From contig NZ_JH597773.1 in the NCBI RefSeq assembly GCF_000243335.1, forward strand, positions 2,659,684-2,723,683: 64,000 nt of DNA, in the 5' to 3' direction. This stretch comes from Leptonema illini DSM 21528. Lineage in GTDB: Bacteria; Spirochaetota; Leptospiria; Leptospirales; Leptonemataceae. The notes beneath the pieces were generated by a model. It saw nothing but the letters and a program-made list of their open reading frames with translations. It had not been told where the DNA came from and made no database searches. Positions 1-64,000 of this stretch are shown here, in pieces. Position 1 is the first letter of the stretch; each line of letters begins with the position of its first letter. The translations under genes and the position numbers were made by a program.

Positions 1-168
1 GAGGCCTGTAGTTTCGTCTTTCACGGTCTTTTCAAAAGAAAGGGCAGACATCCGGACTACCTCATCTTTCTGTAAAGAGAAGGTAGAAGTGAGGAAGTCA
101 ACAAATTTAGTAGCTGCCGGTCCAAAGACTGAGGCGACTTCTTCCGGAAGCTGAATAAAGTGTGGCAT
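1..168 (-). CDS. Hypothetical protein, N-terminal fragment (gene runs off the left edge)
   Basis: Reading leftward, an ATG at 166-168 (plus-strand CAT) opens a frame that stays open for 56 codons to the window edge. A perfect AGGAGG lies about 6 bases upstream (around 175-180), so the start is well supported. The N-terminus begins MPHFIQLPEEVASVFGP and continues with helix-forming, moderately charged sequence without a signal peptide or membrane segment. I do not recognise the family; the style loosely recalls short cytoplasmic coiled-coil proteins of the DUF1640 kind, but this is only an impression. The gene is divergent from the downstream methyltransferase and the two are separated by about 208 bases. 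Confidence 0.7.
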   Translation of the reverse strand, partial: MPHFIQLPEEVASVFGPAATKFVDFLTSTFSLQKDEVVRMSALSFEKTVKDETTGL

Positions 169-214
169 AGCGCACCTCCTACCCTGCAGGGGTGCAAAAT
201 CGGGCGAATGCAAA

Positions 215-252
215 AAGATTTTTCGCGCCTTTCGCATTTTTCACGGTTAAGG
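215..252. repeat. Diverged copy of a TTTCGCG-type intergenic repeat
   Basis: The intergenic stretch contains TTTTTCGCGCCTTTCGC followed by ATTTTTCACGGTTAAG. It resembles the TTTCGCG(N)TTCGCGCTTTTCGCGG motif at 33697-33730 and 35949-35978. All three copies lie between genes. Function is unknown; this copy is the most diverged of the three. Confidence 0.5.
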
Positions 253-376
253 GTTTCAAAGCCCGAAAAATGACGCCTTGCAGAAGAAGACAGGTATTGG
301 AATCGTTCTCCGTCCTCTTTACATTCCCCCTGCTAAATCGGTTTACTGCCCGCCCACGACCGAAAAACCGGAGGCG

Positions 377-1645
377 ATGTCTGAACTGATGCTTACTGCA
401 ACCTGTATGCGCGGCTTTGAAGAGCTGCTTGCCGACGAGATTGAGGATCTCGGCGATGCCGCGCCGATCACGCAGCTGCATGTGGATCGGCAGGCCGTGC
501 GCTTTGCCACCGAGACTGAAAACGGTCCGGCGCTGCTCTATCATGCGAATCTCAGGCTGCGCACAGCCATCGCCGTCCTTGAGCCGCTTGCCTCGTTTCG
601 CGTCTATGATGCCGACGATCTCTACAAGAAGGTTTATGAGCTTCCGTGGGAGCGTTATCTCGATGCACGTCAGACGTTCGCCATCCAGTCATCGGTGCAT
701 TCGCGTCTGTTCACGCATTCGCACTTCGTTTCTCTCAAGATGAAGGACGCCGTAGTCGACCGCTTTCGCGACCGCAGCGGCGCTCGTCCTTCGGTCGAGC
801 TGAACCGCCCCGATCTGCGCCTGCATATACGTATCGAAGAGGATCGCTGTACGATTTCGCGCAACAGCTCGGGCGATCCGCTTTTCAAGCGCGGATATCG
901 CTCTCGCGTCGGCGAGGCTCCGCTTAACGAAGCGCTTGCAGCCGGCCTGATCCTGTTAAGCGGATGGAACTGGAAGAATGCAGAGCCGCTTGTCGATCCG
1001 ATGACGGGAGCGGGCACCATTCCCATCGAGGCGGCGTGGATCGCCCTGAAAGTCGCTCCGGGCCTTTTTCGCGAGCAATTCGGATTCATGAACTGGCCCG
1101 ATCATCAGGACTCGCTCTTTCAGTCGATTCGCAACGATCTGCTACGCAAGGCCAATAAAAATATCGCCGCCACTCCCGAGCTGCCCATCTTCGCCTCGGA
1201 TTCTTCGCCTGTGGCCACCGATCTGGCCGCCGAGAACTTCGGCAACGCCGGTCTCGAAGGCAAAATCACGCTGCAAACGAAGCCTTTCGATCAGCTGAAG
1301 CTGCCCGTCGATCATGGAACGATCATCATGAATCCGCCCTACGGCGAGCGTATGAAGAAGCATGATATCGATAACTTCTATAAGATGATCGGCGATACGA
1401 TGAAAAAGAACTTCGCCGGATTCACGGCCTGGATCTTCAGCTCGAACATCGAAGCCCTCAAGCACGTTCATCTGGCCAGCTCGAAACGCATCGCCCTTCG
1501 TAATGGACCTCTGGATTGTATGTTCCAGCGATACGAGTTATACATCGGCAGTGCGGAGCAGTCCGACACAGCGCACGATACGGGTGACGACGTACCGACA
1601 GAGTCAGGCGACCTGCCATCACAAGAGCAAAGCGATGAGCAGTGA
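377..1645 (+). CDS. THUMP-domain class I SAM-dependent rRNA (guanine-N2) methyltransferase, RlmL N-half/COG0116 type
   Basis: The 422-residue product has an N-terminal ferredoxin-like/THUMP region (about 1-160), then a Rossmann methyltransferase. Motif I is visible as DPMTGAGTIPIEAA (about 215-230) and the catalytic N6/N2-type motif IV as MNPPYGER. This layout matches the family that makes m2G in 23S rRNA (RlmL N-terminal half; exact target nucleotide not deducible). The ATG at 377 begins MSELMLTATCMRGFEELL, the classic family N-terminus; the open frame extends upstream to 278, but that part is unlike the family. The C-terminus carries about 35 acidic, low-complexity residues. It overlaps the next gene by 11 bases, suggesting translational coupling. 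Confidence 0.88.
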   Translation: MSELMLTATCMRGFEELLADEIEDLGDAAPITQLHVDRQAVRFATETENGPALLYHANLRLRTAIAVLEPLASFRVYDADDLYKKVYELPWERYLDARQTFAIQSSVHSRLFTHSHFVSLKMKDAVVDRFRDRSGARPSVELNRPDLRLHIRIEEDRCTISRNSSGDPLFKRGYRSRVGEAPLNEALAAGLILLSGWNWKNAEPLVDPMTGAGTIPIEAAWIALKVAPGLFREQFGFMNWPDHQDSLFQSIRNDLLRKANKNIAATPELPIFASDSSPVATDLAAENFGNAGLEGKITLQTKPFDQLKLPVDHGTIIMNPPYGERMKKHDIDNFYKMIGDTMKKNFAGFTAWIFSSNIEALKHVHLASSKRIALRNGPLDCMFQRYELYIGSAEQSDTAHDTGDDVPTESGDLPSQEQSDEQ

Positions 1646-2714
1646 TCCCGTCGGCCTGTACGACGACTCATTCTACAAGCTACAGCCCGATGTCGTCCTG
1701 AAATCGGTGGAGGCGGCCGGGCTGGCTCCGACCGGGCACTGTCAGCAGCTGAACTCTTACGAGAACCGCGTCTTTGACCTGAAGCTCGAAGACGGATCGC
1801 ACGTGATTACGAAATTCTATCGCCCGCTTCGCTGGACGGACGAACAGATCCTCGAAGAACATGCCTTTCTTTTTGAGCTGCAGCAGAATGATATTCCGGT
1901 TTGTGCTCCGCTTCGCTTTCCTGACGGCAGCACATTGAAATCAATCGAAGGCCTTCGCTTTACCGTATGGCCTCGCACCGGCGGACGATCGGCCGATGAG
2001 TTAACCGACTCGCAGTTGCAGCTGATCGGGCGCCTGCTCGGCCGCATCCATAACGTCGGCGCTTCAAAAGAGTCGGCGACACGATGGCGTCTGAACGCCG
2101 GACATTTCGCCCTCGCACCGCTTGCCTATCTTGAAGAGCGTGAATTCCTGCCGCCGTCGCTTCTGCCGCGATACCGAAAGGCCGTTCTACATGCCGTCGA
2201 ACTCTTTGAAGATCTTTCGAAGGGCATACCCGTACATCGCATTCACGGCGACTGTCACATCGGCAACCTGCTCTATTCTCGAGAGCAGGACGACGAGAAC
2301 TTCTTCTTTCTCGACTTCGACGATTTCTTAACAGGACCGGCGGTGCAGGACTTCTGGATGCTTGCTCCGGCCGTCGATGCAGACGGTCTGCGACAGCGCG
2401 CAGTTATGATCGACGCCTACCGTAGCTTTCGCGATTTTGATGATCGGCAGCTACGACTGATCGGTCCTCTTCGCGCCTTTCGCTATATTCACTATGCTGG
2501 ATGGATCGCTAAACGCTGGTCTGATCCGGCCTTTCCGCTGAGCTTTCCGCATTTCGGCACCGACGAATACTGGGAGAAGGAAACGCAGGATCTGGAACGC
2601 CTGCTTCGCGAAATAGACGAGCCGCAAGTCGGCGAAAAAGCTGACGATACACAGACGACTGAGAACTCAGAAGAGCTGACCAACGCCGATTTCTTCTGGG
2701 ATTGGGAGGGTTAA
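1635..2714 (+). CDS. srkA: SrkA/YihE-type stress response kinase (aminoglycoside phosphotransferase fold)
   Basis: A 359-residue protein kinase-like enzyme. The ATG at 1635 lies inside the upstream methyltransferase gene and gives MSSDPVGLYDDSFYKLQPD. Recognisable family features are the early SYENRVFDL strand, the nucleotide-binding Lys in HVITKFYRP, the catalytic loop RIHGDCHIGNLL and the metal-binding segment FLDFDDFLTGPAVQDFWM. In enterobacteria SrkA is a cytoplasmic Ser/Thr kinase that protects against stress-induced death; the role here is by family only. The C-terminus has an acidic tail of about 25 residues ending DFFWDWEG. It converges with the diguanylate cyclase gene and overlaps its 3' end by 4 bases. 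Confidence 0.87.
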   Translation: MSSDPVGLYDDSFYKLQPDVVLKSVEAAGLAPTGHCQQLNSYENRVFDLKLEDGSHVITKFYRPLRWTDEQILEEHAFLFELQQNDIPVCAPLRFPDGSTLKSIEGLRFTVWPRTGGRSADELTDSQLQLIGRLLGRIHNVGASKESATRWRLNAGHFALAPLAYLEEREFLPPSLLPRYRKAVLHAVELFEDLSKGIPVHRIHGDCHIGNLLYSREQDDENFFFLDFDDFLTGPAVQDFWMLAPAVDADGLRQRAVMIDAYRSFRDFDDRQLRLIGPLRAFRYIHYAGWIAKRWSDPAFPLSFPHFGTDEYWEKETQDLERLLREIDEPQVGEKADDTQTTENSEELTNADFFWDWEG

Positions 2715-3610
2715 GCGCAGATGCGGTCTTTGCCGCCTGCCTTCGCCTGATAGAGCTGTTCGTCGGCGGTGCGCACGATGAGCGAAGAAGGAGTCTCGGG
2801 CGTCGGTATCATCGTAGCCACGCCGATACTGACCGTAACATGATCGGCGACGCAGAACTGATGCGGGATTTTCAGATCCTTGAGTCCCGTGCGAATCCTT
2901 TCGGCGACAAGCAACGCTCCATCTCTGTCGGTTTCGGGCAGGATGCAGGCGAACTCTTCGCCGCCGTAGCGAGCGGCCAGATCAAGTGGACGCTGCATAT
3001 TCTCCTGTATAACCGTCGCCAGACGACGCAACACCTCGTCTCCTTCGATGTGCCCGTAACGGTCGTTATACGCCTTGAAGCAGTCGATATCCATCATGAG
3101 CATCGACAGCATCGTCCCCGTACGGGCGGCGCGACGCCACTCGCGATCCAGCACTTCGTCGAAACGACGGCGGTTTGCCACTCCGGTCAGACCGTCGGTC
3201 GCCGAGAGATTCTCAAGAAAGTCGCGGTATCTTTTTAATTCGAGATGATTGCGAATTCTCGCCCTGACGACGGCGGGATGAATCGGCTTCGTGATATAGT
3301 CGACGGCGCCCGCTTCAAGCCCTCTGGCCTCTTCGCCCTGCGTATCCATTCCCGTAATAAAGATGACGGGTAACTTTGCCGTCTGTGCATCTTCTTTAAG
3401 CCGGGCGAGGACCTGATATCCGTCGACGCCGGGCATCAGAATATCGAGAAGCAGAAGATCAGGGTCCTGCTCTTTACAGATACGCAGAGCTTCCTCTCCT
3501 GATAAGGCAAAGAGAATCTCTACGCTATCGCCAAGGACTCGCGCAAGCAACTCGATATTCTCGGGCAGATCGTCGACGATCAGGATGGTCTGTTTCTTCT
3601 CGCTTTTCAC
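2711..3610 (-). CDS. Response regulator with diguanylate cyclase output (REC-GGDEF)
   Basis: The 299-residue product has an N-terminal receiver domain (about 8-125) with acidic pocket DD at 13-14, phospho-acceptor Asp56 (LLLLDILMP) and a conserved TKP loop (K108), then a GGDEF domain (about 135-297). The active-site signature is GGEEF (216-220), a fully active variant, and an inhibitory I-site RPLD (207-210) sits exactly five residues before it, so product feedback by c-di-GMP is expected. It should make c-di-GMP from two GTP when phosphorylated. Translation starts at a GTG (3608-3610), three bases after the stop of the upstream hybrid kinase, which is its probable phosphodonor; the ribosome-binding site is weak, suggesting coupling to the kinase. 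Confidence 0.9.
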   Translation of the reverse strand: MKSEKKQTILIVDDLPENIELLARVLGDSVEILFALSGEEALRICKEQDPDLLLLDILMPGVDGYQVLARLKEDAQTAKLPVIFITGMDTQGEEARGLEAGAVDYITKPIHPAVVRARIRNHLELKRYRDFLENLSATDGLTGVANRRRFDEVLDREWRRAARTGTMLSMLMMDIDCFKAYNDRYGHIEGDEVLRRLATVIQENMQRPLDLAARYGGEEFACILPETDRDGALLVAERIRTGLKDLKIPHQFCVADHVTVSIGVATMIPTPETPSSLIVRTADEQLYQAKAGGKDRICA

Positions 3611-3613
3611 GTA

Positions 3614-6600
3614 TCATTCCGGTTTTAAATACGGAGCCAGTAATTCCCTGGCCTTCGCATAGTCGAGTCGATCCATCGCCTCGGCCATGCGCGCTGCAAG
3701 GCCGGGCCTCAACTGCTCGAGATCGTTACGCAATCGTTCGAGATGCTGCCTTGCACTCAGACTCTGCCTTACAAGCAACGCATCAAAGAGCGGCAGTGAT
3801 AGCGCTTCATCGGAGCTGAGCAAGGGGCGATCTCTTTCGGGCCTGACGTTCATCAGTGCCTTTTCAATCGATTGCACGGCAAAAATCAGAGAATTCTTCA
3901 GCCTTTGCACCAGAGGCTGAAGACGCTGTTCATCCCATCCATGCTCTTCTATAAGACGATCCATTTCGAGAAGGACCGATAGAATTTCCCGAGCGGATAG
4001 ATTCGAAGAGGCGCCGCGCAAAGTGTGAATGAGCCGTCGCACTCCCTTTTCATCTCCCATCTCAAGGGCTCTCTCTATATGAATCGCATCGTCTCGATGA
4101 TCGCGGACAAAATACTCAAGAAGGCGCAGAAAAAGATTGATATCTCCATCAAGCCGACGTACCGCCGATGGAACGTCAAACCCCGAAACGTCAAAGGCCT
4201 CAGGAATAACCTGCATGCTCTTGCGACGCGTCGGCAGGCTCAGCCAGCGCGAGAGCGTGCGATACAGCAAATCGGGATCGACCGGTTTTGGAATATGATC
4301 GTTCATACCGGCGGCAAGGCATCGTTTCTTTTCAGATTCAAGGGCATGGGCCGTCATGGCCAGGATGGGCGTTTCAATATGGCGCTGCCGTATCTGTCGC
4401 GACGCCTCGTACCCGTCCATCTCGGGCATCTGAAGATCCATGAGAATGGCCTGATACTCTCCCGACGTAGCCTTGCGCACGCCTTCGACGCCGTTGCGAG
4501 CCACATCGACGGAAAGTCCAAACGAATGGAGCAGCTCCCGTGCCACCTGCAAGTTGATCTCGTTATCCTCTACGACAAGAATCCTTCCCGGAAGCGGAAG
4601 CTTCGTATCCCCGATCGCTTTTTCTGAATCGAAGGCATCGGTGTTGTAACGATCCTCGTCGATGGCGGGCATGTCGGCGACTTGCTCTCCGCTTTTCGGA
4701 ATAGAAAACGGCAGAGTAAAATAAAAACGGCTACCACCGACGAACGAGTCGTCAAGGCCGATGCCGCCTCCCATCTGATCGACAAGCTGCCTGCAGATAG
4801 CAAGACCGAGGCCCGTACCGCCGTATCGCCGCGTCATCGAACCGTCCGCCTGTCGAAAGGGTTCGAAGAGATGCGGCCTGAGCGCTGAAGGTACGCCCGG
4901 TCCCGTGTCGAGAATAGAGAATTCAAGCTGCAGCGAAGAGTTATCCGATTCGGCCTTTTTCACAAGAAGAGTCACCGATCCGGTATCGGTAAACTTCACA
5001 GCATTGCCGGCAAGATTGATCAAAATCTGACGCAGTCGCATCGGATCGCCGACGATGTGAAGAGGTACGTCCTCTGCGATGTCGATGCTGAGCTGCAGGT
5101 TCTTCTCGGCGGCGCGAACAGAAACAAGATCGAGCACGGAATCAAGCAGGCGATCGAGGTGAAAAGGAACGGACTCCAGCTCGATACGTCCGGCCTCCAT
5201 CTTTGAAAAATCGAGAAGATCGTTGAGAAGACCGAGCAGATCGCGCGCCGCTCCTCTGATCTTTGACAGATACTCGCGCTGCCGCGGATTCAGATCCGTC
5301 CCCAGCGCAAGATGCGTTAGCCCGAGCACGGCGTTCATCGGCGTGCGTAGCTCATGGCTGACGTTTGCGAGGAATTCATTTCGTGCGACGGTCGCCGCTT
5401 CGGCGATCTGAAGAGCGCCACGCAGCTCTTCGGTTCGTTCGCGCACCATCTCTTCGAGCTCGTCTCTGTAAGCGGCCAGCTCAAGCTCCGTTCGCTTCTT
5501 CTCGGTGATATCTTCGACGATGGCGATCGCATAAGACTGCCGCGAATGATCGGCGGATCGCACAAGCGATACGGTTAACCTTGCCCAGACGACGGTCCCG
5601 TTCTTTCGAATATAACGTTTATCCAGGACGTATCGCTCTCGCTTTCCTTCGAGCAGTTCACCGTACATTTGAACGTCCGTATCGAGATCGTCCGGATGCG
5701 TGAAATCTCTGAAGTTCAGTTCGATCAATTCGTCGGCCGAAAATCCCGTGAGATCCGTCAGCGCCTGATTGCAACTGAGAATTCTCCCCTCCGGATCGAC
5801 AAGAGCGATACCGGCGCCGGCGCTTTCGAAGGTTATTCGAAACCGCTCCTCGCTTGCTCGCAGCGCGGCTTCCGCCGAATAACGCTCCGAGATATCTTCT
5901 ACGATACCGAGGTAGGCCGACGGTTGTCCGGCCGAATTGCGAAGCAACGAAACGGTGACGCTGACTGGCAAAAGCGTTCCATCTTTGCGAATATATCGCT
6001 TCTCCAGCGTATAGCTGCGTCGCAGGCCTGCCGTCACCTCTTTGACGCGCGCCACCTCGGCGGGCACGTCGTCTTCATGCGAAAAATCCGCGAAGTGCAG
6101 GCCTTCCAGCTCGGCGGCGCTGTAGCCAAGCATGCGACAGAAGGCGTCGTTTACGCTGAAAAGCCTGCCGTCAAGATCGGCCATGGCGACGCCGAGGTCG
6201 GTTTGGTCGTAGATGGCCCGAAACCGCTCCTCGCTCTCGACAAGATTTTCTTCGGCCTTTCGTCTTTCAGAAAGGATCTCAGCCGATCGATGGAAGGCCC
6301 GTCGCAGACTGCGAACGGAATAGGATTGCAGAAGCATCACGGTGATGAGATAAAAGCCGTTCACAAACCACTGCGAAATCGGAGTTCGGTTCGCTATCGG
6401 TGGGATGCGGTCGGCAAAGAGAACAAGAACGAGCTCGGTAACAAGCGAAAGAACGCCAACGAGCAAACCATAGCGAACGCCGCCCAGAAGCCCGGCCATA
6501 AAGGTGACGATCAGATAGCCCTGCGTGATCATCGCATAAATACCGCCGCCCGTCGCCGACATCACAGTCACAAAGAGCCAGAGCAGCGATACAAGAGAAA

Positions 6601-6886
6601 CGCCGACGACGTTCACATATCCTCTGCGCAGCATGAAAAGCAGCGGAACCGTGATTGCGACCGTCGTCACCAGCCCCATCCACCACCGATGGCTTGAGGC
6701 AGGCAGGTAGACGAGGTCGATAGCGAAAAGACCGACACCAAGAACAAGCAGCATCCACAGAATGGCCCGGAGAAGTCGCGCCCGATCCACCTCGTCTCCC
6801 TCGCCGGGCAAAAAAAAGCTCAACCCAAAGGCCTTTGCTCGCGACCGCAGCGCCTGAAGTCCGTTTCGCTTTTTCTTTCCTTCCAT
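3614..6886 (-). CDS. Membrane hybrid histidine kinase (6TM-PAS-PAS-HisKA-HATPase-REC-HPt)
   Basis: A 1090-residue sensor kinase. Order: about six membrane spans (40-190), two PAS domains (219-345, 345-465), a coiled coil (465-500), HisKA with phospho-accepting His511 (NVSHELRTPMNAV), HATPase with N-box NLAGNAVKFTD and G-boxes LDTGPGV and GGTGLGLA, a receiver with Asp817 (AILMDLQMPEMDG), and a C-terminal HPt domain with His954 (HTLRGASSNL). All catalytic residues are present, so it can run a complete His-Asp-His phosphorelay. I chose the ATG at 6886 because AAGGAAG precedes it; the open frame runs on to 7267, but that part would lie antisense to the NUDIX gene. The partner is most likely the REC-GGDEF protein 3 bases downstream. 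Confidence 0.9.
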   Translation of the reverse strand: MEGKKKRNGLQALRSRAKAFGLSFFLPGEGDEVDRARLLRAILWMLLVLGVGLFAIDLVYLPASSHRWWMGLVTTVAITVPLLFMLRRGYVNVVGVSLVSLLWLFVTVMSATGGGIYAMITQGYLIVTFMAGLLGGVRYGLLVGVLSLVTELVLVLFADRIPPIANRTPISQWFVNGFYLITVMLLQSYSVRSLRRAFHRSAEILSERRKAEENLVESEERFRAIYDQTDLGVAMADLDGRLFSVNDAFCRMLGYSAAELEGLHFADFSHEDDVPAEVARVKEVTAGLRRSYTLEKRYIRKDGTLLPVSVTVSLLRNSAGQPSAYLGIVEDISERYSAEAALRASEERFRITFESAGAGIALVDPEGRILSCNQALTDLTGFSADELIELNFRDFTHPDDLDTDVQMYGELLEGKRERYVLDKRYIRKNGTVVWARLTVSLVRSADHSRQSYAIAIVEDITEKKRTELELAAYRDELEEMVRERTEELRGALQIAEAATVARNEFLANVSHELRTPMNAVLGLTHLALGTDLNPRQREYLSKIRGAARDLLGLLNDLLDFSKMEAGRIELESVPFHLDRLLDSVLDLVSVRAAEKNLQLSIDIAEDVPLHIVGDPMRLRQILINLAGNAVKFTDTGSVTLLVKKAESDNSSLQLEFSILDTGPGVPSALRPHLFEPFRQADGSMTRRYGGTGLGLAICRQLVDQMGGGIGLDDSFVGGSRFYFTLPFSIPKSGEQVADMPAIDEDRYNTDAFDSEKAIGDTKLPLPGRILVVEDNEINLQVARELLHSFGLSVDVARNGVEGVRKATSGEYQAILMDLQMPEMDGYEASRQIRQRHIETPILAMTAHALESEKKRCLAAGMNDHIPKPVDPDLLYRTLSRWLSLPTRRKSMQVIPEAFDVSGFDVPSAVRRLDGDINLFLRLLEYFVRDHRDDAIHIERALEMGDEKGVRRLIHTLRGASSNLSAREILSVLLEMDRLIEEHGWDEQRLQPLVQRLKNSLIFAVQSIEKALMNVRPERDRPLLSSDEALSLPLFDALLVRQSLSARQHLERLRNDLEQLRPGLAARMAEAMDRLDYAKARELLAPYLKPE

Positions 6887-7012
6887 AACTTCCTTCAAGC
6901 CACACAGTGAGAGTCCGCTCTCTTCCTGAACAGACTTTTTCTTCTTCGCATCATCATCAGACGGACGAAAATCACTTGTTCTTAAACTCCACCTGCATCG
7001 AATCATCCTGTG

Positions 7013-8434
7013 ATGGAGCAGGAAAAGCCCTACAGAGAAAATGTCGGTATGGTCGTCTTTAATAGCGAGGGTTATGTCCTTGCCGGCGATCGCATTCAGT
7101 ATCCGGGCAGCTTTCAGTTCCCCCAGGGCGGAATTGATGCCGGCGAGTCGCCGCTTGCAGCTGCCAGGCGCGAGCTTTTCGAAGAGATCGGATTGGCGGT
7201 CACCGAACCGGCCGGCGAGATCGGCGAATGGCTGACCTACGAATTCCCTGAAGACATTCCCGAACACCTCAAGAAGTTCCGCGGCCAGAAGCAGAAGTGG
7301 TTTTTCTTCCGCTGGGATGGGAATCCGGCCGATCTACAACTTGATCTGCATGAGCGTGAGTTCCATTCTCTCAAATGGATGAAGATGGAAGATCTTGCAA
7401 AGGAAGTGGTCTCCTTCAAAAGGCCAACCTATGACAGGATCGCCCGCGAAGCGGCCCGGTTTTTAACCGACACCAGTAAGCCCGTTCTCGAATACCGCCG
7501 CTTTGGAATCGGTCTCGACGGGTATCGGCTCTGCGAAGAGGTTTCGATCTTTCTCAAGCCGGGCGAGATACTCGGGTTGATCGGCGAGTCGGGCTGCGGT
7601 AAATCCATCACGGCTCTGGCCGCAACGGGAACGCTGCCCGAGCCCGGCGGATATGCCGCTGGCGAAGTGCTGTTTAACGGTCGATCGATTTTCGCGATGA
7701 AGCCCGACGAGCTGCGCAGGCTTCGCGGAGCGGAGGTCGGCGTCATTTTTCAGGAGCCCGCTCAGGCGCTTAACCCTCTTCTGACGATCGGCAGGCAATT
7801 AAACGAAGTCTTTGAATTTCACGCGGAGCAGGCCGCCGAGCGCGGACTGAAAGCGTCGCAGCGAATCCCTGCTCTTCTTGAGCGTGTCGGATTCGCCGAT
7901 CCCGATCGATTGCTCTCTACCTATCCGCATGAACTGTCGGGCGGGATGCTTCAGCGCGTCGTCATCGTCATGGCGCTACTTCTCAAACCCTCGCTCATTA
8001 TCGCCGACGAGCCGACGACGGCCCTTGACGTGACGGTGCAGGCCCAGATCATGAAGCTGCTCGTCGAGCTGAAAACCGAGGAGCAGTGCGGCGTTCTTCT
8101 GATCACGCATAATATGGGGCTTGTCGCTCAGTACGCCGATCGACTCGCCGTCATGTATGCAGGCAAGGTCATTGAAGAATCGCCTGTCGACGTCTTTCTG
8201 TCAGAACCCGCCCATCCTTACAGTCGGGGATTGCTTGATGCGATTCCAGATCTTGAACGCAAACACGAACTGAAGGCCATTCCAGGACAGGTGCCGGCGC
8301 CGGCTCAGTACGACGACGGATGCCGTTTTCGCAACCGATGCCCGAAGGCCTTTGATGCCTGCGATAAACCGGTGCCCGTCACGGCGATGGGAAGAGATCA
8401 TCGCGTTCAGTGCTGGCTTTTCTCCCGTCCCTGA
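7013..8434 (+). CDS. RppH-like NUDIX hydrolase fused to an OppD/DppD-type ABC transporter ATPase
   Basis: One uninterrupted 473-residue frame joins two unrelated enzymes. Residues 1-150 are an RppH-like NUDIX domain with a complete NUDIX box at 39-61 (G-x5-E-x7-RELFEEIGL) and the RppH-style opening YRENVGMVV. Residues about 157-473 are an oligopeptide-transporter ATPase: Walker A GESGCGKS (191-198), Q-loop Gln247, signature LSGGM (308-312), Walker B LIIADEPTTALD, H-loop LITHN, and the C-terminal Cys-containing OppD/F domain (RCPKAFDAC). No in-frame Met or usable start occurs at the junction (FLTDTSKPVLEY). A GTG at 7010 is an alternative start. No permease or binding-protein genes adjoin; an OppF-like gene lies at the far right of the window. 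The next gene starts 6 bases downstream. Confidence 0.88.
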   Translation: MEQEKPYRENVGMVVFNSEGYVLAGDRIQYPGSFQFPQGGIDAGESPLAAARRELFEEIGLAVTEPAGEIGEWLTYEFPEDIPEHLKKFRGQKQKWFFFRWDGNPADLQLDLHEREFHSLKWMKMEDLAKEVVSFKRPTYDRIAREAARFLTDTSKPVLEYRRFGIGLDGYRLCEEVSIFLKPGEILGLIGESGCGKSITALAATGTLPEPGGYAAGEVLFNGRSIFAMKPDELRRLRGAEVGVIFQEPAQALNPLLTIGRQLNEVFEFHAEQAAERGLKASQRIPALLERVGFADPDRLLSTYPHELSGGMLQRVVIVMALLLKPSLIIADEPTTALDVTVQAQIMKLLVELKTEEQCGVLLITHNMGLVAQYADRLAVMYAGKVIEESPVDVFLSEPAHPYSRGLLDAIPDLERKHELKAIPGQVPAPAQYDDGCRFRNRCPKAFDACDKPVPVTAMGRDHRVQCWLFSRP

Positions 8435-8440
8435 TGTGCC

Positions 8441-10903
8441 ATGAAGCCCGAAACGGAAAAGAAACCGGCCTTCACGACCGTTCTGTCCCGACTTTCAGTC
8501 ATCGTTAGCTTCATAAGTCCGCCTGCTTCCCGCGAAGCCGAAAGAGTCTATGAACAGTCGATTCGAGGAGCGCAATTCCTTGGAACGGTTCTGCTGCTTT
8601 CTTTTTCCTACAGCCTGTGGCTTGAATATCATTCCGGGACTCCGGCTAACGTTCAACTCACGCTGGCACAATGGATCGCCGCTTTTCTCATCATCGTGCA
8701 ACCGCTACTGTTCAGGTGGTCGAATATACAGATTTTTTCGCGGCGATTCCTGAAGATGCAGGGCATGACGATAGTGTCGCGCTCTTTCGGACTGCTCATG
8801 GGAATCATCACAATCCTGGAAATGGAGACCCAGTTCCATGACGTGAATATCGATTACTCCGATGCGCGATCCTGGCTTGCCAACCTTGCTCTTATGGCCG
8901 CTTTTTCTTTTTTTCATATCGGCCCTCCGATTCAGTTCATCGCCGTATGGATGTTGGCATTTCTATACTATTTCGCGCGCATCATTATCATAAATCAACA
9001 TGAAATCCCGGTACCGCTCGTTTCTATGGCCAGCACGATCGTTCCGTTATCGGCGATCTGGATCATCGTCAACGCCTGGTGGTTTCGCATCCGTCTGCAA
9101 TATACGGAGGCCAGCGAGAACCTCAAAGCCGCAAATGCCAGGCTCACAGAAATCGATCGATTCCGGTCGAACTTCTTTGCCGGCATCTCGCATGAATTCC
9201 GCACGCCGCTCACGCTTATCCTGTCGCCTCTGCAGTCTTTTCTTGAAAAAGCCGAAGACGAAGAGTTAGCCAACTATCTGCAAAGCGTCAGGAAGAACGG
9301 TAATAGATTGCTCACGCTCGTAAACAACCTCATAGACCTGGCCCGGCTCGATTCGGGGCGTATGGATCTGCATCTCGAAGCCGTGGATCTATGCGAACTC
9401 GTGCGTGGAATCCTTGCCATCTTCGATCAATCCTTTCGCAGTCGCGGTCTCAGCCTGCGATCTGAGCTACCGCTGCAACTGCTGACGCGCCTCGACATCG
9501 AAAAAACCGAGACCATACTCATCAATCTGCTTGCAAACGCCCTTAAATTCACCGACGAGGGCGGAGCCATGGTCAGGGTGAAGCAGCAATCTCACCTGAT
9601 TGCGATCTCGGTCGAAGATACCGGCCCGGGGATTGAGGCCGATCATCGTCAGTCCCTTTTTGAGCGATTTGGCGCCGTTCGCACATCGCGTAGCGGCAGC
9701 GGACTGGGTCTTGCTCTCTCGCGAGAACTCGCGCGCTTTATGAACGGCGACCTGACGCTGCGTTCGGGTAACGGTGCGGGTTCAAGCTTTGATCTCACGC
9801 TGCCCCTTTATCCGATTCTCTTCAGAGAAAAGCAATCAGCGCGGATCACATCAAGCTTCTCGATGCCCGAAGAGATTTCGGCTCTACCTGTACCGGCCCT
9901 TGAACGCGAAACCGACAGACCTCTTGTTTGCATCGTAGAAGACGACGACGAGCTGCGTCAGTATCTGCATAGAATCATCGGCATGCGGTTCCGCGTCATT
10001 ACGGCGTCCGATGGCGCAGAGGCCTTTGATCTGGCTATCGATCATCCGCCCGATGCCGTAATTACAGATATCGTGATGCCATCGATGGATGGGTTCGACC
10101 TTTTGCAGCGGTTTCGCTCCAGCCGGGAACTGCGCGGCATTCCCTTTTTATTCCTGACGGCGCGGGCCGGCCTCGAAGATCGCCTCGAAGGCCTTCGCCT
10201 CGGAGGAGACGATTACCTTGTGAAACCGTTTGATCCGCCCGAGCTGCTTGAAAAGGCCTCCGTGCTCATTCGAAGAAAGCAGCGCGAAGAAGAGGGCCTG
10301 CGGTCGGAACGCCAGTCTCTCGTCGGCGATCTTCACGACATGGTCGGATCAGATCTTACCGATCTCTTGATCGTGCTTGGCTCGATGCAACCCGACGTAC
10401 CTCCAGGAGACAGCGTGGAAAGCGCCCGACGCCTGGCGCGCAACGTCCTCGGAGCGTTGCGCGACCGCATCCATGAAAGAGAAGATATGCAGCTGATCCA
10501 GGATAACTTCATGCACGGCGTGAAGGTTATCCTGAACCGACGCTACGCCGCCGTCGGCAGAGGGATTCGTTTTCGATTCGATACCGACGAAGAAGAAAGC
10601 TTCGTTGATCACCTCGATTTGCATCAACGACATGCTCTCTATGCAGTCTTTCTTGAGATCAGCACGAACGACCTCAAATACGGACAGGGCATCTCTACAT
10701 GGGAGCTCTCCTATCGGGGCGGCACCTTTCGCGCTACGTTCCAGGCACAATCCGCTCAGGAGACCGTCGGTCGGCTTTCCTTTATTAAAAGGCTCCGAGA
10801 CGAAGGAGGAGTCTGTTCTGAAAAAAATGAACGAGGATTCTATATCTTTCGTCTCAAGATGAAGCTAACCGGTCAGCGAAGTCGGCCATCGATGCTTCCT
10901 TGA
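8441..10903 (+). CDS. Membrane hybrid histidine kinase with a second, NarX-like histidine-kinase core
   Basis: The 820-residue product has about six N-terminal membrane spans (45-215), a short coiled coil, HisKA with His251 (GISHEFRTPLTLI), a complete HATPase (N-box NLLANALKFTD, G-boxes VEDTGPG and SGSGLGLAL), then a receiver with Asp543 (AVITDIVMPSMDG). After the receiver, about 200 residues form a second kinase-like module: LVGDLHDMVGSDL with His632 resembles the HisKA_3 H-box of NarX/DegS-type kinases, and LEISTNDLKYG resembles an N-box, but no clear DxGxG box remains. The two-core layout plus the following NarL-type regulator suggests a phosphorelay ending in that regulator. It starts at an ATG 6 bases after the NUDIX-OppD stop. 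Confidence 0.87.
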   Translation: MKPETEKKPAFTTVLSRLSVIVSFISPPASREAERVYEQSIRGAQFLGTVLLLSFSYSLWLEYHSGTPANVQLTLAQWIAAFLIIVQPLLFRWSNIQIFSRRFLKMQGMTIVSRSFGLLMGIITILEMETQFHDVNIDYSDARSWLANLALMAAFSFFHIGPPIQFIAVWMLAFLYYFARIIIINQHEIPVPLVSMASTIVPLSAIWIIVNAWWFRIRLQYTEASENLKAANARLTEIDRFRSNFFAGISHEFRTPLTLILSPLQSFLEKAEDEELANYLQSVRKNGNRLLTLVNNLIDLARLDSGRMDLHLEAVDLCELVRGILAIFDQSFRSRGLSLRSELPLQLLTRLDIEKTETILINLLANALKFTDEGGAMVRVKQQSHLIAISVEDTGPGIEADHRQSLFERFGAVRTSRSGSGLGLALSRELARFMNGDLTLRSGNGAGSSFDLTLPLYPILFREKQSARITSSFSMPEEISALPVPALERETDRPLVCIVEDDDELRQYLHRIIGMRFRVITASDGAEAFDLAIDHPPDAVITDIVMPSMDGFDLLQRFRSSRELRGIPFLFLTARAGLEDRLEGLRLGGDDYLVKPFDPPELLEKASVLIRRKQREEEGLRSERQSLVGDLHDMVGSDLTDLLIVLGSMQPDVPPGDSVESARRLARNVLGALRDRIHEREDMQLIQDNFMHGVKVILNRRYAAVGRGIRFRFDTDEEESFVDHLDLHQRHALYAVFLEISTNDLKYGQGISTWELSYRGGTFRATFQAQSAQETVGRLSFIKRLRDEGGVCSEKNERGFYIFRLKMKLTGQRSRPSMLP

Positions 10904-11097
10904 ATTCTGGTTGATACACCCTCAATGCGAATGTTGCCCTGCACGTGTATCTCCGGTAGATTTGTATGGAATCAATCCCTCTGGGCGATCCTGAGATTCT
11001 ATCGAAAAAGGGCTGACGATCGACGCTCAGTGCTTTTATTTGAATTCTGCCGGCAAATGAGCCCATTCAATCCCATAGATCCGGCGTCAGAAATTCT

Positions 11098-11742
11098 GTG
11101 AACGAAGAAGCGACAGCATCGGGAATCCGCATCGGCATCGTTGAGAACGATGCCCTGTTCTGTCAGTCCTTTGCCGAACAGATGAAACAGCTACCGGGCG
11201 TTTCTGACGTGTATACCTGGCAGAGTGCAGAAGCGGCCTACCACGATCTGCAGAATATCACCCTTGATCTGATCTTCATCGATATCGGCCTGCCCGGCAT
11301 GAGTGGAAGCGATCTGGTATCGGTGCTTGCCGATGAGAATACTGAGATGCGCATCCTCATGCTTACGTCGATTCGCACAGACGACGAGATCATGCGCTGC
11401 CTGAAACGCGGCGCCATCGGATATTTGCTCAAAGGAGAGCCGATCGATCTGCCCGAAGCCGTACGCAGCGTCATGGATGGAGGCGCCATCATGACGCCCT
11501 CCATCGCCGCGCGGGTGCTTCACCTCTTTCGCGGCCCGGACCGCACGCCGGTTTCTCTGACTCCCCGCGAAACACAGGTTCTTGAAGAGATCATCAGCGG
11601 CTATTCGGCGGCAGAGATCGCCCGCACCCTTGGAACGGCCGAGGGAACGGTCCGACAGCAGATCAAAAGCATCTATAGTAAACTTCAGGTGAGATCACGG
11701 GTACAGCTGATGCGCAAAGCCCGGGACCTCGGCTTTCTATAA
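11098..11742 (+). CDS. NarL/FixJ-family response regulator (REC-LuxR HTH)
   Basis: A 214-residue regulator starting at GTG (11098-11100). The receiver covers about 10-125, with acidic residues in IGIVEND and a phospho-acceptor Asp in LIFIDIGLPGMSG; the C-terminal LuxR-type helix-turn-helix is at about 150-210 (LTPRETQVLEEI, then AEIARTLGTAEGTVRQQI). It should bind DNA as a phosphorylated dimer. About 195 bases upstream ends the two-core kinase whose second module is of the NarX type, which normally pairs with NarL-type regulators. The 194-base gap between them shows no hairpin or clear promoter to me, so whether they are co-transcribed is open. Confidence 0.9.
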   Translation: MNEEATASGIRIGIVENDALFCQSFAEQMKQLPGVSDVYTWQSAEAAYHDLQNITLDLIFIDIGLPGMSGSDLVSVLADENTEMRILMLTSIRTDDEIMRCLKRGAIGYLLKGEPIDLPEAVRSVMDGGAIMTPSIAARVLHLFRGPDRTPVSLTPRETQVLEEIISGYSAAEIARTLGTAEGTVRQQIKSIYSKLQVRSRVQLMRKARDLGFL

Positions 11743-11933
11743 AAAGCCATTTGTAATCCTGTAAACGGGCCGCCTCTGAAGCCGATTGAGACTCATTTAC
11801 AGCCATAGTTGCCCGAACTTTTACTTTTTATACCATATTGGATATAGACCGACCGGACCTTTCCGGGTAGTATTTCGGGGACTCTGCGATTGCGGGATTT
11901 CCCGCCAATCCGCACCTCACTCGGATCCCCTCA

Positions 11934-11961
11934 GCTCCGGACATGCGTCCGGGGCGCTTTT
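11934..11961 (+). terminator. Possible rho-independent terminator after the NarL-type regulator
   Basis: GCTCCGGAC (11934-11942), loop ATGC, and GTCCGGGGC (11947-11955) form a 9-pair stem with one wobble, followed by GC and four T (11958-11961). The T-run is short, so confidence is modest. It lies about 190 bases downstream of the regulator stop. Confidence 0.4.
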
Positions 11962-12072
11962 CCGCTCTACCTTCCGGGCACATGCAACGAGAGCGCATCA
12001 TTTCCCGAGACCCGGTCATGACTCTCCTAACAGGCAGCTATGGGTCTCAGGACCGATTTTTAAAGAAAAGAT

Positions 12073-12088
12073 TGTCATTCAGATGACA
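12073..12088. promoter_or_regulatory. Inverted repeat TGTCAT-N4-ATGACA, candidate operator
   Basis: A perfect 6-4-6 inverted repeat (TGTCAT TCAG ATGACA) sits 16 bases upstream of the start of the small membrane protein gene, where a repressor or activator could act. No matching second copy was noticed in the window. Confidence 0.3.
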
Positions 12089-12104
12089 TCTCACACGATG
12101 AACT

Positions 12105-12491
12105 ATGGAAACGCCGTCCATACTTTCCGCTATCATACTGACAGCCATCCTTTCGAGCATTCTCAGCGGTGTGATGACCTCGGTCGCCCTTTACCTGTAT
12201 TTCAAATATCTCGAACGCACGAAACTGAACGCCGCACTCGATGAGTACATCGAGATCGTGAAGCAGCGGCTGAAAGAAGGCTTCGAAGAATCGGGTCGAG
12301 AGCTTCTTCCCGAATTCAAAGAAGAGGTACGCAAGGGCTTTAAAGAAGGAATGGCCGACGTGCTGCGCGGAGAACTCATCGACCAGACGGCCCGCTCCAT
12401 CGCTCGCAGCGGTGTCGATATCGTAGAATCCGGCTTCAACCTTCTAAAAGGCGCCTGGCCGAAGAACGAGGATAATCAACCGAATCCGTAG
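12105..12491 (+). CDS. Small membrane-anchored protein of unknown function
   Basis: A 128-residue protein starting METPSILSAIILTAILSS. Residues about 5-33 form one hydrophobic membrane span, and the rest is a highly charged, helical cytoplasmic or periplasmic region rich in Glu and Lys (KQRLKEGFEESGRELLPEF), likely amphipathic or coiled-coil. I do not recognise the family. It ends 6 bases before the TTG start of the giant repeat protein, so the two probably share a transcript and the small protein may serve in export or anchoring of the large one; that link is positional only. Confidence 0.7.
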   Translation: METPSILSAIILTAILSSILSGVMTSVALYLYFKYLERTKLNAALDEYIEIVKQRLKEGFEESGRELLPEFKEEVRKGFKEGMADVLRGELIDQTARSIARSGVDIVESGFNLLKGAWPKNEDNQPNP

Positions 12492-12497
12492 GTTCCC

Positions 12498-15400
12498 TTG
12501 TCTGCTCGCCGACGAATAGAATTCCCTCGATCCCTGAGCCCGCTGCTTACGGCGCTCGCCATGCTGCTTCTGGCATTGCGACCTTCGTTGCCGCTGCACG
12601 GCGAGGTATGGTCAGACCTTGAAGAGCCCGAATACTCCGGTAGCGAGGCCGAAGGGCACTATCCGTTTAACCTCGGCTACCTGGCCTACTACGAAAGCTG
12701 GACGAACGAACAGGGCAAGTCGCTGAAGTCAATAAACGTCTTTCATCTATGGAAGTTTACGTACTATCCGAAATATACGTCGGTGCGCTTCTTTCCGCTC
12801 TATTACAGCCAGCATTCGACGATAGACAGCCGCAGGCGGCGGCTTATCTTCCCTCTGTACTACGATCAGGTTTCGCGTGACGGAAAGGGATCCATGTCCT
12901 TCCTTCTTCCCGTCTATTATAATGAGTATAAGGATGAGCAGAATTCCCTTTTCCTATCTCTACTGTATGGCTCACGCTACCAGAATGGGGATGTGACGCG
13001 CTGGATCGGTCCTGTCTACTGGGGCAAAGATTCGAGCAAAGATGTGGCAAGAGGGGGGCTTTTTCCTATCATACAGTATCGTCGAGAGGGAAGGCAGAAA
13101 GAGCTTTTGCTTCATCCGCTACTCGGCCACTTCGAATGGGGTCCAGAACGTTCCGTTCATCTGTTCCCGCTCCTCCCGCTCTTACACTATTACTCCCGGG
13201 ACCAACAGGCGGATGAAACTACGTTCTACTTCATTCCTTTCTATCGAAGTAAAAAGTCTGACGAACGCTCCCGATTCCATATTCTTCCTGTTTATTTTTC
13301 GGGAGCAGACCGATCTCTTGACATGCAGACAGACTTCCAACTATTATTACCGCTTTTTTATTTATCATCCCGGGAGTCAAAATCTGCAAAGGATAAAAAA
13401 GCGCTCGCTCCGGTTATCCCGCTGCTATTCTACTATTCGAGAGGGCATAACCAGTACCGATCCTATGATACACTCTGGGTTCCCGGATACTTCTCGTATA
13501 ACGATCAATATGCCGATGCCGACGCCTACTCTCGAGGACGCTTTATTCCCGGAATTTACTATTCCAGCGAAGAGAAAGATCGCTCCGGCAGACAGAGCTC
13601 TTACACTAATATGGCGCTCCTGTATAACCGCTCCAAATCAACCGACCCCGAGTCCGGTGCCGCATCGTCATCCTACTCTGTTCTGCCATTCTTTTACTCG
13701 GGAGAAGGAAAAGACAGAGCGGGCAACACATACGACTCGCTCTGGGTTACGGGTTACTACTCCTGGAACAATAAAAGTACCGTTAATGACACAGAATCAT
13801 CCGGCTGGCTCATTCCACTGCTCTTCTACAACTCAAGCTCAACAGACAAACAGGGCAGACAGAGTTCTTACCGCAATATCGCACTCCTGTACAACCGCTC
13901 CACATCAAAAGATCCAGAGTCCGGCGCCGCATCCTCATCCTACTCCGTCCTGCCCTTCTTTTATTCCGCAGAAGGAAAAGACAGAGCGGGCAACACATAC
14001 GACTCGCTCTGGGCTACGGGCTACTACTCCTGGGACAACAAAAGCGCCGTCTACAATACGACATCATCCGGCTGGCTCATTCCACTGCTCTTCTACAACT
14101 CAAGCTCAACAGACAAGCATGGCAGAGAGAGCTTTTACAGCAATATCGCCCTCCTGTATAACCGCTCCAAATCAAGCGATCCAGAGTCAGGCGCCGCATC
14201 GTCATCCTACTCCGTTCTGCCTTTCTTTTATTCCACAGAAGGAAAAGACAGAGCGGGAAATACATACGACTCGCTCTGGGCTACGGGCTACTACTCCTGG
14301 GACAACAAAAGCGCCGCTAACGACACAGCATCATCCGGCTGGCTCTTCCCACTGCTCTTCTACAACTCAAGCTCAACAGACAAGCATGGCAGAGAGAGCT
14401 CTTACAGAAATATCGCGCTCCTGTACAACCGCTCCACATCAAAAGACCCCGAGTCCGGCGCCGCATCGTCATCCTACTCCGTTCTGCCTTTCTTTTATTC
14501 CACAGAAGGAAAAGACAGAGCGGGTAACACATACGACTCGCTCTGGGCTACGGGCTACTACTCCTGGGACAACAAAAACGCCGTCTACAATACGACATCA
14601 TCCGGAAATTTCATCCCGCTGTTCTTCTACAACACAAGCTCAACAGACAAGCATGGCAGAGAGAGCTCTTACAGAAATATCGCGCTCCTGTACAACCGCT
14701 CCACATCAAAAGACCCCGAGTCCGGCGCCGCATCCTCATCCTACTCCGTCCTGCCCTTCTTTTATTCCACAGAAGGAAAAGACAGAGCGGGAAATACATA
14801 CGACTCGCTCTGGGCTACGGGCTACTACTCCTGGGACAACAAAAGCGCCGCTAACGACACAGCATCATCCGGCTGGCTCTTCCCACTGCTCTTCTACAAC
14901 TCAAGCTCAACAGACAAGCATGGCAGAGAGAGCTCTTACAGAAATATCGCGCTCCTGTACAACCGCTCCACATCAAAAGATCCAGAATCAGGCGCCGCAT
15001 CCTCATCCTACTCTGTTCTGCCCTTCTTTTATTCCACAGAAGGAAAAGACAGAGCGGGCAACACATACGACTCGCTCTGGGCTACGGGCTACTACTCCTG
15101 GGACAACAAAAGCACCGCTAACGACACAGCATCATCCGGCTGGCTCTTCCCGCTGCTCTATTACAGTTCGAACGACCGAGATAAAAACGGCAAAGAGAGC
15201 TCTTACAGCAATATTGCGCTTCTCTGGAATTCCTCATCATCTCAGGAACGCGAGAGCGGTCATTTCACTCAAACGCAACACTTCCTTCCCCTGTACTTTT
15301 ACAGTAAACAGGACGGTATAACCGGATCCAGAGAAAGGCTGTGGGCGCTGTCTTTCTATCAATGGGATCTGAATTCACAAACGGAAGAGAGGTCGACCGG

Positions 15401-18400
15401 ATCATTCCTTCTGCCGTTCTACTATCATTCAGAGAAGAAGGATTCTTCTTTCTGGATGCTCAGTCCTCTTTACTGGTCTTCGACGAATCCCGAAACATCT
15501 GAAGCCTATCGCCTCAGCCCGATCCACTACGGACATCAATGGCGAGAGGGCGACTCTGAGCGTTATACAAACTGGACGCTTCTGTTTTTCAACTGGAGCC
15601 ACGAAGAAAGCGAAGGCGCGACCATTTTCCCATTTTATTATCGCTTCAAAGACGAAGAAAAAGAGTGGGAGCTTTACGCCATGGGAGCCGTCACAACGGC
15701 CGACGCAATGCTCCGCATAAGAGGAGACTCCATCTATCTCGACACCGATACATATGTGGGTTACGGACTGGTCGGCTGGTCTTCTCGTCTTCCCGTGTAC
15801 GATAGCGGGGCGTTTCAACGCTGGATGAGAAAGACGGAACAAACGACCGAAACGAATGAGACGACCGTGGTCGGCGAAAGAAGCGAGACGGGTGAAAGCG
15901 CTGATACCACGCCTCAAATACATAACGACCGCCTGGCCTCGTTCGATCGCGAGAATACATCGAGCTATTCTAAATTCCAGATGCTCTTCGGATGGGTTAC
16001 AAAGATCCAGGCAGATACGCGACACCACTTTCGCTTTCTGCCGCTTGCATGGGTCTCCTGGGACGACGCAAACAAAAACGAGTATTTAAAGTATTATCCT
16101 TTTCTTGGCCTGGATTACAGCACGCCGGAAGAACAGTACACCGCCCTTTTTCCGCTCTTTATACCAGTTTACGGCCGCCACACGAAAGGCGAGAGCTTTA
16201 CGGTCTCCTACGGTGGGCCATTCTATATTCGCAGCTACGATGCAGAAAAAGATGAACACGACCTGTACGCACCCTGGCCCTTCTTTAATAGATACAGCGA
16301 TCCGACGAAGAGCGGCACAAGGCTGATCCCTCTTTTCGCCTATCGTAAATGGAAGGATGAAGAGGGGCGGCATTCGCGATGGATCACGCTGCTATCTTAT
16401 CACCGCACGACAGAAAACGGAGATTCAACCTCTTATCTGACGATGAGTCCGGTATATTTGAGCTCCACGCAATTCGAACATGAAGATGATCCGCAGCGAA
16501 AAAGCGGCAAAGGCTGGACGTTCATTCTGCCGGCCATCACAAAAACCTTCGATCAAAAGGGATCTTCCTGGAACGCGCTCTTTGTTGCCGGAGGCTCCGG
16601 CACGTATGACGACAGCGAATCCTTTCACTATTTCTTTCCTATCTACTCTTACTTTCGAGATAGAAAGGAACGCAGTTTTCGCTACATCTGGCCGCTGGGT
16701 CGTATCTACGCAGAAGGCCTGAGCGAAGACGGATCGGCGGCGGATAACGGCTCTTACTTCTTTCCACTCTATGCTCAGAGGAGCTGGAAAGAAAGCGACG
16801 GACAGCACAATCGCTCGTTCTCGCTTTTGCACTACCATCACTCCTCTGAGAAAGAAAAGACGACATTCCTGCTTCCACTGCTCTACTACAGCGACGCAGA
16901 CACATCGGGCTCATCCTGGAATATCGCTCTGCTGACCGGAGGCAGCGAGAGAACGAACGGCGACAGAGGATTCTACCTGTTCCCGTTTTACTCCTATTCC
17001 AGAGACGTTAACAGAAAAGAAACAAGCCATAGCTTCCTCTGGCCGCTCGGTCGCATCTACAGAGCCGGTACAGGCGAAAACGAATCACCGGCCGATAGCG
17101 GGTGGTACCTGTTTCCACTCTATGCTCAGAGGAGCTGGAAAGAAAGCGACGGACAGCACAATCGCTCGTTCTCGCTTTTGCACTACCATCACTCCTCTGA
17201 GAAAGAAAAGACGACATTCCTGCTTCCACTGCTCTACTACAGCGACGCAGACACATCGGGCTCATCCTGGAATATCGCTCTGCTGACCGGAGGCAGCGAG
17301 AGAACGAACGGCGACAGAGGATTCTACCTGTTCCCGTTTTACTCCTATTCAAGAGACGTTAACAGAAAAGAAACAAGCTATAGCTTCCTCTGGCCGCTCG
17401 GCCGCATCTACAGCACCGGTACAGGCGAAAACGAATCACCCTCCGATAGCGGGTGGTACCTGTTTCCTCTCTATGCACAGAGAAGCTGGAACGCAAACGA
17501 CGGACAGCACAATCGCTCGTTCTCGCTTTTGCACTACCATCACGTGTCGGATCGCGAAAGCAGTACCTTCGTGCTACCGCTTCTTTATTACAGGGAATCC
17601 AATGCGACGTCGTCGGTATGGAATTTCGCCCTGTTTTCAGGAGGATCATCAGACAGGGACGGCAGTTCTTCTCTCTTCCTCTTCCCTGTGTACAGTTATA
17701 CGAGAGATGAGAAAAAAAAAGAAACCGACCACACGATGCTCTGGTTCTTCGGCCGTGCCTACAGCTACGGAGCCGCTGAGAAAGAAGACAGCGGTTTCTA
17801 TCTCTTTCCGGTTTTCGCACAGAGAGAGTATTCGGACCGAGAAGGCCGGCATAATCGCTCCTTCTCGCTGCTGCATTATTGGCGCCGCAGCTCGCACGAT
17901 GAAGGGAAGCGATCCAGCTATTTCCTCAGTCCGCTCTATGCCTATGAAAGCGACGAAAGCGGTTCGTCGTCCTGGAGGTTCGCCCTTCTATTCAGCGGAA
18001 ATTCATCGGCAGACGGTCGGGAATCCGACATTTCCTTCTTCCCGCTTTATTCAAACAGGCGAACACAGAAAGCAGAGAACAGTGAGACATCGAGCTACTT
18101 CCTCTTCCCGCTCTGGAAAAGTTATACATCTGAAACGAAGCAGAGAAGCGAGACCGACCGCTTCGTGCTCTGGCCTTTCTTTCGCTACAACAAAGAGTCG
18201 GCCTCAGGATTGAACACGACCCGATTGCGTTTTTATCCACTATTCTATTATACGAAAGAAGCGGGTTCGTGCGAAAACTGCGACAACAGCTATACGACGC
18301 TGTTCCCGCTCTACTTCAGAGGACGTGAAAAGAAGGCAGACGGCATAGAGTCGACGGATTTTGTTCTCGGATTCTACAGACACAGTACGGCGCAGACGGC

Positions 18401-19298
18401 ATATCATAACTTCTTCTATCTTTATGAATACGAAAGCGAACCGGCGTATTCAAAGCTGAACCTGCTTCTTGGCATGTACCATCAGGAGTCATCGCAGCGA
18501 AAAAACCAGGACATATTCCGCATACAGATGCTCTACGGCCTTCTTGCGGATGCCGACTGGTACGGCAGTACGTCGGGCTATGCGGGCGGATACGACACGC
18601 GCTGGCTGCTCTATTATCAGAGGAACAATGCTCCTGGCGAGAGAGATGCCTTTACCAGCGCCCTCTTTCCGCTCTGGCGCTATCACAGCAATCGAGAGGA
18701 ATCGTCCTTTCTCTTTGTTCCGACGCTCAGCTATCATACGCGCACAGGCGACAGTGCCTTCGACTGCGACATCGTCTGCCTCAGCTGGGGACGCATAAAA
18801 GAGCGAGATTCCCATACCTTCTGGCTCCTTGGCGGGCTGCTCTATCTCAAACAGGGTCGAACGGAGCGCGATTGGCTGAACGACGAGAGCGATTGGAATC
18901 TGCTCGGAAGGTATCCGCGCGAGGGCGAAACGGACTACTCCCGCTTCAGTCTGCTTGGCGGCCTGTACGGACGATCCAGGATAGAATCTGAGGGCTACAA
19001 ACGTGACCTCTATCTATGGGGAGTGCTTTATGGCCGGGAGTCCGACAGAACGGAGGGCTTCGATAAACACAGCTTCCTCTGGGGCGCCCTCTACGGCAGC
19101 GAAAGCCGGGCAAACGGATACCGACGCCAGAGTGTGCTCTGGGGACTGCTCTTCGAGGATCTCGAAGACCCCGATAAAGCATATAAAAGCTGGAGTATTC
19201 TTCAGGGGATCATCTATTCAAATGTCGATAATGGTCGTACGAACATCAACTACCGGCGCATCCTCGGCCTTCAGATCCTGAAAGGACCGGGGCGATAG
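12498..19298 (+). CDS. Giant exported FPL-aromatic repeat protein (2266 aa)
   Basis: The predicted start is TTG (12498); it gives a proper signal peptide (basic MSARRRIEFPR, then LTALAMLLLALRPSLPL). The mature protein is almost entirely short hydrophobic-aromatic strands such as LFPLYY, FLLPLLYY, VLPFFYS and LWPLGRIY, spaced 18-24 residues apart by polar Ser/Asp/Arg-rich turns. This predicts a very long beta-repeat structure (solenoid, barrel or fibre; not decidable here). Two exact DNA-level expansions occur: six 89-residue units (267 bp each, 13614-15215) and a 117-residue unit (351 bp, from 16771). No catalytic motif is visible. The N-terminal WSDLEEPEYSGS..ESWTNEQ and the C-terminal SWSILQGIIY match the next gene, its paralog. 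Function unknown; a surface or outer-membrane location is inference. Confidence 0.85.
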   Translation: MSARRRIEFPRSLSPLLTALAMLLLALRPSLPLHGEVWSDLEEPEYSGSEAEGHYPFNLGYLAYYESWTNEQGKSLKSINVFHLWKFTYYPKYTSVRFFPLYYSQHSTIDSRRRRLIFPLYYDQVSRDGKGSMSFLLPVYYNEYKDEQNSLFLSLLYGSRYQNGDVTRWIGPVYWGKDSSKDVARGGLFPIIQYRREGRQKELLLHPLLGHFEWGPERSVHLFPLLPLLHYYSRDQQADETTFYFIPFYRSKKSDERSRFHILPVYFSGADRSLDMQTDFQLLLPLFYLSSRESKSAKDKKALAPVIPLLFYYSRGHNQYRSYDTLWVPGYFSYNDQYADADAYSRGRFIPGIYYSSEEKDRSGRQSSYTNMALLYNRSKSTDPESGAASSSYSVLPFFYSGEGKDRAGNTYDSLWVTGYYSWNNKSTVNDTESSGWLIPLLFYNSSSTDKQGRQSSYRNIALLYNRSTSKDPESGAASSSYSVLPFFYSAEGKDRAGNTYDSLWATGYYSWDNKSAVYNTTSSGWLIPLLFYNSSSTDKHGRESFYSNIALLYNRSKSSDPESGAASSSYSVLPFFYSTEGKDRAGNTYDSLWATGYYSWDNKSAANDTASSGWLFPLLFYNSSSTDKHGRESSYRNIALLYNRSTSKDPESGAASSSYSVLPFFYSTEGKDRAGNTYDSLWATGYYSWDNKNAVYNTTSSGNFIPLFFYNTSSTDKHGRESSYRNIALLYNRSTSKDPESGAASSSYSVLPFFYSTEGKDRAGNTYDSLWATGYYSWDNKSAANDTASSGWLFPLLFYNSSSTDKHGRESSYRNIALLYNRSTSKDPESGAASSSYSVLPFFYSTEGKDRAGNTYDSLWATGYYSWDNKSTANDTASSGWLFPLLYYSSNDRDKNGKESSYSNIALLWNSSSSQERESGHFTQTQHFLPLYFYSKQDGITGSRERLWALSFYQWDLNSQTEERSTGSFLLPFYYHSEKKDSSFWMLSPLYWSSTNPETSEAYRLSPIHYGHQWREGDSERYTNWTLLFFNWSHEESEGATIFPFYYRFKDEEKEWELYAMGAVTTADAMLRIRGDSIYLDTDTYVGYGLVGWSSRLPVYDSGAFQRWMRKTEQTTETNETTVVGERSETGESADTTPQIHNDRLASFDRENTSSYSKFQMLFGWVTKIQADTRHHFRFLPLAWVSWDDANKNEYLKYYPFLGLDYSTPEEQYTALFPLFIPVYGRHTKGESFTVSYGGPFYIRSYDAEKDEHDLYAPWPFFNRYSDPTKSGTRLIPLFAYRKWKDEEGRHSRWITLLSYHRTTENGDSTSYLTMSPVYLSSTQFEHEDDPQRKSGKGWTFILPAITKTFDQKGSSWNALFVAGGSGTYDDSESFHYFFPIYSYFRDRKERSFRYIWPLGRIYAEGLSEDGSAADNGSYFFPLYAQRSWKESDGQHNRSFSLLHYHHSSEKEKTTFLLPLLYYSDADTSGSSWNIALLTGGSERTNGDRGFYLFPFYSYSRDVNRKETSHSFLWPLGRIYRAGTGENESPADSGWYLFPLYAQRSWKESDGQHNRSFSLLHYHHSSEKEKTTFLLPLLYYSDADTSGSSWNIALLTGGSERTNGDRGFYLFPFYSYSRDVNRKETSYSFLWPLGRIYSTGTGENESPSDSGWYLFPLYAQRSWNANDGQHNRSFSLLHYHHVSDRESSTFVLPLLYYRESNATSSVWNFALFSGGSSDRDGSSSLFLFPVYSYTRDEKKKETDHTMLWFFGRAYSYGAAEKEDSGFYLFPVFAQREYSDREGRHNRSFSLLHYWRRSSHDEGKRSSYFLSPLYAYESDESGSSSWRFALLFSGNSSADGRESDISFFPLYSNRRTQKAENSETSSYFLFPLWKSYTSETKQRSETDRFVLWPFFRYNKESASGLNTTRLRFYPLFYYTKEAGSCENCDNSYTTLFPLYFRGREKKADGIESTDFVLGFYRHSTAQTAYHNFFYLYEYESEPAYSKLNLLLGMYHQESSQRKNQDIFRIQMLYGLLADADWYGSTSGYAGGYDTRWLLYYQRNNAPGERDAFTSALFPLWRYHSNREESSFLFVPTLSYHTRTGDSAFDCDIVCLSWGRIKERDSHTFWLLGGLLYLKQGRTERDWLNDESDWNLLGRYPREGETDYSRFSLLGGLYGRSRIESEGYKRDLYLWGVLYGRESDRTEGFDKHSFLWGALYGSESRANGYRRQSVLWGLLFEDLEDPDKAYKSWSILQGIIYSNVDNGRTNINYRRILGLQILKGPGR
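13614..15215 (+). repeat. Tandem array, six units of 267 bp (89 codons)
   Basis: The same codons (GCxCTCCTGTA...AACCGCTCC, 'ALLYNRS') recur at 13614, 13881, 14148, 14415, 14682 and 14949, and degenerate at 15216: always exactly 267 bases apart. Units are near-identical at the DNA level, with long blocks identical including third codon positions, so the array is recent or homogenised by gene conversion. Each unit encodes four strand motifs about 22 residues apart. Confidence 0.92.
16771..17553 (+). repeat. Tandem array of 351-bp units (117 codons), two full copies plus a partial third
   Basis: The block starting ATGCTCAGAGGAGCTGG recurs at 16771 and 17122, and as ATGCACAGAGAAGCTGG at 17473: 351 bases apart each time. 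The first two copies are almost base-identical; the third keeps identity through GACGGACAGCACAATCGCTC and then diverges. A more decayed fourth copy follows 342 bases later (about 17814). Confidence 0.9.
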
Positions 19299-19364
19299 AA
19301 AGCGCATGGATCGGAGCCCGGGGCCGGATTCGCCGACAGGATTTTTCTTTCGCGATTTAAAAGA

Positions 19365-22300
19365 ATGAAACAGTGCCGCTATTCGATCGTCTTAACTAAA
19401 ATGAGCCCGTTCCGTCCAGTACTATCTGTTCTGCTTGCCCTGCTTGTTCTGGTCACTGCGCTTTCGGCCTTCTCTGATCTGTCGGCTCGCACCTGGGCCG
19501 ACCTTAAAGAGCCCGAGCTTCTCGGCAGCGCAAAAGAAGGCCGGATGACGGGCTTCGTTCTTGGGTCATACGAAAACTGGACAAACGAAAAGCGCCAGAA
19601 GCGAACGGCGCTCAGCCTCTTCTTCATCTTCAATGCGACGTGGTATCCGAAATACGATTCGGTCACTTTTTTCCCGCTCTATCATCGGCTGGCGAGTAAG
19701 ATCGACGATCGCCGCGAAACGATCTTTTTCCCGCTTTTCTGGCGGCAGTATGAAAACGCTGAAAACGACTTCCTGTTAACGCCACTCACCTACTACGATA
19801 AAGAGGACGGCGACACGACGACCGTCATCGGTCCCTATCTCGCCTGGTGGAAAAACTACGAGACGCAGGATCGACCGAGCTACAGGGGATTCGGTCTTTT
19901 CCCTCTCTTTCATCTTGGTACGGATTATGGCTGGCAGAACGGAAAGACGACCGTAGAAGAACGATCGCTCTATCTCTTCCCGCTCTTCAGCTATTTCGAA
20001 TGGAGCGAAAACCGATCGCTTCACCTCTTCCCGGCAATTCCATTCATCTACTATCATAAATCCAACGACAGCCACTACGGAAACGGTCGCTTCACCGCGA
20101 ACCGAAAGACGTTCTTGATCCCCTTCTATTCGTCGTCTTACGCCACGGAGGATGGATCGTCGTGGAGCTTCAATATCCTGCCGTTTATCTACTCCTCGGG
20201 TCGTTCGTTCGGACGTGAGGATCGCGGGTTTTTCACACATCTCTTTCCGTTTTTCTACTACGACTCCGAAGAGGACGCCGATCATTACTCTCGATCCATC
20301 CTCTTTCCGAGTATTCCCTTTCTCTTTTATAGCAAGAGCATGGAATCGAAAGATACGGCCTCTTCGACGTTATTCATTCTGCCGTTCTATCGTTCCAGCT
20401 ACTGGAGAAAGGATGGCGCATCTTTCGAAGAAGAAAGCGCCCATGCCTTCATTCCTCTCTACTCTTACAGCTCGCGCAACGACCGGTCAAGGCTGTGGGT
20501 CTTTCCCGTCTTCTTCTATAAAAACGGAGGCGAAAGCAGCACAACGTCATACATGCTTTTTCCGTTCTTCTTTAAGTCCTATACGCCGCCCACTGCCGAT
20601 TCCGAAGAAGAGACGGCTCTGTGGGCCATTCCCTTCTACAAATGGAAGGATAGCGTCAGCCACGGATCGCACTTCGTGCCTCTTTACTGGTATGAACGTG
20701 GAGGCGAATCTGACCTGACGATGCTGACGCCGCTCTACTGGAACTGGCGCAACGGCGATACGCATAAACAGGCCGGCCCTTTATTCTACACATCACGCTG
20801 GAAAGAGGATGTCGTTCTGACTGACGAGCCCCATAAAGGACTCAAAGAGCGACGTGAATACAGCACCACGTGGCTTTTCAACTACTACTCCTGGAATCAT
20901 CGCAAAAGCGAGGGTTATCTCTTTTTCCCTCTGCGCTATCGCGCGAGCGATCGTCTGAAAGAATATGATCTGTACATTCCGCTTACCTTTTCGACCAATC
21001 AAAGCCTTGCGAAGATAGAGAACGGCGGACTGTATCTTGACTCCGACTATTCGATCGGCTACGACGTATTCTCGGTATCGACGCGACTGCCGATCATCGA
21101 TCGTCGCATTCCCGATCAGTTCAAAAGAACGGACAGCCCTGAACTCTTCGACCCGGACGTGGCTAACGACACGACGTCAAAGACGACCGAGCCTGTTGAA
21201 ACGGCCGAAGGACCGACCGTCACAAGAGGCAAGGATATCGACCCGTTTGATCGCACGAACACAAGCGCCTACATGGGCTGGCGCGCCCTGTTCGGATGGA
21301 CGAGCTACGTGCGCGCAGACTCCCGCCGGCATTTTCGCATTCTGCCGCTTGCCTGGCTGTCATGGAACGAGGCCGACGAGAACGAGAAGATGACCTTTCT
21401 TTTTCCGCTCTATCTGAATTATAAAAGCGAAGAAGAGCAGTACATGGCCTTTTTTCCCGCTCTGCTGCCCGTTTATGGCGCCTACAACAAAGGAGAAAGC
21501 TTTGTTCGCGTCTACGGCGGTCCTCTGTATATCACCAGTTACGATGAAGAATTAAAGGAATCCGAGACCTCGATCCTCTGGCCTTTTTTCAAGCGTTATT
21601 CGTCGCCCGAAGAATCGGGGCATCGTCTTTTTCCCGTTTACAGCGCAAGGACTGAAAGGACCGAGGATGGCGAGCGTTTCAGAACCTTTTCCTGGCTGCA
21701 TTATGGAAGCGGCAAGACTGTGGCTACAGCGGACGAAACCCGAACGACATCTTCTTTCTTCAGTCCGCTCTATCTGAGCAGCGCAACACGCTACCAGCGC
21801 AAAGGTGAAGAGGCCCACCGCAGCGCCTTTCATTTCTTTCCGGTCCCAGTATTCACATATCTTGAAGATGACGCACGGGACGATTACAACATGCTGCTGC
21901 TTTTCGGTCTGGGCAACAGCGAAGACGGATCGTACAATTCCTTCTACGCGCTTCCACTGTTCTACAATTCAAGGGAGGCGACAGAAAAAGGAGATCGCAC
22001 CAACACATGGATCGCCAACCTGTTTCATTCGTATAACGATCCGGAAGAGCAGTACAGAGAGCAGGATGTGATCTGGCCGATCTTTCATTCTTATAGCGCA
22101 CCCGACCGGGAAGGCTGGAGGGTGTTCCCTCTTTTTGCCCATCACAGAACGACACAGCCCGATACACAAACCGTGACCCACTACTCGCCTTTGCACTACT
22201 CCACACAGCGTTCGGTGACAGGAGAGTATGCAAGCGAATCCAGATCGTTCTGGCTGCTGAACCTGTATCACAGTGAAACCTACGATAGTCGCACTCGCAA

Positions 22301-23219
22301 GGAAGACGACCGCTGGCTGATCTGGCCGCTTTTCCGCCGCTACAGAGAGGTCGGTCGCTATTCGGCGGGTTGCGACGATGTAGAAACCGATTACCGCCTT
22401 TATCCCGTCGTTTATTATACATACGAAAGCAAGGTCGGCAGCTGCAAGCCCGAAACGGAACATACCTTCTTCATGTTGCCCGCCATCTATATGAATCGCA
22501 CAGAAACGACGAGCACGGATTTTCTGCTCGGCTACTATCGCGATTCGGGCAAGGGCTACGGATTCCATAACCTGCTCTACCTCGCAGACTTTGAATACGA
22601 TGCCGATTCCGCGGAGTTCGGGCTCGCTTTTCATGCCGTAGAATACCGAAGCAGCAAAAGAGGTCACAGCTTTGAGTTGCTCTGGGGGCTGGCCGCCGAC
22701 TGGCAGACGTATAACGCAACGACAGGACAATACGCCCGCCCAGGCGGCTATGATTTCAGATTCCTGAATTACTTTCAGCGCAATAACAGCCACGAACACG
22801 GTCGCGAGTTCAAGACGGCGTTCTGGCCCGTTTACAGCTATTACAGCGACGAGAACGAGACGTCGTTCTGGTTTCTGCCGACGCTCAGTTACCATGAACG
22901 AAAGAAAGGCTACGCCTTTGACTCTGATCTGGCCTATCTTCTCTGGTTTCGTGAAAAAGACGAACAGCGTCGTATCGACGACAACTACATACTTGCCGGA
23001 ACGATCTACCGCCAGTACCGAAAAGACGAACAGGGATATAAAAGCCGCGGCTCGTTCTGGGGATGGCTCTGGGAATATGAGACCGAAGACGATACGGGCT
23101 ACGAGAAGTTCTCAATCCTTAAAGGACTGATCTACAGATCGGTCGAGCATCCGGCAGGGAATCGGCGATATGCGAAGGCCCTGATCTTCATTCCTCTCTA
23201 TGATAAAGAAATGCGTTAG
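19365..23219 (+). CDS. Exported FPL-aromatic repeat protein, shorter paralog (1284 aa)
   Basis: A second member of the family, 66 bases downstream of the first on the same strand. The signal peptide is best seen from the internal Met at 19401 (MSPFRPVLSVLLALLVLVTA), so 19401 is an alternative start to the ATG at 19365. The mature N-terminus (TWADLKEPELLGS..SYENWTNEK..WYPKYDSVTFFPLY) aligns with that of the giant protein, and the C-terminus (YEKFSILKGLIYRSV) matches too. Strand motifs such as TFFPLYH, IFFPLFW, YLFPLFSYFEW, FRILPLAWLSW and ILWPFFKRY recur every 18-25 residues. Unlike the longer paralog it shows no recent tandem DNA duplication. Function unknown; probably in the same transcription unit and compartment. 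Confidence 0.85.
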   Translation: MKQCRYSIVLTKMSPFRPVLSVLLALLVLVTALSAFSDLSARTWADLKEPELLGSAKEGRMTGFVLGSYENWTNEKRQKRTALSLFFIFNATWYPKYDSVTFFPLYHRLASKIDDRRETIFFPLFWRQYENAENDFLLTPLTYYDKEDGDTTTVIGPYLAWWKNYETQDRPSYRGFGLFPLFHLGTDYGWQNGKTTVEERSLYLFPLFSYFEWSENRSLHLFPAIPFIYYHKSNDSHYGNGRFTANRKTFLIPFYSSSYATEDGSSWSFNILPFIYSSGRSFGREDRGFFTHLFPFFYYDSEEDADHYSRSILFPSIPFLFYSKSMESKDTASSTLFILPFYRSSYWRKDGASFEEESAHAFIPLYSYSSRNDRSRLWVFPVFFYKNGGESSTTSYMLFPFFFKSYTPPTADSEEETALWAIPFYKWKDSVSHGSHFVPLYWYERGGESDLTMLTPLYWNWRNGDTHKQAGPLFYTSRWKEDVVLTDEPHKGLKERREYSTTWLFNYYSWNHRKSEGYLFFPLRYRASDRLKEYDLYIPLTFSTNQSLAKIENGGLYLDSDYSIGYDVFSVSTRLPIIDRRIPDQFKRTDSPELFDPDVANDTTSKTTEPVETAEGPTVTRGKDIDPFDRTNTSAYMGWRALFGWTSYVRADSRRHFRILPLAWLSWNEADENEKMTFLFPLYLNYKSEEEQYMAFFPALLPVYGAYNKGESFVRVYGGPLYITSYDEELKESETSILWPFFKRYSSPEESGHRLFPVYSARTERTEDGERFRTFSWLHYGSGKTVATADETRTTSSFFSPLYLSSATRYQRKGEEAHRSAFHFFPVPVFTYLEDDARDDYNMLLLFGLGNSEDGSYNSFYALPLFYNSREATEKGDRTNTWIANLFHSYNDPEEQYREQDVIWPIFHSYSAPDREGWRVFPLFAHHRTTQPDTQTVTHYSPLHYSTQRSVTGEYASESRSFWLLNLYHSETYDSRTRKEDDRWLIWPLFRRYREVGRYSAGCDDVETDYRLYPVVYYTYESKVGSCKPETEHTFFMLPAIYMNRTETTSTDFLLGYYRDSGKGYGFHNLLYLADFEYDADSAEFGLAFHAVEYRSSKRGHSFELLWGLAADWQTYNATTGQYARPGGYDFRFLNYFQRNNSHEHGREFKTAFWPVYSYYSDENETSFWFLPTLSYHERKKGYAFDSDLAYLLWFREKDEQRRIDDNYILAGTIYRQYRKDEQGYKSRGSFWGWLWEYETEDDTGYEKFSILKGLIYRSVEHPAGNRRYAKALIFIPLYDKEMR

Positions 23220-23224
23220 GCATC

Positions 23225-24454
23225 TCAGAAGAATCGCGAGAAGGCCAGCATCCACAACAGTGTCTGCATGACGGCAAGAAGAGCGGCCCAGGCCGCTCGA
23301 GCACTCCACAATCTCTCGGTTAACAGCGCCAGCGGTATCGAAAGAGAGAAGATCAGATCGAAGTCCCAGAAGAATCCGAGATCGAAGTTCCAGAGCGTTA
23401 TAAAGCCGATGAAGGCGCCCGTTAACAGAAGCAGTGCCGCATCGGCGGGGCTCATAACATCTCTCAGTAACGGCGGTGGCATGCGCAGCATCCGAACTGT
23501 GCGCATCACAAGCATCGGCAGAAGCAGCGGCGCTGCATAAACGAGAATCGAAAAGACGGCGACGATATGATTCCATGATCCAAACGTATAGGCGATAAAC
23601 GGATTGTCTGCATCTTCCGTAAAAGACACAAAGGCTTTACCATCCCCCCCACCCGAGGCGTTCATCCAGTCGAGTTCGAGGCCGGCCAGTCGAATCAGAC
23701 CAAGACCTACGGCATACATAAGAGCGACGATAACGACAGAGATCAACGAAAGCGATAAAATGCGCCCGACCGTCAGCGAATCGGGTAAACGAATCTTGAA
23801 AATACGACAGAGCCAGGGTAGAAGAGGAAGCACGGGAAGCCAGAAGAAATACACGCCATGCACAAGAACGGCCAGACCGAGCGCCATTGATGCGATGATG
23901 ACGTTGCGTGGAGTCGGACGATCTGCTGCGCGAAAGAGTGCGTGCAGAAAGAGCAATCCGGCAGGGACGGTGATCATCATCGTCTCGATATAGCCGCGAT
24001 AAAAGACCATCTGTAACGGTATCGCCGTGATAAGCATCCCCCTCACCGATAGATCTCGGGCATCGTGTTTCAGAGGCGCTTCGGGGCGGGCCATAAGCGT
24101 TTTTATGTCGGGCAGTTGCAACCACAGCCAGACAGAAAGGCCTCCCATAAGCGGGGGCAGAAAGAGACGCAGCGTCTGCGGCGCGATCGTCTGCGTTAAC
24201 AGAAGATGTGTGAGCGGCTCGGAGGCCCAGATGCGTCGTTCCGCCTTCTCATACATGCCCTGCAAGAAGGCGGCATCGCCAAGGGCGGGCAGGTTCTGTA
24301 GCGCGTAGAAGGCCATGCTTGCAACGACGACGGGCCAGACCTTCCCTCGTTTCGCGTAATAGAAGACGACACCGGCGTAGAACAACCACCGAAGGAAGGC
24401 GAAAAGCGGCAATGCGTTCTCAAACGAAAGCTGCAAAGAGGCGGCCGGACTCAC
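23225..24454 (-). CDS. Polytopic inner-membrane protein, unknown function
   Basis: The 409-residue product contains roughly ten hydrophobic spans (for example LRWLFYAGVVFYYA, MLITAIPLQMVFY, ILSLSLISVVIVALMYAVGL, ALLLLTGAFIGFITL) separated by short loops. A conserved-looking loop DADNPFIAYTFGSWNH precedes the last spans. The overall look recalls GT-C type glycosyltransferases, but I see no definite catalytic loop, so no activity is assigned. It starts at a GTG (24452-24454); the gene is divergent from the TPR-protein gene with 51 bases between, and converges with the repeat-protein gene with 5 bases between the stops. Confidence 0.75.
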   Translation of the reverse strand: MSPAASLQLSFENALPLFAFLRWLFYAGVVFYYAKRGKVWPVVVASMAFYALQNLPALGDAAFLQGMYEKAERRIWASEPLTHLLLTQTIAPQTLRLFLPPLMGGLSVWLWLQLPDIKTLMARPEAPLKHDARDLSVRGMLITAIPLQMVFYRGYIETMMITVPAGLLFLHALFRAADRPTPRNVIIASMALGLAVLVHGVYFFWLPVLPLLPWLCRIFKIRLPDSLTVGRILSLSLISVVIVALMYAVGLGLIRLAGLELDWMNASGGGDGKAFVSFTEDADNPFIAYTFGSWNHIVAVFSILVYAAPLLLPMLVMRTVRMLRMPPPLLRDVMSPADAALLLLTGAFIGFITLWNFDLGFFWDFDLIFSLSIPLALLTERLWSARAAWAALLAVMQTLLWMLAFSRFF

Positions 24455-24505
24455 CGCTCCATCTGAAGAAGGGGGGTCAACCGCGCAAGCGATTCGGGCG
24501 ATACT

Positions 24506-25459
24506 GTGAGGGTGAGGATGATCGCCATCGCTTTTCTGTTACTGCCGATTCCGATGATGGCGCAGGAATTTCCCGAGCTGCTTCTTGATGAAGACGATCC
24601 GCCTCCGCTTTTCGAAAAGATACCGGCAGGCACCTTTGTGCGCATTGACGGCGACTGGATTCTCTGCCGCGGCCAGCTCGGTCAGGGAGACGGTCCGCCC
24701 GGCCCGAACTTTCGCCTCGACTACAGAGGCCGCGCCTACACAAGTATCGCCGTCTTTAATAACGAGGCCGTCGAACTTGCTCTGCAAGGCGCCACGAATC
24801 CGGGGGCACTGATCGAAGCCGAGGCCATGTGGAAGGCCGGATACGCCGATGATCCGCATTTCTTCGCCTTCAACTATAACCTTGCAAGGGTCTCTGTTCT
24901 GAGGCGAGATTTCAAGCAGGCTCTTTTCTTTGCCGAGCGCTCCGCTGCGATGATGAAGAAGGATTATCGCCTCGATCTATTACTCGCCTCTCTCTACGAA
25001 CGGCTGCAACACGATGTGGCCGCGCATCTGCATTACAAAGAAGCCGTGCGAAAGAATCCGTTCAGCGCGACGGCACTGGTCGCCCTGGCCGGTTATTACG
25101 CCCGCACCGAACGCGAGTCACTGGCCGAAGATTTGCTGCGACGCGGCATGGATCGCTTTGAAACCGATCGCCAGCTTCGCCTCGGCCTTGCGGAGCTGCG
25201 CTACCGTCAATATCGCCTGAACCAGGCGCGCATCCTTGTCGAGTCCATCGACGTTCCGAAAACAGAGCGCAGCTCGTTTGCCCTGCGCCGCCTGCTACTC
25301 ATGGCCCGGCTTTACGACCGCATCGGCGATTATAGACGGGCCACCGCCTCGTATGATGAGCTGCTTACAAGCACCGCCGAACCGTTCTTCCTCGATCACA
25401 GCATCGAGGCGCTCCGGCGAGAACGCAGCCGTGTAGAACGACTGTCAAAAGTGGATTAA
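24506..25459 (+). CDS. Exported TPR-repeat protein
   Basis: A 317-residue protein with an N-terminal signal peptide (MIAIAFLLLPIPMMAQ, cleavage likely after AQ) and a central-to-C-terminal series of helical pairs with TPR spacing (AFNYNLARVSVLRRDFKQALFF, LASLYERLQHDVAAHLHYKEA, LARLYDRIGDYRRATASYDEL style). TPR domains bind partner proteins; the partner is unknown. Start: GTG at 24506 adds MRVR, giving a basic n-region; the ATG at 24518 is preceded by GAGGGTGAGG and is equally plausible. It is divergent from the membrane-protein gene. Confidence 0.8.
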   Translation: MRVRMIAIAFLLLPIPMMAQEFPELLLDEDDPPPLFEKIPAGTFVRIDGDWILCRGQLGQGDGPPGPNFRLDYRGRAYTSIAVFNNEAVELALQGATNPGALIEAEAMWKAGYADDPHFFAFNYNLARVSVLRRDFKQALFFAERSAAMMKKDYRLDLLLASLYERLQHDVAAHLHYKEAVRKNPFSATALVALAGYYARTERESLAEDLLRRGMDRFETDRQLRLGLAELRYRQYRLNQARILVESIDVPKTERSSFALRRLLLMARLYDRIGDYRRATASYDELLTSTAEPFFLDHSIEALRRERSRVERLSKVD

Positions 25460-25777
25460 AAAGCGTCGCCTTTTTGCCACACCTCATCGCATGAGCCATG
25501 CACTCGCTTCAACGATCGTCAAATTCATGACCGATCGCTCCGCTCCGACCATCCTGGTGTTTTTTTGATTCCCATTTGACGGTGTGATTTTTGCCAGAAC
25601 TCTGACACAAAATTTTTCTCGAACGGACCCTGACGAAAAAATCAAGGTCTTTTCGAGAAAAAACTGCCTCAGGCATGGATCGCGAGCCGCCGATGCTACG
25701 CTGAAATCGAGGGTTCGCAGCAAGAATCAGGAAGAGACGGTTTCCGGACTGATGTACGGAAACGCAGGAGTAGAGAC
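25460..25777. other. Intergenic region upstream of the 3-hydroxyacyl-CoA dehydrogenase
   Basis: These 318 bases show no gene-like frame. A weak AAAAAG/CTTTTT hairpin (25458-25475) sits at the end of the TPR gene and could act as a terminator, though its stem lacks GC. The rest is AT-richer than its surroundings around 25560-25640 and presumably carries the promoter; I could not pick -35/-10 boxes with confidence. Confidence 0.5.
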
Positions 25778-27082
25778 GTGAGAGAAATGAAAACGGTTAC
25801 CCTTCTCGGGGCAAATGGAACGATGGGAGCCGGCAGCGCCGCCATCCTGGCATCGTTTGGTGGAATGAAAGTGCATATGCTTGCACGCACTGTTGAAAAA
25901 GCACAGGAAGGGATCGACAAGGCCGTCGCCTCTGTTCGCTCAGGTATCATCAAAGACCGCATGATTCCCGGCACCTACGACGATCTGGAAAAGTGCGTCG
26001 CCGAGAGCGACTGGGTTTTCGAGCTCGTCGCCGAGAACTACGAGACGAAGCTTCCGATCAACGAACGCATCGCTAAATCCCGCCGTCCCGGCACGCTTGT
26101 TTCGACGGTTAGCTCGGGCCTTTCCATCGAAAAACTGGCTTCAGTGTTCGACGAAGACGGAAAGAAACACTACTACGGAACGCACTTCTTTAACCCTCCT
26201 TACAAACTGGTACTGTGCGAACTGATCACGCATCCGGCAAACGACCCGGCCTATACAAAAGAGCTCGGCCGTTACCTTGAAGAGACGCTTGTGCGTCATG
26301 TCATCTACTGTAACGATCGCCCCGGCTTCGCAGGCAACCGCATCGGCTTCCAGTTCATGAACGAAGCGGCCATCTTCGCCGAGAAGAACCAGGACCGCGG
26401 CGGCATCTACTGGATCGATCAGATGCTATCGGGATACACCGGCCGCGCTATGAGCCCGCTTGCGACGGCAGACCTTGTCGGTCTCGACGTTCACAAGGCC
26501 ATCGTTGACAACATCTATGAGTTCACGAAAGACGCAGCCCATGAAACCTTCAAGCTGCCGGCTTACATGCAGAAGCTGATCGACAAAGGCCAGCTCGGCA
26601 ATAAGTCAGGCAAGGGCCTGTATATGCGTGAGAAGAACGCCGAAGGCCGCACGGTCGTTAAGGTCTACAACATCGCAAAAGACGAGTACGAAGCCGCTCC
26701 GCAGCTGGATCTCAGCTTCAAGAAGCAGGCCGCCGCTTTCATTCAGGAGGCGAACTACCGCGGATACGCCGACCATCTGAAAAACGCTCCCGGCGCCGAC
26801 GCCGATCTCGTGCGTTACTTCATCGGTCGCTATATCTCGTATTCGCTGTCGCTTGTTCCCGACGTAACCGACGTAGCCGGCGCCGACGGAGCGATGGGCT
26901 TCGGATTTAACTGGGTTCCTGCATCGGCATGGATCGATCTGCTGGGCGGCGTCGACGAGACGAAGCGCTTTATCGAAAAGACCGGTCTGGCCGTTCCCGA
27001 TCACATGAAGTCGCTTTCCGGTAAGTCGGTCTACTCGCTGAAAGGCAAACTCGATTTCCGTCAGCTGTTCCGTGCAAGCTGA
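25778..27082 (+). CDS. 3-hydroxyacyl-CoA dehydrogenase, stand-alone (FadB dehydrogenase-half type)
   Basis: A 434-residue NAD-dependent enzyme oxidising 3-hydroxyacyl-CoA to 3-ketoacyl-CoA in fatty-acid beta-oxidation. The N-terminal Rossmann fold has the dinucleotide loop GANGTMGAG (usual GAGTMGAG, so one Gly is Asn). The catalytic His lies in GTHFFNPP, and [15 protein letters not shown] marks the start of the C-terminal dimerisation domain, which is followed by a second C-terminal domain. No hydratase half is attached. The GTG at 25778 has an ideal AGGAG 7 bases upstream (25766-25770); the ATG at 25787 is the alternative. A strong terminator follows, so it is transcribed alone. Confidence 0.88.
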
Positions 27083-27109
27083 GAAGTTGTAACTCTCGTA
27101 AGAGAGACG

Positions 27110-27133
27110 GGCGGGCTGAAAGGCCCGCCTTTT
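27110..27133 (+). terminator. Rho-independent terminator of the 3-hydroxyacyl-CoA dehydrogenase gene
   Basis: GGCGGGC (27110-27116), loop TGAAAG, GCCCGCC (27123-27129) and TTTT form a textbook terminator 27 bases after the stop codon. Confidence 0.9.
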
Positions 27134-27134
27134 C

Positions 27135-27170
27135 TATTTCAGAAGCCTGCCTTAGCAGGCTGCTGAAATA
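27135..27170. repeat. Long inverted repeat (16-pair stem, one mismatch)
   Basis: TATTTCAG-A-AGCCTGC, loop CTTA, then GCAGGCT-G-CTGAAATA pair perfectly except one A/G mismatch. It follows directly on the terminator and precedes another hairpin at 27191-27219. It could be a backup terminator, an mRNA-stability element or a REP-like sequence. Confidence 0.8.
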
Positions 27171-27190
27171 GCTGCCTGTTAGAATACGTC

Positions 27191-27219
27191 GAGAAATGGT
27201 AGCAACGCTACCGTTTCTC
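27191..27219. repeat. Hairpin GAGAAATGGTAGC / GCTACCGTTTCTC
   Basis: A 13-pair stem with one T-G wobble and a 3-base AAC loop lies between the dehydrogenase and the DUF4332 gene. No T-run follows on the plus strand, so it is not an obvious terminator. Confidence 0.75.
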
Positions 27220-27344
27220 TCACACCTTATGCTTTTCCGAGTCGGACTTACAGCCACCAATCCTTCACCTTTGAAAAAATTGTTTTACATCCTGTCGGTG
27301 TTTTGCGTCTGATACGACAATTGCCTCTAAAGGAGTACAAACGC

Positions 27345-27749
27345 ATGGCCAGACTTGAAATGGTAGAAGGTATCGGTGATAAATACGCGACGAAACTGCG
27401 CGAAGCAGGGGTTCGCTCAACGGGCGATCTTCTGAAAAAAGGCGGCACGCCGGCAGGACGCAAAGAGATCGCTAAGAAATCGGGCATCAGCGAGAAGCTC
27501 GTTCTCGAATGGGTCAATCATGTCGATCTGTTTCGCATCAAAGGCGTCGGCGAAGAATATGCCGATCTGCTTGAAGAGGCGGGTGTCGATACCGTTGTTG
27601 AACTCTCCAAACGCAAGGCCGATGCTCTGACCGAAACGCTCAAGACGACAAACGATAAAAAGAAGCTCGTGCGTCAGGTTCCGGCTGCTTCTCAGGTAAA
27701 GGCCTGGATCGATCAGGCAAAATCGCTTCCGCGCGCGATTAGCTACTGA
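27345..27749 (+). CDS. DUF4332 helix-hairpin-helix protein
   Basis: A 134-residue protein with two helix-hairpin-helix-like repeats: VEGIGDKYATKLREAGV near the N-terminus and IKGVGEEYADLLEEAGVDTV in the middle, typical of DUF4332 proteins. Such motifs normally contact nucleic-acid backbones, but no activity is known for the family. The ATG at 27345 is chosen because AGGAG lies 9 bases upstream (27331-27335); the frame is open upstream to a TTG at 27303. The C-terminus is Lys/Gln-rich. It is followed after 13 bases by the SpoIIE phosphatase gene, probably co-transcribed. Confidence 0.85.
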   Translation: MARLEMVEGIGDKYATKLREAGVRSTGDLLKKGGTPAGRKEIAKKSGISEKLVLEWVNHVDLFRIKGVGEEYADLLEEAGVDTVVELSKRKADALTETLKTTNDKKKLVRQVPAASQVKAWIDQAKSLPRAISY

Positions 27750-27762
27750 GAAAGATCCGTCC

Positions 27763-29721
27763 GTGGAGCGATCCGCGGACGATTTACCTCTTAGTTTTCG
27801 CGCTTTTTGCCTTGCTCTTCCCTTCGATTCAGATAAGCTGCCAGCTGTGCGCCGGTGGCTTTTTCTTGTTCTGCTGTGTCCGATTCAACACCTCTTCGCC
27901 GAGTCGGGGATTGAAATTCGCCCTGCGCTGGACTTATACACCGAACCGACCGAGCTTCAGATCGAAGAGATTCTGAAAGGAAGCGGTAGCTTTCACCGTT
28001 CTGACGAAGTCGCTCCCAATCTTGGAGTTCTGCGTCACCCGGTCTGGGTACGATTCACTCTTGAAAAAGGACTTCCCCCGCGACTGTTCCTGAGCGTCGA
28101 ATTGCCCTCAATCGACCAGATCGACCTGTATACCGAAAAAGACGGCGTCCTGCATCATACAAAGACCGGACGCACCGTTCCGGCAACGCTGCGCGAACAG
28201 GAGGATCGTCATCATACCTTCTCCCTGCCCTATGCAACCGATCGAGAAAACGTCTATTATCTGAAAGTGGCAAGCGAGATCGGCATCGCCCTGCCCGTCG
28301 TCGTTCGTGACGAAGAGGCGTATTACCGGAATGCGCGCCGCGATACGATCGTTCAGGGCTTTTATTTCGGATGGATCGCCGTCATGATCCTCTATAATCT
28401 CTTTCTCTTTGCGACGACAGGCGAGAAAGGACATCTGCTTTACGCCGTTACGCTCTTTTTCTCGAACCTGCTCTTTCAGCTTTCTCTAAACGGCTTCCTG
28501 GCCCTTTATCTTTTTCCGTCGCTGCCGGCGGTTTCGCGCGAGCTGCATAACTATATCTATATCTTCAGCCTGATATCGTCGAGCGCCCTTGCCATCCATC
28601 TACTTGCCACAAAGCGGCATACTCCGCGGCTGCACCGTTCTCTTCAGATAGGCATCGCCCTCGCCTGTATTATCCTGCTCTTCTCGCTCTTTCTGCCGTT
28701 CCGCATGATTAACCAGGCCCTCGATCATCTTGCCGCCGTGATGCTTCTGCTCTTCTTCTCAAGCGGCTTCATGTGCGCCCGCGCCGGCTATCGTCCGGCC
28801 GTTTATTTCTTCGTCGGCTTCGGCGCCGTCATGGTCGGAGCGCTGCTCTCGCTTCTGCAGGCGATGGGGTATCTTCCCGTAAACGCCGTCACACGCTACG
28901 CCTTTCAGTTCACTCAATCGATCGAGGTCATCCTGGTCGGATTCGCCGTCGCCGATCGCTACAATCTTCTTAAAACGGAATCGGAGCGCGCCTGGAGTCG
29001 GGCCAGGGTGCAGGAAGAGCGCATCCGCGCCCTCAGACAGGAACTCAGCCTTGCCGGCCGCATTCAGGGTCGGCTGCTACAGACAAAGCTGCCCGAGAAC
29101 GTCGCCGTGCGTCACCTGCCCTCCGCCGTCATCGGAGGCGATCTCTATCACGGACATCGCAACGAACGCGGCCATCTCACCCTGCTCCTGGCCGACGTCG
29201 CCGGTCACGGTCTGCCGGCCGCCCTTGAGGCGTCGATGCTCTTCGTCGCTTTTCGCGAGGCACGAGGCGGAACACCGGCACAGATTCTCCGCGGCATTCA
29301 TGAGATCCTCTCTCCGGTTCTTCCCGATCTATTTATCACGGCTCTGATCGTCGAGATACAGGAAAAGCGGATGATTTGTGCCAGCGCCGGTCATCCGCAT
29401 TGCCTGATCCTCAGCCGTGATCAGAATCTGGTGTTACGGCCGCCCGTTCGTGGACGACCTCTTGGCGTCGGCGAACGCTGGTCAGAAACGATCATCGATC
29501 TCAAGCCGATGGATCGTATCTTGCTTTTTACGGACGGCCTGATCGAGACGGTGGCCCGCGACTCCGACGAGCAGTTCGGTACGGATCGTCTGCGTGCAGA
29601 GCTGGCAAGAACGGCATCTATGGATTTACAGAGCGCCGCTGACCGCTTGCTCACTTCTTTTATCCTTTACGCACAGAGCGAACCCGAGGACGATGCGACA
29701 TTCCTGCTCATCGATCCCTGA
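27763..29721 (+). CDS. DISM-7TM membrane sensor with SpoIIE/PP2C phosphatase output
   Basis: A 652-residue membrane protein. After a signal sequence, residues about 50-195 form a 7TMR-DISM extracellular sensor domain (HPVWVRFTL, VYYLKVASE), followed by seven membrane spans (about 200-400), a coiled coil (IRALRQELSLAGRIQ) and a PP2C-type Ser/Thr phosphatase (about 440-652). Phosphatase motifs are GGDLYHG (usual GGDFYD; the second acidic residue is His), LLLADVAGHGLPAAL, SAGHPHCLIL, LFTDGLIE and EDDATFLLI. Such proteins usually dephosphorylate anti-sigma antagonists; no such partner is adjacent. The GTG at 27763 gives a long hydrophilic N-terminus; a GTG near 27847 (MRRWLFLVLLCPIQHLFAES) would give a neater signal peptide. 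Confidence 0.85.
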   Translation: MERSADDLPLSFRAFCLALPFDSDKLPAVRRWLFLVLLCPIQHLFAESGIEIRPALDLYTEPTELQIEEILKGSGSFHRSDEVAPNLGVLRHPVWVRFTLEKGLPPRLFLSVELPSIDQIDLYTEKDGVLHHTKTGRTVPATLREQEDRHHTFSLPYATDRENVYYLKVASEIGIALPVVVRDEEAYYRNARRDTIVQGFYFGWIAVMILYNLFLFATTGEKGHLLYAVTLFFSNLLFQLSLNGFLALYLFPSLPAVSRELHNYIYIFSLISSSALAIHLLATKRHTPRLHRSLQIGIALACIILLFSLFLPFRMINQALDHLAAVMLLLFFSSGFMCARAGYRPAVYFFVGFGAVMVGALLSLLQAMGYLPVNAVTRYAFQFTQSIEVILVGFAVADRYNLLKTESERAWSRARVQEERIRALRQELSLAGRIQGRLLQTKLPENVAVRHLPSAVIGGDLYHGHRNERGHLTLLLADVAGHGLPAALEASMLFVAFREARGGTPAQILRGIHEILSPVLPDLFITALIVEIQEKRMICASAGHPHCLILSRDQNLVLRPPVRGRPLGVGERWSETIIDLKPMDRILLFTDGLIETVARDSDEQFGTDRLRAELARTASMDLQSAADRLLTSFILYAQSEPEDDATFLLIDP

Positions 29722-29723
29722 CG

Positions 29724-30611
29724 ATGTATGGCTTAAATCTGAAATCAACACAGGCTGTCGCCTTTACCGTATCAATGATATGGTTAGTCATACCGCAAAA
29801 TATCATACTGGCAGACCGGGTCGCCTTGAAATCGGGCATGGTCTACCACGACGTTAAGGCCGAGCCGACGGGCAATGCTCATCGCATCAGCTTTTCGAAT
29901 GGAATGATCAAATTCATTCCTAACTCGCAGATTCGTTCGGTCCGCCCCGGTCCGCTCACCTGGCAATTCCCCTACAGGCCGCCCGTTCAAAAGCCGCATC
30001 TTTTACCCGAAAAAAAGCCCGAGAATACGCCGGTGGAGACTCCCGAAACACAAATCCGAAAGCGGCCCGACGAGTTGCGCAAGCCTCCCGAAGCGACGCC
30101 GGAGGAAACGTGGCATCCCGGCAAAGGCTGGGGGCCCGTTTTAAAGTCGGCCATCCTGCCTGGGTGGGGGCAGTATTCGATCGGTGAGAAGCGAAACGGT
30201 ACTCTCTTTGCTGCAAGCAGCCTTATTGTCTTCTATCGCTACTGGACGCTGCGTCAGCAACATGCCGCCGCCGAGGCCGACTATAACGATCCCGTGCCTG
30301 TTGCCGCCATCGCCGCGCAAAGCCAGACCGGAGCCTTCACCGTGCTCGATGTTACGGCCATGAACCTCTTCTATCTTTCAGAAAAAGAGCGCCGGGTGTA
30401 CCGGCTACAGAACGAAGGGAACACCATGCTCGGGCTTTTCACGTTTTTATGGGGCTGGAACATGCTTGACATTAGCTGTCGCGGACCTCTGATGGAGCGG
30501 TGTCGCAGGCCATTCTCACGAACAGGCGAGCAGAGCCGTCTTCCCGACTTTGTTCCGGGCTTTTACTGGTACAGAGACACGGTTTCGGCGTCGGTCACTT
30601 TTTTTCTGTAG
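29724..30611 (+). CDS. Exported/membrane protein with DUF5683-like segment
   Basis: A 295-residue product starting 2 bases after the SpoIIE stop. It has an N-terminal signal sequence (FTVSMIWLVIPQNIILA), a Pro/Glu/Lys-rich linker (about 85-130), and a membrane segment beginning SAILPGWGQYSIGEKR, the hallmark of DUF5683-type proteins, with a second hydrophobic stretch LGLFTFLWGWNMLDI. No enzymatic motif is visible. Similar proteins are common in spirochaete envelopes and of unknown function. It belongs to the same operon as the SpoIIE phosphatase by spacing. Confidence 0.75.
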   Translation: MYGLNLKSTQAVAFTVSMIWLVIPQNIILADRVALKSGMVYHDVKAEPTGNAHRISFSNGMIKFIPNSQIRSVRPGPLTWQFPYRPPVQKPHLLPEKKPENTPVETPETQIRKRPDELRKPPEATPEETWHPGKGWGPVLKSAILPGWGQYSIGEKRNGTLFAASSLIVFYRYWTLRQQHAAAEADYNDPVPVAAIAAQSQTGAFTVLDVTAMNLFYLSEKERRVYRLQNEGNTMLGLFTFLWGWNMLDISCRGPLMERCRRPFSRTGEQSRLPDFVPGFYWYRDTVSASVTFFL

Positions 30612-30628
30612 CTGCGTGAGGGAGCATC

Positions 30629-30862
30629 ATGAGAGGTCTCGCAAAGAAAATACGACCGCTTCTGGCCCTGATCCTGCTCTCACTGAGTGGCTGTATCGTT
30701 TCTGACCTCAGTAATAGCTTTGATCCGAAGAGTCCGGCCGGATTGCTGCTCAACCTAACTGGCGGCTCAATCTCCTCATCTGGCACTAATTCCGGACCAT
30801 CGGGCCCGAAAACCTGCGTCTTTGATACATCAAAGTTCGATTCTTGCACACTTGGTCCGTAA
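30629..30862 (+). CDS. Small lipoprotein
   Basis: A 77-residue protein with signal peptide LLALILLSLSGC: the lipobox LSGC is canonical, so Cys22 should be lipidated. GAGGGAG precedes the ATG. The mature part is short, Ser/Gly-rich and contains LLLNLTGGS, resembling the LLCNLTGDC and LLCTITGSC segments just after the lipobox of the lipoproteins at 51340 and 53704. It lies 17 bases after the DUF5683-like gene. Function unknown. Confidence 0.8.
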   Translation: MRGLAKKIRPLLALILLSLSGCIVSDLSNSFDPKSPAGLLLNLTGGSISSSGTNSGPSGPKTCVFDTSKFDSCTLGP

Positions 30863-30984
30863 CGCATGAGATTAAACGGAAAGTTCATTTTTCCTTGTTT
30901 GATCCATGTTTTTTTGAGAGAAATCCTCTCCATGTGCGTATTCTATATGTGCTCGTCGCGATGTACATACCGGGCGGTGGCTGG

Positions 30985-31530
30985 ATGACGGCGACCGAGA
31001 TGATGACCGAGGAGGATCTGCATCAGTTCCTCTTCGAGCATGGAGACCGTATTTATACCTATCTCTGTATCCTCTGCCGGGATGACGATGCCGCCTCTGA
31101 AGCGTTACAGAACGCCTACGTGAAGTTCATCGAACAGGTGCGCCGTCAGAAGGTGCGCCGCGAAAGCGCCGCCCAGTATCTCATGACGATTGCGCGCAAC
31201 GACCACTTTTCGCAGCGCCGGCGAGATGGTCGCTCCGTCGTTCTGCCCGACGATACGATCGATACGGCCTATCAGGAGCGAGCCTCGCGAGAAGAACTGG
31301 CGCGTGAGCTACAGCTTGTGCTGCTTGATACGATCGAAGATCCGTCTCTGCCCGAAGACATACGACTTGTGATTCGATTGCGTTTTATAGAAGAGGTCGG
31401 CGTCGATGTGATCTGCAAAGAGACGGGCCGATCTCAGGCAACAGTGTATCGTTTAATGGAAAAGGCACTGAGCATCCTGGCCGATGCCTGCCGCAAGGCA
31501 GGACTGAATCTTGAGGAGGTGGGACTGTGA
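30985..31530 (+). CDS. ECF-type sigma-70 factor
   Basis: A roughly 181-residue sigma factor with region 2 (DDAASEALQNAYVKFIEQV, then AAQYLMTIARND) and region 4 helix-turn-helix (IRLRFIEEVGVDVICKETG then SQATVYRLMEKAL). It directs RNA polymerase to a small regulon and is presumably held by the FecR-like protein encoded immediately downstream (4-base overlap). The start is uncertain: I chose the ATG at 30985 (MTATEMMTEEDL); ATGs at 30961 and 31000 are alternatives, and the frame opens at 30844. Targets cannot be read directly; the collar-protein genes right after FecR are natural candidates. Confidence 0.82.
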   Translation: MTATEMMTEEDLHQFLFEHGDRIYTYLCILCRDDDAASEALQNAYVKFIEQVRRQKVRRESAAQYLMTIARNDHFSQRRRDGRSVVLPDDTIDTAYQERASREELARELQLVLLDTIEDPSLPEDIRLVIRLRFIEEVGVDVICKETGRSQATVYRLMEKALSILADACRKAGLNLEEVGL

Positions 31531-32900
31531 GCGAACAGCGTTTCGAAGATCTTGCACGCCGCATCCTCGACGAGCCATCCTCAAGCTGGCCCGAAGAATT
31601 GAAGGGACTGCGTACTCAGAAGAAAGCCATGCCCGAGGGTCTGCGTCTGCGCCTGCAGGCGATGAATGAAGCCGCCCTGCAAGAAAAACGACAGGACGAT
31701 GCAAAAGAAGCGGCCCTCGAATCGGACGGTACATCATCGGCCGACGGCAAACCGGCAGACGGTCGCGTTCTCCAGATGAAACGATTCCGTCGTATAGCAG
31801 CCTTTAGCTCTTTACCGGCTGCAGCTGCGGCGGCCGTGCTGATCTACTTCGGCTTTATCTACTCCGGCCCCGACAGGATTCCGACCACGCTGAGTTATGC
31901 AGACGGGCCCGTACAGCTCAATGCACAGACGACAGAGAAGGGCCAGGACCTCATTGAAGGCGACGTGCTTTCCGTGCCCGCAGAGGCGCTTGCCAGTGTG
32001 GAAGCTCCGACGGTGGGCGTAACGCTGCGTCTGCATGGCAACACATCTCTCCTGATGGCACGACTTCGACCTGAACGACTGCAATTCCGTCTCGATCAAG
32101 GCTCTGCTCTTGCAAGACTGCAACGCGACGATAGCCAGACGGCAAAACCCGGCCTGGCCATCGTCACCGAAACCGGCGAGGCATCGGTCATCGGAACCGT
32201 CTTCTCCGTAGAAAAAGACACGCAGCAGACAAGACTGACCACCTATGAAGGTACCGTCAGCTATCGTCGCCGCTGGTCTGATCTCGAGGATCTTCCGGAA
32301 TCGCTGATTACCGAAAGCGAACTGCTGACGAGAGCTCGAAGGGTTTTTCTCGAAGCAAAGGCCAGCGTCGATAAAGGTAAAGAATCCGTTATCTCGGCCA
32401 GCGACTTCCAGACGCGTCTTGCACTTATTCCGGCACTGAATCAGGCACTGAACCTGCCGGCAGTATCCGCTTTGAGAAACAAGGAATCCATTTCTAAAGA
32501 ACAGATGGATGCCGCTTTGAAAGCGATAGAGGAATCTTTGAAGAATGAAAGCACCGATACGATCGTCGCAGGCGTGCAGGAGGCGTTCGGCCAGCCGCCC
32601 GAGGTCACTTCTCTCGATGGCGATAGCCTCGCCGGTCGGCGCCAGACAATGGAAGCGCTCAGTGTCGAAGAGCGTAACCGCCGCTTCAAAGAGATGATGT
32701 CAAAGGGCGGCCTCGATAAAGAGACGTTCCGCAAACAGGCGACCGAGCTTCTTGGAAAGGCACCACAGGAAATCATCCTCGTAAACGGAGAGTACATCTT
32801 CGGCACGATCTTCGGCGAAAACGGCAAATACACTGTCTACACGGCCTCAGGCGTGCGCATCATCTCGCCCGAAGAGATCGAAGAAATCCTCTTTGAATAG
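31527..32900 (+). CDS. FecR-domain anti-sigma factor, single-pass membrane protein
   Basis: A 457-residue protein starting at a GTG that overlaps the sigma stop (GTGA). Residues 1-85 are cytoplasmic and charged, about 88-112 form one membrane span (FSSLPAAAAAAVLIYFGFIY), and about 120-245 form a FecR-like domain (ETGEASVIGTVFSV, TYEGTVSYR). The remaining C-terminus is helical with a terminal beta segment (VNGEYIFGTIFGENG). FecR proteins sense an envelope signal and control their cognate ECF sigma. Overlap and order make this the regulator of the preceding sigma factor. The collar-protein gene follows within 15 bases. Confidence 0.85.
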   Translation: MSEQRFEDLARRILDEPSSSWPEELKGLRTQKKAMPEGLRLRLQAMNEAALQEKRQDDAKEAALESDGTSSADGKPADGRVLQMKRFRRIAAFSSLPAAAAAAVLIYFGFIYSGPDRIPTTLSYADGPVQLNAQTTEKGQDLIEGDVLSVPAEALASVEAPTVGVTLRLHGNTSLLMARLRPERLQFRLDQGSALARLQRDDSQTAKPGLAIVTETGEASVIGTVFSVEKDTQQTRLTTYEGTVSYRRRWSDLEDLPESLITESELLTRARRVFLEAKASVDKGKESVISASDFQTRLALIPALNQALNLPAVSALRNKESISKEQMDAALKAIEESLKNESTDTIVAGVQEAFGQPPEVTSLDGDSLAGRRQTMEALSVEERNRRFKEMMSKGGLDKETFRKQATELLGKAPQEIILVNGEYIFGTIFGENGKYTVYTASGVRIISPEEIEEILFE

Positions 32901-32914
32901 GGGTGTCCAGATCT

Positions 32915-33490
32915 ATGCAACCAAAACCGGCCATTCTCACCCTGGTACGCAGCGGATTCTTTAAAGGAGTCGGCTTCTCGCTCGGCATGATGACTACGGG
33001 ACTTTTTGCCGCCGCAGCGGCAATGAACGTCTTCTCACCCGGCGAGGTCATCAGCTCGGCCGAGATCAACCAGAACTTCGCCATCGCCGCCCCTGAAGGC
33101 GCCATCATGGCCTTCTATCTTGCAGAATGCCCTGAAGGATGGGCAGCGGCCGATGGTGACAATGGCACGCCCGATCTGCGCGGACGTTTTATTCGCGGCA
33201 TGGATAACATGGGTGTCGGAGCGGCAAACGTTGACCCGCAATCAGCGATACGCACTCTCGGCCACGAACAGCTGGATGCGTTCCAGGGGCATCGGCACTC
33301 CCCGCTGGGGCAGTCTTTCTGGGGCCATAACGGGGGAGGTGCAGCCGGACCGGCACTCGGATCAATCGCCTGGGCACCCTATTCCACCACAGGCGACCCA
33401 ACTGCTGATGCTTCAGGCATCGCGCCCCGCACATCCACAGAAACCCGCCCGCGTAACGTAGCGCTGATTTACTGCATGCGTAAAAACTGA
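32915..33490 (+). CDS. Exported protein with phage tail-collar-like domain, copy 1
   Basis: About 191 residues. An N-terminal hydrophobic signal/anchor (GVGFSLGMMTTGLFAAAAA) is followed by the stalk NVFSPGEVISSAEINQNF, common in exported or surface fibre proteins, and a collar-like domain: PEGWAAADGDNGTPDLRGRF, IRGMDNMGVG, HxH in FQGHRHSP, and the C-terminal ETRPRNVALIYCMR. In phages this fold caps tail fibres; here the signal sequence and the absence of other phage genes point to an envelope protein. Start: ATG 32915 has AGGGG upstream and aligns with the starts of copies 2 and 3; GTG 32903 is the alternative. It follows the ECF sigma/FecR pair and is followed by a strong terminator. Confidence 0.8.
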   Translation: MQPKPAILTLVRSGFFKGVGFSLGMMTTGLFAAAAAMNVFSPGEVISSAEINQNFAIAAPEGAIMAFYLAECPEGWAAADGDNGTPDLRGRFIRGMDNMGVGAANVDPQSAIRTLGHEQLDAFQGHRHSPLGQSFWGHNGGGAAGPALGSIAWAPYSTTGDPTADASGIAPRTSTETRPRNVALIYCMRKN

Positions 33491-33517
33491 GAGACGGAAA
33501 AAATCGTCGAACTCTAA

Positions 33518-33541
33518 GGGAGGTGCCACGCCTCCCTTTTT
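33518..33541 (+). terminator. Rho-independent terminator after collar copy 1
   Basis: GGGAGG (33518-33523), a short loop, CCTCCC (33531-33536) and TTTTT. The same element recurs behind collar copy 2. Confidence 0.88.
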
Positions 33542-33570
33542 CTTTTCGTGGAAAAGGGCAGAGGCCATTG

Positions 33571-33730
33571 AACCGCAGAGGGCACCGGGGGCGCGGAGAA
33601 AACCACAGAGAGCAAACGCTGCGTCCGGGGCGCCTCTTCTGTTCGGTGGACTGTTGGAATGCCCGCGTGAGTATTCTTTATTGAATTCGGATCGGAATTT
33701 TCGCGTATTTCGCGCTTTTCGCGGTAAAGA
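33571..33730. repeat. Intergenic repeat pair: AACCGCAGAGGGCACC block and TTTCGCG block
   Basis: AACCGCAGAGGGCACCGG..GCGCGGAGAA (33571-33612) and TTTTCGCGTATTTCGCGC..TTTTCGCGGTAAAG (33697-33730) recur in the same order at 35818-35847 and 35949-35978, as part of a duplicated trailer behind collar copies 1 and 2. The 352 bases between the collar stop and the IS hold no gene. Confidence 0.75.
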
Positions 33731-33842
33731 ACCTTCTGACTGCACAATGAGCGAGCATAGAGGGGACTCTACGGTGCTATCAATGCAGCGAAGCTACAAT
33801 GCCCTCTGCTCGGGCGCGACATAATCTCATTATTTGCACATT

Positions 33843-34974
33843 GGCTTTGTTGTATTGAAACGGTCAGTAGAGTGCGAACTTCCATGCTCAGTCGTTTTAA
33901 CATTGAGTCTTCAGGTTTTTATCGGAACAGAAACGGGCTTGCCGAGCTGATTGAGCTTGTTCAACAACCGGCTTCTCAAGAGAACTTCGGCTTGCTGGTT
34001 TGGGAAATTACGAGCGGCCATCCTTTCTCCGAATACTGTTTTGTAACGAAAGAAAGTCATTTCTACGAGTGATCGCTTATGATAGTCGCTTTCCTTCTTC
34101 CATGCTGCTCGGGTCTTCTCTCTCACAGCCCTGATAGTATCATCCCTCTGCCAGGATATCTTGAACCTTTCCGCATTTGAATACTTTTCATCGAGCGTCA
34201 CTGCATGTTCGCGGGGTGGAACGATCACATTGATTCCGTTGATGCGGGCGGTATTGTAAACAGCATGAGTATCATAGGCTCCGTCGCCCCTGAACGACTT
34301 TATTTTCACGCCTGACGAAATCAAATCTCGCATCGCCTTTACCGCTTCTTTGCTGTCGCCGCTATCCTCATTATTGCTTGTTAACTCGGCATAAACTATC
34401 TCGCCGGAATTAACGTCGATTCCGATATGCAGTTTTCGCCACGTACGACGTTTTGAGGGACCATGCTTTCTGGTCATCCATTCACCGTCGCCATAGACTT
34501 TCAGCCCCGTCGAATCCATAACCAGATCCACGCCTTTTTTCATAGCCTTTGAGGCATTGATCGGCTTCATCTTGATCCCCGCCTGTCTTCTGCAAACCTG
34601 TGAATAATCGGGCACTTGCAGATCCAGCTTTAGCATCGTGAATAGCGACCTTACAAAACCGGTGGTCTGGCGAAGAGGGAATTTGAACAGGCCCCGGAGA
34701 GTCAGCATGAACTCAATTGCCTGGTCCGAATAAACAGGCTGATGGCCGCGTCCTCTATGACGGTATTCCGCTGCCCAGGTCGTGCTGATATCATCTGAGA
34801 TCCATACGGTCAGGCTTCCCCGGTTCACGAGGGCCTGGTTATATTCCCGCCAGTTCTTTACACGATAACGTGTTTTCTCTTTTGCTTCGGTCTGTGTTTC
34901 AGCTTTTTTCCGGGCCATGCGTTCAGTTTATACGACTCATTGCAGGGTACAAGCATTTTCAGTACAACAAAGCC
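33843..34974 (-). mobile_element. IS5-family element, IS903 group (1132 bp)
   Basis: Terminal inverted repeats GGCTTTGTTGTATTGAAA (33843-33860) and its complement at 34957-34974 match 17 of 18. They resemble the GGCTTTGTTGAATAAA ends of IS903. The flanks (TTGCACATT left, TAACGCTCC right) do not form the 9-bp direct repeat expected for this group, so the element is old or one flank was altered. One transposase gene fills it. Confidence 0.88.
33911..34918 (-). CDS. IS903-type DDE transposase
   Basis: A 335-residue intact transposase. It begins with the group-typical RYRVKNWREYNQALVNRG and has the DDE residues in VMDSTGLK, FRGDGAYD and RSLVEMTFFRYK. It cuts and pastes its own element through the inverted repeats. 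It is related to but clearly different from the transposase at 36160-37149, so the two elements arrived independently. No frameshift is visible, so the element may still be active. Confidence 0.9.
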   Translation of the reverse strand: MARKKAETQTEAKEKTRYRVKNWREYNQALVNRGSLTVWISDDISTTWAAEYRHRGRGHQPVYSDQAIEFMLTLRGLFKFPLRQTTGFVRSLFTMLKLDLQVPDYSQVCRRQAGIKMKPINASKAMKKGVDLVMDSTGLKVYGDGEWMTRKHGPSKRRTWRKLHIGIDVNSGEIVYAELTSNNEDSGDSKEAVKAMRDLISSGVKIKSFRGDGAYDTHAVYNTARINGINVIVPPREHAVTLDEKYSNAERFKISWQRDDTIRAVREKTRAAWKKESDYHKRSLVEMTFFRYKTVFGERMAARNFPNQQAEVLLRSRLLNKLNQLGKPVSVPIKT

Positions 34975-35154
34975 TAACGCTCCCATAATTATCTTATGTC
35001 ACTGACCGCAGACGATCAAGATCCCCGATACAGTGAGGCTTACAGGACTCCGCACATCCAGCGGCCTATGCCGCATAAAAAGCGGTCGACTGGACGCTCG
35101 CCTTCGCAGTAGCCTTCTTGTAGCCGCTGCCTGATGCGGGGCAAAGAGAAGGCC
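34975..35154 (+). repeat. Leader duplicated upstream of collar copies 2 and 3
   Basis: The stretch between IS copy 1 and collar copy 2 (TAACGCTCCC..GACGATCAAGATCC..GCATAAAAAGCGGTCGAC..GTAGCCTTCTTG) is clearly homologous to 37215-37395 upstream of copy 3 (CTAACGCTCCCC..GACGATCAAAATTCC..GCATAAAAAGCGATCGAC..GTAGCCTTCTTG). It may hold a shared promoter; I could not define boxes. Confidence 0.75.
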
Positions 35155-35739
35155 ATGATAGAACGTTCTACTCTTAAATCATTCAAGCAAGGCGTGGCGA
35201 GAGGCCTTGGAATCGGCATCGGTATCAGCATCGCCCTTGCCACAACGACGCTCTTTGCCGCAGCCGCTGCCATGAAGGTCTTCTCAGCCGGCGAGGTGAT
35301 CAGCGCCGCCGAACTCAATCGCAATTTTACGATGGCAGCACCGGAGGGTGAGGTTTCGGCTTTCTATCTCTCTGATTGCCCCGAAGGCTGGACCATCGCC
35401 GACGGCACAAACGGCACGCCCGATCTGCGAGGACGCTTTATTCGCGGTATGGATAACATGGGCGTTGGAGCGGCTAACGTTGACCCGCAATCAGCGATAC
35501 GCACACTCGGTCACGAACAGATGGATGCGTTTCAGGGGCACCGTCATTCGCCCCTGGGAGGTTCTTTTTGGGGGCACACTGCTCCTGGATCTTATGGACC
35601 TGCCAGTGGTGCCTATTATTGGGGATCGTCTTCCAAGACAGGTGACCCAACTGCTGATGCTTCAGGCATCGCACCCCGCACATCTACAGAAACCCGCCCG
35701 CGTAACGTAGCGCTGATCTACTGCATGCGCCAGAACTGA
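35155..35739 (+). CDS. Exported protein with phage tail-collar-like domain, copy 2
   Basis: About 194 residues. The signal/anchor GIGIGISIALATTTLFAAAAA is followed by KVFSAGEVISAAELNRNF and the collar domain (CPEGWTIADGTNGTPDLRGRF, MDNMGVGAANVDPQSAIRTL, FQGHRHSP, ETRPRNVALIYCMRQN). It is nearly identical to copy 1 in the MDNMGVG..AIRTLGHEQ block and at the C-terminus, but differs in the middle (SFWGHTAPGSYGP), where variation would fall on the tip of the domain. Start: ATG 35155 (MIERSTLKS) aligns with copy 1; ATG 35134 is the alternative. The same terminator as in copy 1 follows. Confidence 0.8.
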   Translation: MIERSTLKSFKQGVARGLGIGIGISIALATTTLFAAAAAMKVFSAGEVISAAELNRNFTMAAPEGEVSAFYLSDCPEGWTIADGTNGTPDLRGRFIRGMDNMGVGAANVDPQSAIRTLGHEQMDAFQGHRHSPLGGSFWGHTAPGSYGPASGAYYWGSSSKTGDPTADASGIAPRTSTETRPRNVALIYCMRQN

Positions 35740-35764
35740 GAGACGGAAAATCGTCGAACTCTAG

Positions 35765-35788
35765 GGGAGGCGCCATGCCTCCCTTTTT
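35765..35788 (+). terminator. Rho-independent terminator after collar copy 2
   Basis: GGGAGGC (35765-35771), loop GCCAT, GCCTCCC (35777-35783) and TTTTT; homologous to the terminator at 33518-33541. Confidence 0.9.
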
Positions 35789-35817
35789 CTTTGTGGGCCA
35801 AGGGCCAGAAAGCATTG

Positions 35818-35978
35818 AACCGCAGAGGGCACCGAGGGCGCGGAGAAGTCAGGGAGAGACGACGCAGCTTTTTAGGTGTTTGCCTTTTCCTGTTCACAGG
35901 ATAGCCGCAATCGCCGCCTGACTTTGCTCTCCTGAATTCGGATCGAAACTTTCGCGTAGTTCGCGCTTTTCGCGGTCA
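35818..35978. repeat. Second copy of the intergenic repeat pair
   Basis: AACCGCAGAGGGCACCGAGG..GCGCGGAGAA (35818-35847) and CTTTCGCGTAGTTCGCGC..TTTTCGCGGTC (35949-35978). With the surrounding sequence it matches the trailer of copy 1, up to the shared run ACAATGCCCTCTG..TCGGGCGCGACATAATCTC just before each IS. The 357 bases between collar copy 2 and the IS hold no gene. Confidence 0.75.
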
Positions 35979-36096
35979 AAAAACTTCTTTTTGCACGGAG
36001 AGCGAACATAGGGGGGCGAACATTACGTGGTATCAATGAAACGAAACTACAATGCCCTCTGTTCGGGCGCGACATAATCTCATTATTTTCACATCA

Positions 36097-37205
36097 GACT
36101 TTGTTGCGCAAAGATTATCCGAGCCAATAGCCTCCCGGATTTCAATTCCAGAACGTTTATTACCTGATCCGCTTCTCTGTTTTCGGTTTAGCCGTCTTGA
36201 TCATTTTGTTAAGCATAGAGGCCCGCAAAGCGACCTCTACCCGCTGGTTCTCAAGGTTACGAGCGCTCAGGCGGTCACCGAACGTTCGCTTGTAGCGATA
36301 GATTGCCATTTCTACAAGTGATCGTTTGAAATATCCGCTCTCTGTCTTCCAACCTCCTTTTCCGATTTCCCGAATTCTTTTCACGATTTCATCGCGTGGC
36401 CAGGTATTATCCATGGCATTCTCGTATTTTTCGCTTGATAGAATGGCTCCTTCCCTGCTTGGAATAATGGCTTTGATTCCATGCTGCAAGCATGTCAGAA
36501 ACACTCTATGAGCATCGTACGCTCCATCCCCGCGAAAATCCTTTATGTCATAGCCTTGCTTTACGAGTGATCGAATGATATCGGGTGCGGGCTCCGCATC
36601 GTGAGTATCACGCTGGGTTAGTAACGCAGTCAGTATCTGTCCGCTACCTGCATCAATGGCAAGATGAAGCTTGCGCCATGTCCTTCGTTTCCCCGCACCG
36701 TGCTCGCGAACTTTCCATTCGCCTTCGCCGAAAACCTTGAGCCCCGTTCCGTCGAGTACAAGATGAATTGGTTTTGATCGGATTCCCTTCGGCAATTTGA
36801 TAGAAGGGGAGAGCCGACCCTGTCTGCGTGAGATTCGACTGTAATCCGGTACTTCCAGATCCAATCCGGAGAGCTTGAAAAGCGATGCCAGCAGCCCCGT
36901 TGTTTGCCGTAGAGGCAGCCCGAAGAGACTCTTCAAAACGAGAACGCATTCAATAGCAGCATCAGAGTATTTATCTCTTCTTCCCCGGCGATTCGGTGTT
37001 TCCACGGAATACCAGCGATCCTCAATTCCATCCTCTATCCAGAGACAGAGATCCCCTCGCTTAACGAGCCCTCTGTTGTAATCTCTCCAGTTCAGAACTC
37101 GATAGGGAACCTTTGGATCTTGCTTTCCCTTTATCCGCAATGCGCTCATAATATCGTTATGTCGCTAGGGCCGCAAAGTACAAGCCTTTTTTGCGCAACA
37201 AAGCC
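36097..37205 (-). mobile_element. IS5-family element, IS903 group (1109 bp), with 9-bp target duplication
   Basis: Left end GACTTTGTTGCGCAAAGA and right end, read inward, GGCTTTGTTGCGCAAAAA are imperfect inverted repeats. Perfect 9-bp direct repeats TTCACATCA flank the element (36088-36096 and 37206-37214), which proves transposition into this site. Removal of the element and one repeat joins the trailer of copy 2 to the leader of copy 3. Confidence 0.93.
36160..37149 (-). CDS. IS903-type DDE transposase
   Basis: A 329-residue intact transposase with YRVLNWRDYNRGLVKRG near the N-terminus and DDE residues in VLDGTGLK, FRGDGAYD and RSLVEMAIYRYK. Same group as the transposase at 33911-34918 but diverged through most of its length, so it belongs to a different element. 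The frame is complete. Confidence 0.9.
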   Translation of the reverse strand: MSALRIKGKQDPKVPYRVLNWRDYNRGLVKRGDLCLWIEDGIEDRWYSVETPNRRGRRDKYSDAAIECVLVLKSLFGLPLRQTTGLLASLFKLSGLDLEVPDYSRISRRQGRLSPSIKLPKGIRSKPIHLVLDGTGLKVFGEGEWKVREHGAGKRRTWRKLHLAIDAGSGQILTALLTQRDTHDAEPAPDIIRSLVKQGYDIKDFRGDGAYDAHRVFLTCLQHGIKAIIPSREGAILSSEKYENAMDNTWPRDEIVKRIREIGKGGWKTESGYFKRSLVEMAIYRYKRTFGDRLSARNLENQRVEVALRASMLNKMIKTAKPKTEKRIR

Positions 37206-37395
37206 TTCACATCACTAACGCTCCCCGGATTTTGATATGTCGCTGATTGCCGACGATCAAAATTCCAGCGATAGAGAGCTCGCCGGACTCCTCTCATCAA
37301 GCGGCCACCGACGCATAAAAAGCGATCGACCGGACGCCCACCTTCGCTGTAGCCTTCTTGGAGCCACTGGCTCGATGCAGGGCAAAGAGAAAGCC

Positions 37396-37992
37396 ATGAC
37401 AGACCGTTCTACTCTTAAAACATTCAAACAGGGACTTGTAAAAGGCCTCGGTATTGGCGCCGGTGTCAGCATCGCCCTTGTCACAACAACACTCTTTGCC
37501 GCCGCCGCTGCCATGAAGGTCTTCTCAGCCGGCGAGGTAATCAGTGCCGCCGACCTCAATCGCAATTTTACGATGGCAGCGCCGGAAGGAGCCGTGATGG
37601 CGTTTTATCTGGGCTCTTGCCCCGATGGGTGGACGCCGGCCGATGGATCGCCGGGGACTCCCGACCTGAGAGGACGTTTTATTCGCGGACTGAACGACTT
37701 CGGATCAGGCGCTGCCACGGTCGATCCACAGGGTACACGGGCGTTAGGCAGCGTGCAAACGGACGCCTTTCAGGGGCATAAGCATAATGTGCTTCTGACG
37801 GCCGGTGCAGTTGATGGTAACGGAGGAAACCCCTTTAGCGGTCTTGCCGCCCCTACTGCTCTTGCCAGTGTCGGCCTGAGCCAACTTGGCGAAACAGGTA
37901 CACCTCTGGATGCTTTCTATGGATTACCTCGCATCGCCAACGAAACCCGTCCTGTTAACGTCGGATTAATCTATTGTGTTCGTAAGAACTGA
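37396..37992 (+). CDS. Exported protein with phage tail-collar-like domain, copy 3 (most diverged)
   Basis: About 198 residues. The signal/anchor and stalk (GVSIALVTTTLFAAAAA, KVFSAGEVISAADLNRNF) are nearly identical to copy 2. The collar domain keeps CPDGWTPADGSPGTPDLRGRF, FQGHKH and ETRPVNVGLIYCVRKN but has a different central part rich in Gly, Ala and Leu (GLAAPTALASVGLSQLGETG). Start: ATG 37396 (MTDRSTLKT) aligns with copies 1 and 2; ATG 37375 and the far upstream 37237 are alternatives. Its 3' end overlaps the convergent metallo-hydrolase gene by 22 bases. Confidence 0.8.
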   Translation: MTDRSTLKTFKQGLVKGLGIGAGVSIALVTTTLFAAAAAMKVFSAGEVISAADLNRNFTMAAPEGAVMAFYLGSCPDGWTPADGSPGTPDLRGRFIRGLNDFGSGAATVDPQGTRALGSVQTDAFQGHKHNVLLTAGAVDGNGGNPFSGLAAPTALASVGLSQLGETGTPLDAFYGLPRIANETRPVNVGLIYCVRKN

Positions 37993-38837
37993 TTCCCGTC
38001 GAAACGGTACACGCCCACACCACCGACAGGACCCGAACGGTCATGCATTGTGAAGATCCGGGCGCCATCGTGGTTTTGATATTCTCTTCCCATGCGATCG
38101 ATAGCCGCCCTATTCTTCTCTCTCGAATAACAGGCTTCTTCCGGGAGTCCGATTCCTGCCAGACAGAGGTCCGTCGTATAGCATTCGTCTCCCGAGAAAC
38201 GCCACAGGCGTTCTGTGTCTCGATAGAGCGCCGTTAGCGATCCGATGGTGTGCCCGCCTGATTCTTCCAGTAAAAGGGATGTGTCGGGCACAGAAAACGG
38301 ATCGGCGCCGATGAGACGCAGACGCCCCTGAGCGAAAAGCGCGGTCATGGTCTCGCGTATAACTGCGTCGCGCTTCACAGCCTGAAACCCGCGCCATTCT
38401 TTCTCGCTTATATAGACGATGGCCTCACTCTGAAGAAAATCTGGAAGCGATCCGGCATGGTCGAAATGCGAATGTGTGAGTATGATGCCTGTGATATCCG
38501 ATGGCGCAAATCCGGCCCGGGCAAGCAGGTCGACGGGCTCGCCATATTCGGTTAATCGGAACATCTCCCTGTAGCCGGGAAGATACTGCTCCGAAAAGCC
38601 GGTGTCGATCAGGATGACCTGATCCCCCTGCCTGATGAGATAGAAATCCCAGGCGAACGGGATCATCTGGCCGCGGCCGCCTTCGCGAATGCGATTCTCG
38701 GGATAGTCGCTTATACCGTAGCGCAGAAGAAGCAGCTCGGGCTCGCCGGAGGGGATGCGCAGGCATGCGAGGCTGATCGTCGCGGCGAGAGCGAAACAAC
38801 AGGCAAGACAACAGATAGAGATAAGGCGGCGGATCAA
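37971..38837 (-). CDS. Exported metallo-beta-lactamase-fold hydrolase (lactonase-like)
   Basis: A 288-residue protein with a signal sequence (LISICCLACCFALAATISLAC, possibly a lipoprotein with the last Cys lipidated) and an MBL domain: VILIDTGF, the zinc motif LTHSHFDHAG, a downstream His in GGHTIGS, and Asp in FSGDECY. The arrangement resembles quorum-quenching lactonases such as AiiA/AttM, but the substrate cannot be told. The TTG start (38835-38837) overlaps the stop of the upstream gene by 4 bases, so the pair is translationally coupled. Confidence 0.82.
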   Translation of the reverse strand: MIRRLISICCLACCFALAATISLACLRIPSGEPELLLLRYGISDYPENRIREGGRGQMIPFAWDFYLIRQGDQVILIDTGFSEQYLPGYREMFRLTEYGEPVDLLARAGFAPSDITGIILTHSHFDHAGSLPDFLQSEAIVYISEKEWRGFQAVKRDAVIRETMTALFAQGRLRLIGADPFSVPDTSLLLEESGGHTIGSLTALYRDTERLWRFSGDECYTTDLCLAGIGLPEEACYSREKNRAAIDRMGREYQNHDGARIFTMHDRSGPVGGVGVYRFDGNQFLRTQ

Positions 38838-39358
38838 ATCCCCTCTGCCTCTCGCCAGAAATCATCGGAGTCTATCTCGCCTTTTAAGAGCTGTCCGAGA
38901 AGTGCTCGATGGCGCGGCGAGAAGGCGCTCCAGTAGCGCTGCACCCAGTCCGGCGAGGCGCGCTTCAGCTCGCTCTGTTCGTCGGCGGGCATGCGTCCGA
39001 CGGAATAGCGTATAAACTGATCGAGCATGGAGATGCGCAGCTCACGCGGCAGCTCAAGGCCTTCGTTGCGCCTCTGCGCTTCGTCGGGCACAAACTGATC
39101 GAGCATGGCCTGTAGCTCTTCGTCGCTGATGTTCGGATACTGCTGTAGAATCATCTCGACGACAAGCCGCTTTGACATGCCTTTCACGTCGAAGTCGAGG
39201 CTATGGCCGAGCTTGCCCGCCATCTGCGAGGCCATCTTCTGAAAATCGAGATCGGCGACTCCGGCCGGCTGCTCGGAGCGGCGACGGTCCAGGGCCATCT
39301 CAATGCCTTTTATCTCTTCTACGTTCGCTCGATTGAGAATATAATCGAGCACCTTCAT
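38834..39358 (-). CDS. Hypothetical protein, helical
   Basis: A 174-residue soluble, helix-rich protein (MKVLDYILNRANVEEIKGIE). It has no signal peptide, membrane span or recognisable motif; Leu- and Glu-rich helices (LVVEMILQQYPNISDEELQ) dominate. The ATG at 39358 is preferred; a GTG at 39379 would add seven residues. It is divergent from gmhA and overlaps the hydrolase gene by 4 bases. I do not recognise the family. Confidence 0.7.
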   Translation of the reverse strand: MKVLDYILNRANVEEIKGIEMALDRRRSEQPAGVADLDFQKMASQMAGKLGHSLDFDVKGMSKRLVVEMILQQYPNISDEELQAMLDQFVPDEAQRRNEGLELPRELRISMLDQFIRYSVGRMPADEQSELKRASPDWVQRYWSAFSPRHRALLGQLLKGEIDSDDFWREAEGI

Positions 39359-39499
39359 GTATTCCGATCGTCGATCCACGCTTCAATATCGGACCGACAG
39401 CCCGACGGGCAAATCATATTCGCCCGGATTGTTTCCTCTTTCTGACCACCGATTTTCGATTGCCTCGACTGACAGCCTGCCGAATCTGCATTCGCAGCT

Positions 39500-40102
39500 A
39501 TGAACAACCACGATCTGATCGTCCGACACATCCAGGATTCCATTGCGGTAAAACAGCGAGTGATCGAAAGCTGCCTGCCGGCTACGGAAAAGGCCGGTCA
39601 GATCCTCTCTGAGGCGCTGAAACAGGGCGGCAAGGTGCTGATCTGTGGAAACGGCGGCTCGGCCGCCGACGCCCAGCATCTGGCGACGGAGCTTGTCATC
39701 CGCTACCGATCCGGCCACGAACGCCGCTCTCTGCCGGCGATGTCTCTGGCCGCCGATTCGAGCGCCCTGACGGCCTGTGCCAACGACTACGGCTTTGATC
39801 GCGTCTTTGCCCGTCAGGTAGAAGGACATGGCGCCGCGGGCGACGTGCTCTGGGGCATCACGACGTCGGGCAACTCCGAGAACATCTTACAGGCCTTTAT
39901 CGAAGCGAAGCAGCGTGGGATGAAGACGATTCTATTTACGGGATCGACAGGCGGGCGTATCATGAAACATGCCTCTGATCGTGTGGATGCAGCGATCTGT
40001 ATTCCCTCTGAAGATACGGCGCGCATCCAGGAATGCCATATTATGATCGGCCAGATCCTCTGCGCCGTCATCGAAAAAGAACTCTTTCAGTTAATCAGTT
40101 AA
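39500..40102 (+). CDS. gmhA: Phosphoheptose isomerase (sedoheptulose-7-phosphate isomerase)
   Basis: A 200-residue SIS-domain enzyme converting D-sedoheptulose 7-phosphate to D-glycero-D-manno-heptose 7-phosphate, the first step of ADP-heptose synthesis for lipopolysaccharide. The family signature GNGGSAADAQHLATEL is at about 49-65, followed by SLAADSSALTACANDYGFD, the phosphate-binding TTSGNSENIL, and the metal/active-site region ARIQECHIMIGQILC. Length is close to the usual 190-200. The ROK kinase gene starts 14 bases after its stop. Confidence 0.92.
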   Translation: MNNHDLIVRHIQDSIAVKQRVIESCLPATEKAGQILSEALKQGGKVLICGNGGSAADAQHLATELVIRYRSGHERRSLPAMSLAADSSALTACANDYGFDRVFARQVEGHGAAGDVLWGITTSGNSENILQAFIEAKQRGMKTILFTGSTGGRIMKHASDRVDAAICIPSEDTARIQECHIMIGQILCAVIEKELFQLIS

Positions 40103-40116
40103 CGCGGAGGACGGCG

Positions 40117-41103
40117 ATGAAACAGGCCTGTTTGGGAATGGATCTTGGCGGCTCGAATCTCTTCTCGGTCGCCTACGACACGACTTCAGGCGAGCCCGTC
40201 CTTGAATCGAAGATCGACACCGAGGCCCGAAGCGGGTATGCTCATGTCATCGCCCGTATCGCATCGCAGATCACTGAAATCGAACGACGTCTGCAAGACA
40301 CCGGTTATACAGTCACCGCCATCGGACTCGGCGTTCCTGGAGCCGTTGATGCCGATCATGGACTCATCCATATCGCACCGAACCTGGACTGGCATGGCGT
40401 TCACCTTGTCGCCGACCTGCCCGTCACAGACGAGATACGCAAAAAGATACGGTTGATCAACGACGTGAACGCCGGGTTATTCGGCGAGCTGCGCGAGATA
40501 AACCCCGTTCCGGCATGTGCGGTCGCCTATTTCTGCGGCACCGGCATCGGCGGCGCCATCGCCTTTCACGGGCAGCTGCTTACCGGCGTCGGCGGATCGG
40601 CGGGCGAGGTCGGGCACATGGTGATTCGCAAAGGCGGCAAGCGCTGTCAGTGCGGGCGCCGGGGATGCCTTGAGGCCTACATCGGCAAATGGGCTCTGAA
40701 TGCTCGCATCCAGCGAGCCCTGATCAAGAACAAAGCGACGTCGCTCAAACAGATGATCGATTACGATCTTACAAAGATACCGATCAAGTCGGCCACTTTG
40801 AAAAAGGCCTACGCCAAACGAGACTCGTTCACACGCAAACTGCTCGAACGCCACTATGCCGCTTATCTCGCCGCCGGCATCAGTCAGACGGTGAACCTTC
40901 TCTCGCCCGACGTCGTTATCCTCGGAGGCGGCGTGATGGAGGCGCTTGGCGACGCCCTGCTGCCGGCCGTCTATGATCGCCTCGAAAAACACTGCCTTGC
41001 CTCGGTGCCGACGCTGCGCCTGGCCACGCTGGGCGACTATGCCGGAACAAAAGGAGCGGCGTATTATGCCGCCGGGCAGATGGCTGCATCCGGTGTGGTT
41101 TGA
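40117..41103 (+). CDS. ROK-family sugar kinase (glucokinase-like)
   Basis: A 328-residue kinase. ATP-binding GMDLGGSNLFSVAYD opens the protein; GLGVPGAVD, NDVNAGLFGE (catalytic Asp), CGTGIGGAI, the ROK zinc motif CQCGRRGCLE with the His of GEVGHM, and GGGVMEAL follow in order. It phosphorylates a hexose or related sugar; the specificity is not evident. ATG 40117 has GGAGG 6 bases upstream. Its position right after gmhA hints at a role in sugar supply for surface polysaccharide, though the dedicated heptose kinase HddA belongs to another family. Confidence 0.88.
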   Translation: MKQACLGMDLGGSNLFSVAYDTTSGEPVLESKIDTEARSGYAHVIARIASQITEIERRLQDTGYTVTAIGLGVPGAVDADHGLIHIAPNLDWHGVHLVADLPVTDEIRKKIRLINDVNAGLFGELREINPVPACAVAYFCGTGIGGAIAFHGQLLTGVGGSAGEVGHMVIRKGGKRCQCGRRGCLEAYIGKWALNARIQRALIKNKATSLKQMIDYDLTKIPIKSATLKKAYAKRDSFTRKLLERHYAAYLAAGISQTVNLLSPDVVILGGGVMEALGDALLPAVYDRLEKHCLASVPTLRLATLGDYAGTKGAAYYAAGQMAASGVV

Positions 41104-41136
41104 CAGGCCGGCCGAGTCGAAAAACCTCAACCTGCC

Positions 41137-41388
41137 ATGACCTACGCACTGTTCTACGGTATTGCCGGCCTTTATCTAATGCTTATGTCTTTCGGCATTC
41201 TGCATCGGCGCTATATGGCCGGATGGGATGGGCCGCGCATACTGGCTCTGCAGATCGCCGCCGGCGGTCTGATCGTGCTCTCGTTCTATTATGGCTGGCA
41301 GGCGTGGTTCCTTACCACCGAAGAAGGAAAGCAGATCATTGAGATGCAGGAGCGTATGAGACGCCAGTACATGCAGGATCAGAGATAG
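41137..41388 (+). CDS. Small two-span membrane protein
   Basis: An 83-residue protein with two hydrophobic spans (YALFYGIAGLYLMLMSFGIL and ILALQIAAGGLIVLSFYYGW) and a charged C-terminus rich in Glu, Met, Gln and Arg. No family recognised. It lies 33 bases after the ROK kinase gene and 52 before the VWA-FHA gene, all on the same strand. Confidence 0.72.
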   Translation: MTYALFYGIAGLYLMLMSFGILHRRYMAGWDGPRILALQIAAGGLIVLSFYYGWQAWFLTTEEGKQIIEMQERMRRQYMQDQR

Positions 41389-41440
41389 CGCGCCAGGAAA
41401 AGCCTTCAAAATCTGCGTGCTCTGCCGATAGTCGGAATGG

Positions 41441-43108
41441 ATGAAGGCGCGCATTTCGGTTTCTTTTCTTATTGTATGGGCTCTGTTTACCTTACCGGTA
41501 GCAGCACAGCCAGCGGAGTCTGCCGGGCCACAGCCGGTGAGCTCGCCGGCTCTCGTGCGTGGTGACGGATTTCCCGAGCCCGTATTTGAGCTGCCGGCCT
41601 CGGCGCTGACCTTTCAGCCGGCAGCCGACAGCATCCGCTTCACAGTTCGAGAAAGCGACGGCGGCGAGACGTTTTATCCGGCGCGGATCAAATCCGTGCA
41701 GGTACCCACCATTCAGCTGAAGAAGCCCGACAGTACACGACTCTATGCCGTCGTCATTGATGCCACAAAATCCGTCCCCGAGAAGCAGTTCAAAGAAAGC
41801 ATTGCGGCCGCTCGCTCGCTCGTCGAAGCCATGCCCGATGATGCAAGCATGGCGGTGTTTCGTATCAACGGCAAACCGTCCCGGCTGCGCAATTTCACCT
41901 CCAATGAAAAAGACCTGCTCTCCACATTAAAAAAGGTTAAGCGCACAGGCAAGGTGACGCGTATCTACGATTCGCTGTTCTTTGCCCTGAAAGAAACGTC
42001 CGCCTATGCGAAGAAACGTGACCTCCCCGTCGGCGGACTTGTTCTGTTCACCGACGGGCGCGACGAAGGTTCTTATCTTACGGAAGAAGACTGCATCGAA
42101 ATCGCAGCAAAGGGACAGGATCTACAGATTCCTATCTTCGTCGTATTGAACGGAGCGGCAAAGAATGAAAGATTATTTAAGCGCATGGCGCTCAGGTCTG
42201 GAGGCGAGCTGTTCCAAAAAACGGTGCGCTTCGAAGATCTGACACAGTCCGAAGAGGCTACTGAAGAAACCGCTACGCCCGAGCCCTCCAGCGATAAGCT
42301 ACAGATTCGTTACGCCTCACTCATGCCCTTCTGGAAGGCATGGCCTGGCTCGACGATTCACGTTCAGGCCTATTATGACGATCAGCTGCTTGGCGGCGCC
42401 AGCTATGAGGTGCCCGGTCTGCAAGCGTTTATTGCCGCCCATCCCGTGCTCTTTTTGCTCTTCTTCGTCGTCCTGGCCGGTGTGCTCGCCTCTCTCGTCT
42501 GGCTCTTTTTATCAGTGAGGCGCAAACAACAGGCCGAGTCCGCAGAAGAGCCGCGACAGGAAGAGCGGCTGAACATCCCCGACGCCTATGGCGACGTCTT
42601 TATTGATATGCGTGATCCGCGTAACAACCCGCCTGCCGAACCGGGGCGCATGATCGAAAGCGAAGACCTTCCGCTTGATGAAAGCGATGATCCTTCATCT
42701 GTTAAAGGACGACGCCGGTTTGAAAAAGAGGCCATGACTCTTAACATGAAAGAGAAGGCCTATGTCGTCTTGCAGATGGCCTTGAAAGAAGCGCCCGCCT
42801 ATGATCTCGGTGTGTTGATCAAGAAGCAGCGCGATCTGAACCGACTCGATCATCGTTACGATCTCTTTCTTGACGAAACCTATATCGGAAACAGCCCCTC
42901 GGCAACGCTACCCGTGAAGGATCACGCCCTTTCCAATCTACACGCCAAGGTGAAGCGTTTCGACAAAAAATACGTCATCTTCGATCTGGGCGGTCGAGCC
43001 GGCACATTCCTCAACGGTAAGAAGCTGCTCAAGCCCATGCCGCTGCGTTCCGGCGATGAGATTCGCATGGGGCATACGATGTTCATATTCAAGGGAGAAC
43101 GCGGATAA
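41441..43108 (+). CDS. Membrane protein with periplasmic VWA domain and cytoplasmic FHA domain
   Basis: A 555-residue protein: signal peptide (SFLIVWALFTLPVAAQ), a VWA domain (about 100-275) with a MIDAS-like DATKS in VVIDATKSVP and VLFTDGRDEG, a transmembrane span (about 335-360, FLLFFVVLAGVLASLVWLFL), an acidic/proline linker, and a C-terminal FHA domain (about 470-553; IGNSPSATLPVKDHALSNLHAKV..DLGGRAGTFLNGK). FHA binds phosphothreonine, so this could relay an extracytoplasmic binding event to cytoplasmic Ser/Thr phosphorylation. It could act with the SrkA kinase or a SpoIIE phosphatase, but no genetic link is visible. Confidence 0.85.
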   Translation: MKARISVSFLIVWALFTLPVAAQPAESAGPQPVSSPALVRGDGFPEPVFELPASALTFQPAADSIRFTVRESDGGETFYPARIKSVQVPTIQLKKPDSTRLYAVVIDATKSVPEKQFKESIAAARSLVEAMPDDASMAVFRINGKPSRLRNFTSNEKDLLSTLKKVKRTGKVTRIYDSLFFALKETSAYAKKRDLPVGGLVLFTDGRDEGSYLTEEDCIEIAAKGQDLQIPIFVVLNGAAKNERLFKRMALRSGGELFQKTVRFEDLTQSEEATEETATPEPSSDKLQIRYASLMPFWKAWPGSTIHVQAYYDDQLLGGASYEVPGLQAFIAAHPVLFLLFFVVLAGVLASLVWLFLSVRRKQQAESAEEPRQEERLNIPDAYGDVFIDMRDPRNNPPAEPGRMIESEDLPLDESDDPSSVKGRRRFEKEAMTLNMKEKAYVVLQMALKEAPAYDLGVLIKKQRDLNRLDHRYDLFLDETYIGNSPSATLPVKDHALSNLHAKVKRFDKKYVIFDLGGRAGTFLNGKKLLKPMPLRSGDEIRMGHTMFIFKGERG

Positions 43109-43172
43109 GAGTGCTGGCAAGATTTCGTGCGGGAAAGTGTGGACGCTGAAGAAGGTTTCCTGCTCTTTATCT

Positions 43173-43373
43173 ATGATGCAAGACTCCGAAATCCATCTAT
43201 TGAAACGCATGCAGAAGGCCTGCGAAGAGGCCGTCCTTGAGGGCTATGAAGACGCCAAGCTCTCGGGACTCTGCCACGAAGGGGCCTGGGAATGCGCCGT
43301 TGAACGGTTGCGAGGACTCAAGCCCGCTGAGCTGCTTAAAGAGTGGCAGGCAGATGAAGTTCACCCCTCTTGA
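43173..43373 (+). CDS. Small conserved-looking acidic protein
   Basis: A 66-67 residue protein (MMQDSEIHLLKRMQKACEEA). The segment GYEDAKLSGLCHEGAWECAV resembles small proteins often labelled 'acetyltransferase' in databases (pattern YEDAGISGLCxEGRWExA), although they are too short for a GNAT fold. Tandem ATGs at 43173 and 43176 are both possible starts. It converges with the Amt-cyclase gene. Confidence 0.65.
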   Translation: MMQDSEIHLLKRMQKACEEAVLEGYEDAKLSGLCHEGAWECAVERLRGLKPAELLKEWQADEVHPS

Positions 43374-43395
43374 AACAGCCTCTCGGCTTGAGGAA

Positions 43396-45441
43396 TCAGC
43401 CCTCCCGCCGGCCGCGCACAAGAAAGGCGCGGCGTTCTCCGATGCCTTTCAAATCAAGCAGGCCTCTTTCTTCGATCGCGAAACGATTCTCAAGCAACCT
43501 GGCCGTCTCTTCTGAGATCTGCACCTCACCGGGCAAACCAGCCGATTCCATACGGCTCGCAAGATTGACCGTCTCGCCCCACAGATCATAGATGAAACGC
43601 TTCGTTCCGATGATACCGGCCACGACAGGCCCCGAAGATATACCGACGCGCATCTCAATGATCGAGTCGTCGCGAAAGCGGAATTTCTTCATGATCTCCT
43701 GTATACGCAGAGCAAACTCGACGACGACAGCCGCATGATCGGGTCTCTCGTTGGGTAGACCGGCCACCGCCATATAAGAATCGCCGATCGTTTTGATCTT
43801 CTCAAGCCCGAGTCGATCGAGAGTGGCATCAAAGGCCGAGAAGATGCGGTTCAACATCCGCACAAGTACCTCGGGGCTGTACTTCGATGCAAGCTGTGTG
43901 AAGCCGACGATGTCGGCAAATAGCACCGTAGCGCTGCTGAAGCTGTTCGCGATAATACCGCTTCTCGACTTTAACTGCTCTGCAATCGTCGGAGGCAGGA
44001 TATTCAAGAGCAGGCTTTCGGCCCGCTTATGCTCTTCCTGAGCCTTTTCATACGCCTTCCCGATTTCGAGACGAGCCTCTTCATTTTCCTGAAGCGTCGA
44101 ACGTACGCGATGCAGAACCGAGTTATACATCTCGGCGATCTGGCCCACTTCAGTAAAGGGCTCGACCGGAACGCCGCTGCTCAGATCTCCGGAATGCTTC
44201 TGTTGCTCCATGACGACCAGAAGATCGACAAGATCGGTGGAGGCTCGATGCTCCGATATATTGAGGCCGGCTTTTTCATCTTCAAGCGTTACACGAAGCG
44301 GAAAGAAACGATCGATGCCCTTCAATAGCAGATAAGAAAACCCGAAGGCCCAGACTCCGATGGCGACGATACCGGTGAGCTGCACTGCGATCTGTTCAAG
44401 ACGACCGAGTCCCGTTCCCAGAGCCGCAGCGTCGCCGAATAGACCGACGGCAAGCGTTCCCCATATGCCCGATATCAGGTGAACGGGAACGGCGCCTACG
44501 GCATCATCGATGCGAAGCCGTTCAAGCAGACTGATCGTCGGCATAACGAGAAGGCCGGCGACGGCCCCAACAAACAGAGCGGAGACCGGCGACAGAGCAT
44601 GCGCTCCGGCGGTGACGGCGACTAAACCAGCCAGCGATCCGTTCAGCGGTGCCGTGGCCTCTGCGAATCCAAGGCGCAGCCAGGTGAGCAGCAACGACGT
44701 AACCAGGCCGGCGCCGAGGGCAAGCACGGTGTTCGCGATGATACCCGCGATGCGGACATCGAGAGCGAGCGTGCTGCCGCCGTTAAAACCGACCCAGCCC
44801 ACCCAGAGGATGATCCCGCCAAGCATGGCCATCGGCAGGTTGCTACCGTTGATGATGCGCGGCGGTTGTCCCTCGACAAAGCGGCCCGAGCGAGGGCCTG
44901 TTACAAGCAGGGCGGCTAACGAAACCCATCCGCCGACGCTGTGCACGATCGTCGAGCCGGCGAAATCGACGAATCCGAGCGATTCAAGCCAGCCCGGCGT
45001 CGAAGGGCCGTAGGCGCTGCCCCAGGCCCAGTGACCGGCAAGAGGATAGATAACGCACGATATAAGGGCGGTCGTAATGATATAAGCCTGAAACCGAAAG
45101 CGTTCGGCGACGGCGCCCGAAACGATCGTTGCGGACGTGCCGGCAAAGGCAAGTTGAAAGACGAAGAAGGCCGGCGTCCACATATCAGAAGGCGACCAGG
45201 ACAGTAAAAAGTGATCGGAGCCGAAAAGGCCTGCGACGGATGTTCCAAACATCAGGGCGAAGCCTGCCACCCAGAAGAAGATGGCGGCGACGCCAAAGTC
45301 GGTGATGTTCTTGATCGCGACGTTGATCGAGTTCTTGCTTCGCGTAAGACCCGATTCAATGGCGAGAAATCCGGCCTGCATGAGAAGAACAAGCCCGGCA
45401 CTGATGAGAATCCAGAGTATATCTGCAGCGGATCGGTCCAT
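43396..45441 (-). CDS. Ammonium transporter (Amt) fused to class III adenylate cyclase
   Basis: A 681-residue fusion. Residues about 5-385 are a full Amt channel with eleven spans and both pore histidines (His167 in STIVHSVGGW, His321 in AVPVHLISGIWG). A linker with HAMP-like features (about 400-450), a coiled coil (450-475) and a class III cyclase (about 500-665) follow. Catalytic residues are complete: metal Asp510 (LFADIVGF) and Asp554 (KIKTIGDSY), adenine-selecting Lys and Asp619 (YDLWGETVNLASRM), and transition-state Asn626/Arg630. It should make cAMP in response to ammonium binding or flux. ATG 45441 has GAGGAGG directly upstream; the frame extends to 45504 without a better start. It lies downstream of glnA on the same strand, beyond glnA's terminator. 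Confidence 0.92.
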   Translation of the reverse strand: MDRSAADILWILISAGLVLLMQAGFLAIESGLTRSKNSINVAIKNITDFGVAAIFFWVAGFALMFGTSVAGLFGSDHFLLSWSPSDMWTPAFFVFQLAFAGTSATIVSGAVAERFRFQAYIITTALISCVIYPLAGHWAWGSAYGPSTPGWLESLGFVDFAGSTIVHSVGGWVSLAALLVTGPRSGRFVEGQPPRIINGSNLPMAMLGGIILWVGWVGFNGGSTLALDVRIAGIIANTVLALGAGLVTSLLLTWLRLGFAEATAPLNGSLAGLVAVTAGAHALSPVSALFVGAVAGLLVMPTISLLERLRIDDAVGAVPVHLISGIWGTLAVGLFGDAAALGTGLGRLEQIAVQLTGIVAIGVWAFGFSYLLLKGIDRFFPLRVTLEDEKAGLNISEHRASTDLVDLLVVMEQQKHSGDLSSGVPVEPFTEVGQIAEMYNSVLHRVRSTLQENEEARLEIGKAYEKAQEEHKRAESLLLNILPPTIAEQLKSRSGIIANSFSSATVLFADIVGFTQLASKYSPEVLVRMLNRIFSAFDATLDRLGLEKIKTIGDSYMAVAGLPNERPDHAAVVVEFALRIQEIMKKFRFRDDSIIEMRVGISSGPVVAGIIGTKRFIYDLWGETVNLASRMESAGLPGEVQISEETARLLENRFAIEERGLLDLKGIGERRAFLVRGRREG

Positions 45442-45552
45442 CCTACCTCCTCTGCGCGATGCAGGAGCTATTTGCGGTATATAAGTTATCTCAAGAACCG
45501 ACACGGATGTGGATTCTTAAGATAGCTTGAAAAGAAGCCGTTCTTATGGGCG

Positions 45553-45580
45553 AAAAAAAACCGGCCTTTCGGCCGGCTTT
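45553..45580 (-). terminator. Rho-independent terminator of glnA
   Basis: On the minus strand GCCGGCC-GAAA-GGCCGG is followed by eight T (plus-strand A run 45553-45560), a few bases after the glnA stop. It should insulate glnA from the Amt-cyclase gene. Confidence 0.93.
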
Positions 45581-45585
45581 CTTGA

Positions 45586-47028
45586 TCAGCAGTCGTAGTA
45601 GAGAACGAACTCGTAAGGGTGCGGTCTCATGTTCACGATATTCTCAACTTCGGCTCGTTTGTAAGAGATGTAGTTTTCGATGAAATCGTCGTCGAAAACG
45701 CCACCCACTTTCAGCCAGGCGTTATCCTGTTCGAGAGCGTCCAGAACCTTCGTGAGGTTAGCCGGAACAGAACGAATCTTCTTCTTCTGTTCTTCCGTCG
45801 CCTCATACAGGTTGAAGTCGGCCGGAGCGCCCGGGTCGATCTTATTCTGAATACCGTCAAGACCGGCGAGGATCATCGCAGCAAAAGCCATGTAGGGGTT
45901 CGCTGCCGGGTCCGGAGTACGGAACTCGATACGACGGGCCTTCTCGCCGTGAACGGCTACAGGGATACGGATCGAAGCGGAGCGGTTACGTGCCGAATAA
46001 ACAAGCGATACAGGAGCTTCATATCCCGGAACAAGACGCTTGAAGGAGTTCGTCGTCGGGTTGGTGAAGGCCAGCAGCGCCGGTCCGTGGTGCAGAATAC
46101 CGCCGATAAAGTACTTCGCCATCTCTGAAAGACCGGCATACCAATCGCCGGCGAACAGATTACGTCCGTCCTTCCACAGCGAGATATGCGTATGCATACC
46201 CGAACCGTTATCGCCGAACAGAGGCTTCGGCATAAACGTGGCCGAGTAGCCGTTCTTGCGAGCGACGTTCTTAACGACGTATTTAAAAAGCTGCACCTTA
46301 TCGGCCTGCTTCAGCGACTCGTCAAGCTTGAAGTTGATCTCAGCCTGACCGGCTGCCGAAACCTCATGGTGATGACGCTCGGGCGGAATACCCATCTTGT
46401 TCAGCATCTCGGTCATCTCGGCGCGAAGATCCTGGAACTGATCGTTCGGAGGAAGCGGAAAGTAGCCTTCTTTCTTGCGCATCTTGAAGCCGAGGTTCGG
46501 GCTTTCTTCAGCGCCCATACGCCACTGAGCGTCCACAGCGTCGATGAAGTAGAAGCCCTGGTTCATCTCCTGATCGTAGCGGACGTCGCTGAATACGAAG
46601 AATTCCGCCTCGGGGCCCATATAACAGGTGTCGGTAAGGCCGGTTGATTTCATATGCTCAACAGCGCGGCGCAGGATCTGGCGCGGATCGCGGCTGTAGG
46701 TCTTCGGAACCTCGCCTTTTGCGCGAGCAGGCTCGTAGATGTCGGCGATTACAGCAAGCGTCTTATGCTCGAAAAAGGGGTCCACATAGGCGCTGGTCGG
46801 GTCCAGCTTGGCAAGCATGTCGGATTCGTTGATGGCCTTCCATCCGCGAATTGACGAACCGTCGAAACCGATACCATCGGTGAAAGCATCCACATCCATC
46901 GCATCGATGTGCATGGTTACGTGATGCATCATGCCCAGAATGTCAGTAAAACGAACGTCGACGTAGTCGATCTTGTTGTCTCTGCAATACTTCAGCAGAG
47001 CTTCGGGCGATGTAGGCAGTTTTTCCAT
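45586..47028 (-). CDS. glnA: Glutamine synthetase, type I
   Basis: A 480-residue enzyme condensing glutamate and ammonia to glutamine with ATP. Signatures: FTDGIGFDGSSIRGW, the metal-binding EAEFFVF, HHEVSAAGQAEINFK, the flexible FMPKPLFGDNGSGMHTH, and GEKARRIEFRTPDPAANPY. The segment DFNLYEATEEQKKK carries a Tyr at the position adenylylated by GlnE in GSI-beta enzymes, so covalent regulation is possible but unproven. ATG 47028 has AAGGAG upstream; extra upstream frame is not coding. A sigma-54 type promoter lies 52 bases before the start, pointing to nitrogen control. Confidence 0.96.
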   Translation of the reverse strand: MEKLPTSPEALLKYCRDNKIDYVDVRFTDILGMMHHVTMHIDAMDVDAFTDGIGFDGSSIRGWKAINESDMLAKLDPTSAYVDPFFEHKTLAVIADIYEPARAKGEVPKTYSRDPRQILRRAVEHMKSTGLTDTCYMGPEAEFFVFSDVRYDQEMNQGFYFIDAVDAQWRMGAEESPNLGFKMRKKEGYFPLPPNDQFQDLRAEMTEMLNKMGIPPERHHHEVSAAGQAEINFKLDESLKQADKVQLFKYVVKNVARKNGYSATFMPKPLFGDNGSGMHTHISLWKDGRNLFAGDWYAGLSEMAKYFIGGILHHGPALLAFTNPTTNSFKRLVPGYEAPVSLVYSARNRSASIRIPVAVHGEKARRIEFRTPDPAANPYMAFAAMILAGLDGIQNKIDPGAPADFNLYEATEEQKKKIRSVPANLTKVLDALEQDNAWLKVGGVFDDDFIENYISYKRAEVENIVNMRPHPYEFVLYYDC

Positions 47029-47079
47029 TCCAATCTCCTTCGATCTACGCCCTGCGCAGATCCGATTTGTTATTCTTTT

Positions 47080-47095
47080 AGCAATATCTATGCCA
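47080..47095 (-). promoter_or_regulatory. Sigma-54 (RpoN) promoter of glnA
   Basis: Read on the minus strand, 47095-47080 is TGGCATAGATATTGCT, matching the TGGCAC-N5-TTGCW consensus at all but one position, with correct GG/GC spacing. It predicts a start of transcription near 47069 and a leader of about 40 bases. Confidence 0.8.
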
Positions 47096-47243
47096 GGGAA
47101 TACGGGGAGAAATTGGCCTGGAAAGAGGCCTGAGGGAGGCAATCAGCGTACGAAATAAGCAAGATGCCTCAGCAGACCGGTCGATTGAAGGCCTGCAAGC
47201 TGGGTTTCCCCGAAAACCGCTCAGGCCTCCGGGGAAGTATCTA

Positions 47244-47825
47244 TCAGGACTGTTGTTTGCCCTCGATGATCTGAAGCAGTACAACGGTGGCGATGCCAAG
47301 GCGTCGATCCAGCTTACCGGCCTGATCCATCGAGAAATCGATGCGGAAGGTCGGCACAAATGGGTTGAAGGTTTGCTTCAATGCTCCAACGATCGCATCG
47401 CCCACCTGAATATGGAAGGACTGCGGCACCAGAGCGCTTACAAATCGGCGAAAGAGCGCCATGACCATGCTGTCTTCCGTCACGGAACCGATAACCTGCT
47501 CCTGAGCATCAAGCAGCTCCCAGGAATCGCGAAGCAGGGACTTCAGGCCCTTGCGTCGGATGGTGCCCACGCGCTGATTCGTTGTGGCGTCAGTTACGTC
47601 ATAAGAAGCGCTGAAGTCGATGACGCTACGAGCGCCAATATGAAGCAGCTCCTTGCTTGCCGATTCGTCAGAAAAAACGCGGATGTCTTCTTTCAGTTTG
47701 AAGGCCTTCTGCTTCACGAAAAAGAGCAGCTCTTTCTGCTCACCGTCAAAAATGCGGATCTCGCCGCCAAAAAGCTTCCAGAATTTCTTCCGGGCAAAGT
47801 ATGTCGTCAGTTGATAGGGATTCAT
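47244..47825 (-). CDS. LURP-one-related/YxjI-like beta-barrel protein
   Basis: A 193-residue protein with strands and motifs of the LURP-one/scramblase-like fold (FFVKQKAFKLKEDIRVFSDE near the N-terminus, YDVTDATTNQRVGTIRRKGL, SWELLDAQEQVIGSVTEDS, and the C-terminal FRIDFSMDQAGKLDRRLGIA). These are small twelve-strand barrels of mostly unknown role. It lies upstream of glnA on the same strand with 215 bases between, which hold the glnA promoter, and is divergent from the CoA-binding protein gene. Confidence 0.75.
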   Translation of the reverse strand: MNPYQLTTYFARKKFWKLFGGEIRIFDGEQKELLFFVKQKAFKLKEDIRVFSDESASKELLHIGARSVIDFSASYDVTDATTNQRVGTIRRKGLKSLLRDSWELLDAQEQVIGSVTEDSMVMALFRRFVSALVPQSFHIQVGDAIVGALKQTFNPFVPTFRIDFSMDQAGKLDRRLGIATVVLLQIIEGKQQS

Positions 47826-47962
47826 GCGATCATGACGCTTTCAGAGCGTCCGCGAATGCAAAGTCTTTTCTTCAGTCTTTCTGGAAAAAACGCGACATGC
47901 CGGGCGGCGACGGGACTCATTTCGCGCTGGCTACCCTCCGCTTTCCTCGCTTTGCTGACTCT

Positions 47963-48355
47963 ATGGAACTCGATTTAGTATCACATCTTCGCAGCAACCC
48001 CGGCATCGCCCTTGTCGGCGCTACGAACGATTCGACAAAATACGGGAATATCATCTTTCGCGATCTGCGGAAGAAGAACTATACCGTGTATCCCGTCAAC
48101 CCCCGGGCGACGACGGTGGAAGGCGAAGCGGCCTATAAGAATCTCGAAAGCCTGATCGCCGAAAAATCGGTCGGATTGGTCGTCTACGTCATTCCTCCGA
48201 AGCTCACGCTTGAAGGTCTGAAGATAGCCGAATCTCTCGGATTAAAGAAGGTATGGGTGCAGCCCGGCGCCGGCGACGAGACGGTGCGCGCCTATCTTGA
48301 CGAGCATGGTTTTGAATACCTGATGGATGCCTGTGTGATGGTGCAGACGCGCTGA
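47963..48355 (+). CDS. CoA-binding domain protein
   Basis: A 130-residue single-domain protein with the CoA_binding Rossmann fold: IALVGATNDSTKYGN (nucleotide loop), YTVYPVNPRATTVEG, LVVYVIPPK and VWVQPGAGDETV. Such proteins bind CoA, and some act in CoA-based redox control or as decoys of succinyl-CoA synthetase. ATG 47963 is chosen because it starts immediately before the domain; the open frame begins at 47801, but that part overlaps the divergent gene. Confidence 0.85.
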   Translation: MELDLVSHLRSNPGIALVGATNDSTKYGNIIFRDLRKKNYTVYPVNPRATTVEGEAAYKNLESLIAEKSVGLVVYVIPPKLTLEGLKIAESLGLKKVWVQPGAGDETVRAYLDEHGFEYLMDACVMVQTR

Positions 48356-48404
48356 CGCCCGCTCCGCGACAGGAAGAAAACAATTCGAGGGTGAAAAGGG
48401 AAAG

Positions 48405-48429
48405 AAAAAGCCGCCCTTTTGAGGGCGGC
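48405..48429 (-). terminator. Rho-independent terminator of the porin-like gene
   Basis: On the minus strand GCCGCCC-TCAAAA-GGGCGGC is followed by five T (plus-strand 48405-48409), about 18 bases after the stop codon. Confidence 0.9.
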
Positions 48430-48446
48430 AGAGTGGAGCCGCAATT

Positions 48447-50045
48447 TCAGTATTTATAGACCATACGGACGAAAGTCTGACGGTCGTAGTTCTTTTCGCC
48501 GATCAGGTCGTTATCGGTAACGATCGTACCTGGAGCTACGACGCCGGCGAAGGAATCTGCCGTATAGGTATTGATACCGGACAGCTTGTTCGCCTTATAA
48601 GAGTCGCCGCTGCCGGCCTGGCCGGTGATGTGAGAGACGCCCATCGTAGCCGAGAAACGAGCGTTCGGGCTGTAGGTTACGCCGAACAGGGTTTTCGTGA
48701 AACGAGATCTGCCCTGATCGAAGTTGCGTATAGCGGTGGCGCTCAGGTTCCCATCAATACCGTTACCGGCCTTGATGTCTTCAATGATCATGCGCTCAGC
48801 CGTGTCCACACCGTTAGCCACTCCGATCCTTTCGTTCAAAGTGTTTGCTCCCGTTCCCGTCGAGTAACGAGCGACCAGGCCGAACTTTCCAAACGCTGCA
48901 TGAGCGAACATGTAGTTCGCCTGACCGCGAGAATCTGCGGCACGAGCGTAGTTTGTCGTGAAGAACGTATCAAGGTCGGCGTTGTTATTCGGATCAAGAT
49001 TTCCGACAGTGTCGTTAAACAAGAGGGCATCTGCACGACGATCGACCTTGATCACCGTTCCACCACCGACCGTCAGTTTCATGATATCGGTTTTGAAGTG
49101 CAGATCGACCTCTGTTCCATAGGCGTAGTCCTGGAGAGCCTTCTTCTGACCCGAGATCGCCGTGAACGTGCCGGCTACTGGATCGAAGGCCGTTACGTTG
49201 TCGTATTCTTTTCGCTGAACGCCGACAACGTTCTGAAAGCGAAACGGGAAGGCGATCGTCAGCAGGCCCTTGTCTTTCTCGTCTTTTGCAAGAGGAGTAA
49301 GGGAGATCATGCCATAAAGGTCAAGGCCGTAGGACTTTGAATCGCCATTGGCCACCGTTGAAAGGCTGGTCTGTCCTTTCGAAGAAAGGCCGTTACCGTT
49401 ACCCGTTGATTTGTAGCTCTCGCCGTTACCGAGCAGCAGGTGCACGTTAAACAGCTTGTTCTGATGAATCAGAGCGACACCAAGGTCGGTGGAGCTGTTC
49501 ACGCCGAGCTCTTCCCACATCGCCTTTCCGTCGTCATCCAGATAACGGTGTCCCCAGATGCTCTGAAGAGACGTTCCGGCCTGTCCGTCGACCGTCGGGA
49601 TGTGCTGCTGGCCGATACGCAGGAAAGTGCCCTTTGCAATCGGAGCCTGGATGTAGGCATACTTGAGGAAGATCGCTGATGCGTTATTGGAAGCCTGGCT
49701 TCCCGTTTCGGAATCAAGTGTAATGCGATAGCCCCAGCCCTTCATCTCGCCTTCTTTTACGTCGCCGCGGATGTTCACATACGAGCGACCAACACGAAAT
49801 CCGTTGGCGGTGTCGATTTCGCCGCTGGGCTTTTTGTCGGCCATCTCGTAGGCTCCCCAGATCTCGCCATCAACGCGAAAAAGGCTATTGGGTACCTTTT
49901 CGCCGTCCTTTTCAACCGGGTCGCCGGCCTTCTTATCGTTCCATTTTTCTTCATAGGCAGACAGTGACGATACGCCGAACAGCATGGAAGCTGCCGTAAC
50001 AATCGCCGCCGTCGTGCGGAAAGATTTCGATTTGTTGAGAGACAT
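48447..50045 (-). CDS. Outer-membrane porin-like beta-barrel protein
   Basis: A 532-residue exported protein with signal peptide (TTAAIVTAASMLFGVSSLSA) and a pattern of alternating strands ending in aromatic MVYKY, as in outer-membrane barrels inserted by BamA. The early part (ANGFRVGRSYVNIRGDV, FLKYAYIQAPIAKGTFLRIGQQ) resembles phosphate-selective/OprP-type porins. ATG 50045 has AGGAGTAAG upstream. Substrate unknown. It stands alone, with its own terminator and a leader upstream. Confidence 0.82.
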   Translation of the reverse strand: MSLNKSKSFRTTAAIVTAASMLFGVSSLSAYEEKWNDKKAGDPVEKDGEKVPNSLFRVDGEIWGAYEMADKKPSGEIDTANGFRVGRSYVNIRGDVKEGEMKGWGYRITLDSETGSQASNNASAIFLKYAYIQAPIAKGTFLRIGQQHIPTVDGQAGTSLQSIWGHRYLDDDGKAMWEELGVNSSTDLGVALIHQNKLFNVHLLLGNGESYKSTGNGNGLSSKGQTSLSTVANGDSKSYGLDLYGMISLTPLAKDEKDKGLLTIAFPFRFQNVVGVQRKEYDNVTAFDPVAGTFTAISGQKKALQDYAYGTEVDLHFKTDIMKLTVGGGTVIKVDRRADALLFNDTVGNLDPNNNADLDTFFTTNYARAADSRGQANYMFAHAAFGKFGLVARYSTGTGANTLNERIGVANGVDTAERMIIEDIKAGNGIDGNLSATAIRNFDQGRSRFTKTLFGVTYSPNARFSATMGVSHITGQAGSGDSYKANKLSGINTYTADSFAGVVAPGTIVTDNDLIGEKNYDRQTFVRMVYKY

Positions 50046-50160
50046 TCGCTCTTACTCCTGTAATCAGTGAGGTTAAAACCTTTTGCGATTTCAGGATGAT
50101 TATTTACGAGCGAAGGTTACGGAAATATGACAGCCGGGTGGCGATCCCGGAATTCGCAGG

Positions 50161-51156
50161 CTATTCGTTCAGCAGAAAATAAGAACTCCAGAGTCGCTCA
50201 TTGAAAGCCGGCTTTCCCGCACACTGCACGTTAAGCGTGCTTTCATAGTTAAGAATGAACGGCTTTGCGAAGAAAGTGCGCAATATCCATCTCAGAAAAG
50301 GCGAAACGCTCTGTAGTATGTACATCCCACCTCGAAACTCGCCGCGACGGATTTCGTAGCTACAGCCCGACTCGCCTTTAATCTTCCACACGCGGGCAAG
50401 CACGTATCCGGAAAAGGGTTCCGTCTCTTCTGCCTCTGACGTCAGACTGACGATACGGTCTTCGCGACGATCCGCTCCATTTCCATAGTAGAGCTTGAGC
50501 TTATAACTCTTTTCTTTATCAAGATAGCCGGTCATCTGAAACTGGCCGGAAGGGCCGCGAAATAGATACAGCCGCTTTGCATATTCATGTGGAAGCGTAT
50601 TGGCGATGATGGAGTCCATACTTGCAACGCCCGTCAGTTCCACCGTCTGGCCATCCATCTGCAACGTCAGTCGCGCCGGACTGCGTAGAATGGGCAGGCC
50701 TATGCGAAAGAACTCCACTCCGCGCAGCTTCCAGTCGGGCATGAGCATACCGCTGCTGCCGGGTTGAATCTCCAGCTGTACGTTCGCCTGATCGAATTCC
50801 GCCCGCGCCTCAACACGGCCGGCGTTCATTTTCAACTCTCCGCTTCTATTGCTCATACCAAACTGGCCGACAACGACTCGAAGCGATTCATCGGTATGTT
50901 CTCTTGTAAAGGAACGGCTCTGCCCCCCGGAGTAAACAAGCATTGAGATGCCGTTGTTCAGCGTTCCGGGACCTACATTGCTGATCATATAGATCAGATC
51001 AATATGATAGCCCTTCCCCGAAAAATTGATATTCCAGATTTGAACGTATCCATCATCTTTCAAAGGCTGGAAGGGCTGATATACAGAAGGGACGGCCTGG
51101 GCGAACAAGGGAACAGAAAGCAGTATCAGGCCAACAAAGACAATTTTGCGAATCAT
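50161..51156 (-). CDS. Exported beta-rich protein, unknown function
   Basis: A 331-residue protein with signal peptide (VFVGLILLSVPLFAQA) and a beta-rich body (YVQIWNINFSGKGYHIDLIY, ISMLVYSGGQSRSFTRE). The pattern faintly recalls lipocalin-like Svf1/AttH proteins, but I cannot confirm it. A Cys pair (GCSYEIRR, NVQCAGK) might form a disulfide. ATG 51156 is preceded by AGGAGGG. It lies upstream of the porin-like gene on the same strand with about 115 bases between. Confidence 0.75.
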   Translation of the reverse strand: MIRKIVFVGLILLSVPLFAQAVPSVYQPFQPLKDDGYVQIWNINFSGKGYHIDLIYMISNVGPGTLNNGISMLVYSGGQSRSFTREHTDESLRVVVGQFGMSNRSGELKMNAGRVEARAEFDQANVQLEIQPGSSGMLMPDWKLRGVEFFRIGLPILRSPARLTLQMDGQTVELTGVASMDSIIANTLPHEYAKRLYLFRGPSGQFQMTGYLDKEKSYKLKLYYGNGADRREDRIVSLTSEAEETEPFSGYVLARVWKIKGESGCSYEIRRGEFRGGMYILQSVSPFLRWILRTFFAKPFILNYESTLNVQCAGKPAFNERLWSSYFLLNE

Positions 51157-51459
51157 CTGCCCTCCTGCCGAGCGAGACTGAAGAGAAGCAAGGCTGACAT
51201 GAATGTCAAGCGAATATCCGAACTTGATTCAGAACCGAGATACTTCTTGCTCGACTTTTCTTTTTCCGTGTTTAAGACGAACGGCAAAAAGCATTGACCG
51301 TTGCCAATCGAATCCGTCTACTCTATGAGAGCATCTGTCATGAGAAGATTCAAGATAATCCTGTCTGTGGCCATGCGCCTGGCCATTCCGGGCTCCATGC
51401 TGCTTGCCAGCCACTGCCTGCCGGCGCTTGATGCGCCTGATTCACAATCACAGCTTCTA

Positions 51460-52329
51460 GAAGCCATCTCAAATATAAACTACTGACAAGTACTTTTTGC
51501 TTGTACTGCCGAGGGGTTCGTACAAGGATAGCTCCTATAGGAGCTCTATCATGGATATCACAGATGCCCAATGGAAGATCATAAAGCCTCTTATCAAAGA
51601 ACCAAAGCCACGAGAAGACGGGAGGGGACGGGAGAGAATTGATCCGCGAAGTATTCTAAATGGAATCTTGTGGATTTTGAAAACTGGAGCCCGCTGGCAG
51701 GATCTACCGGATAGGTATCCTTCCTATCAGAGTTGTCATCGTCGCTTTCAGGAGTGGACTCGTAACGGCACAATTGAAAAGATTCTCCTGGCTCTGGCGA
51801 GAGACCTTGAAGAACGTGGTGGAATTGACATTGAAGAGAGCTTCATAGACGGAACATTCGTTTCGGCTAAAAAAGGGGGCTCAAAATCGGGAAAACAAAG
51901 CGTGGCAAAGGGACCAAGATCATGGCAATGGCAGACGCTTCCGGTCTTCCTATCGCCTGCTGGATTGAAAGCGCTTCGCCACATGAAGTCACTCTCGTAG
52001 AGAAGACTATTGATCATAAGTTCACAAGAAAAACTCCTCGAAGGATTATCGGTGACCGAGCTTATGATTCCGATAAATTGGATAAACAACTTCGAAAGAG
52101 AAAAATCAAGATGATCGCCCCGCATAGACGGGGCCGGAAAAAGGAGAGCACACAGGATGGGCGGGAGCTGCGTCGATATAAACGCAGATGGAAGGTCGAA
52201 AGACTCTTTGCCTGGCTCCAGAATTTTCGCAGAATACTCAATCGATTCGAGAGGTACTGGGAGAACTACCTTTCGTTTGTCCGGTTAGGTTGTATCGTTA
52301 TCCTCCTCAGGCATTTTTGAGATGGCTTG
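51460..52329 (+). mobile_element. IS5-family element (IS427-like), 870 bp, TA target duplication
   Basis: Ends GAAGCCATCTCAAA (left) and, read inward, CAAGCCATCTCAAA (right) are 13/14 inverted repeats. TA flanks both sides (51458-51459, 52330-52331), the target duplication usual for this group. It carries two overlapping transposase frames. Confidence 0.92.
51551..52320 (+). CDS. IS427-type transposase, two frames joined by -1 frameshift
   Basis: orfA (ATG 51551, runs to 52000) begins [15 protein letters not shown] and contains the DDE-upstream region ([19 protein letters not shown]) and the first catalytic Asp in FIDGTFV. orfB (to 52320) holds the rest: [25 protein letters not shown] and the terminal [19 protein letters not shown] with the catalytic Glu. 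In the orfB frame reading upstream, [12 protein letters not shown] is the normal family continuation, so the switch must lie upstream of it; the A6G5 run at 51869-51879 is an apt slippage site, just after a stop in the second frame (51868-51870). A single fused product is expected, as in related elements. Confidence 0.85.
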
Positions 52330-53703
52330 TAAACTCTTCACTGCTCTGTACAATAACGGGAAGCTGTAACTCATCGACAGGGATTACCTTTAACACTACA
52401 TCGACGCGCTCCCTTTCGTTCGCGCAGGCGATGGATACGTCTGTCACTCCCACGCTACTTGCCGAGGCCTATGACGGGGCGACCTATAATACGATCCCTT
52501 CGGCGGGTTCACAAATCAGCTGGAGCGACGACAGAACTCTCCTGATTACGATTAGCTGGGGTCGGTTTCCCGAGCAGACAGATCTGCGGTTCACCGTGTC
52601 TGGACTTCTTGATTCGTCGGGCACCCCCGTCGCCGATGCAATCGATAATTTTACGGGGCCTGCGGCGAATCGCGTCTCTCCTGTCGTGGAAGCCGGACAG
52701 ATGGCATGCTCTTATTTCGATGGAGCGGCCTGGGTGGCCGACGGCGCATGTGCGCAGGTGTATACAGTCGGCGATGCAAACTATCCTTTCGGCCAGGATT
52801 CTCACTATACGAACGTTCCTGTGGCCCGTAGCTATTCAGGACCGACCGCTCACGCAGTCTTCACGACGGACTATACGACGACGGATAACGTAACGGGCCT
52901 CGTATGGAAGACCTGTAACGAGGGAAAAACCGGCGCCGCATGCGCCGGTGTGGCCACCACGTATACATGGTACGATTCGATCAATGCCTGCAGCGGCTTA
53001 AACGCAGCCAATGCAGGATCGGGCTATGCCGGAAGAACCGACTGGCGATTGCCGACCATCCAAGAGTTAAAAAGCCTGCCGCATTACGGAGTTGCAGCCC
53101 CTTCCATCGAGGCAGCGTACTTCCCGGCAACCCAGTCAGCGAACCACTGGACGGCCACAACGAACGTCGCGAACATTGCCAATGCCTGGTTCGTGAGCTT
53201 CTCCACCGGCGGCTTCATCGATGCCACGGCGAAAACATCGGCCATGGCCGTTCGTTGTGTCTCGGGAAATCTACCGAATACGCGAAGCCTTACCGATAAC
53301 GGCAACGGAACGATCACAGATAGCGCGACGGGGCTCATCTGGCAGAAGTGCAGCATGGGTCAGGCCAACGACGCCACCTGTAGCGGCGCCGTAACGACGG
53401 CTGCCTGGGCGGCGGCAATGTCTTATTGCGAGAATCTGACGCTTGGCGGACGATCGGACTGGAGGCTTCCTTCGGCGACTGAATTGCGCGGCCTTGTCGA
53501 TGAAACCCGCTTCAACCCTGTCGTAAATCCCGTCTTCTTTCCATCAACTGCCGTAAGCTATTACAACACGGCAACATCAAGCACGACAGGACCGACTAGC
53601 ATGGTATACATATCGATGGGCAGCGGTCGCATGAATGCCCAGAACAAGAACAGCCCGTACGCCGTTCGCTGTGTGACGAACTGAAAAACACGGAGTAAAT
53701 GCT

Positions 53704-56496
53704 ATGCAAAAATATTTTAAAAGCCTGGCAGAGTTGAAAAAAATTCGTCCTATCATGACGATGCTCTGGCGGAGTAAAAATAAATCCGTCGTTCTATCCG
53801 TTCGCAGGGTCCACAGATTCAATCCTGTGGCTGCGCTTTTTCATCTGTTCCCGATTCTTGCATTCGCTTCCCTGTCGGCTTGTCTTCCGACTCTTCAGAG
53901 CCCCGATTCTGGCGAAGCTCTCTTTCATCCCTCTTTGCTCTGCAATCTCACCGGGGATTGCGCCTCACATAACGGACTGTCCACGCCCGCGTTCACACCC
54001 GCTGCCGGTCTCTACAATTCATCTCAGAACGTGACAATCAGCTCAGCCAGCTCAGGCGTGCTTCTCTGCTATACGACGGACGGCTCTGATCCGACATGTG
54101 ATACGACTCCGACCTGCACAACAGGAGCGGCCTATGCAGCTGCCATACCTGTGTCGGCTACGACGACGCTCAAGGCCATCGCCTGTAAGGCCGAGACGGC
54201 CAGCTCATCCATCCGCACCGGACTGTATACAATCGACACGACCGCACCGGGAGCGGTTGCGCCACTGAACGCCGTCGCCGGAGACACGCAGATTAATCTA
54301 TCGTGGACGAACCCCGCAGACGCCGACCTCGCAGGTGTCCGTCTTCTAAGAAAGATAGGCGGATTCTCGGTTGATGAGAACGATGGTACGGTCGTTTACA
54401 ACGGGCTTTCCACGACGGCCGTCAATACCGGACTGGTTAACGGAACGACATACTACTACACCGCCTTCGCCTATGATACGGCAGCGAATTTTTCGACCGG
54501 AACACAGGCATCTGCGACGCCGATGGCCGGAACGGCTAACGCTCCCTCTTACACTCCGGCTGCCGGGCTTTTTAATGCAGCACAGAACGTCGCAATATCA
54601 TCGACGACGGCCTCAGTCACCATCTGCTACACGACCGACGGATCGGCCCCGGCCTGCGATGCGACGGCTACGTGCACCAATGGCTCAGCCTACGGCGGTC
54701 CCGTGGCCGTTTCGGCGACGACGACGCTGCGAGCGCTGGCCTGCCGTGTCGGCTACTTTAACTCAGGTATATCAGACGGGACCTTTTCTATCGATGTGAC
54801 CGCACCCGGTAACGCCGCCTCTTTCGTGGCCACTCCCGGGAACGGATATGTCGATCTTTCCTGGACGAATCCGGGCGATGCTGATCTTGCCGGCGTTCGC
54901 ATTCTCAGAAAGACCGGAGGTTATCCGACCGATGCGAACGATGCGGGGGCGACGATCGTTCACAGCGGCCCCGGTACGTCGGCAACGGATTCGGGATTGA
55001 CCAACGGCACACAGTATTACTACGCCGCCTACGCCTATGACACGGCGGGCAATTTTGCATCGGGCGTGCAGGACACGGCAACTCCCGACATCCCCCCCGG
55101 TACAGGACTCTGGGCGCGCACCGTTACAGGAGGCGGCGGAGATAGCGAATTCACTGCAGTAGTATTTGATCCTGTAAGCAATGCCATTTACGCCGCAGGA
55201 TACATCAAAGGATCCGGCGTCTTCGACTTCGGTAACGGAGTCACTATTAGCGGCTTTTCAGCAACGGGAACGCATCCGGTAATCGTGAAATATGCGTTAG
55301 ACGGCTCGGCACTCTGGGCGCGCACCATAGTGTCGGGCCCTACTATGACATCGGCTCGATATCAGGCTCTCGCCGTTAACTCATCGGGCGACGTATTCGC
55401 GGCGGGAATGATACAACAGACGTCACCGGTGGATTTCGGAGGCGTTTCAGCAACGGGAATTGTGGCAGGAACCACGGCCGTCCTTGTAAAGTACGATTCC
55501 TCGGGAACGGTTCTCTGGGCAAGAACTCCCATCAGTGGAACGCAGTCGACGTCATTCGATGCGATCACGATAGACGCTTCGGATAACATCATGTTAACCG
55601 GCAACCAACAGTCCACATCCGCAGTGGATTACGGAGCGGGCGTGACCATAAGCGGAGGCACGACAAACGGCAACACACTCGTCGTAAAATATGATAACAC
55701 CGGTATGCCGCTCTGGGGACGCACCACCCTCAGTGGAATGACTGCAAATCAATCGCGCGGCATCGCCGTTGATCCCATGACGGGAGATATCTACGTGGCC
55801 GGCTCGCAAATGGATACGGGCACCTATGATTATGGCGGCGGAGTCACGTTAACCGGCCTTTTTACGACATTCAATCTCTTTGTGTTACGTTATGACGCAG
55901 CGGGCTCTATTCAATGGGGCCGCACTACCGTTGCCGGACTGCAAAACACTATCTTCTACGGTGTCGCCGTCGACGCCTCCGGAAACGCCTGTGCCGTCGG
56001 TCAGCAGACAAACACCGTAACCTACGATTTTGGCGGCGTCACGTCGACAGGTGCCGGTACAGGCGCTAACTCTGCGCTTGTATGCTATAACTCCTCCGGC
56101 GTGCCCCTGTGGGCTCGTACCACAACAGTGGCCGGTGGAAGCAGCAGCCCCTTTAAATCCGTTACTATTGATTCTGCCGGCAATATACTGACGGCCGGCT
56201 ATCAGTACGGCTCCGGATCATACAGCTATGGAGCGGGAGCCAGCGCAACGGGGTCATATATCGGATACAATCCGAACCTCGTTAAATATGACAGCGCGGG
56301 AACGCCTCTCTGGGCCCGGTCGACGATCGTCGGTGCGAACTCCAGCCAGTTTTATTCCGTTACGACGGACGGAACGAACCACGTCTACGCTGTGGGAGCA
56401 CAGACAGGAGCTACGGGCTACACCTATAGCCCCGGCGTAACGGCGACAGGCGATCATACGGGCGTGAATGCGGTGATCGTGAAGTACAGTCCCTGA
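53704..56496 (+). CDS. Large lipoprotein: chitobiase-C/FN3 pairs plus beta-propeller-like repeats
   Basis: A 930-residue lipoprotein with a long N-terminal extension and lipobox LSAC (Cys60). Then: CHB_HEX_C-like domain (about 95-176, AGLYNSSQNVTIS..CYTTDGSDPTC), FN3-like (180-275), a second CHB_HEX_C-like (280-360) and FN3-like (365-460), and about 465 residues of repeats each containing an LWAR/LWGRT strand plus an AVNSSGDVFAAG-type strand, as in SBBP-like propellers. GGAG lies 8 bases before ATG 53704. Its post-lipobox segment (PDSGEALFHPSLLCNLTGDC) matches that of the disrupted upstream gene (PDSQSQLLNSSLLCTITGSC). Likely a surface lipoprotein; ligand unknown. Confidence 0.85.
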   Translation: MQKYFKSLAELKKIRPIMTMLWRSKNKSVVLSVRRVHRFNPVAALFHLFPILAFASLSACLPTLQSPDSGEALFHPSLLCNLTGDCASHNGLSTPAFTPAAGLYNSSQNVTISSASSGVLLCYTTDGSDPTCDTTPTCTTGAAYAAAIPVSATTTLKAIACKAETASSSIRTGLYTIDTTAPGAVAPLNAVAGDTQINLSWTNPADADLAGVRLLRKIGGFSVDENDGTVVYNGLSTTAVNTGLVNGTTYYYTAFAYDTAANFSTGTQASATPMAGTANAPSYTPAAGLFNAAQNVAISSTTASVTICYTTDGSAPACDATATCTNGSAYGGPVAVSATTTLRALACRVGYFNSGISDGTFSIDVTAPGNAASFVATPGNGYVDLSWTNPGDADLAGVRILRKTGGYPTDANDAGATIVHSGPGTSATDSGLTNGTQYYYAAYAYDTAGNFASGVQDTATPDIPPGTGLWARTVTGGGGDSEFTAVVFDPVSNAIYAAGYIKGSGVFDFGNGVTISGFSATGTHPVIVKYALDGSALWARTIVSGPTMTSARYQALAVNSSGDVFAAGMIQQTSPVDFGGVSATGIVAGTTAVLVKYDSSGTVLWARTPISGTQSTSFDAITIDASDNIMLTGNQQSTSAVDYGAGVTISGGTTNGNTLVVKYDNTGMPLWGRTTLSGMTANQSRGIAVDPMTGDIYVAGSQMDTGTYDYGGGVTLTGLFTTFNLFVLRYDAAGSIQWGRTTVAGLQNTIFYGVAVDASGNACAVGQQTNTVTYDFGGVTSTGAGTGANSALVCYNSSGVPLWARTTTVAGGSSSPFKSVTIDSAGNILTAGYQYGSGSYSYGAGASATGSYIGYNPNLVKYDSAGTPLWARSTIVGANSSQFYSVTTDGTNHVYAVGAQTGATGYTYSPGVTATGDHTGVNAVIVKYSP

Positions 56497-56507
56497 TCCC
56501 GAGAAAG

Positions 56508-56536
56508 TTGTGGCCTCTATCATCCTGAGGCCACAA
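56508..56536 (+). terminator. Perfect 10-bp stem after the propeller lipoprotein gene
   Basis: TTGTGGCCTC (56508-56517), a 9-base loop and GAGGCCACAA (56527-56536) form a strong hairpin 12 bases after the stop. No T-run follows, so it may be a rho-dependent or RNA-stability element rather than a classic terminator. Confidence 0.55.
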
Positions 56537-56692
56537 TTGAGGGCTATCGCCAGTCCCGCAAAAAGGCTACCTGATCCTGTAAGGCGACATAATAATATTA
56601 TTGTCACGTTACCCGAATCTTTCCATCAGGAACATCATCAGGAACATACTCTTTTCAGTTGACCTTGCCCGCCTTCTGTCCGCTGTGGAATT

Positions 56693-58846
56693 ATGTCCCT
56701 TAATCCCCAGCAGGCCGAGGCCGTGATGCAGATTCACGGGCCGCTTCTCGTCTTTGCCGGGGCCGGAAGCGGCAAGACACGCGTCATCACGCACCGCATC
56801 CGCAACATGATCTACAAAGGGATCGCGCCCTCCTCGATTGTGGCCGTCAGTTTCACGTCCAAAAGCGCTAAAGAGATGCGCGAACGTCTGATCCACATGA
56901 TGGGCCGCAAAGAAAGCCGCGGCATCGTTGTCTCTACATTTCATGCACTGGGCAACCGCATCCTGCAAGGTGATATTCGCCTGCTCGGATACAGAGATCC
57001 GTTTACGATTCTCGACGGCGACGATCAGTTGAGTATTTTCAGAGATCTCTATCGCTCGTTAAAGATGGATCCGGACGATGCGAAGAAGGAGGGAGCGGCC
57101 TTCCTCGTTTCTCTCTGCAAGAACTCGGGCATGTCGCCCGAGGAATGGGCGCTTCAAAGGGCGCTTCCGTTTAACGATCAGATTTTTCTTGAACTGTATA
57201 CCGGCTATCATCGTACGCTGAAATCGCTGAACGCCGTTGATTTCGACGACCTCATCCTTCTGCCGCAAAAACTGTTTCGCGAACATCCGGAGGTACTCGA
57301 ACGCTATCATCGACGTTTTCGATACTTTTTGATCGACGAGTTTCAGGATACGAACCCATCACAGTATTCGCTGCTGCTACAGCTTGCCGGCCATACGAGA
57401 AACCTCTGTGTCGTTGGCGACGACGATCAGTCCATCTACGGATGGCGAGGCGCCGACGTCGGCATCATCCGTAACTTCGAAAAAGACTTCCCAGAGGCGA
57501 AGACGATCCGGCTTGAGCTGAACTATCGTTCCACGCAGCAGATTTTAATGGCGGCTAACGCCGTCGTAAAAAACAACACAAAGCGCGTGCTCAAAGAGCT
57601 GAAACCGACGATTGCAGGCGGCGTGCCGTTGCGACTGATGCTTGCCGAGAACGAAGAGATGGAGGCGGAGCGAGTCGCTTCGGTTATCAAAGACAAGATC
57701 CTGCGTGAGAACCGCACGCCGGGTGACTTTGCCATTCTCTATAGAACGAACTTCCAGTCGCGCGCCTTCGAGCAGGAGCTGCGCAAACAAAATATTCCTC
57801 TGCACGTCGTCGGCGGCTATCGCTTCTTTGACCGCAAAGAAGTGAAAGATACCATCAGCTATCTGCGCGTTCTTGCAAACCCATCCGACGAGGTGAGTCT
57901 TCTGCGCGTCATCAATACTCCGAAGCGCGGCATCGGCGAGGGAACGATTAAGAAAATCGGCGAGTATATCGAAAGTCAGTCGGCGAAAGAAGGCCACCGC
58001 ATTCCCTTCTACGAGGTTCTTCAGCGTATGGAAGGCGGTCCCGGTCTGATCGAGGGAATTCCGTCCAAACAGGCGGCGACGCTACATGAATTTAAAGAGC
58101 TGATCGAGCACTACCGGCGCGAATTCTCAAGAGCCCGGAAGATGGCGCCCGTTCTTGCCGCTCTGATTCGCGATCTTAAATTCGAGGCCGAGTTTTTACG
58201 AGAGGGCGATAACGATGCGGCGGCGAAGGCGCGCATGCTTAACCTTTCAGAGATCGTGAACATGCTTTCCTATTTCGAAGATCAGTGGGATGAATCGAAG
58301 CCGCCCGGCCTCTTTGATTTTCTCGCACGGATCAGCCTGCAGGCGTCGGATCAGGACGACGATAATCCGCGCGGACGCGTTCAGCTGCTTACGCTCCATC
58401 TGTCGAAAGGCCTTGAGTATAACGTCGTTTTCCTGAGCGGCATGAACGAGGGCATATTTCCGGCAGGACGATCGCTTTCGGAGGCGGGCGACCAGGACGA
58501 AGCTCTTGAAGAGGAGCGACGTCTGTGCTATGTGGGCATCACGCGGGCCCGGCAGGAACTCATACTGACGCATTCGCAGGTGCGGCGGCGCTTCGGCGAA
58601 GAAGAGGTGCTTGAACCCTCGCGCTTCCTGTCAGAGATTCCGCCGGAGCTGCTTGAAATCGACGAAGGCCCTTCTGAAGAAGAACTCGCCAGCAGAGAGA
58701 AGATGTTTCTCGACGACTTAAAGGCCATCTCGGCCGAGGCCGCTGAAGAAGCAGAAATCCGCGAAGCCGAGAAAGGCCGCGAGGCCGAAAACGAAGCGAA
58801 CCGGCGCGAAGAAGAACGTGTGCGGGCCCTGCTTTACGGGAAATAA
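56693..58846 (+). CDS. UvrD/Rep-type superfamily 1 DNA helicase
   Basis: A 717-residue 3'-5' helicase that unwinds DNA with ATP. Motifs in order: Q-motif NPQQAEAV, Walker A FAGAGSGKT (motif I), VSFTSKSAKEMRER (Ia), STFHALGNRIL, DEFQDTN (II), GDDDQSIYGWRGAD (III), NYRSTQQIL (IV), LTLHLSKGLEYNVVF (V) and EERRLCYVGITRAR (VI). The length and the extended acidic C-terminus (SAEAAEEAEIREAEKGREAE) fit Rep/PcrA-like proteins. A role in repair or replication restart is by family. Confidence 0.92.
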   Translation: MSLNPQQAEAVMQIHGPLLVFAGAGSGKTRVITHRIRNMIYKGIAPSSIVAVSFTSKSAKEMRERLIHMMGRKESRGIVVSTFHALGNRILQGDIRLLGYRDPFTILDGDDQLSIFRDLYRSLKMDPDDAKKEGAAFLVSLCKNSGMSPEEWALQRALPFNDQIFLELYTGYHRTLKSLNAVDFDDLILLPQKLFREHPEVLERYHRRFRYFLIDEFQDTNPSQYSLLLQLAGHTRNLCVVGDDDQSIYGWRGADVGIIRNFEKDFPEAKTIRLELNYRSTQQILMAANAVVKNNTKRVLKELKPTIAGGVPLRLMLAENEEMEAERVASVIKDKILRENRTPGDFAILYRTNFQSRAFEQELRKQNIPLHVVGGYRFFDRKEVKDTISYLRVLANPSDEVSLLRVINTPKRGIGEGTIKKIGEYIESQSAKEGHRIPFYEVLQRMEGGPGLIEGIPSKQAATLHEFKELIEHYRREFSRARKMAPVLAALIRDLKFEAEFLREGDNDAAAKARMLNLSEIVNMLSYFEDQWDESKPPGLFDFLARISLQASDQDDDNPRGRVQLLTLHLSKGLEYNVVFLSGMNEGIFPAGRSLSEAGDQDEALEEERRLCYVGITRARQELILTHSQVRRRFGEEEVLEPSRFLSEIPPELLEIDEGPSEEELASREKMFLDDLKAISAEAAEEAEIREAEKGREAENEANRREEERVRALLYGK

Positions 58847-58898
58847 GGCCGCATTAAAAGCAAATGCCTCCCTCCGCCGCAGAAAGCCACACCGTGTG

Positions 58899-59423
58899 CT
58901 AACCTTTTTCAGATTGAAGAGCGGCAAAGGCGGCGCCGACGCCCTTGCCCTGACGTCGCAGCTCATGAAAATCATGAAAGACCCTGTATTCGTCGGGGAT
59001 GTCGCCGAGACGGGCAAAGTCGATAATAAAGAACTCGCCACGGGCTCCGGTTAATACATTCCCTTCATCGTCAAAAAGCGACGATTCGGTGATGATGCGT
59101 CTTTTCTGTTTTTCGGCGACTGTCGATCTAACGGTATGCCTCTTCTTCAGCGGAACAGGCTTTCTATATTCCATATGCAGACGATGGGTAACGACGGTGA
59201 ATCCGTTCAGCCAGGCGACAGAGCCCATGGCCTCGTCCATTAAAGTTGCAAGAAACCCACCGTGCACATGGTGCGGAGGCCCCTCGACCTTCTTGCCGGG
59301 ATGAAAGCGAAACCAGAAGGTCTCATGCTTTTCATCATAGTATTGTTCGAGCTTCCTATCAAGAGAGAGAAGCAGCCGCGAAGGCGCAAACGGTAACGTG
59401 ATGGCATCGGCAGGAATCTGCAT
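58899..59423 (-). CDS. Hotdog-fold thioesterase (PaaI-like)
   Basis: A 174-residue acyl-CoA thioesterase-like protein. The hotdog signature HHVHGGFLATLMDEAMG (about 50-67; conserved HGG and acidic residue), then VVTHRLHMEYRKPVPL and the strand LTGARGEFFIID match the 4HBT/PaaI family. The N-terminal 30 residues and a C-terminal tail are extra. The acyl substrate is unknown. It is convergent with the helicase gene, separated by 52 bases. Confidence 0.85.
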   Translation of the reverse strand: MQIPADAITLPFAPSRLLLSLDRKLEQYYDEKHETFWFRFHPGKKVEGPPHHVHGGFLATLMDEAMGSVAWLNGFTVVTHRLHMEYRKPVPLKKRHTVRSTVAEKQKRRIITESSLFDDEGNVLTGARGEFFIIDFARLGDIPDEYRVFHDFHELRRQGKGVGAAFAALQSEKG

Positions 59424-59459
59424 ATTGACATTTCAATCAATCTCCATGCCCGGTCCAGC

Positions 59460-59873
59460 CTATTCCGCCTGCTCGCGAAGCACAGACGCTACCAACGCCC
59501 ATACGACTGTGCGCATCAACATCGCTCCGATACTTTTGACGGCTACAGTTCCATCCGTAAAGTAGATGAATACGAGAGCAAGCAAAACAACAGCGTGGGC
59601 AAGTGCAATAATGCCGGCGGGCCACGAAATCTTGAATCGCTTCCAGAGCCGAGCAAAGACGGATGAGAAACGAAACAGTACGGCGAGCAGGAAGGTCAAA
59701 CCCGCGAAAGCGGCTACCACATTATAGGTAACCAACCAGCGTAGTACGATCTGCTCCGGCTGACTGGCGCCTGTCAGAACGGCCGTCCCCTCGAAGATTG
59801 TGGCAACGGAAATTAGAAGAGCCACGGCGACCACCACCCATCGGCTCCACTTTTGCAACGTATATGATTTCAT
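59460..59873 (-). CDS. Small four-span membrane protein divergent from the MarR gene
   Basis: A 137-residue hydrophobic protein with four spans (WVVVAVALLISVATIFEG, TYNVVAAFAGLTFLLAVLF, AGIIALAHAVVLLALVFIY, IGAMLMRTVVWALVASVL). No family recognised. It is divergent from the MarR regulator at 60056 and the shared 182-base gap holds overlapping CCTAA/TTAGG inverted repeats, so it is a likely regulatory target. It ends 36 bases before the start of the thioesterase gene on the same strand. Confidence 0.75.
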   Translation of the reverse strand: MKSYTLQKWSRWVVVAVALLISVATIFEGTAVLTGASQPEQIVLRWLVTYNVVAAFAGLTFLLAVLFRFSSVFARLWKRFKISWPAGIIALAHAVVLLALVFIYFTDGTVAVKSIGAMLMRTVVWALVASVLREQAE

Positions 59874-60010
59874 GATGTTTTTCCTTATTAAGAGGTTTAT
59901 CAGAAGCCAGACATGCGCTCCCGGGAACCGTCCTGCTCCTTTCTCGCCGACCTTCTATTCTTCGTTTTTTCTTGCCCGCCATTAAAATGTTGTCGAAAGA
60001 TCGTTTATGG

Positions 60011-60030
60011 CCTAATATTTAGGTACCTAA
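60011..60030. promoter_or_regulatory. Overlapping inverted repeats, probable MarR operator
   Basis: CCTAA-TAT-TTAGG (60011-60023) overlaps the perfect palindrome TTAGGTACCTAA (60019-60030), giving three half-sites in alternating orientation. The spacing and position, 26 bases before the MarR start and between divergent genes, are typical of MarR autoregulation. Confidence 0.65.
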
Positions 60031-60055
60031 TCTTTTCTGTCAACAGGAAAACCAT

Positions 60056-60586
60056 ATGATGAAAGCGCCGTTGTTACTGCCGGGCGACCTGCTCATGAAC
60101 CGCATCACCGGGAACGTTCTTATCGCGGGGCATGAGATATCGCCCGACACGATCGAACTGATGTTTCGAACGGCGTCGTTCACCGGACTTTTCTCTGCAT
60201 ATCTGGAGCGTCATTTTCAGCGTTACGGTCTCTCGCAGCCGGGCTTCATGCTACTGTTGCTTTTACATACGCAATCCGAGGAAACATGGACGGCCGCACG
60301 CCTCGCCGACACGCTCGGGGTTCGTGCGCCGACGATGACGGGCATCCTCGATACTTTACAGAAGCAGGGATTCATAGAGCGACAGCCCTCGCAGCACGAT
60401 CGGCGAAAAAACAGCATCGTGCTCACATCGACGGGAAGAAAAAAGCTGAAGCGCATTCTGCCCGATCATTTTCGCCGTATTCAGGCCGCCTTCGGACGCC
60501 TTGCCACTCCGGAATTCAGGGAAAGCTGTCAGGCCGTCTTTTTGCAGCTCGAAGCGGCGGCGACCGAGCTTGCAGGGAATAACTGA
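60056..60586 (+). CDS. MarR-family transcriptional regulator
   Basis: A 176-residue regulator with a winged helix: AARLADTLGVRAPTMTGIL (recognition region), LQKQGFIERQPSQHDRRKNSIVLTSTGRKKL (wing with the conserved DxRxxxxxLT pattern). An extra N-terminal stretch of about 35 residues precedes the fold. ATGs at 60056 and 60059 are both possible. It is followed after 1 base by the RND permease gene, so it probably represses that operon and the divergent membrane-protein gene, and derepresses upon binding a small ligand. Confidence 0.88.
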   Translation: MMKAPLLLPGDLLMNRITGNVLIAGHEISPDTIELMFRTASFTGLFSAYLERHFQRYGLSQPGFMLLLLLHTQSEETWTAARLADTLGVRAPTMTGILDTLQKQGFIERQPSQHDRRKNSIVLTSTGRKKLKRILPDHFRRIQAAFGRLATPEFRESCQAVFLQLEAAATELAGNN

Positions 60587-60587
60587 T

Positions 60588-63500
60588 ATGCGCTCGCTGT
60601 TGACCTTCTTCCTGCAACGTCCGATGGTTGTGACGATCAGCATGCTGGCGCTACTGCTCATCGGTTTTCAATCGCTCGTCACATCACGTAAAGAGGGCTT
60701 TCCCGAGATCTCGCTCAATCGCATCGTCGTTCGCACGCTGTATCCTGGAGCCTCGGCCCGCGATGTAGAATCCGAGGTGACGGATTTGATCGAAGAAGAG
60801 CTTCAGGAGGTTGAAGGGATTAAAGAAATCCTTTCTTATTCAGAAGAGAACATATCGCGTATCGAGGTTAGAGGGAAAGAAGAACTGAAGCCCGAGCAAT
60901 TCCGGCGGCTTTACTCCGACGTGGAGAATGCCATCGGTCGTATTGATGATCTTCCGGACGGTATTCGCGGACGTCCGGCGATCGATGATGTTACGACGGC
61001 CGATATTCCGATCCTTGAAATCGCCTACTCTGGTTCGCCCGACGCTCTTACCGTTTATCTTGAAGGCCTGGAACGCAGGCTGCGACGCATTCCCGGCGTT
61101 TCGGGCATTGATATCGCGGGCCTGCCCGATGAAGAGATCCATGTCTTGATCGATGCAGCGCTTGCCCGAAAACACCATGTCGATCTGCGCATGATATCGA
61201 AGGCGCTTGCTCAGCGTAACATTACCGGATCGGGAGGCATCCTCTACAATCCCGACGAAGAGCAGAAGATCACCATTTCGCAGGGGTTAGCATCGTTTGA
61301 AGAAATATTGAACACGCCGATTCTCGGCAACACGGACGGCTTTGATGTCAGACTGCGCGATGTCGCCCGTGTCGAAAGAGGCAGAGAAGACGTCAGGCTT
61401 ATTGTGAGAAATAACGGTCAAAACGGCGCGATTCTGTCGGTCCGGAAGTCGGGTCAGGCCGATCTGCTTGATACGGTGGAAAGGGTTCATCGCTTGCTTG
61501 AGAGCGAAGAGTTACCCGACGGTGTAAGCCAATCCGTTCTTGTCGACCAGTCCACGTTGACGAGAGATCGTATCTCTCTTCTCGCCGGAAACGCAGCGAT
61601 GGGATTCGTTCTTGTGCTGCTTGTTCTCATGTATTTCCTCGATCGTACGACTGCTCTCTGGACGGCCTTCGGAATTCCCGTCACTCTTCTGGGCATGATC
61701 GTTTTTCTGAAGTTCAACGATATCTCGATCAATCTGATCTCACTTGCCGGATTTATTATTCTAATCGGAATGCTTGTGGACGATGCCGTCGTCATAGCAG
61801 AACAATATCGCTCCAATCGCGAAAACGGTATGGAGCCGCGCGAGGCGGCCACTCAATCCGTCACGCGTATGTTCCTGCCGGTGCTTGCCAGCTCGGCGAC
61901 GACGATGATCGCCTTTGCGCCTCTCTTTATGATAGGCGGATTCCCTGGAGCCTTTATCTGGACGATTCCGCTCATGATCATCGTAGGATTGACCATATCT
62001 CTGCTCGAAAGCTTCTTCTTTTTACCTGTTCACCTTGCTCATGCAAGGCAGAGGGCTCCGCGGCAGAATCGCCTCATGCCTCTGCTTGAAAGGCTTTATC
62101 GGCAGTCTCTGGAATTCTTTATACGGCATCGTTATCGGGCCATGGGCGTTTTTCTCCTGATGCTCGTAACATCTCTCGTCACGCTCAGGCTTTCGGTGCG
62201 AAAAGATCCGTTTCCGCAAGACGCGGCCGATACATTCTCGATTTCCATTACTCTGCCGGCCGGAGCGACGATCATGCAGGCACAGGCAGAGATGGAAAGC
62301 CTTGAGGCAATTTTGCGAGAAAGAATCGGGCCAGACCTCAAAGGAACGAGCATCCGCATTGGAACGCAGATAGAAGACTCTACCGTCGACCGCGGCGCAC
62401 AGAGCAACCTCATCGTCGCCCTCGTCTATCTTATATCGTACGAAGAGCGGGACCGTACTGCCGAGACGATCATGAACGATCTGCACGATCCTCTTAAAGA
62501 CCTGGCACGGAAAAACGGGATGCAGTATGCTCTCAATCTGAAACGCCTCGGCCCTCCGATGGGCCGGGCCATTGAGATTCGACTGCTTTCAGATGATGAC
62601 GTTAGCCGAACGACAAAGGCCCGAGAGATCATGACCTATCTCGAAAGCATTCCCGGCGTTACTCATGTCGAGCTTGATGAACGTGAAGGACTTCGCGAGA
62701 CCGAGCTCGTCCTCAATCAGGGATTACTCAGCGCAGCCGGGCTTCACAATCAGGATATCCTGACCTCGCTGCGCATAGCGCTCGATGGAACGATCGTTTC
62801 CCGTATTAGAGAAAGCGATATGGACATCCGCCTTAAACTCAATCGCAGGATTAATGAAAGCGGCGATTTCATCAAAAAGATTCCCGTGATTAACAGGCTT
62901 GGTATCGTCGTTCCTCTGGAGCGTTTTGTGACCGCCGGCGAAGGTCGATCGCCAGCCAGTATCACCCACGTCAACGCTATGCGTTCTACGACGGTTCTCG
63001 GCAATGTGGATAACCGAATCATATCGCCGACCGACATCATGGACATTGTAAATCAGAAGTTTTCTCGTGCCGATGGGGTGCTTCTTGAATTCTCGGGTCA
63101 GCCGGTCGAAACATCATTAATCTTCGCCGGTCTTAGCTCGGCCTCTGTCGTTGCTCTGATCGGCATCTATCTTATTATTGCGCTGATCTTCAATTCATAT
63201 ACGAAGCCTTTTATCATCCTGCTTTCTCTTCCGTTTATGGCCATCGGAATCGCCTTCGTATTGATCAGCCATGACGTTCCCGGGTCGATGATGGTCGGAG
63301 TAGCCGTCGTCGGTCTGATGGGCGTCGTCGTGAACGCATCGATCGTAATGGTCGATACGATCCTGACCGATACGCAAGCGGCCACACCGGGAGAGATTCC
63401 GGGCAAACAGATCGTGATCGAAGGAGCCGTCTCGCGTCTTCGTCCCATTGTGCTGACTACAGCGACGACGGTGCTTGGCGTGTTGCCAACCGGCTATGGA

Positions 63501-63695
63501 ATCGGCGGATACGATCCCTTCCTGTCGCATATGTCCCTGGTGCTCGCCTACGGGCTCGGCTTTGCCACGATCATTATCCTGATTATTATACCGCTGCTTT
63601 TTATGATCGGAACGGACATCCGCGGAATGCTGGATAGACGAAAGAGGAACGCCTTTTCCTTCTTGACAGCTCTGTTTGATCGGAAAGCCTTCTGA
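60588..63695 (+). CDS. RND-family efflux permease (AcrB/HAE1 type)
   Basis: A 1035-residue inner-membrane, proton-driven transporter. The first span LTFFLQRPMVVTISMLALLL is typical; VDDAVVIAEQ carries the twin Asp of TM4 for proton relay, and LPVLASSATTMIAFAPLFMIGG is the classical TM5/6 motif. A second, parallel half ends with MGVVVNASIVMVDTIL and RLRPIVLTTATTVLGVLPTGYG. ATG 60588 starts 1 base after the MarR stop; the longer open frame from 60501 overlaps MarR. No periplasmic adaptor or outer-membrane factor is adjacent, so it must use partners from elsewhere. The next gene starts 1 base after its stop. Confidence 0.93.
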   Translation: MRSLLTFFLQRPMVVTISMLALLLIGFQSLVTSRKEGFPEISLNRIVVRTLYPGASARDVESEVTDLIEEELQEVEGIKEILSYSEENISRIEVRGKEELKPEQFRRLYSDVENAIGRIDDLPDGIRGRPAIDDVTTADIPILEIAYSGSPDALTVYLEGLERRLRRIPGVSGIDIAGLPDEEIHVLIDAALARKHHVDLRMISKALAQRNITGSGGILYNPDEEQKITISQGLASFEEILNTPILGNTDGFDVRLRDVARVERGREDVRLIVRNNGQNGAILSVRKSGQADLLDTVERVHRLLESEELPDGVSQSVLVDQSTLTRDRISLLAGNAAMGFVLVLLVLMYFLDRTTALWTAFGIPVTLLGMIVFLKFNDISINLISLAGFIILIGMLVDDAVVIAEQYRSNRENGMEPREAATQSVTRMFLPVLASSATTMIAFAPLFMIGGFPGAFIWTIPLMIIVGLTISLLESFFFLPVHLAHARQRAPRQNRLMPLLERLYRQSLEFFIRHRYRAMGVFLLMLVTSLVTLRLSVRKDPFPQDAADTFSISITLPAGATIMQAQAEMESLEAILRERIGPDLKGTSIRIGTQIEDSTVDRGAQSNLIVALVYLISYEERDRTAETIMNDLHDPLKDLARKNGMQYALNLKRLGPPMGRAIEIRLLSDDDVSRTTKAREIMTYLESIPGVTHVELDEREGLRETELVLNQGLLSAAGLHNQDILTSLRIALDGTIVSRIRESDMDIRLKLNRRINESGDFIKKIPVINRLGIVVPLERFVTAGEGRSPASITHVNAMRSTTVLGNVDNRIISPTDIMDIVNQKFSRADGVLLEFSGQPVETSLIFAGLSSASVVALIGIYLIIALIFNSYTKPFIILLSLPFMAIGIAFVLISHDVPGSMMVGVAVVGLMGVVVNASIVMVDTILTDTQAATPGEIPGKQIVIEGAVSRLRPIVLTTATTVLGVLPTGYGIGGYDPFLSHMSLVLAYGLGFATIIILIIIPLLFMIGTDIRGMLDRRKRNAFSFLTALFDRKAF

Positions 63696-63696
63696 C

Positions 63697-64000
63697 GTGT
63701 CCCTTGTTCGCATTCGTAATCTGAATACATGGTTTCCCGTGCGCAGCGGCGTCTTTCGCAGACGAACAGGCTGGGTCTACGCGCTGAACCATATCGATCT
63801 GAACATCGAGCCGGGCGAGGTGCTTGCCCTTGTAGGCGAATCGGGTTGCGGCAAAAGTACGCTCGGCAATTCCCTGCTCGGCCTTGTTCCACCTACATCC
63901 GGCACGATTGAATTCGACGGCAAGGCCATCGACATCGGCAAACCTTCGTCCTGGAACGACATCCGCACCGAGCTTCAGATCATCTTTCAGGACCCCTATT
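63697..64000 (+). CDS. OppF/DppF-type ABC transporter ATPase, N-terminal fragment
   Basis: The last 304 bases open at a GTG, one base after the RND stop, and stay open for 101 codons to the window edge. The product shows LNTWFPVRSGVFRRRTGWVY, the OppF-typical start, Walker A VGESGCGKST and the Q-loop IIFQDPY. It should energise a peptide or related importer. The tight spacing suggests co-transcription with the RND permease, which is an odd pairing. Its usual partner, an OppD ATPase, occurs in this window only as the NUDIX fusion at 7013. Confidence 0.88.
   Translation, partial: MSLVRIRNLNTWFPVRSGVFRRRTGWVYALNHIDLNIEPGEVLALVGESGCGKSTLGNSLLGLVPPTSGTIEFDGKAIDIGKPSSWNDIRTELQIIFQDPY

Follow-up and report, generated by a model that had tools for sequence, protein, structure and literature searches.

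What might be the use of two adjacent giant genes whose products consist almost wholly of short aromatic repeats? The question is raised by Leptonema illini 3055T, in which the genes lie in tandem with 66 bases between them (Table 1), and we approached it from a window of 64,000 nucleotides, the whole stretch of DNA that was analysed. The products of 2266 and 1284 residues, hereafter proteins 1 and 2, had been described in an earlier note as paralogs; the ORF coordinates agree with this description, and their kinship is confirmed by BLASTP (28-31% identity, E 5e-89) and by a core tree in which the two are sisters (support 99/95). This position in the tree implies that the pair was born by duplication in the Leptonema lineage. 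Separate duplications of giants are seen elsewhere, in G148/G172 and in G029, the latter again in tandem.

Table 1. Features of the giant pair and its first neighbour, in window positions
Feature	Position	Strand	Remark
128-aa ORF	12105..12491	+	translation: one hydrophobic N-terminal helix, then charged helical tail
Giant FPL-repeat protein 1, 2266 aa, LA_1737 family	12498..19298	+	TTG start
Signal peptide, protein 1, approximate	12498..12602	+	translation; family N-termini aligned
Tandem array, 6.1 copies of 89-aa (267 bp) unit, protein 1	13587..15220	+	
Conserved core, protein 1; homologue of the protein 2 core that was modelled	15339..16406	+	
Tandem array, 2.7 copies of 117-aa (351 bp) unit, protein 1	16761..17725	+	
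LA_1737_Cterm domain (NF047486), protein 1	18609..18986	+	E 6.7e-23, 81.4 bits
Giant FPL-repeat protein 2, 1284 aa, sister of protein 1	19365..23219	+	
Signal peptide, protein 2, approximate	19365..19487	+	translation; family N-termini aligned
Conserved core, protein 2, 362 aa; single-layer beta-meander in the model	20622..21707	+	
LA_1737_Cterm domain (NF047486), protein 2	22803..23150	+	E 2.6e-27, 95.7 bits

The 128-aa ORF, which has no match in Pfam and whose stop lies 6 bases before the start of protein 1, is possibly the first gene of the transcription unit of the giants. Hybrid histidine kinases, a GGDEF response regulator and a LuxR-type regulator are clustered directly 5' of the giants (2711-11742), and an ORF at 7010-8431 (+) encodes an unusual fusion of a NUDIX domain with a following ABC transporter ATPase that bears an oligo_HPY tail. 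Convergent with protein 2, an ORF at 23225-24454 (-) encodes a 409-aa multi-TM protein that has no Pfam match.

Repeat pattern

We counted 53 hhPh motifs in protein 1, against a mean of 4.1 and a maximum of 12 in 1000 shuffled sequences, and 29 in protein 2 (shuffled mean 3.7, maximum 13); hydrophobicity shows autocorrelation peaks at lags of 20 and 42 residues. The caps read ESWTNE/ENWTNE at the N-terminus and SILQGIIY/SILKGLIY at the C-terminus of the pair. Shuffling, autocorrelation and sequence confirm the earlier claim of exported proteins made almost entirely of aromatic repeats between conserved caps, the repeats being of ~20 residues.

The 89-aa unit of protein 1 is composed of two half-units of ~44 residues, each with one Pro and one non-Pro segment, and the motif spacing is 43/46. 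Copies within the 267 bp array match at 89%, and recent in-frame duplication of DNA (267 bp x 6.1 and 351 bp x 2.7) accounts for some of the length of protein 1. A 759-aa ORF in another frame (13042-15321, +) overlies the former array; it is probably an artefact and not a gene, because the repeat unit is divisible by three.

Predicted fold

The core of protein 2, modelled from an alignment of 21 sequences, is predicted to be an essentially all-beta antiparallel meander of mostly ~6-residue strands, with a pLDDT of 78.5 overall and of 90-95 over the last ~100 residues, a pTM of 0.58, and a low-confidence linker at core residues 166-195. The model of a full-length relative of 1062 aa, made from 20 sequences, is also nearly all beta, with a pLDDT of 55, a pTM of 0.31 and confidence only in the core. 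These models support the earlier expectation of a very long, regular beta structure, most firmly in the core, and the confident core model rules out disorder or low complexity. We disregard the Foldseek matches to teneurin, Rhs, LRP, DDB1 and IFT proteins, whose TM-scores lie below 0.2.

Along the core model, hydrophobic turns (mean 0.56-0.87), most of which contain Pro, alternate with polar ones (0.06-0.18, and 0.37 in one longer loop). Therefore, the FPL motif seems to be the tip of a hairpin, not a strand. Segments such as LFPLYY had been read as strands before, a reading that has to be given up, since the Pro motifs sit in the loops joining the 6-residue strands of the core model, and the pairing of charges across the motif fits a hairpin. 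The latter was evaluated from sequence alone by within-protein shuffles: opposite charges pair between residues ~5-11 positions before and after the Pro in the giants (z -4.5, 0/1000 shuffles), in the short relatives described below (z -2.1, 15/1000 shuffles) and in both together (z -5.0), values that are somewhat optimistic because the motif windows overlap; other bands gave z between -2.3 and +1.6. Mutual information near the motif is highest on antidiagonals close to the Pro, and since heterogeneity of the motif may inflate it, we relied on the charge test instead. The charge test thus supports the model, in which every repeat contributes one hairpin, with two strands of ~6 residues, to a single-layer beta-meander.

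With ~10.6 residues per strand, as in the core model, and the beta-sheet spacing of 4.8 Å per strand, the two giants would have ~117 and ~210 strands and reach roughly 56 nm and 100 nm if fully extended, and a short form of ~500 aa would have ~47 strands and reach ~23 nm, all three lengths being upper bounds.

Open antiparallel meanders of short strands are likewise found in OspA, the TCP10 (G-box) domain of CPAP/SAS-4, MORN and the beta-belt of ApoB100, with no sequence relation found between these and the window proteins. Compared with single-layer sheets, the core gave VIA Z values of 7.5-9.8, and those of 8.3-9.8 over ~100 residues for the OspA, TCP10 and MORN type are near background for common sheets (4mpz, 5.0 Å over 96 residues; 2hkd, 4.5 Å over 103; 6t68, 3.5 Å over 103). 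Because these values are little above those of any such sheet, we take the likeness to OspA, TCP10, MORN and ApoB to be a resemblance and not kinship. To our knowledge, none of these sheets carries alternating hydrophobic Pro-turns along one edge.

A different reading of the same strands is that giants and short forms are integral outer-membrane beta-barrels whose aromatic segments span the membrane, which would make the giants barrels or arrays of unprecedented size. Most intact members end in an alternating strand, with hydrophobic residues at -1, -3 and -5 in 81-85%, a polar residue at -2 and a final L, F or I; this strand resembles the C-terminal signal of outer-membrane proteins and keeps the barrel alive, and the low-confidence parts of the 1062-aa model contain strands of 10-13 residues with a weak likeness to LptD, usher and VDAC (Z 5-7). 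However, the confident core is an open sheet with strands of ~6 residues, where a membrane-spanning barrel would need 9-14, and it has the Pro motif in a turn; opposite charges face each other across this motif, the aromatic segment is hydrophobic on both faces, and both window proteins bear charged residues past the last hydrophobic strand. The barrel, one of the options offered earlier, is not established by these data, and we consider it unlikely.

The LA_1737 family and its short subfamily

No named domain family had been recognised in the earlier note. Both proteins in fact match NCBIfam NF047486 (LA_1737_Cterm) above its curated cut-off of 60 bits (Table 1), although this model gives no function and spans only ~158 C-terminal residues; it is matched in 47 of 296 Spirochaetota genomes. 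What it describes is the C-terminal cap, which is the same across Spirochaetota members and common to the window proteins, while the repeats, the fold and the short subfamily are omitted from it. The full-length members, 731 to 2333 aa long, share a signal peptide, caps at both the N- and the C-terminus, and a central core. An N-terminal block (W-x-D-L ... GSEKEEKY ... E-x-W ... YPKY ... FFPLYY) is aligned across members, including both window proteins, and the core is strongly conserved across classes.

A Pfam scan of proteins 1 and 2 returned only sub-threshold matches to DUF3078 and Alfin, a PDB sequence search with protein 2 gave no match, and Pfam MlaA, MlaC, MlaD and MCE matched none of the window proteins, their relatives or the short forms. 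A single-sequence scan of the genome contigs with protein 2 likewise found no match; a profile from a 6-row alignment of the family served for the genome search. Nothing above the cut-off was found in 14 control genomes outside Spirochaetota, no family match in plasmid searches, and no paper on LA_1737 in the literature.

In the neighbourhoods fetched around the giants, no gene recurs as a conserved neighbour, and the search for MlaE and MCE genes matched generic ABC ATPases only. In family f31 (loci L051, L052 and L055), the gene in front of the giant resembles an ABC substrate-binding protein for metal (zinc-type) and a ZIP-like transporter comes after the giant, an arrangement local to this lineage. 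Giant genes with in-frame stops occur at L103:7920-11700 and G029:C18 and may be decaying copies or assembly errors. An LPS-linked role was rejected: LpxC is listed in no f12, f23 or f31 genome, yet 18 giant-bearing genomes fall there, and the presence of giants therefore does not follow that of LPS.

Searching the Leptonema genome itself with a profile revealed a third paralogue of 528 aa (G000:C1:2931814-2933400, or L113:2815-4401, - strand), whose neighbours are an acyltransferase-like gene on one side and a gene for a multi-TM protein on the other. Short relatives of 465-577 aa are present in 29 of the 30 Leptospirales genomes, and short forms of ~520-620 aa in seven other families (f12, f23, f31, f35, f39, f41 and f46). 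No Pfam or NCBIfam model, NF047486 included, matches the short forms tested. Alignment of the giant core with the short form by hhalign gave a probability of 97.9% (E 5e-13, 118 columns), and the A3 profile matches short forms at about 1e-12 to 1e-21. Judged from these profile comparisons, the short subfamily is a new finding, an unannotated relative of the giants.

Linkage of the short gene to mlaE-mlaF-mlaD

The short gene lies directly 5' of mlaE-mlaF-mlaD, which encode the MCE phospholipid transporter, and is co-directional with them in 45 of 51 testable genomes. Within Leptospirales it adjoins mlaE in 21 of 27 (G217 and G205 were left out of the count on account of contig ends), the non-adjacent cases being Leptonema, G062, G085, G090, G179 and G029; in genus g2 the short gene stands apart from mlaE. 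In Leptonema the distance is 5989 bp, with the short gene on the upstream side of the genome's only mlaE and on the same strand. Outside Leptospirales, all 24 sampled genomes from seven families have the order short-mlaE-mlaF(-mlaD). The gap between the short gene and mlaE is mostly -43 to +54 bp, with several Leptospirales pairs overlapping by 4 bp, and the surroundings of the pair differ between families while the adjacency stays.

MlaE was placed by a PF02405 search; at the L156 locus Pfam recognises MlaE (5e-70), MlaD twice and ABC_tran, and the loci beyond it were annotated with profiles built from these. A gene of ~1000-1100 aa after mlaD in several genomes proved by its sequence to be the large subunit of carbamoyl-phosphate synthase and is unrelated. 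At three loci outside Leptospirales (L243:5827-6507, L245:8586-9251 and L247:4506-5198), an exported protein of ~225 aa adjoins the operon in divergent orientation. The only literature found that names Leptospira together with MlaE is an Acinetobacter study.

E. coli Mla (MlaFEDB, MlaC, MlaA) uses MlaC and MlaA on the periplasmic/outer-membrane side. MlaE is found in 28 of the 30 Leptospirales genomes and MlaA in none of them, so that the MCE system of this order has no recognised candidate on the outer-membrane side. Within the class, MlaA is absent where the short protein is present, and the eight f3 genomes that have MlaA are all without the short form, an exclusivity that could reflect one or two ancestral events. 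MlaC is patchy: a weak homologue is kept by many Leptospirales, and there is no match in the Leptonema genome. TamB is essentially absent from the class. Since the f3 genomes carry giants alongside classical MlaA and MlaC, the giants are not simply a substitute for these two proteins.

Discussion

We propose, with belief and doubt about evenly balanced, a family of beta-ribbons whose short form serves MCE lipid transport and whose giants are expanded paralogues with the same hydrophobic edge. Each repeat of ~20 residues would form a beta-hairpin, with the hydrophobic (h)FPL turn on one edge of the ribbon and a charged turn on the other, and the ribbon would therefore be greasy on one edge and polar on the other over its whole length. 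The strongest inference, drawn from gene order, is that the phospholipid ABC transporter MlaE-MlaF-MlaD may have in the short protein a partner that is conserved but has so far gone unannotated. As the first gene product of the operon, it would fill the place of the partner at the periplasmic or outer-membrane side that MlaC and MlaA hold in E. coli, and there it probably acts. Its export signal and putative hydrophobic-edged ribbon make it a plausible lipid path or acceptor, which might offer lipids a hydrophobic path or docking edge from the transporter to the outer membrane. Among other MCE systems (PqiABC, LetAB), a comparable partner is PqiC, on the periplasmic/outer-membrane side of PqiAB (PMC10897342); the short protein would be placed like PqiC.

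The giants would have grown from the short plan through internal repeat duplication, and they probably hold or guide envelope lipids with the same hydrophobic edge. This role is probably related to that of the short form, with which they share the family and the predicted repeat, but it stands one step weaker; because the giants have no conserved or MCE neighbours, their function is read from homology to the short form over ~118 columns. The earlier guess of a lipid conduit receives real though indirect support from the mlaE-mlaF-mlaD operon of the short paralogue. The analysis itself establishes the repeats, the export signals as read from sequence, the homology, the predicted fold of the core, the alternation of its turns and the operon linkage of the short form; we infer the cellular location, the contact with lipid, the direction of transport and a function common to giants and short form.

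Bridge-like lipid-transfer proteins such as TamB, AsmA-like proteins and VPS13 form a long extended beta-sheet with a hydrophobic lipid track between membranes. The likeness is a functional analogy only: in the predicted ribbon the hydrophobic element would be the edge formed by turns, whereas in those proteins it is a concave groove, and the TamB profile (PF04357) matches neither the window proteins nor the Leptonema genome.

The ribbon might also have no lipid role and serve as a periplasmic scaffold or spacer, for example setting the width of the envelope around the endoflagella, with shared regulation accounting for the link to mlaE. The predicted lengths could span or line the periplasm, and giants occur in most Leptospirales yet without MCE neighbours. 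Against this, the adjacency to mlaE is kept in several families whose surroundings differ, and a hydrophobic edge would be costly for a mere spacer; we find this explanation improbable. Slightly less probable again is a surface fibre, adhesin or coat, a ribbon displayed outside with a variable repeat number as in surface repeat proteins: signal peptides, great length, the recent repeat expansion in protein 1 and a meander arranged much as in OspA, a lipoprotein of the cell surface (Z up to 9.4, rmsd 4.5 Å, 103 residues), would suit it, but neither window protein has a lipobox, as read from sequence, or a known surface-anchoring or autotransporter domain in Pfam or NCBIfam, the short member is the kept operon partner of an inner-membrane lipid transporter, and strong core conservation across classes is unlike that of a host-interaction surface. 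The surface fibre of the earlier note finds no support.

Returning to the lipid-serving ribbon, a bolder version is that these proteins constitute a new class of lipid carriers in spirochaetes, single-layer hairpin ribbons with an unbroken hydrophobic edge of Pro-turns, which would connect the MCE transporters with the outer membrane and replace MlaA (in some genomes also MlaC), with giants possibly 50-100 nm long. We regard this version as possible but doubtful.

How phospholipids pass through the periplasm is an open question, and an unannotated gene of the mlaE operon that recurs across families is a direct candidate for a part in it. The giants, in turn, provide a clear test of whether a beta-ribbon with a hydrophobic edge carries lipid. 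A lipid role, if true, would mean that the LA_1737 family, at present no more than a name, has a function, and the MCE linkage of the short form across the phylum suggests an overlooked part of the lipid traffic in the spirochaete envelope.
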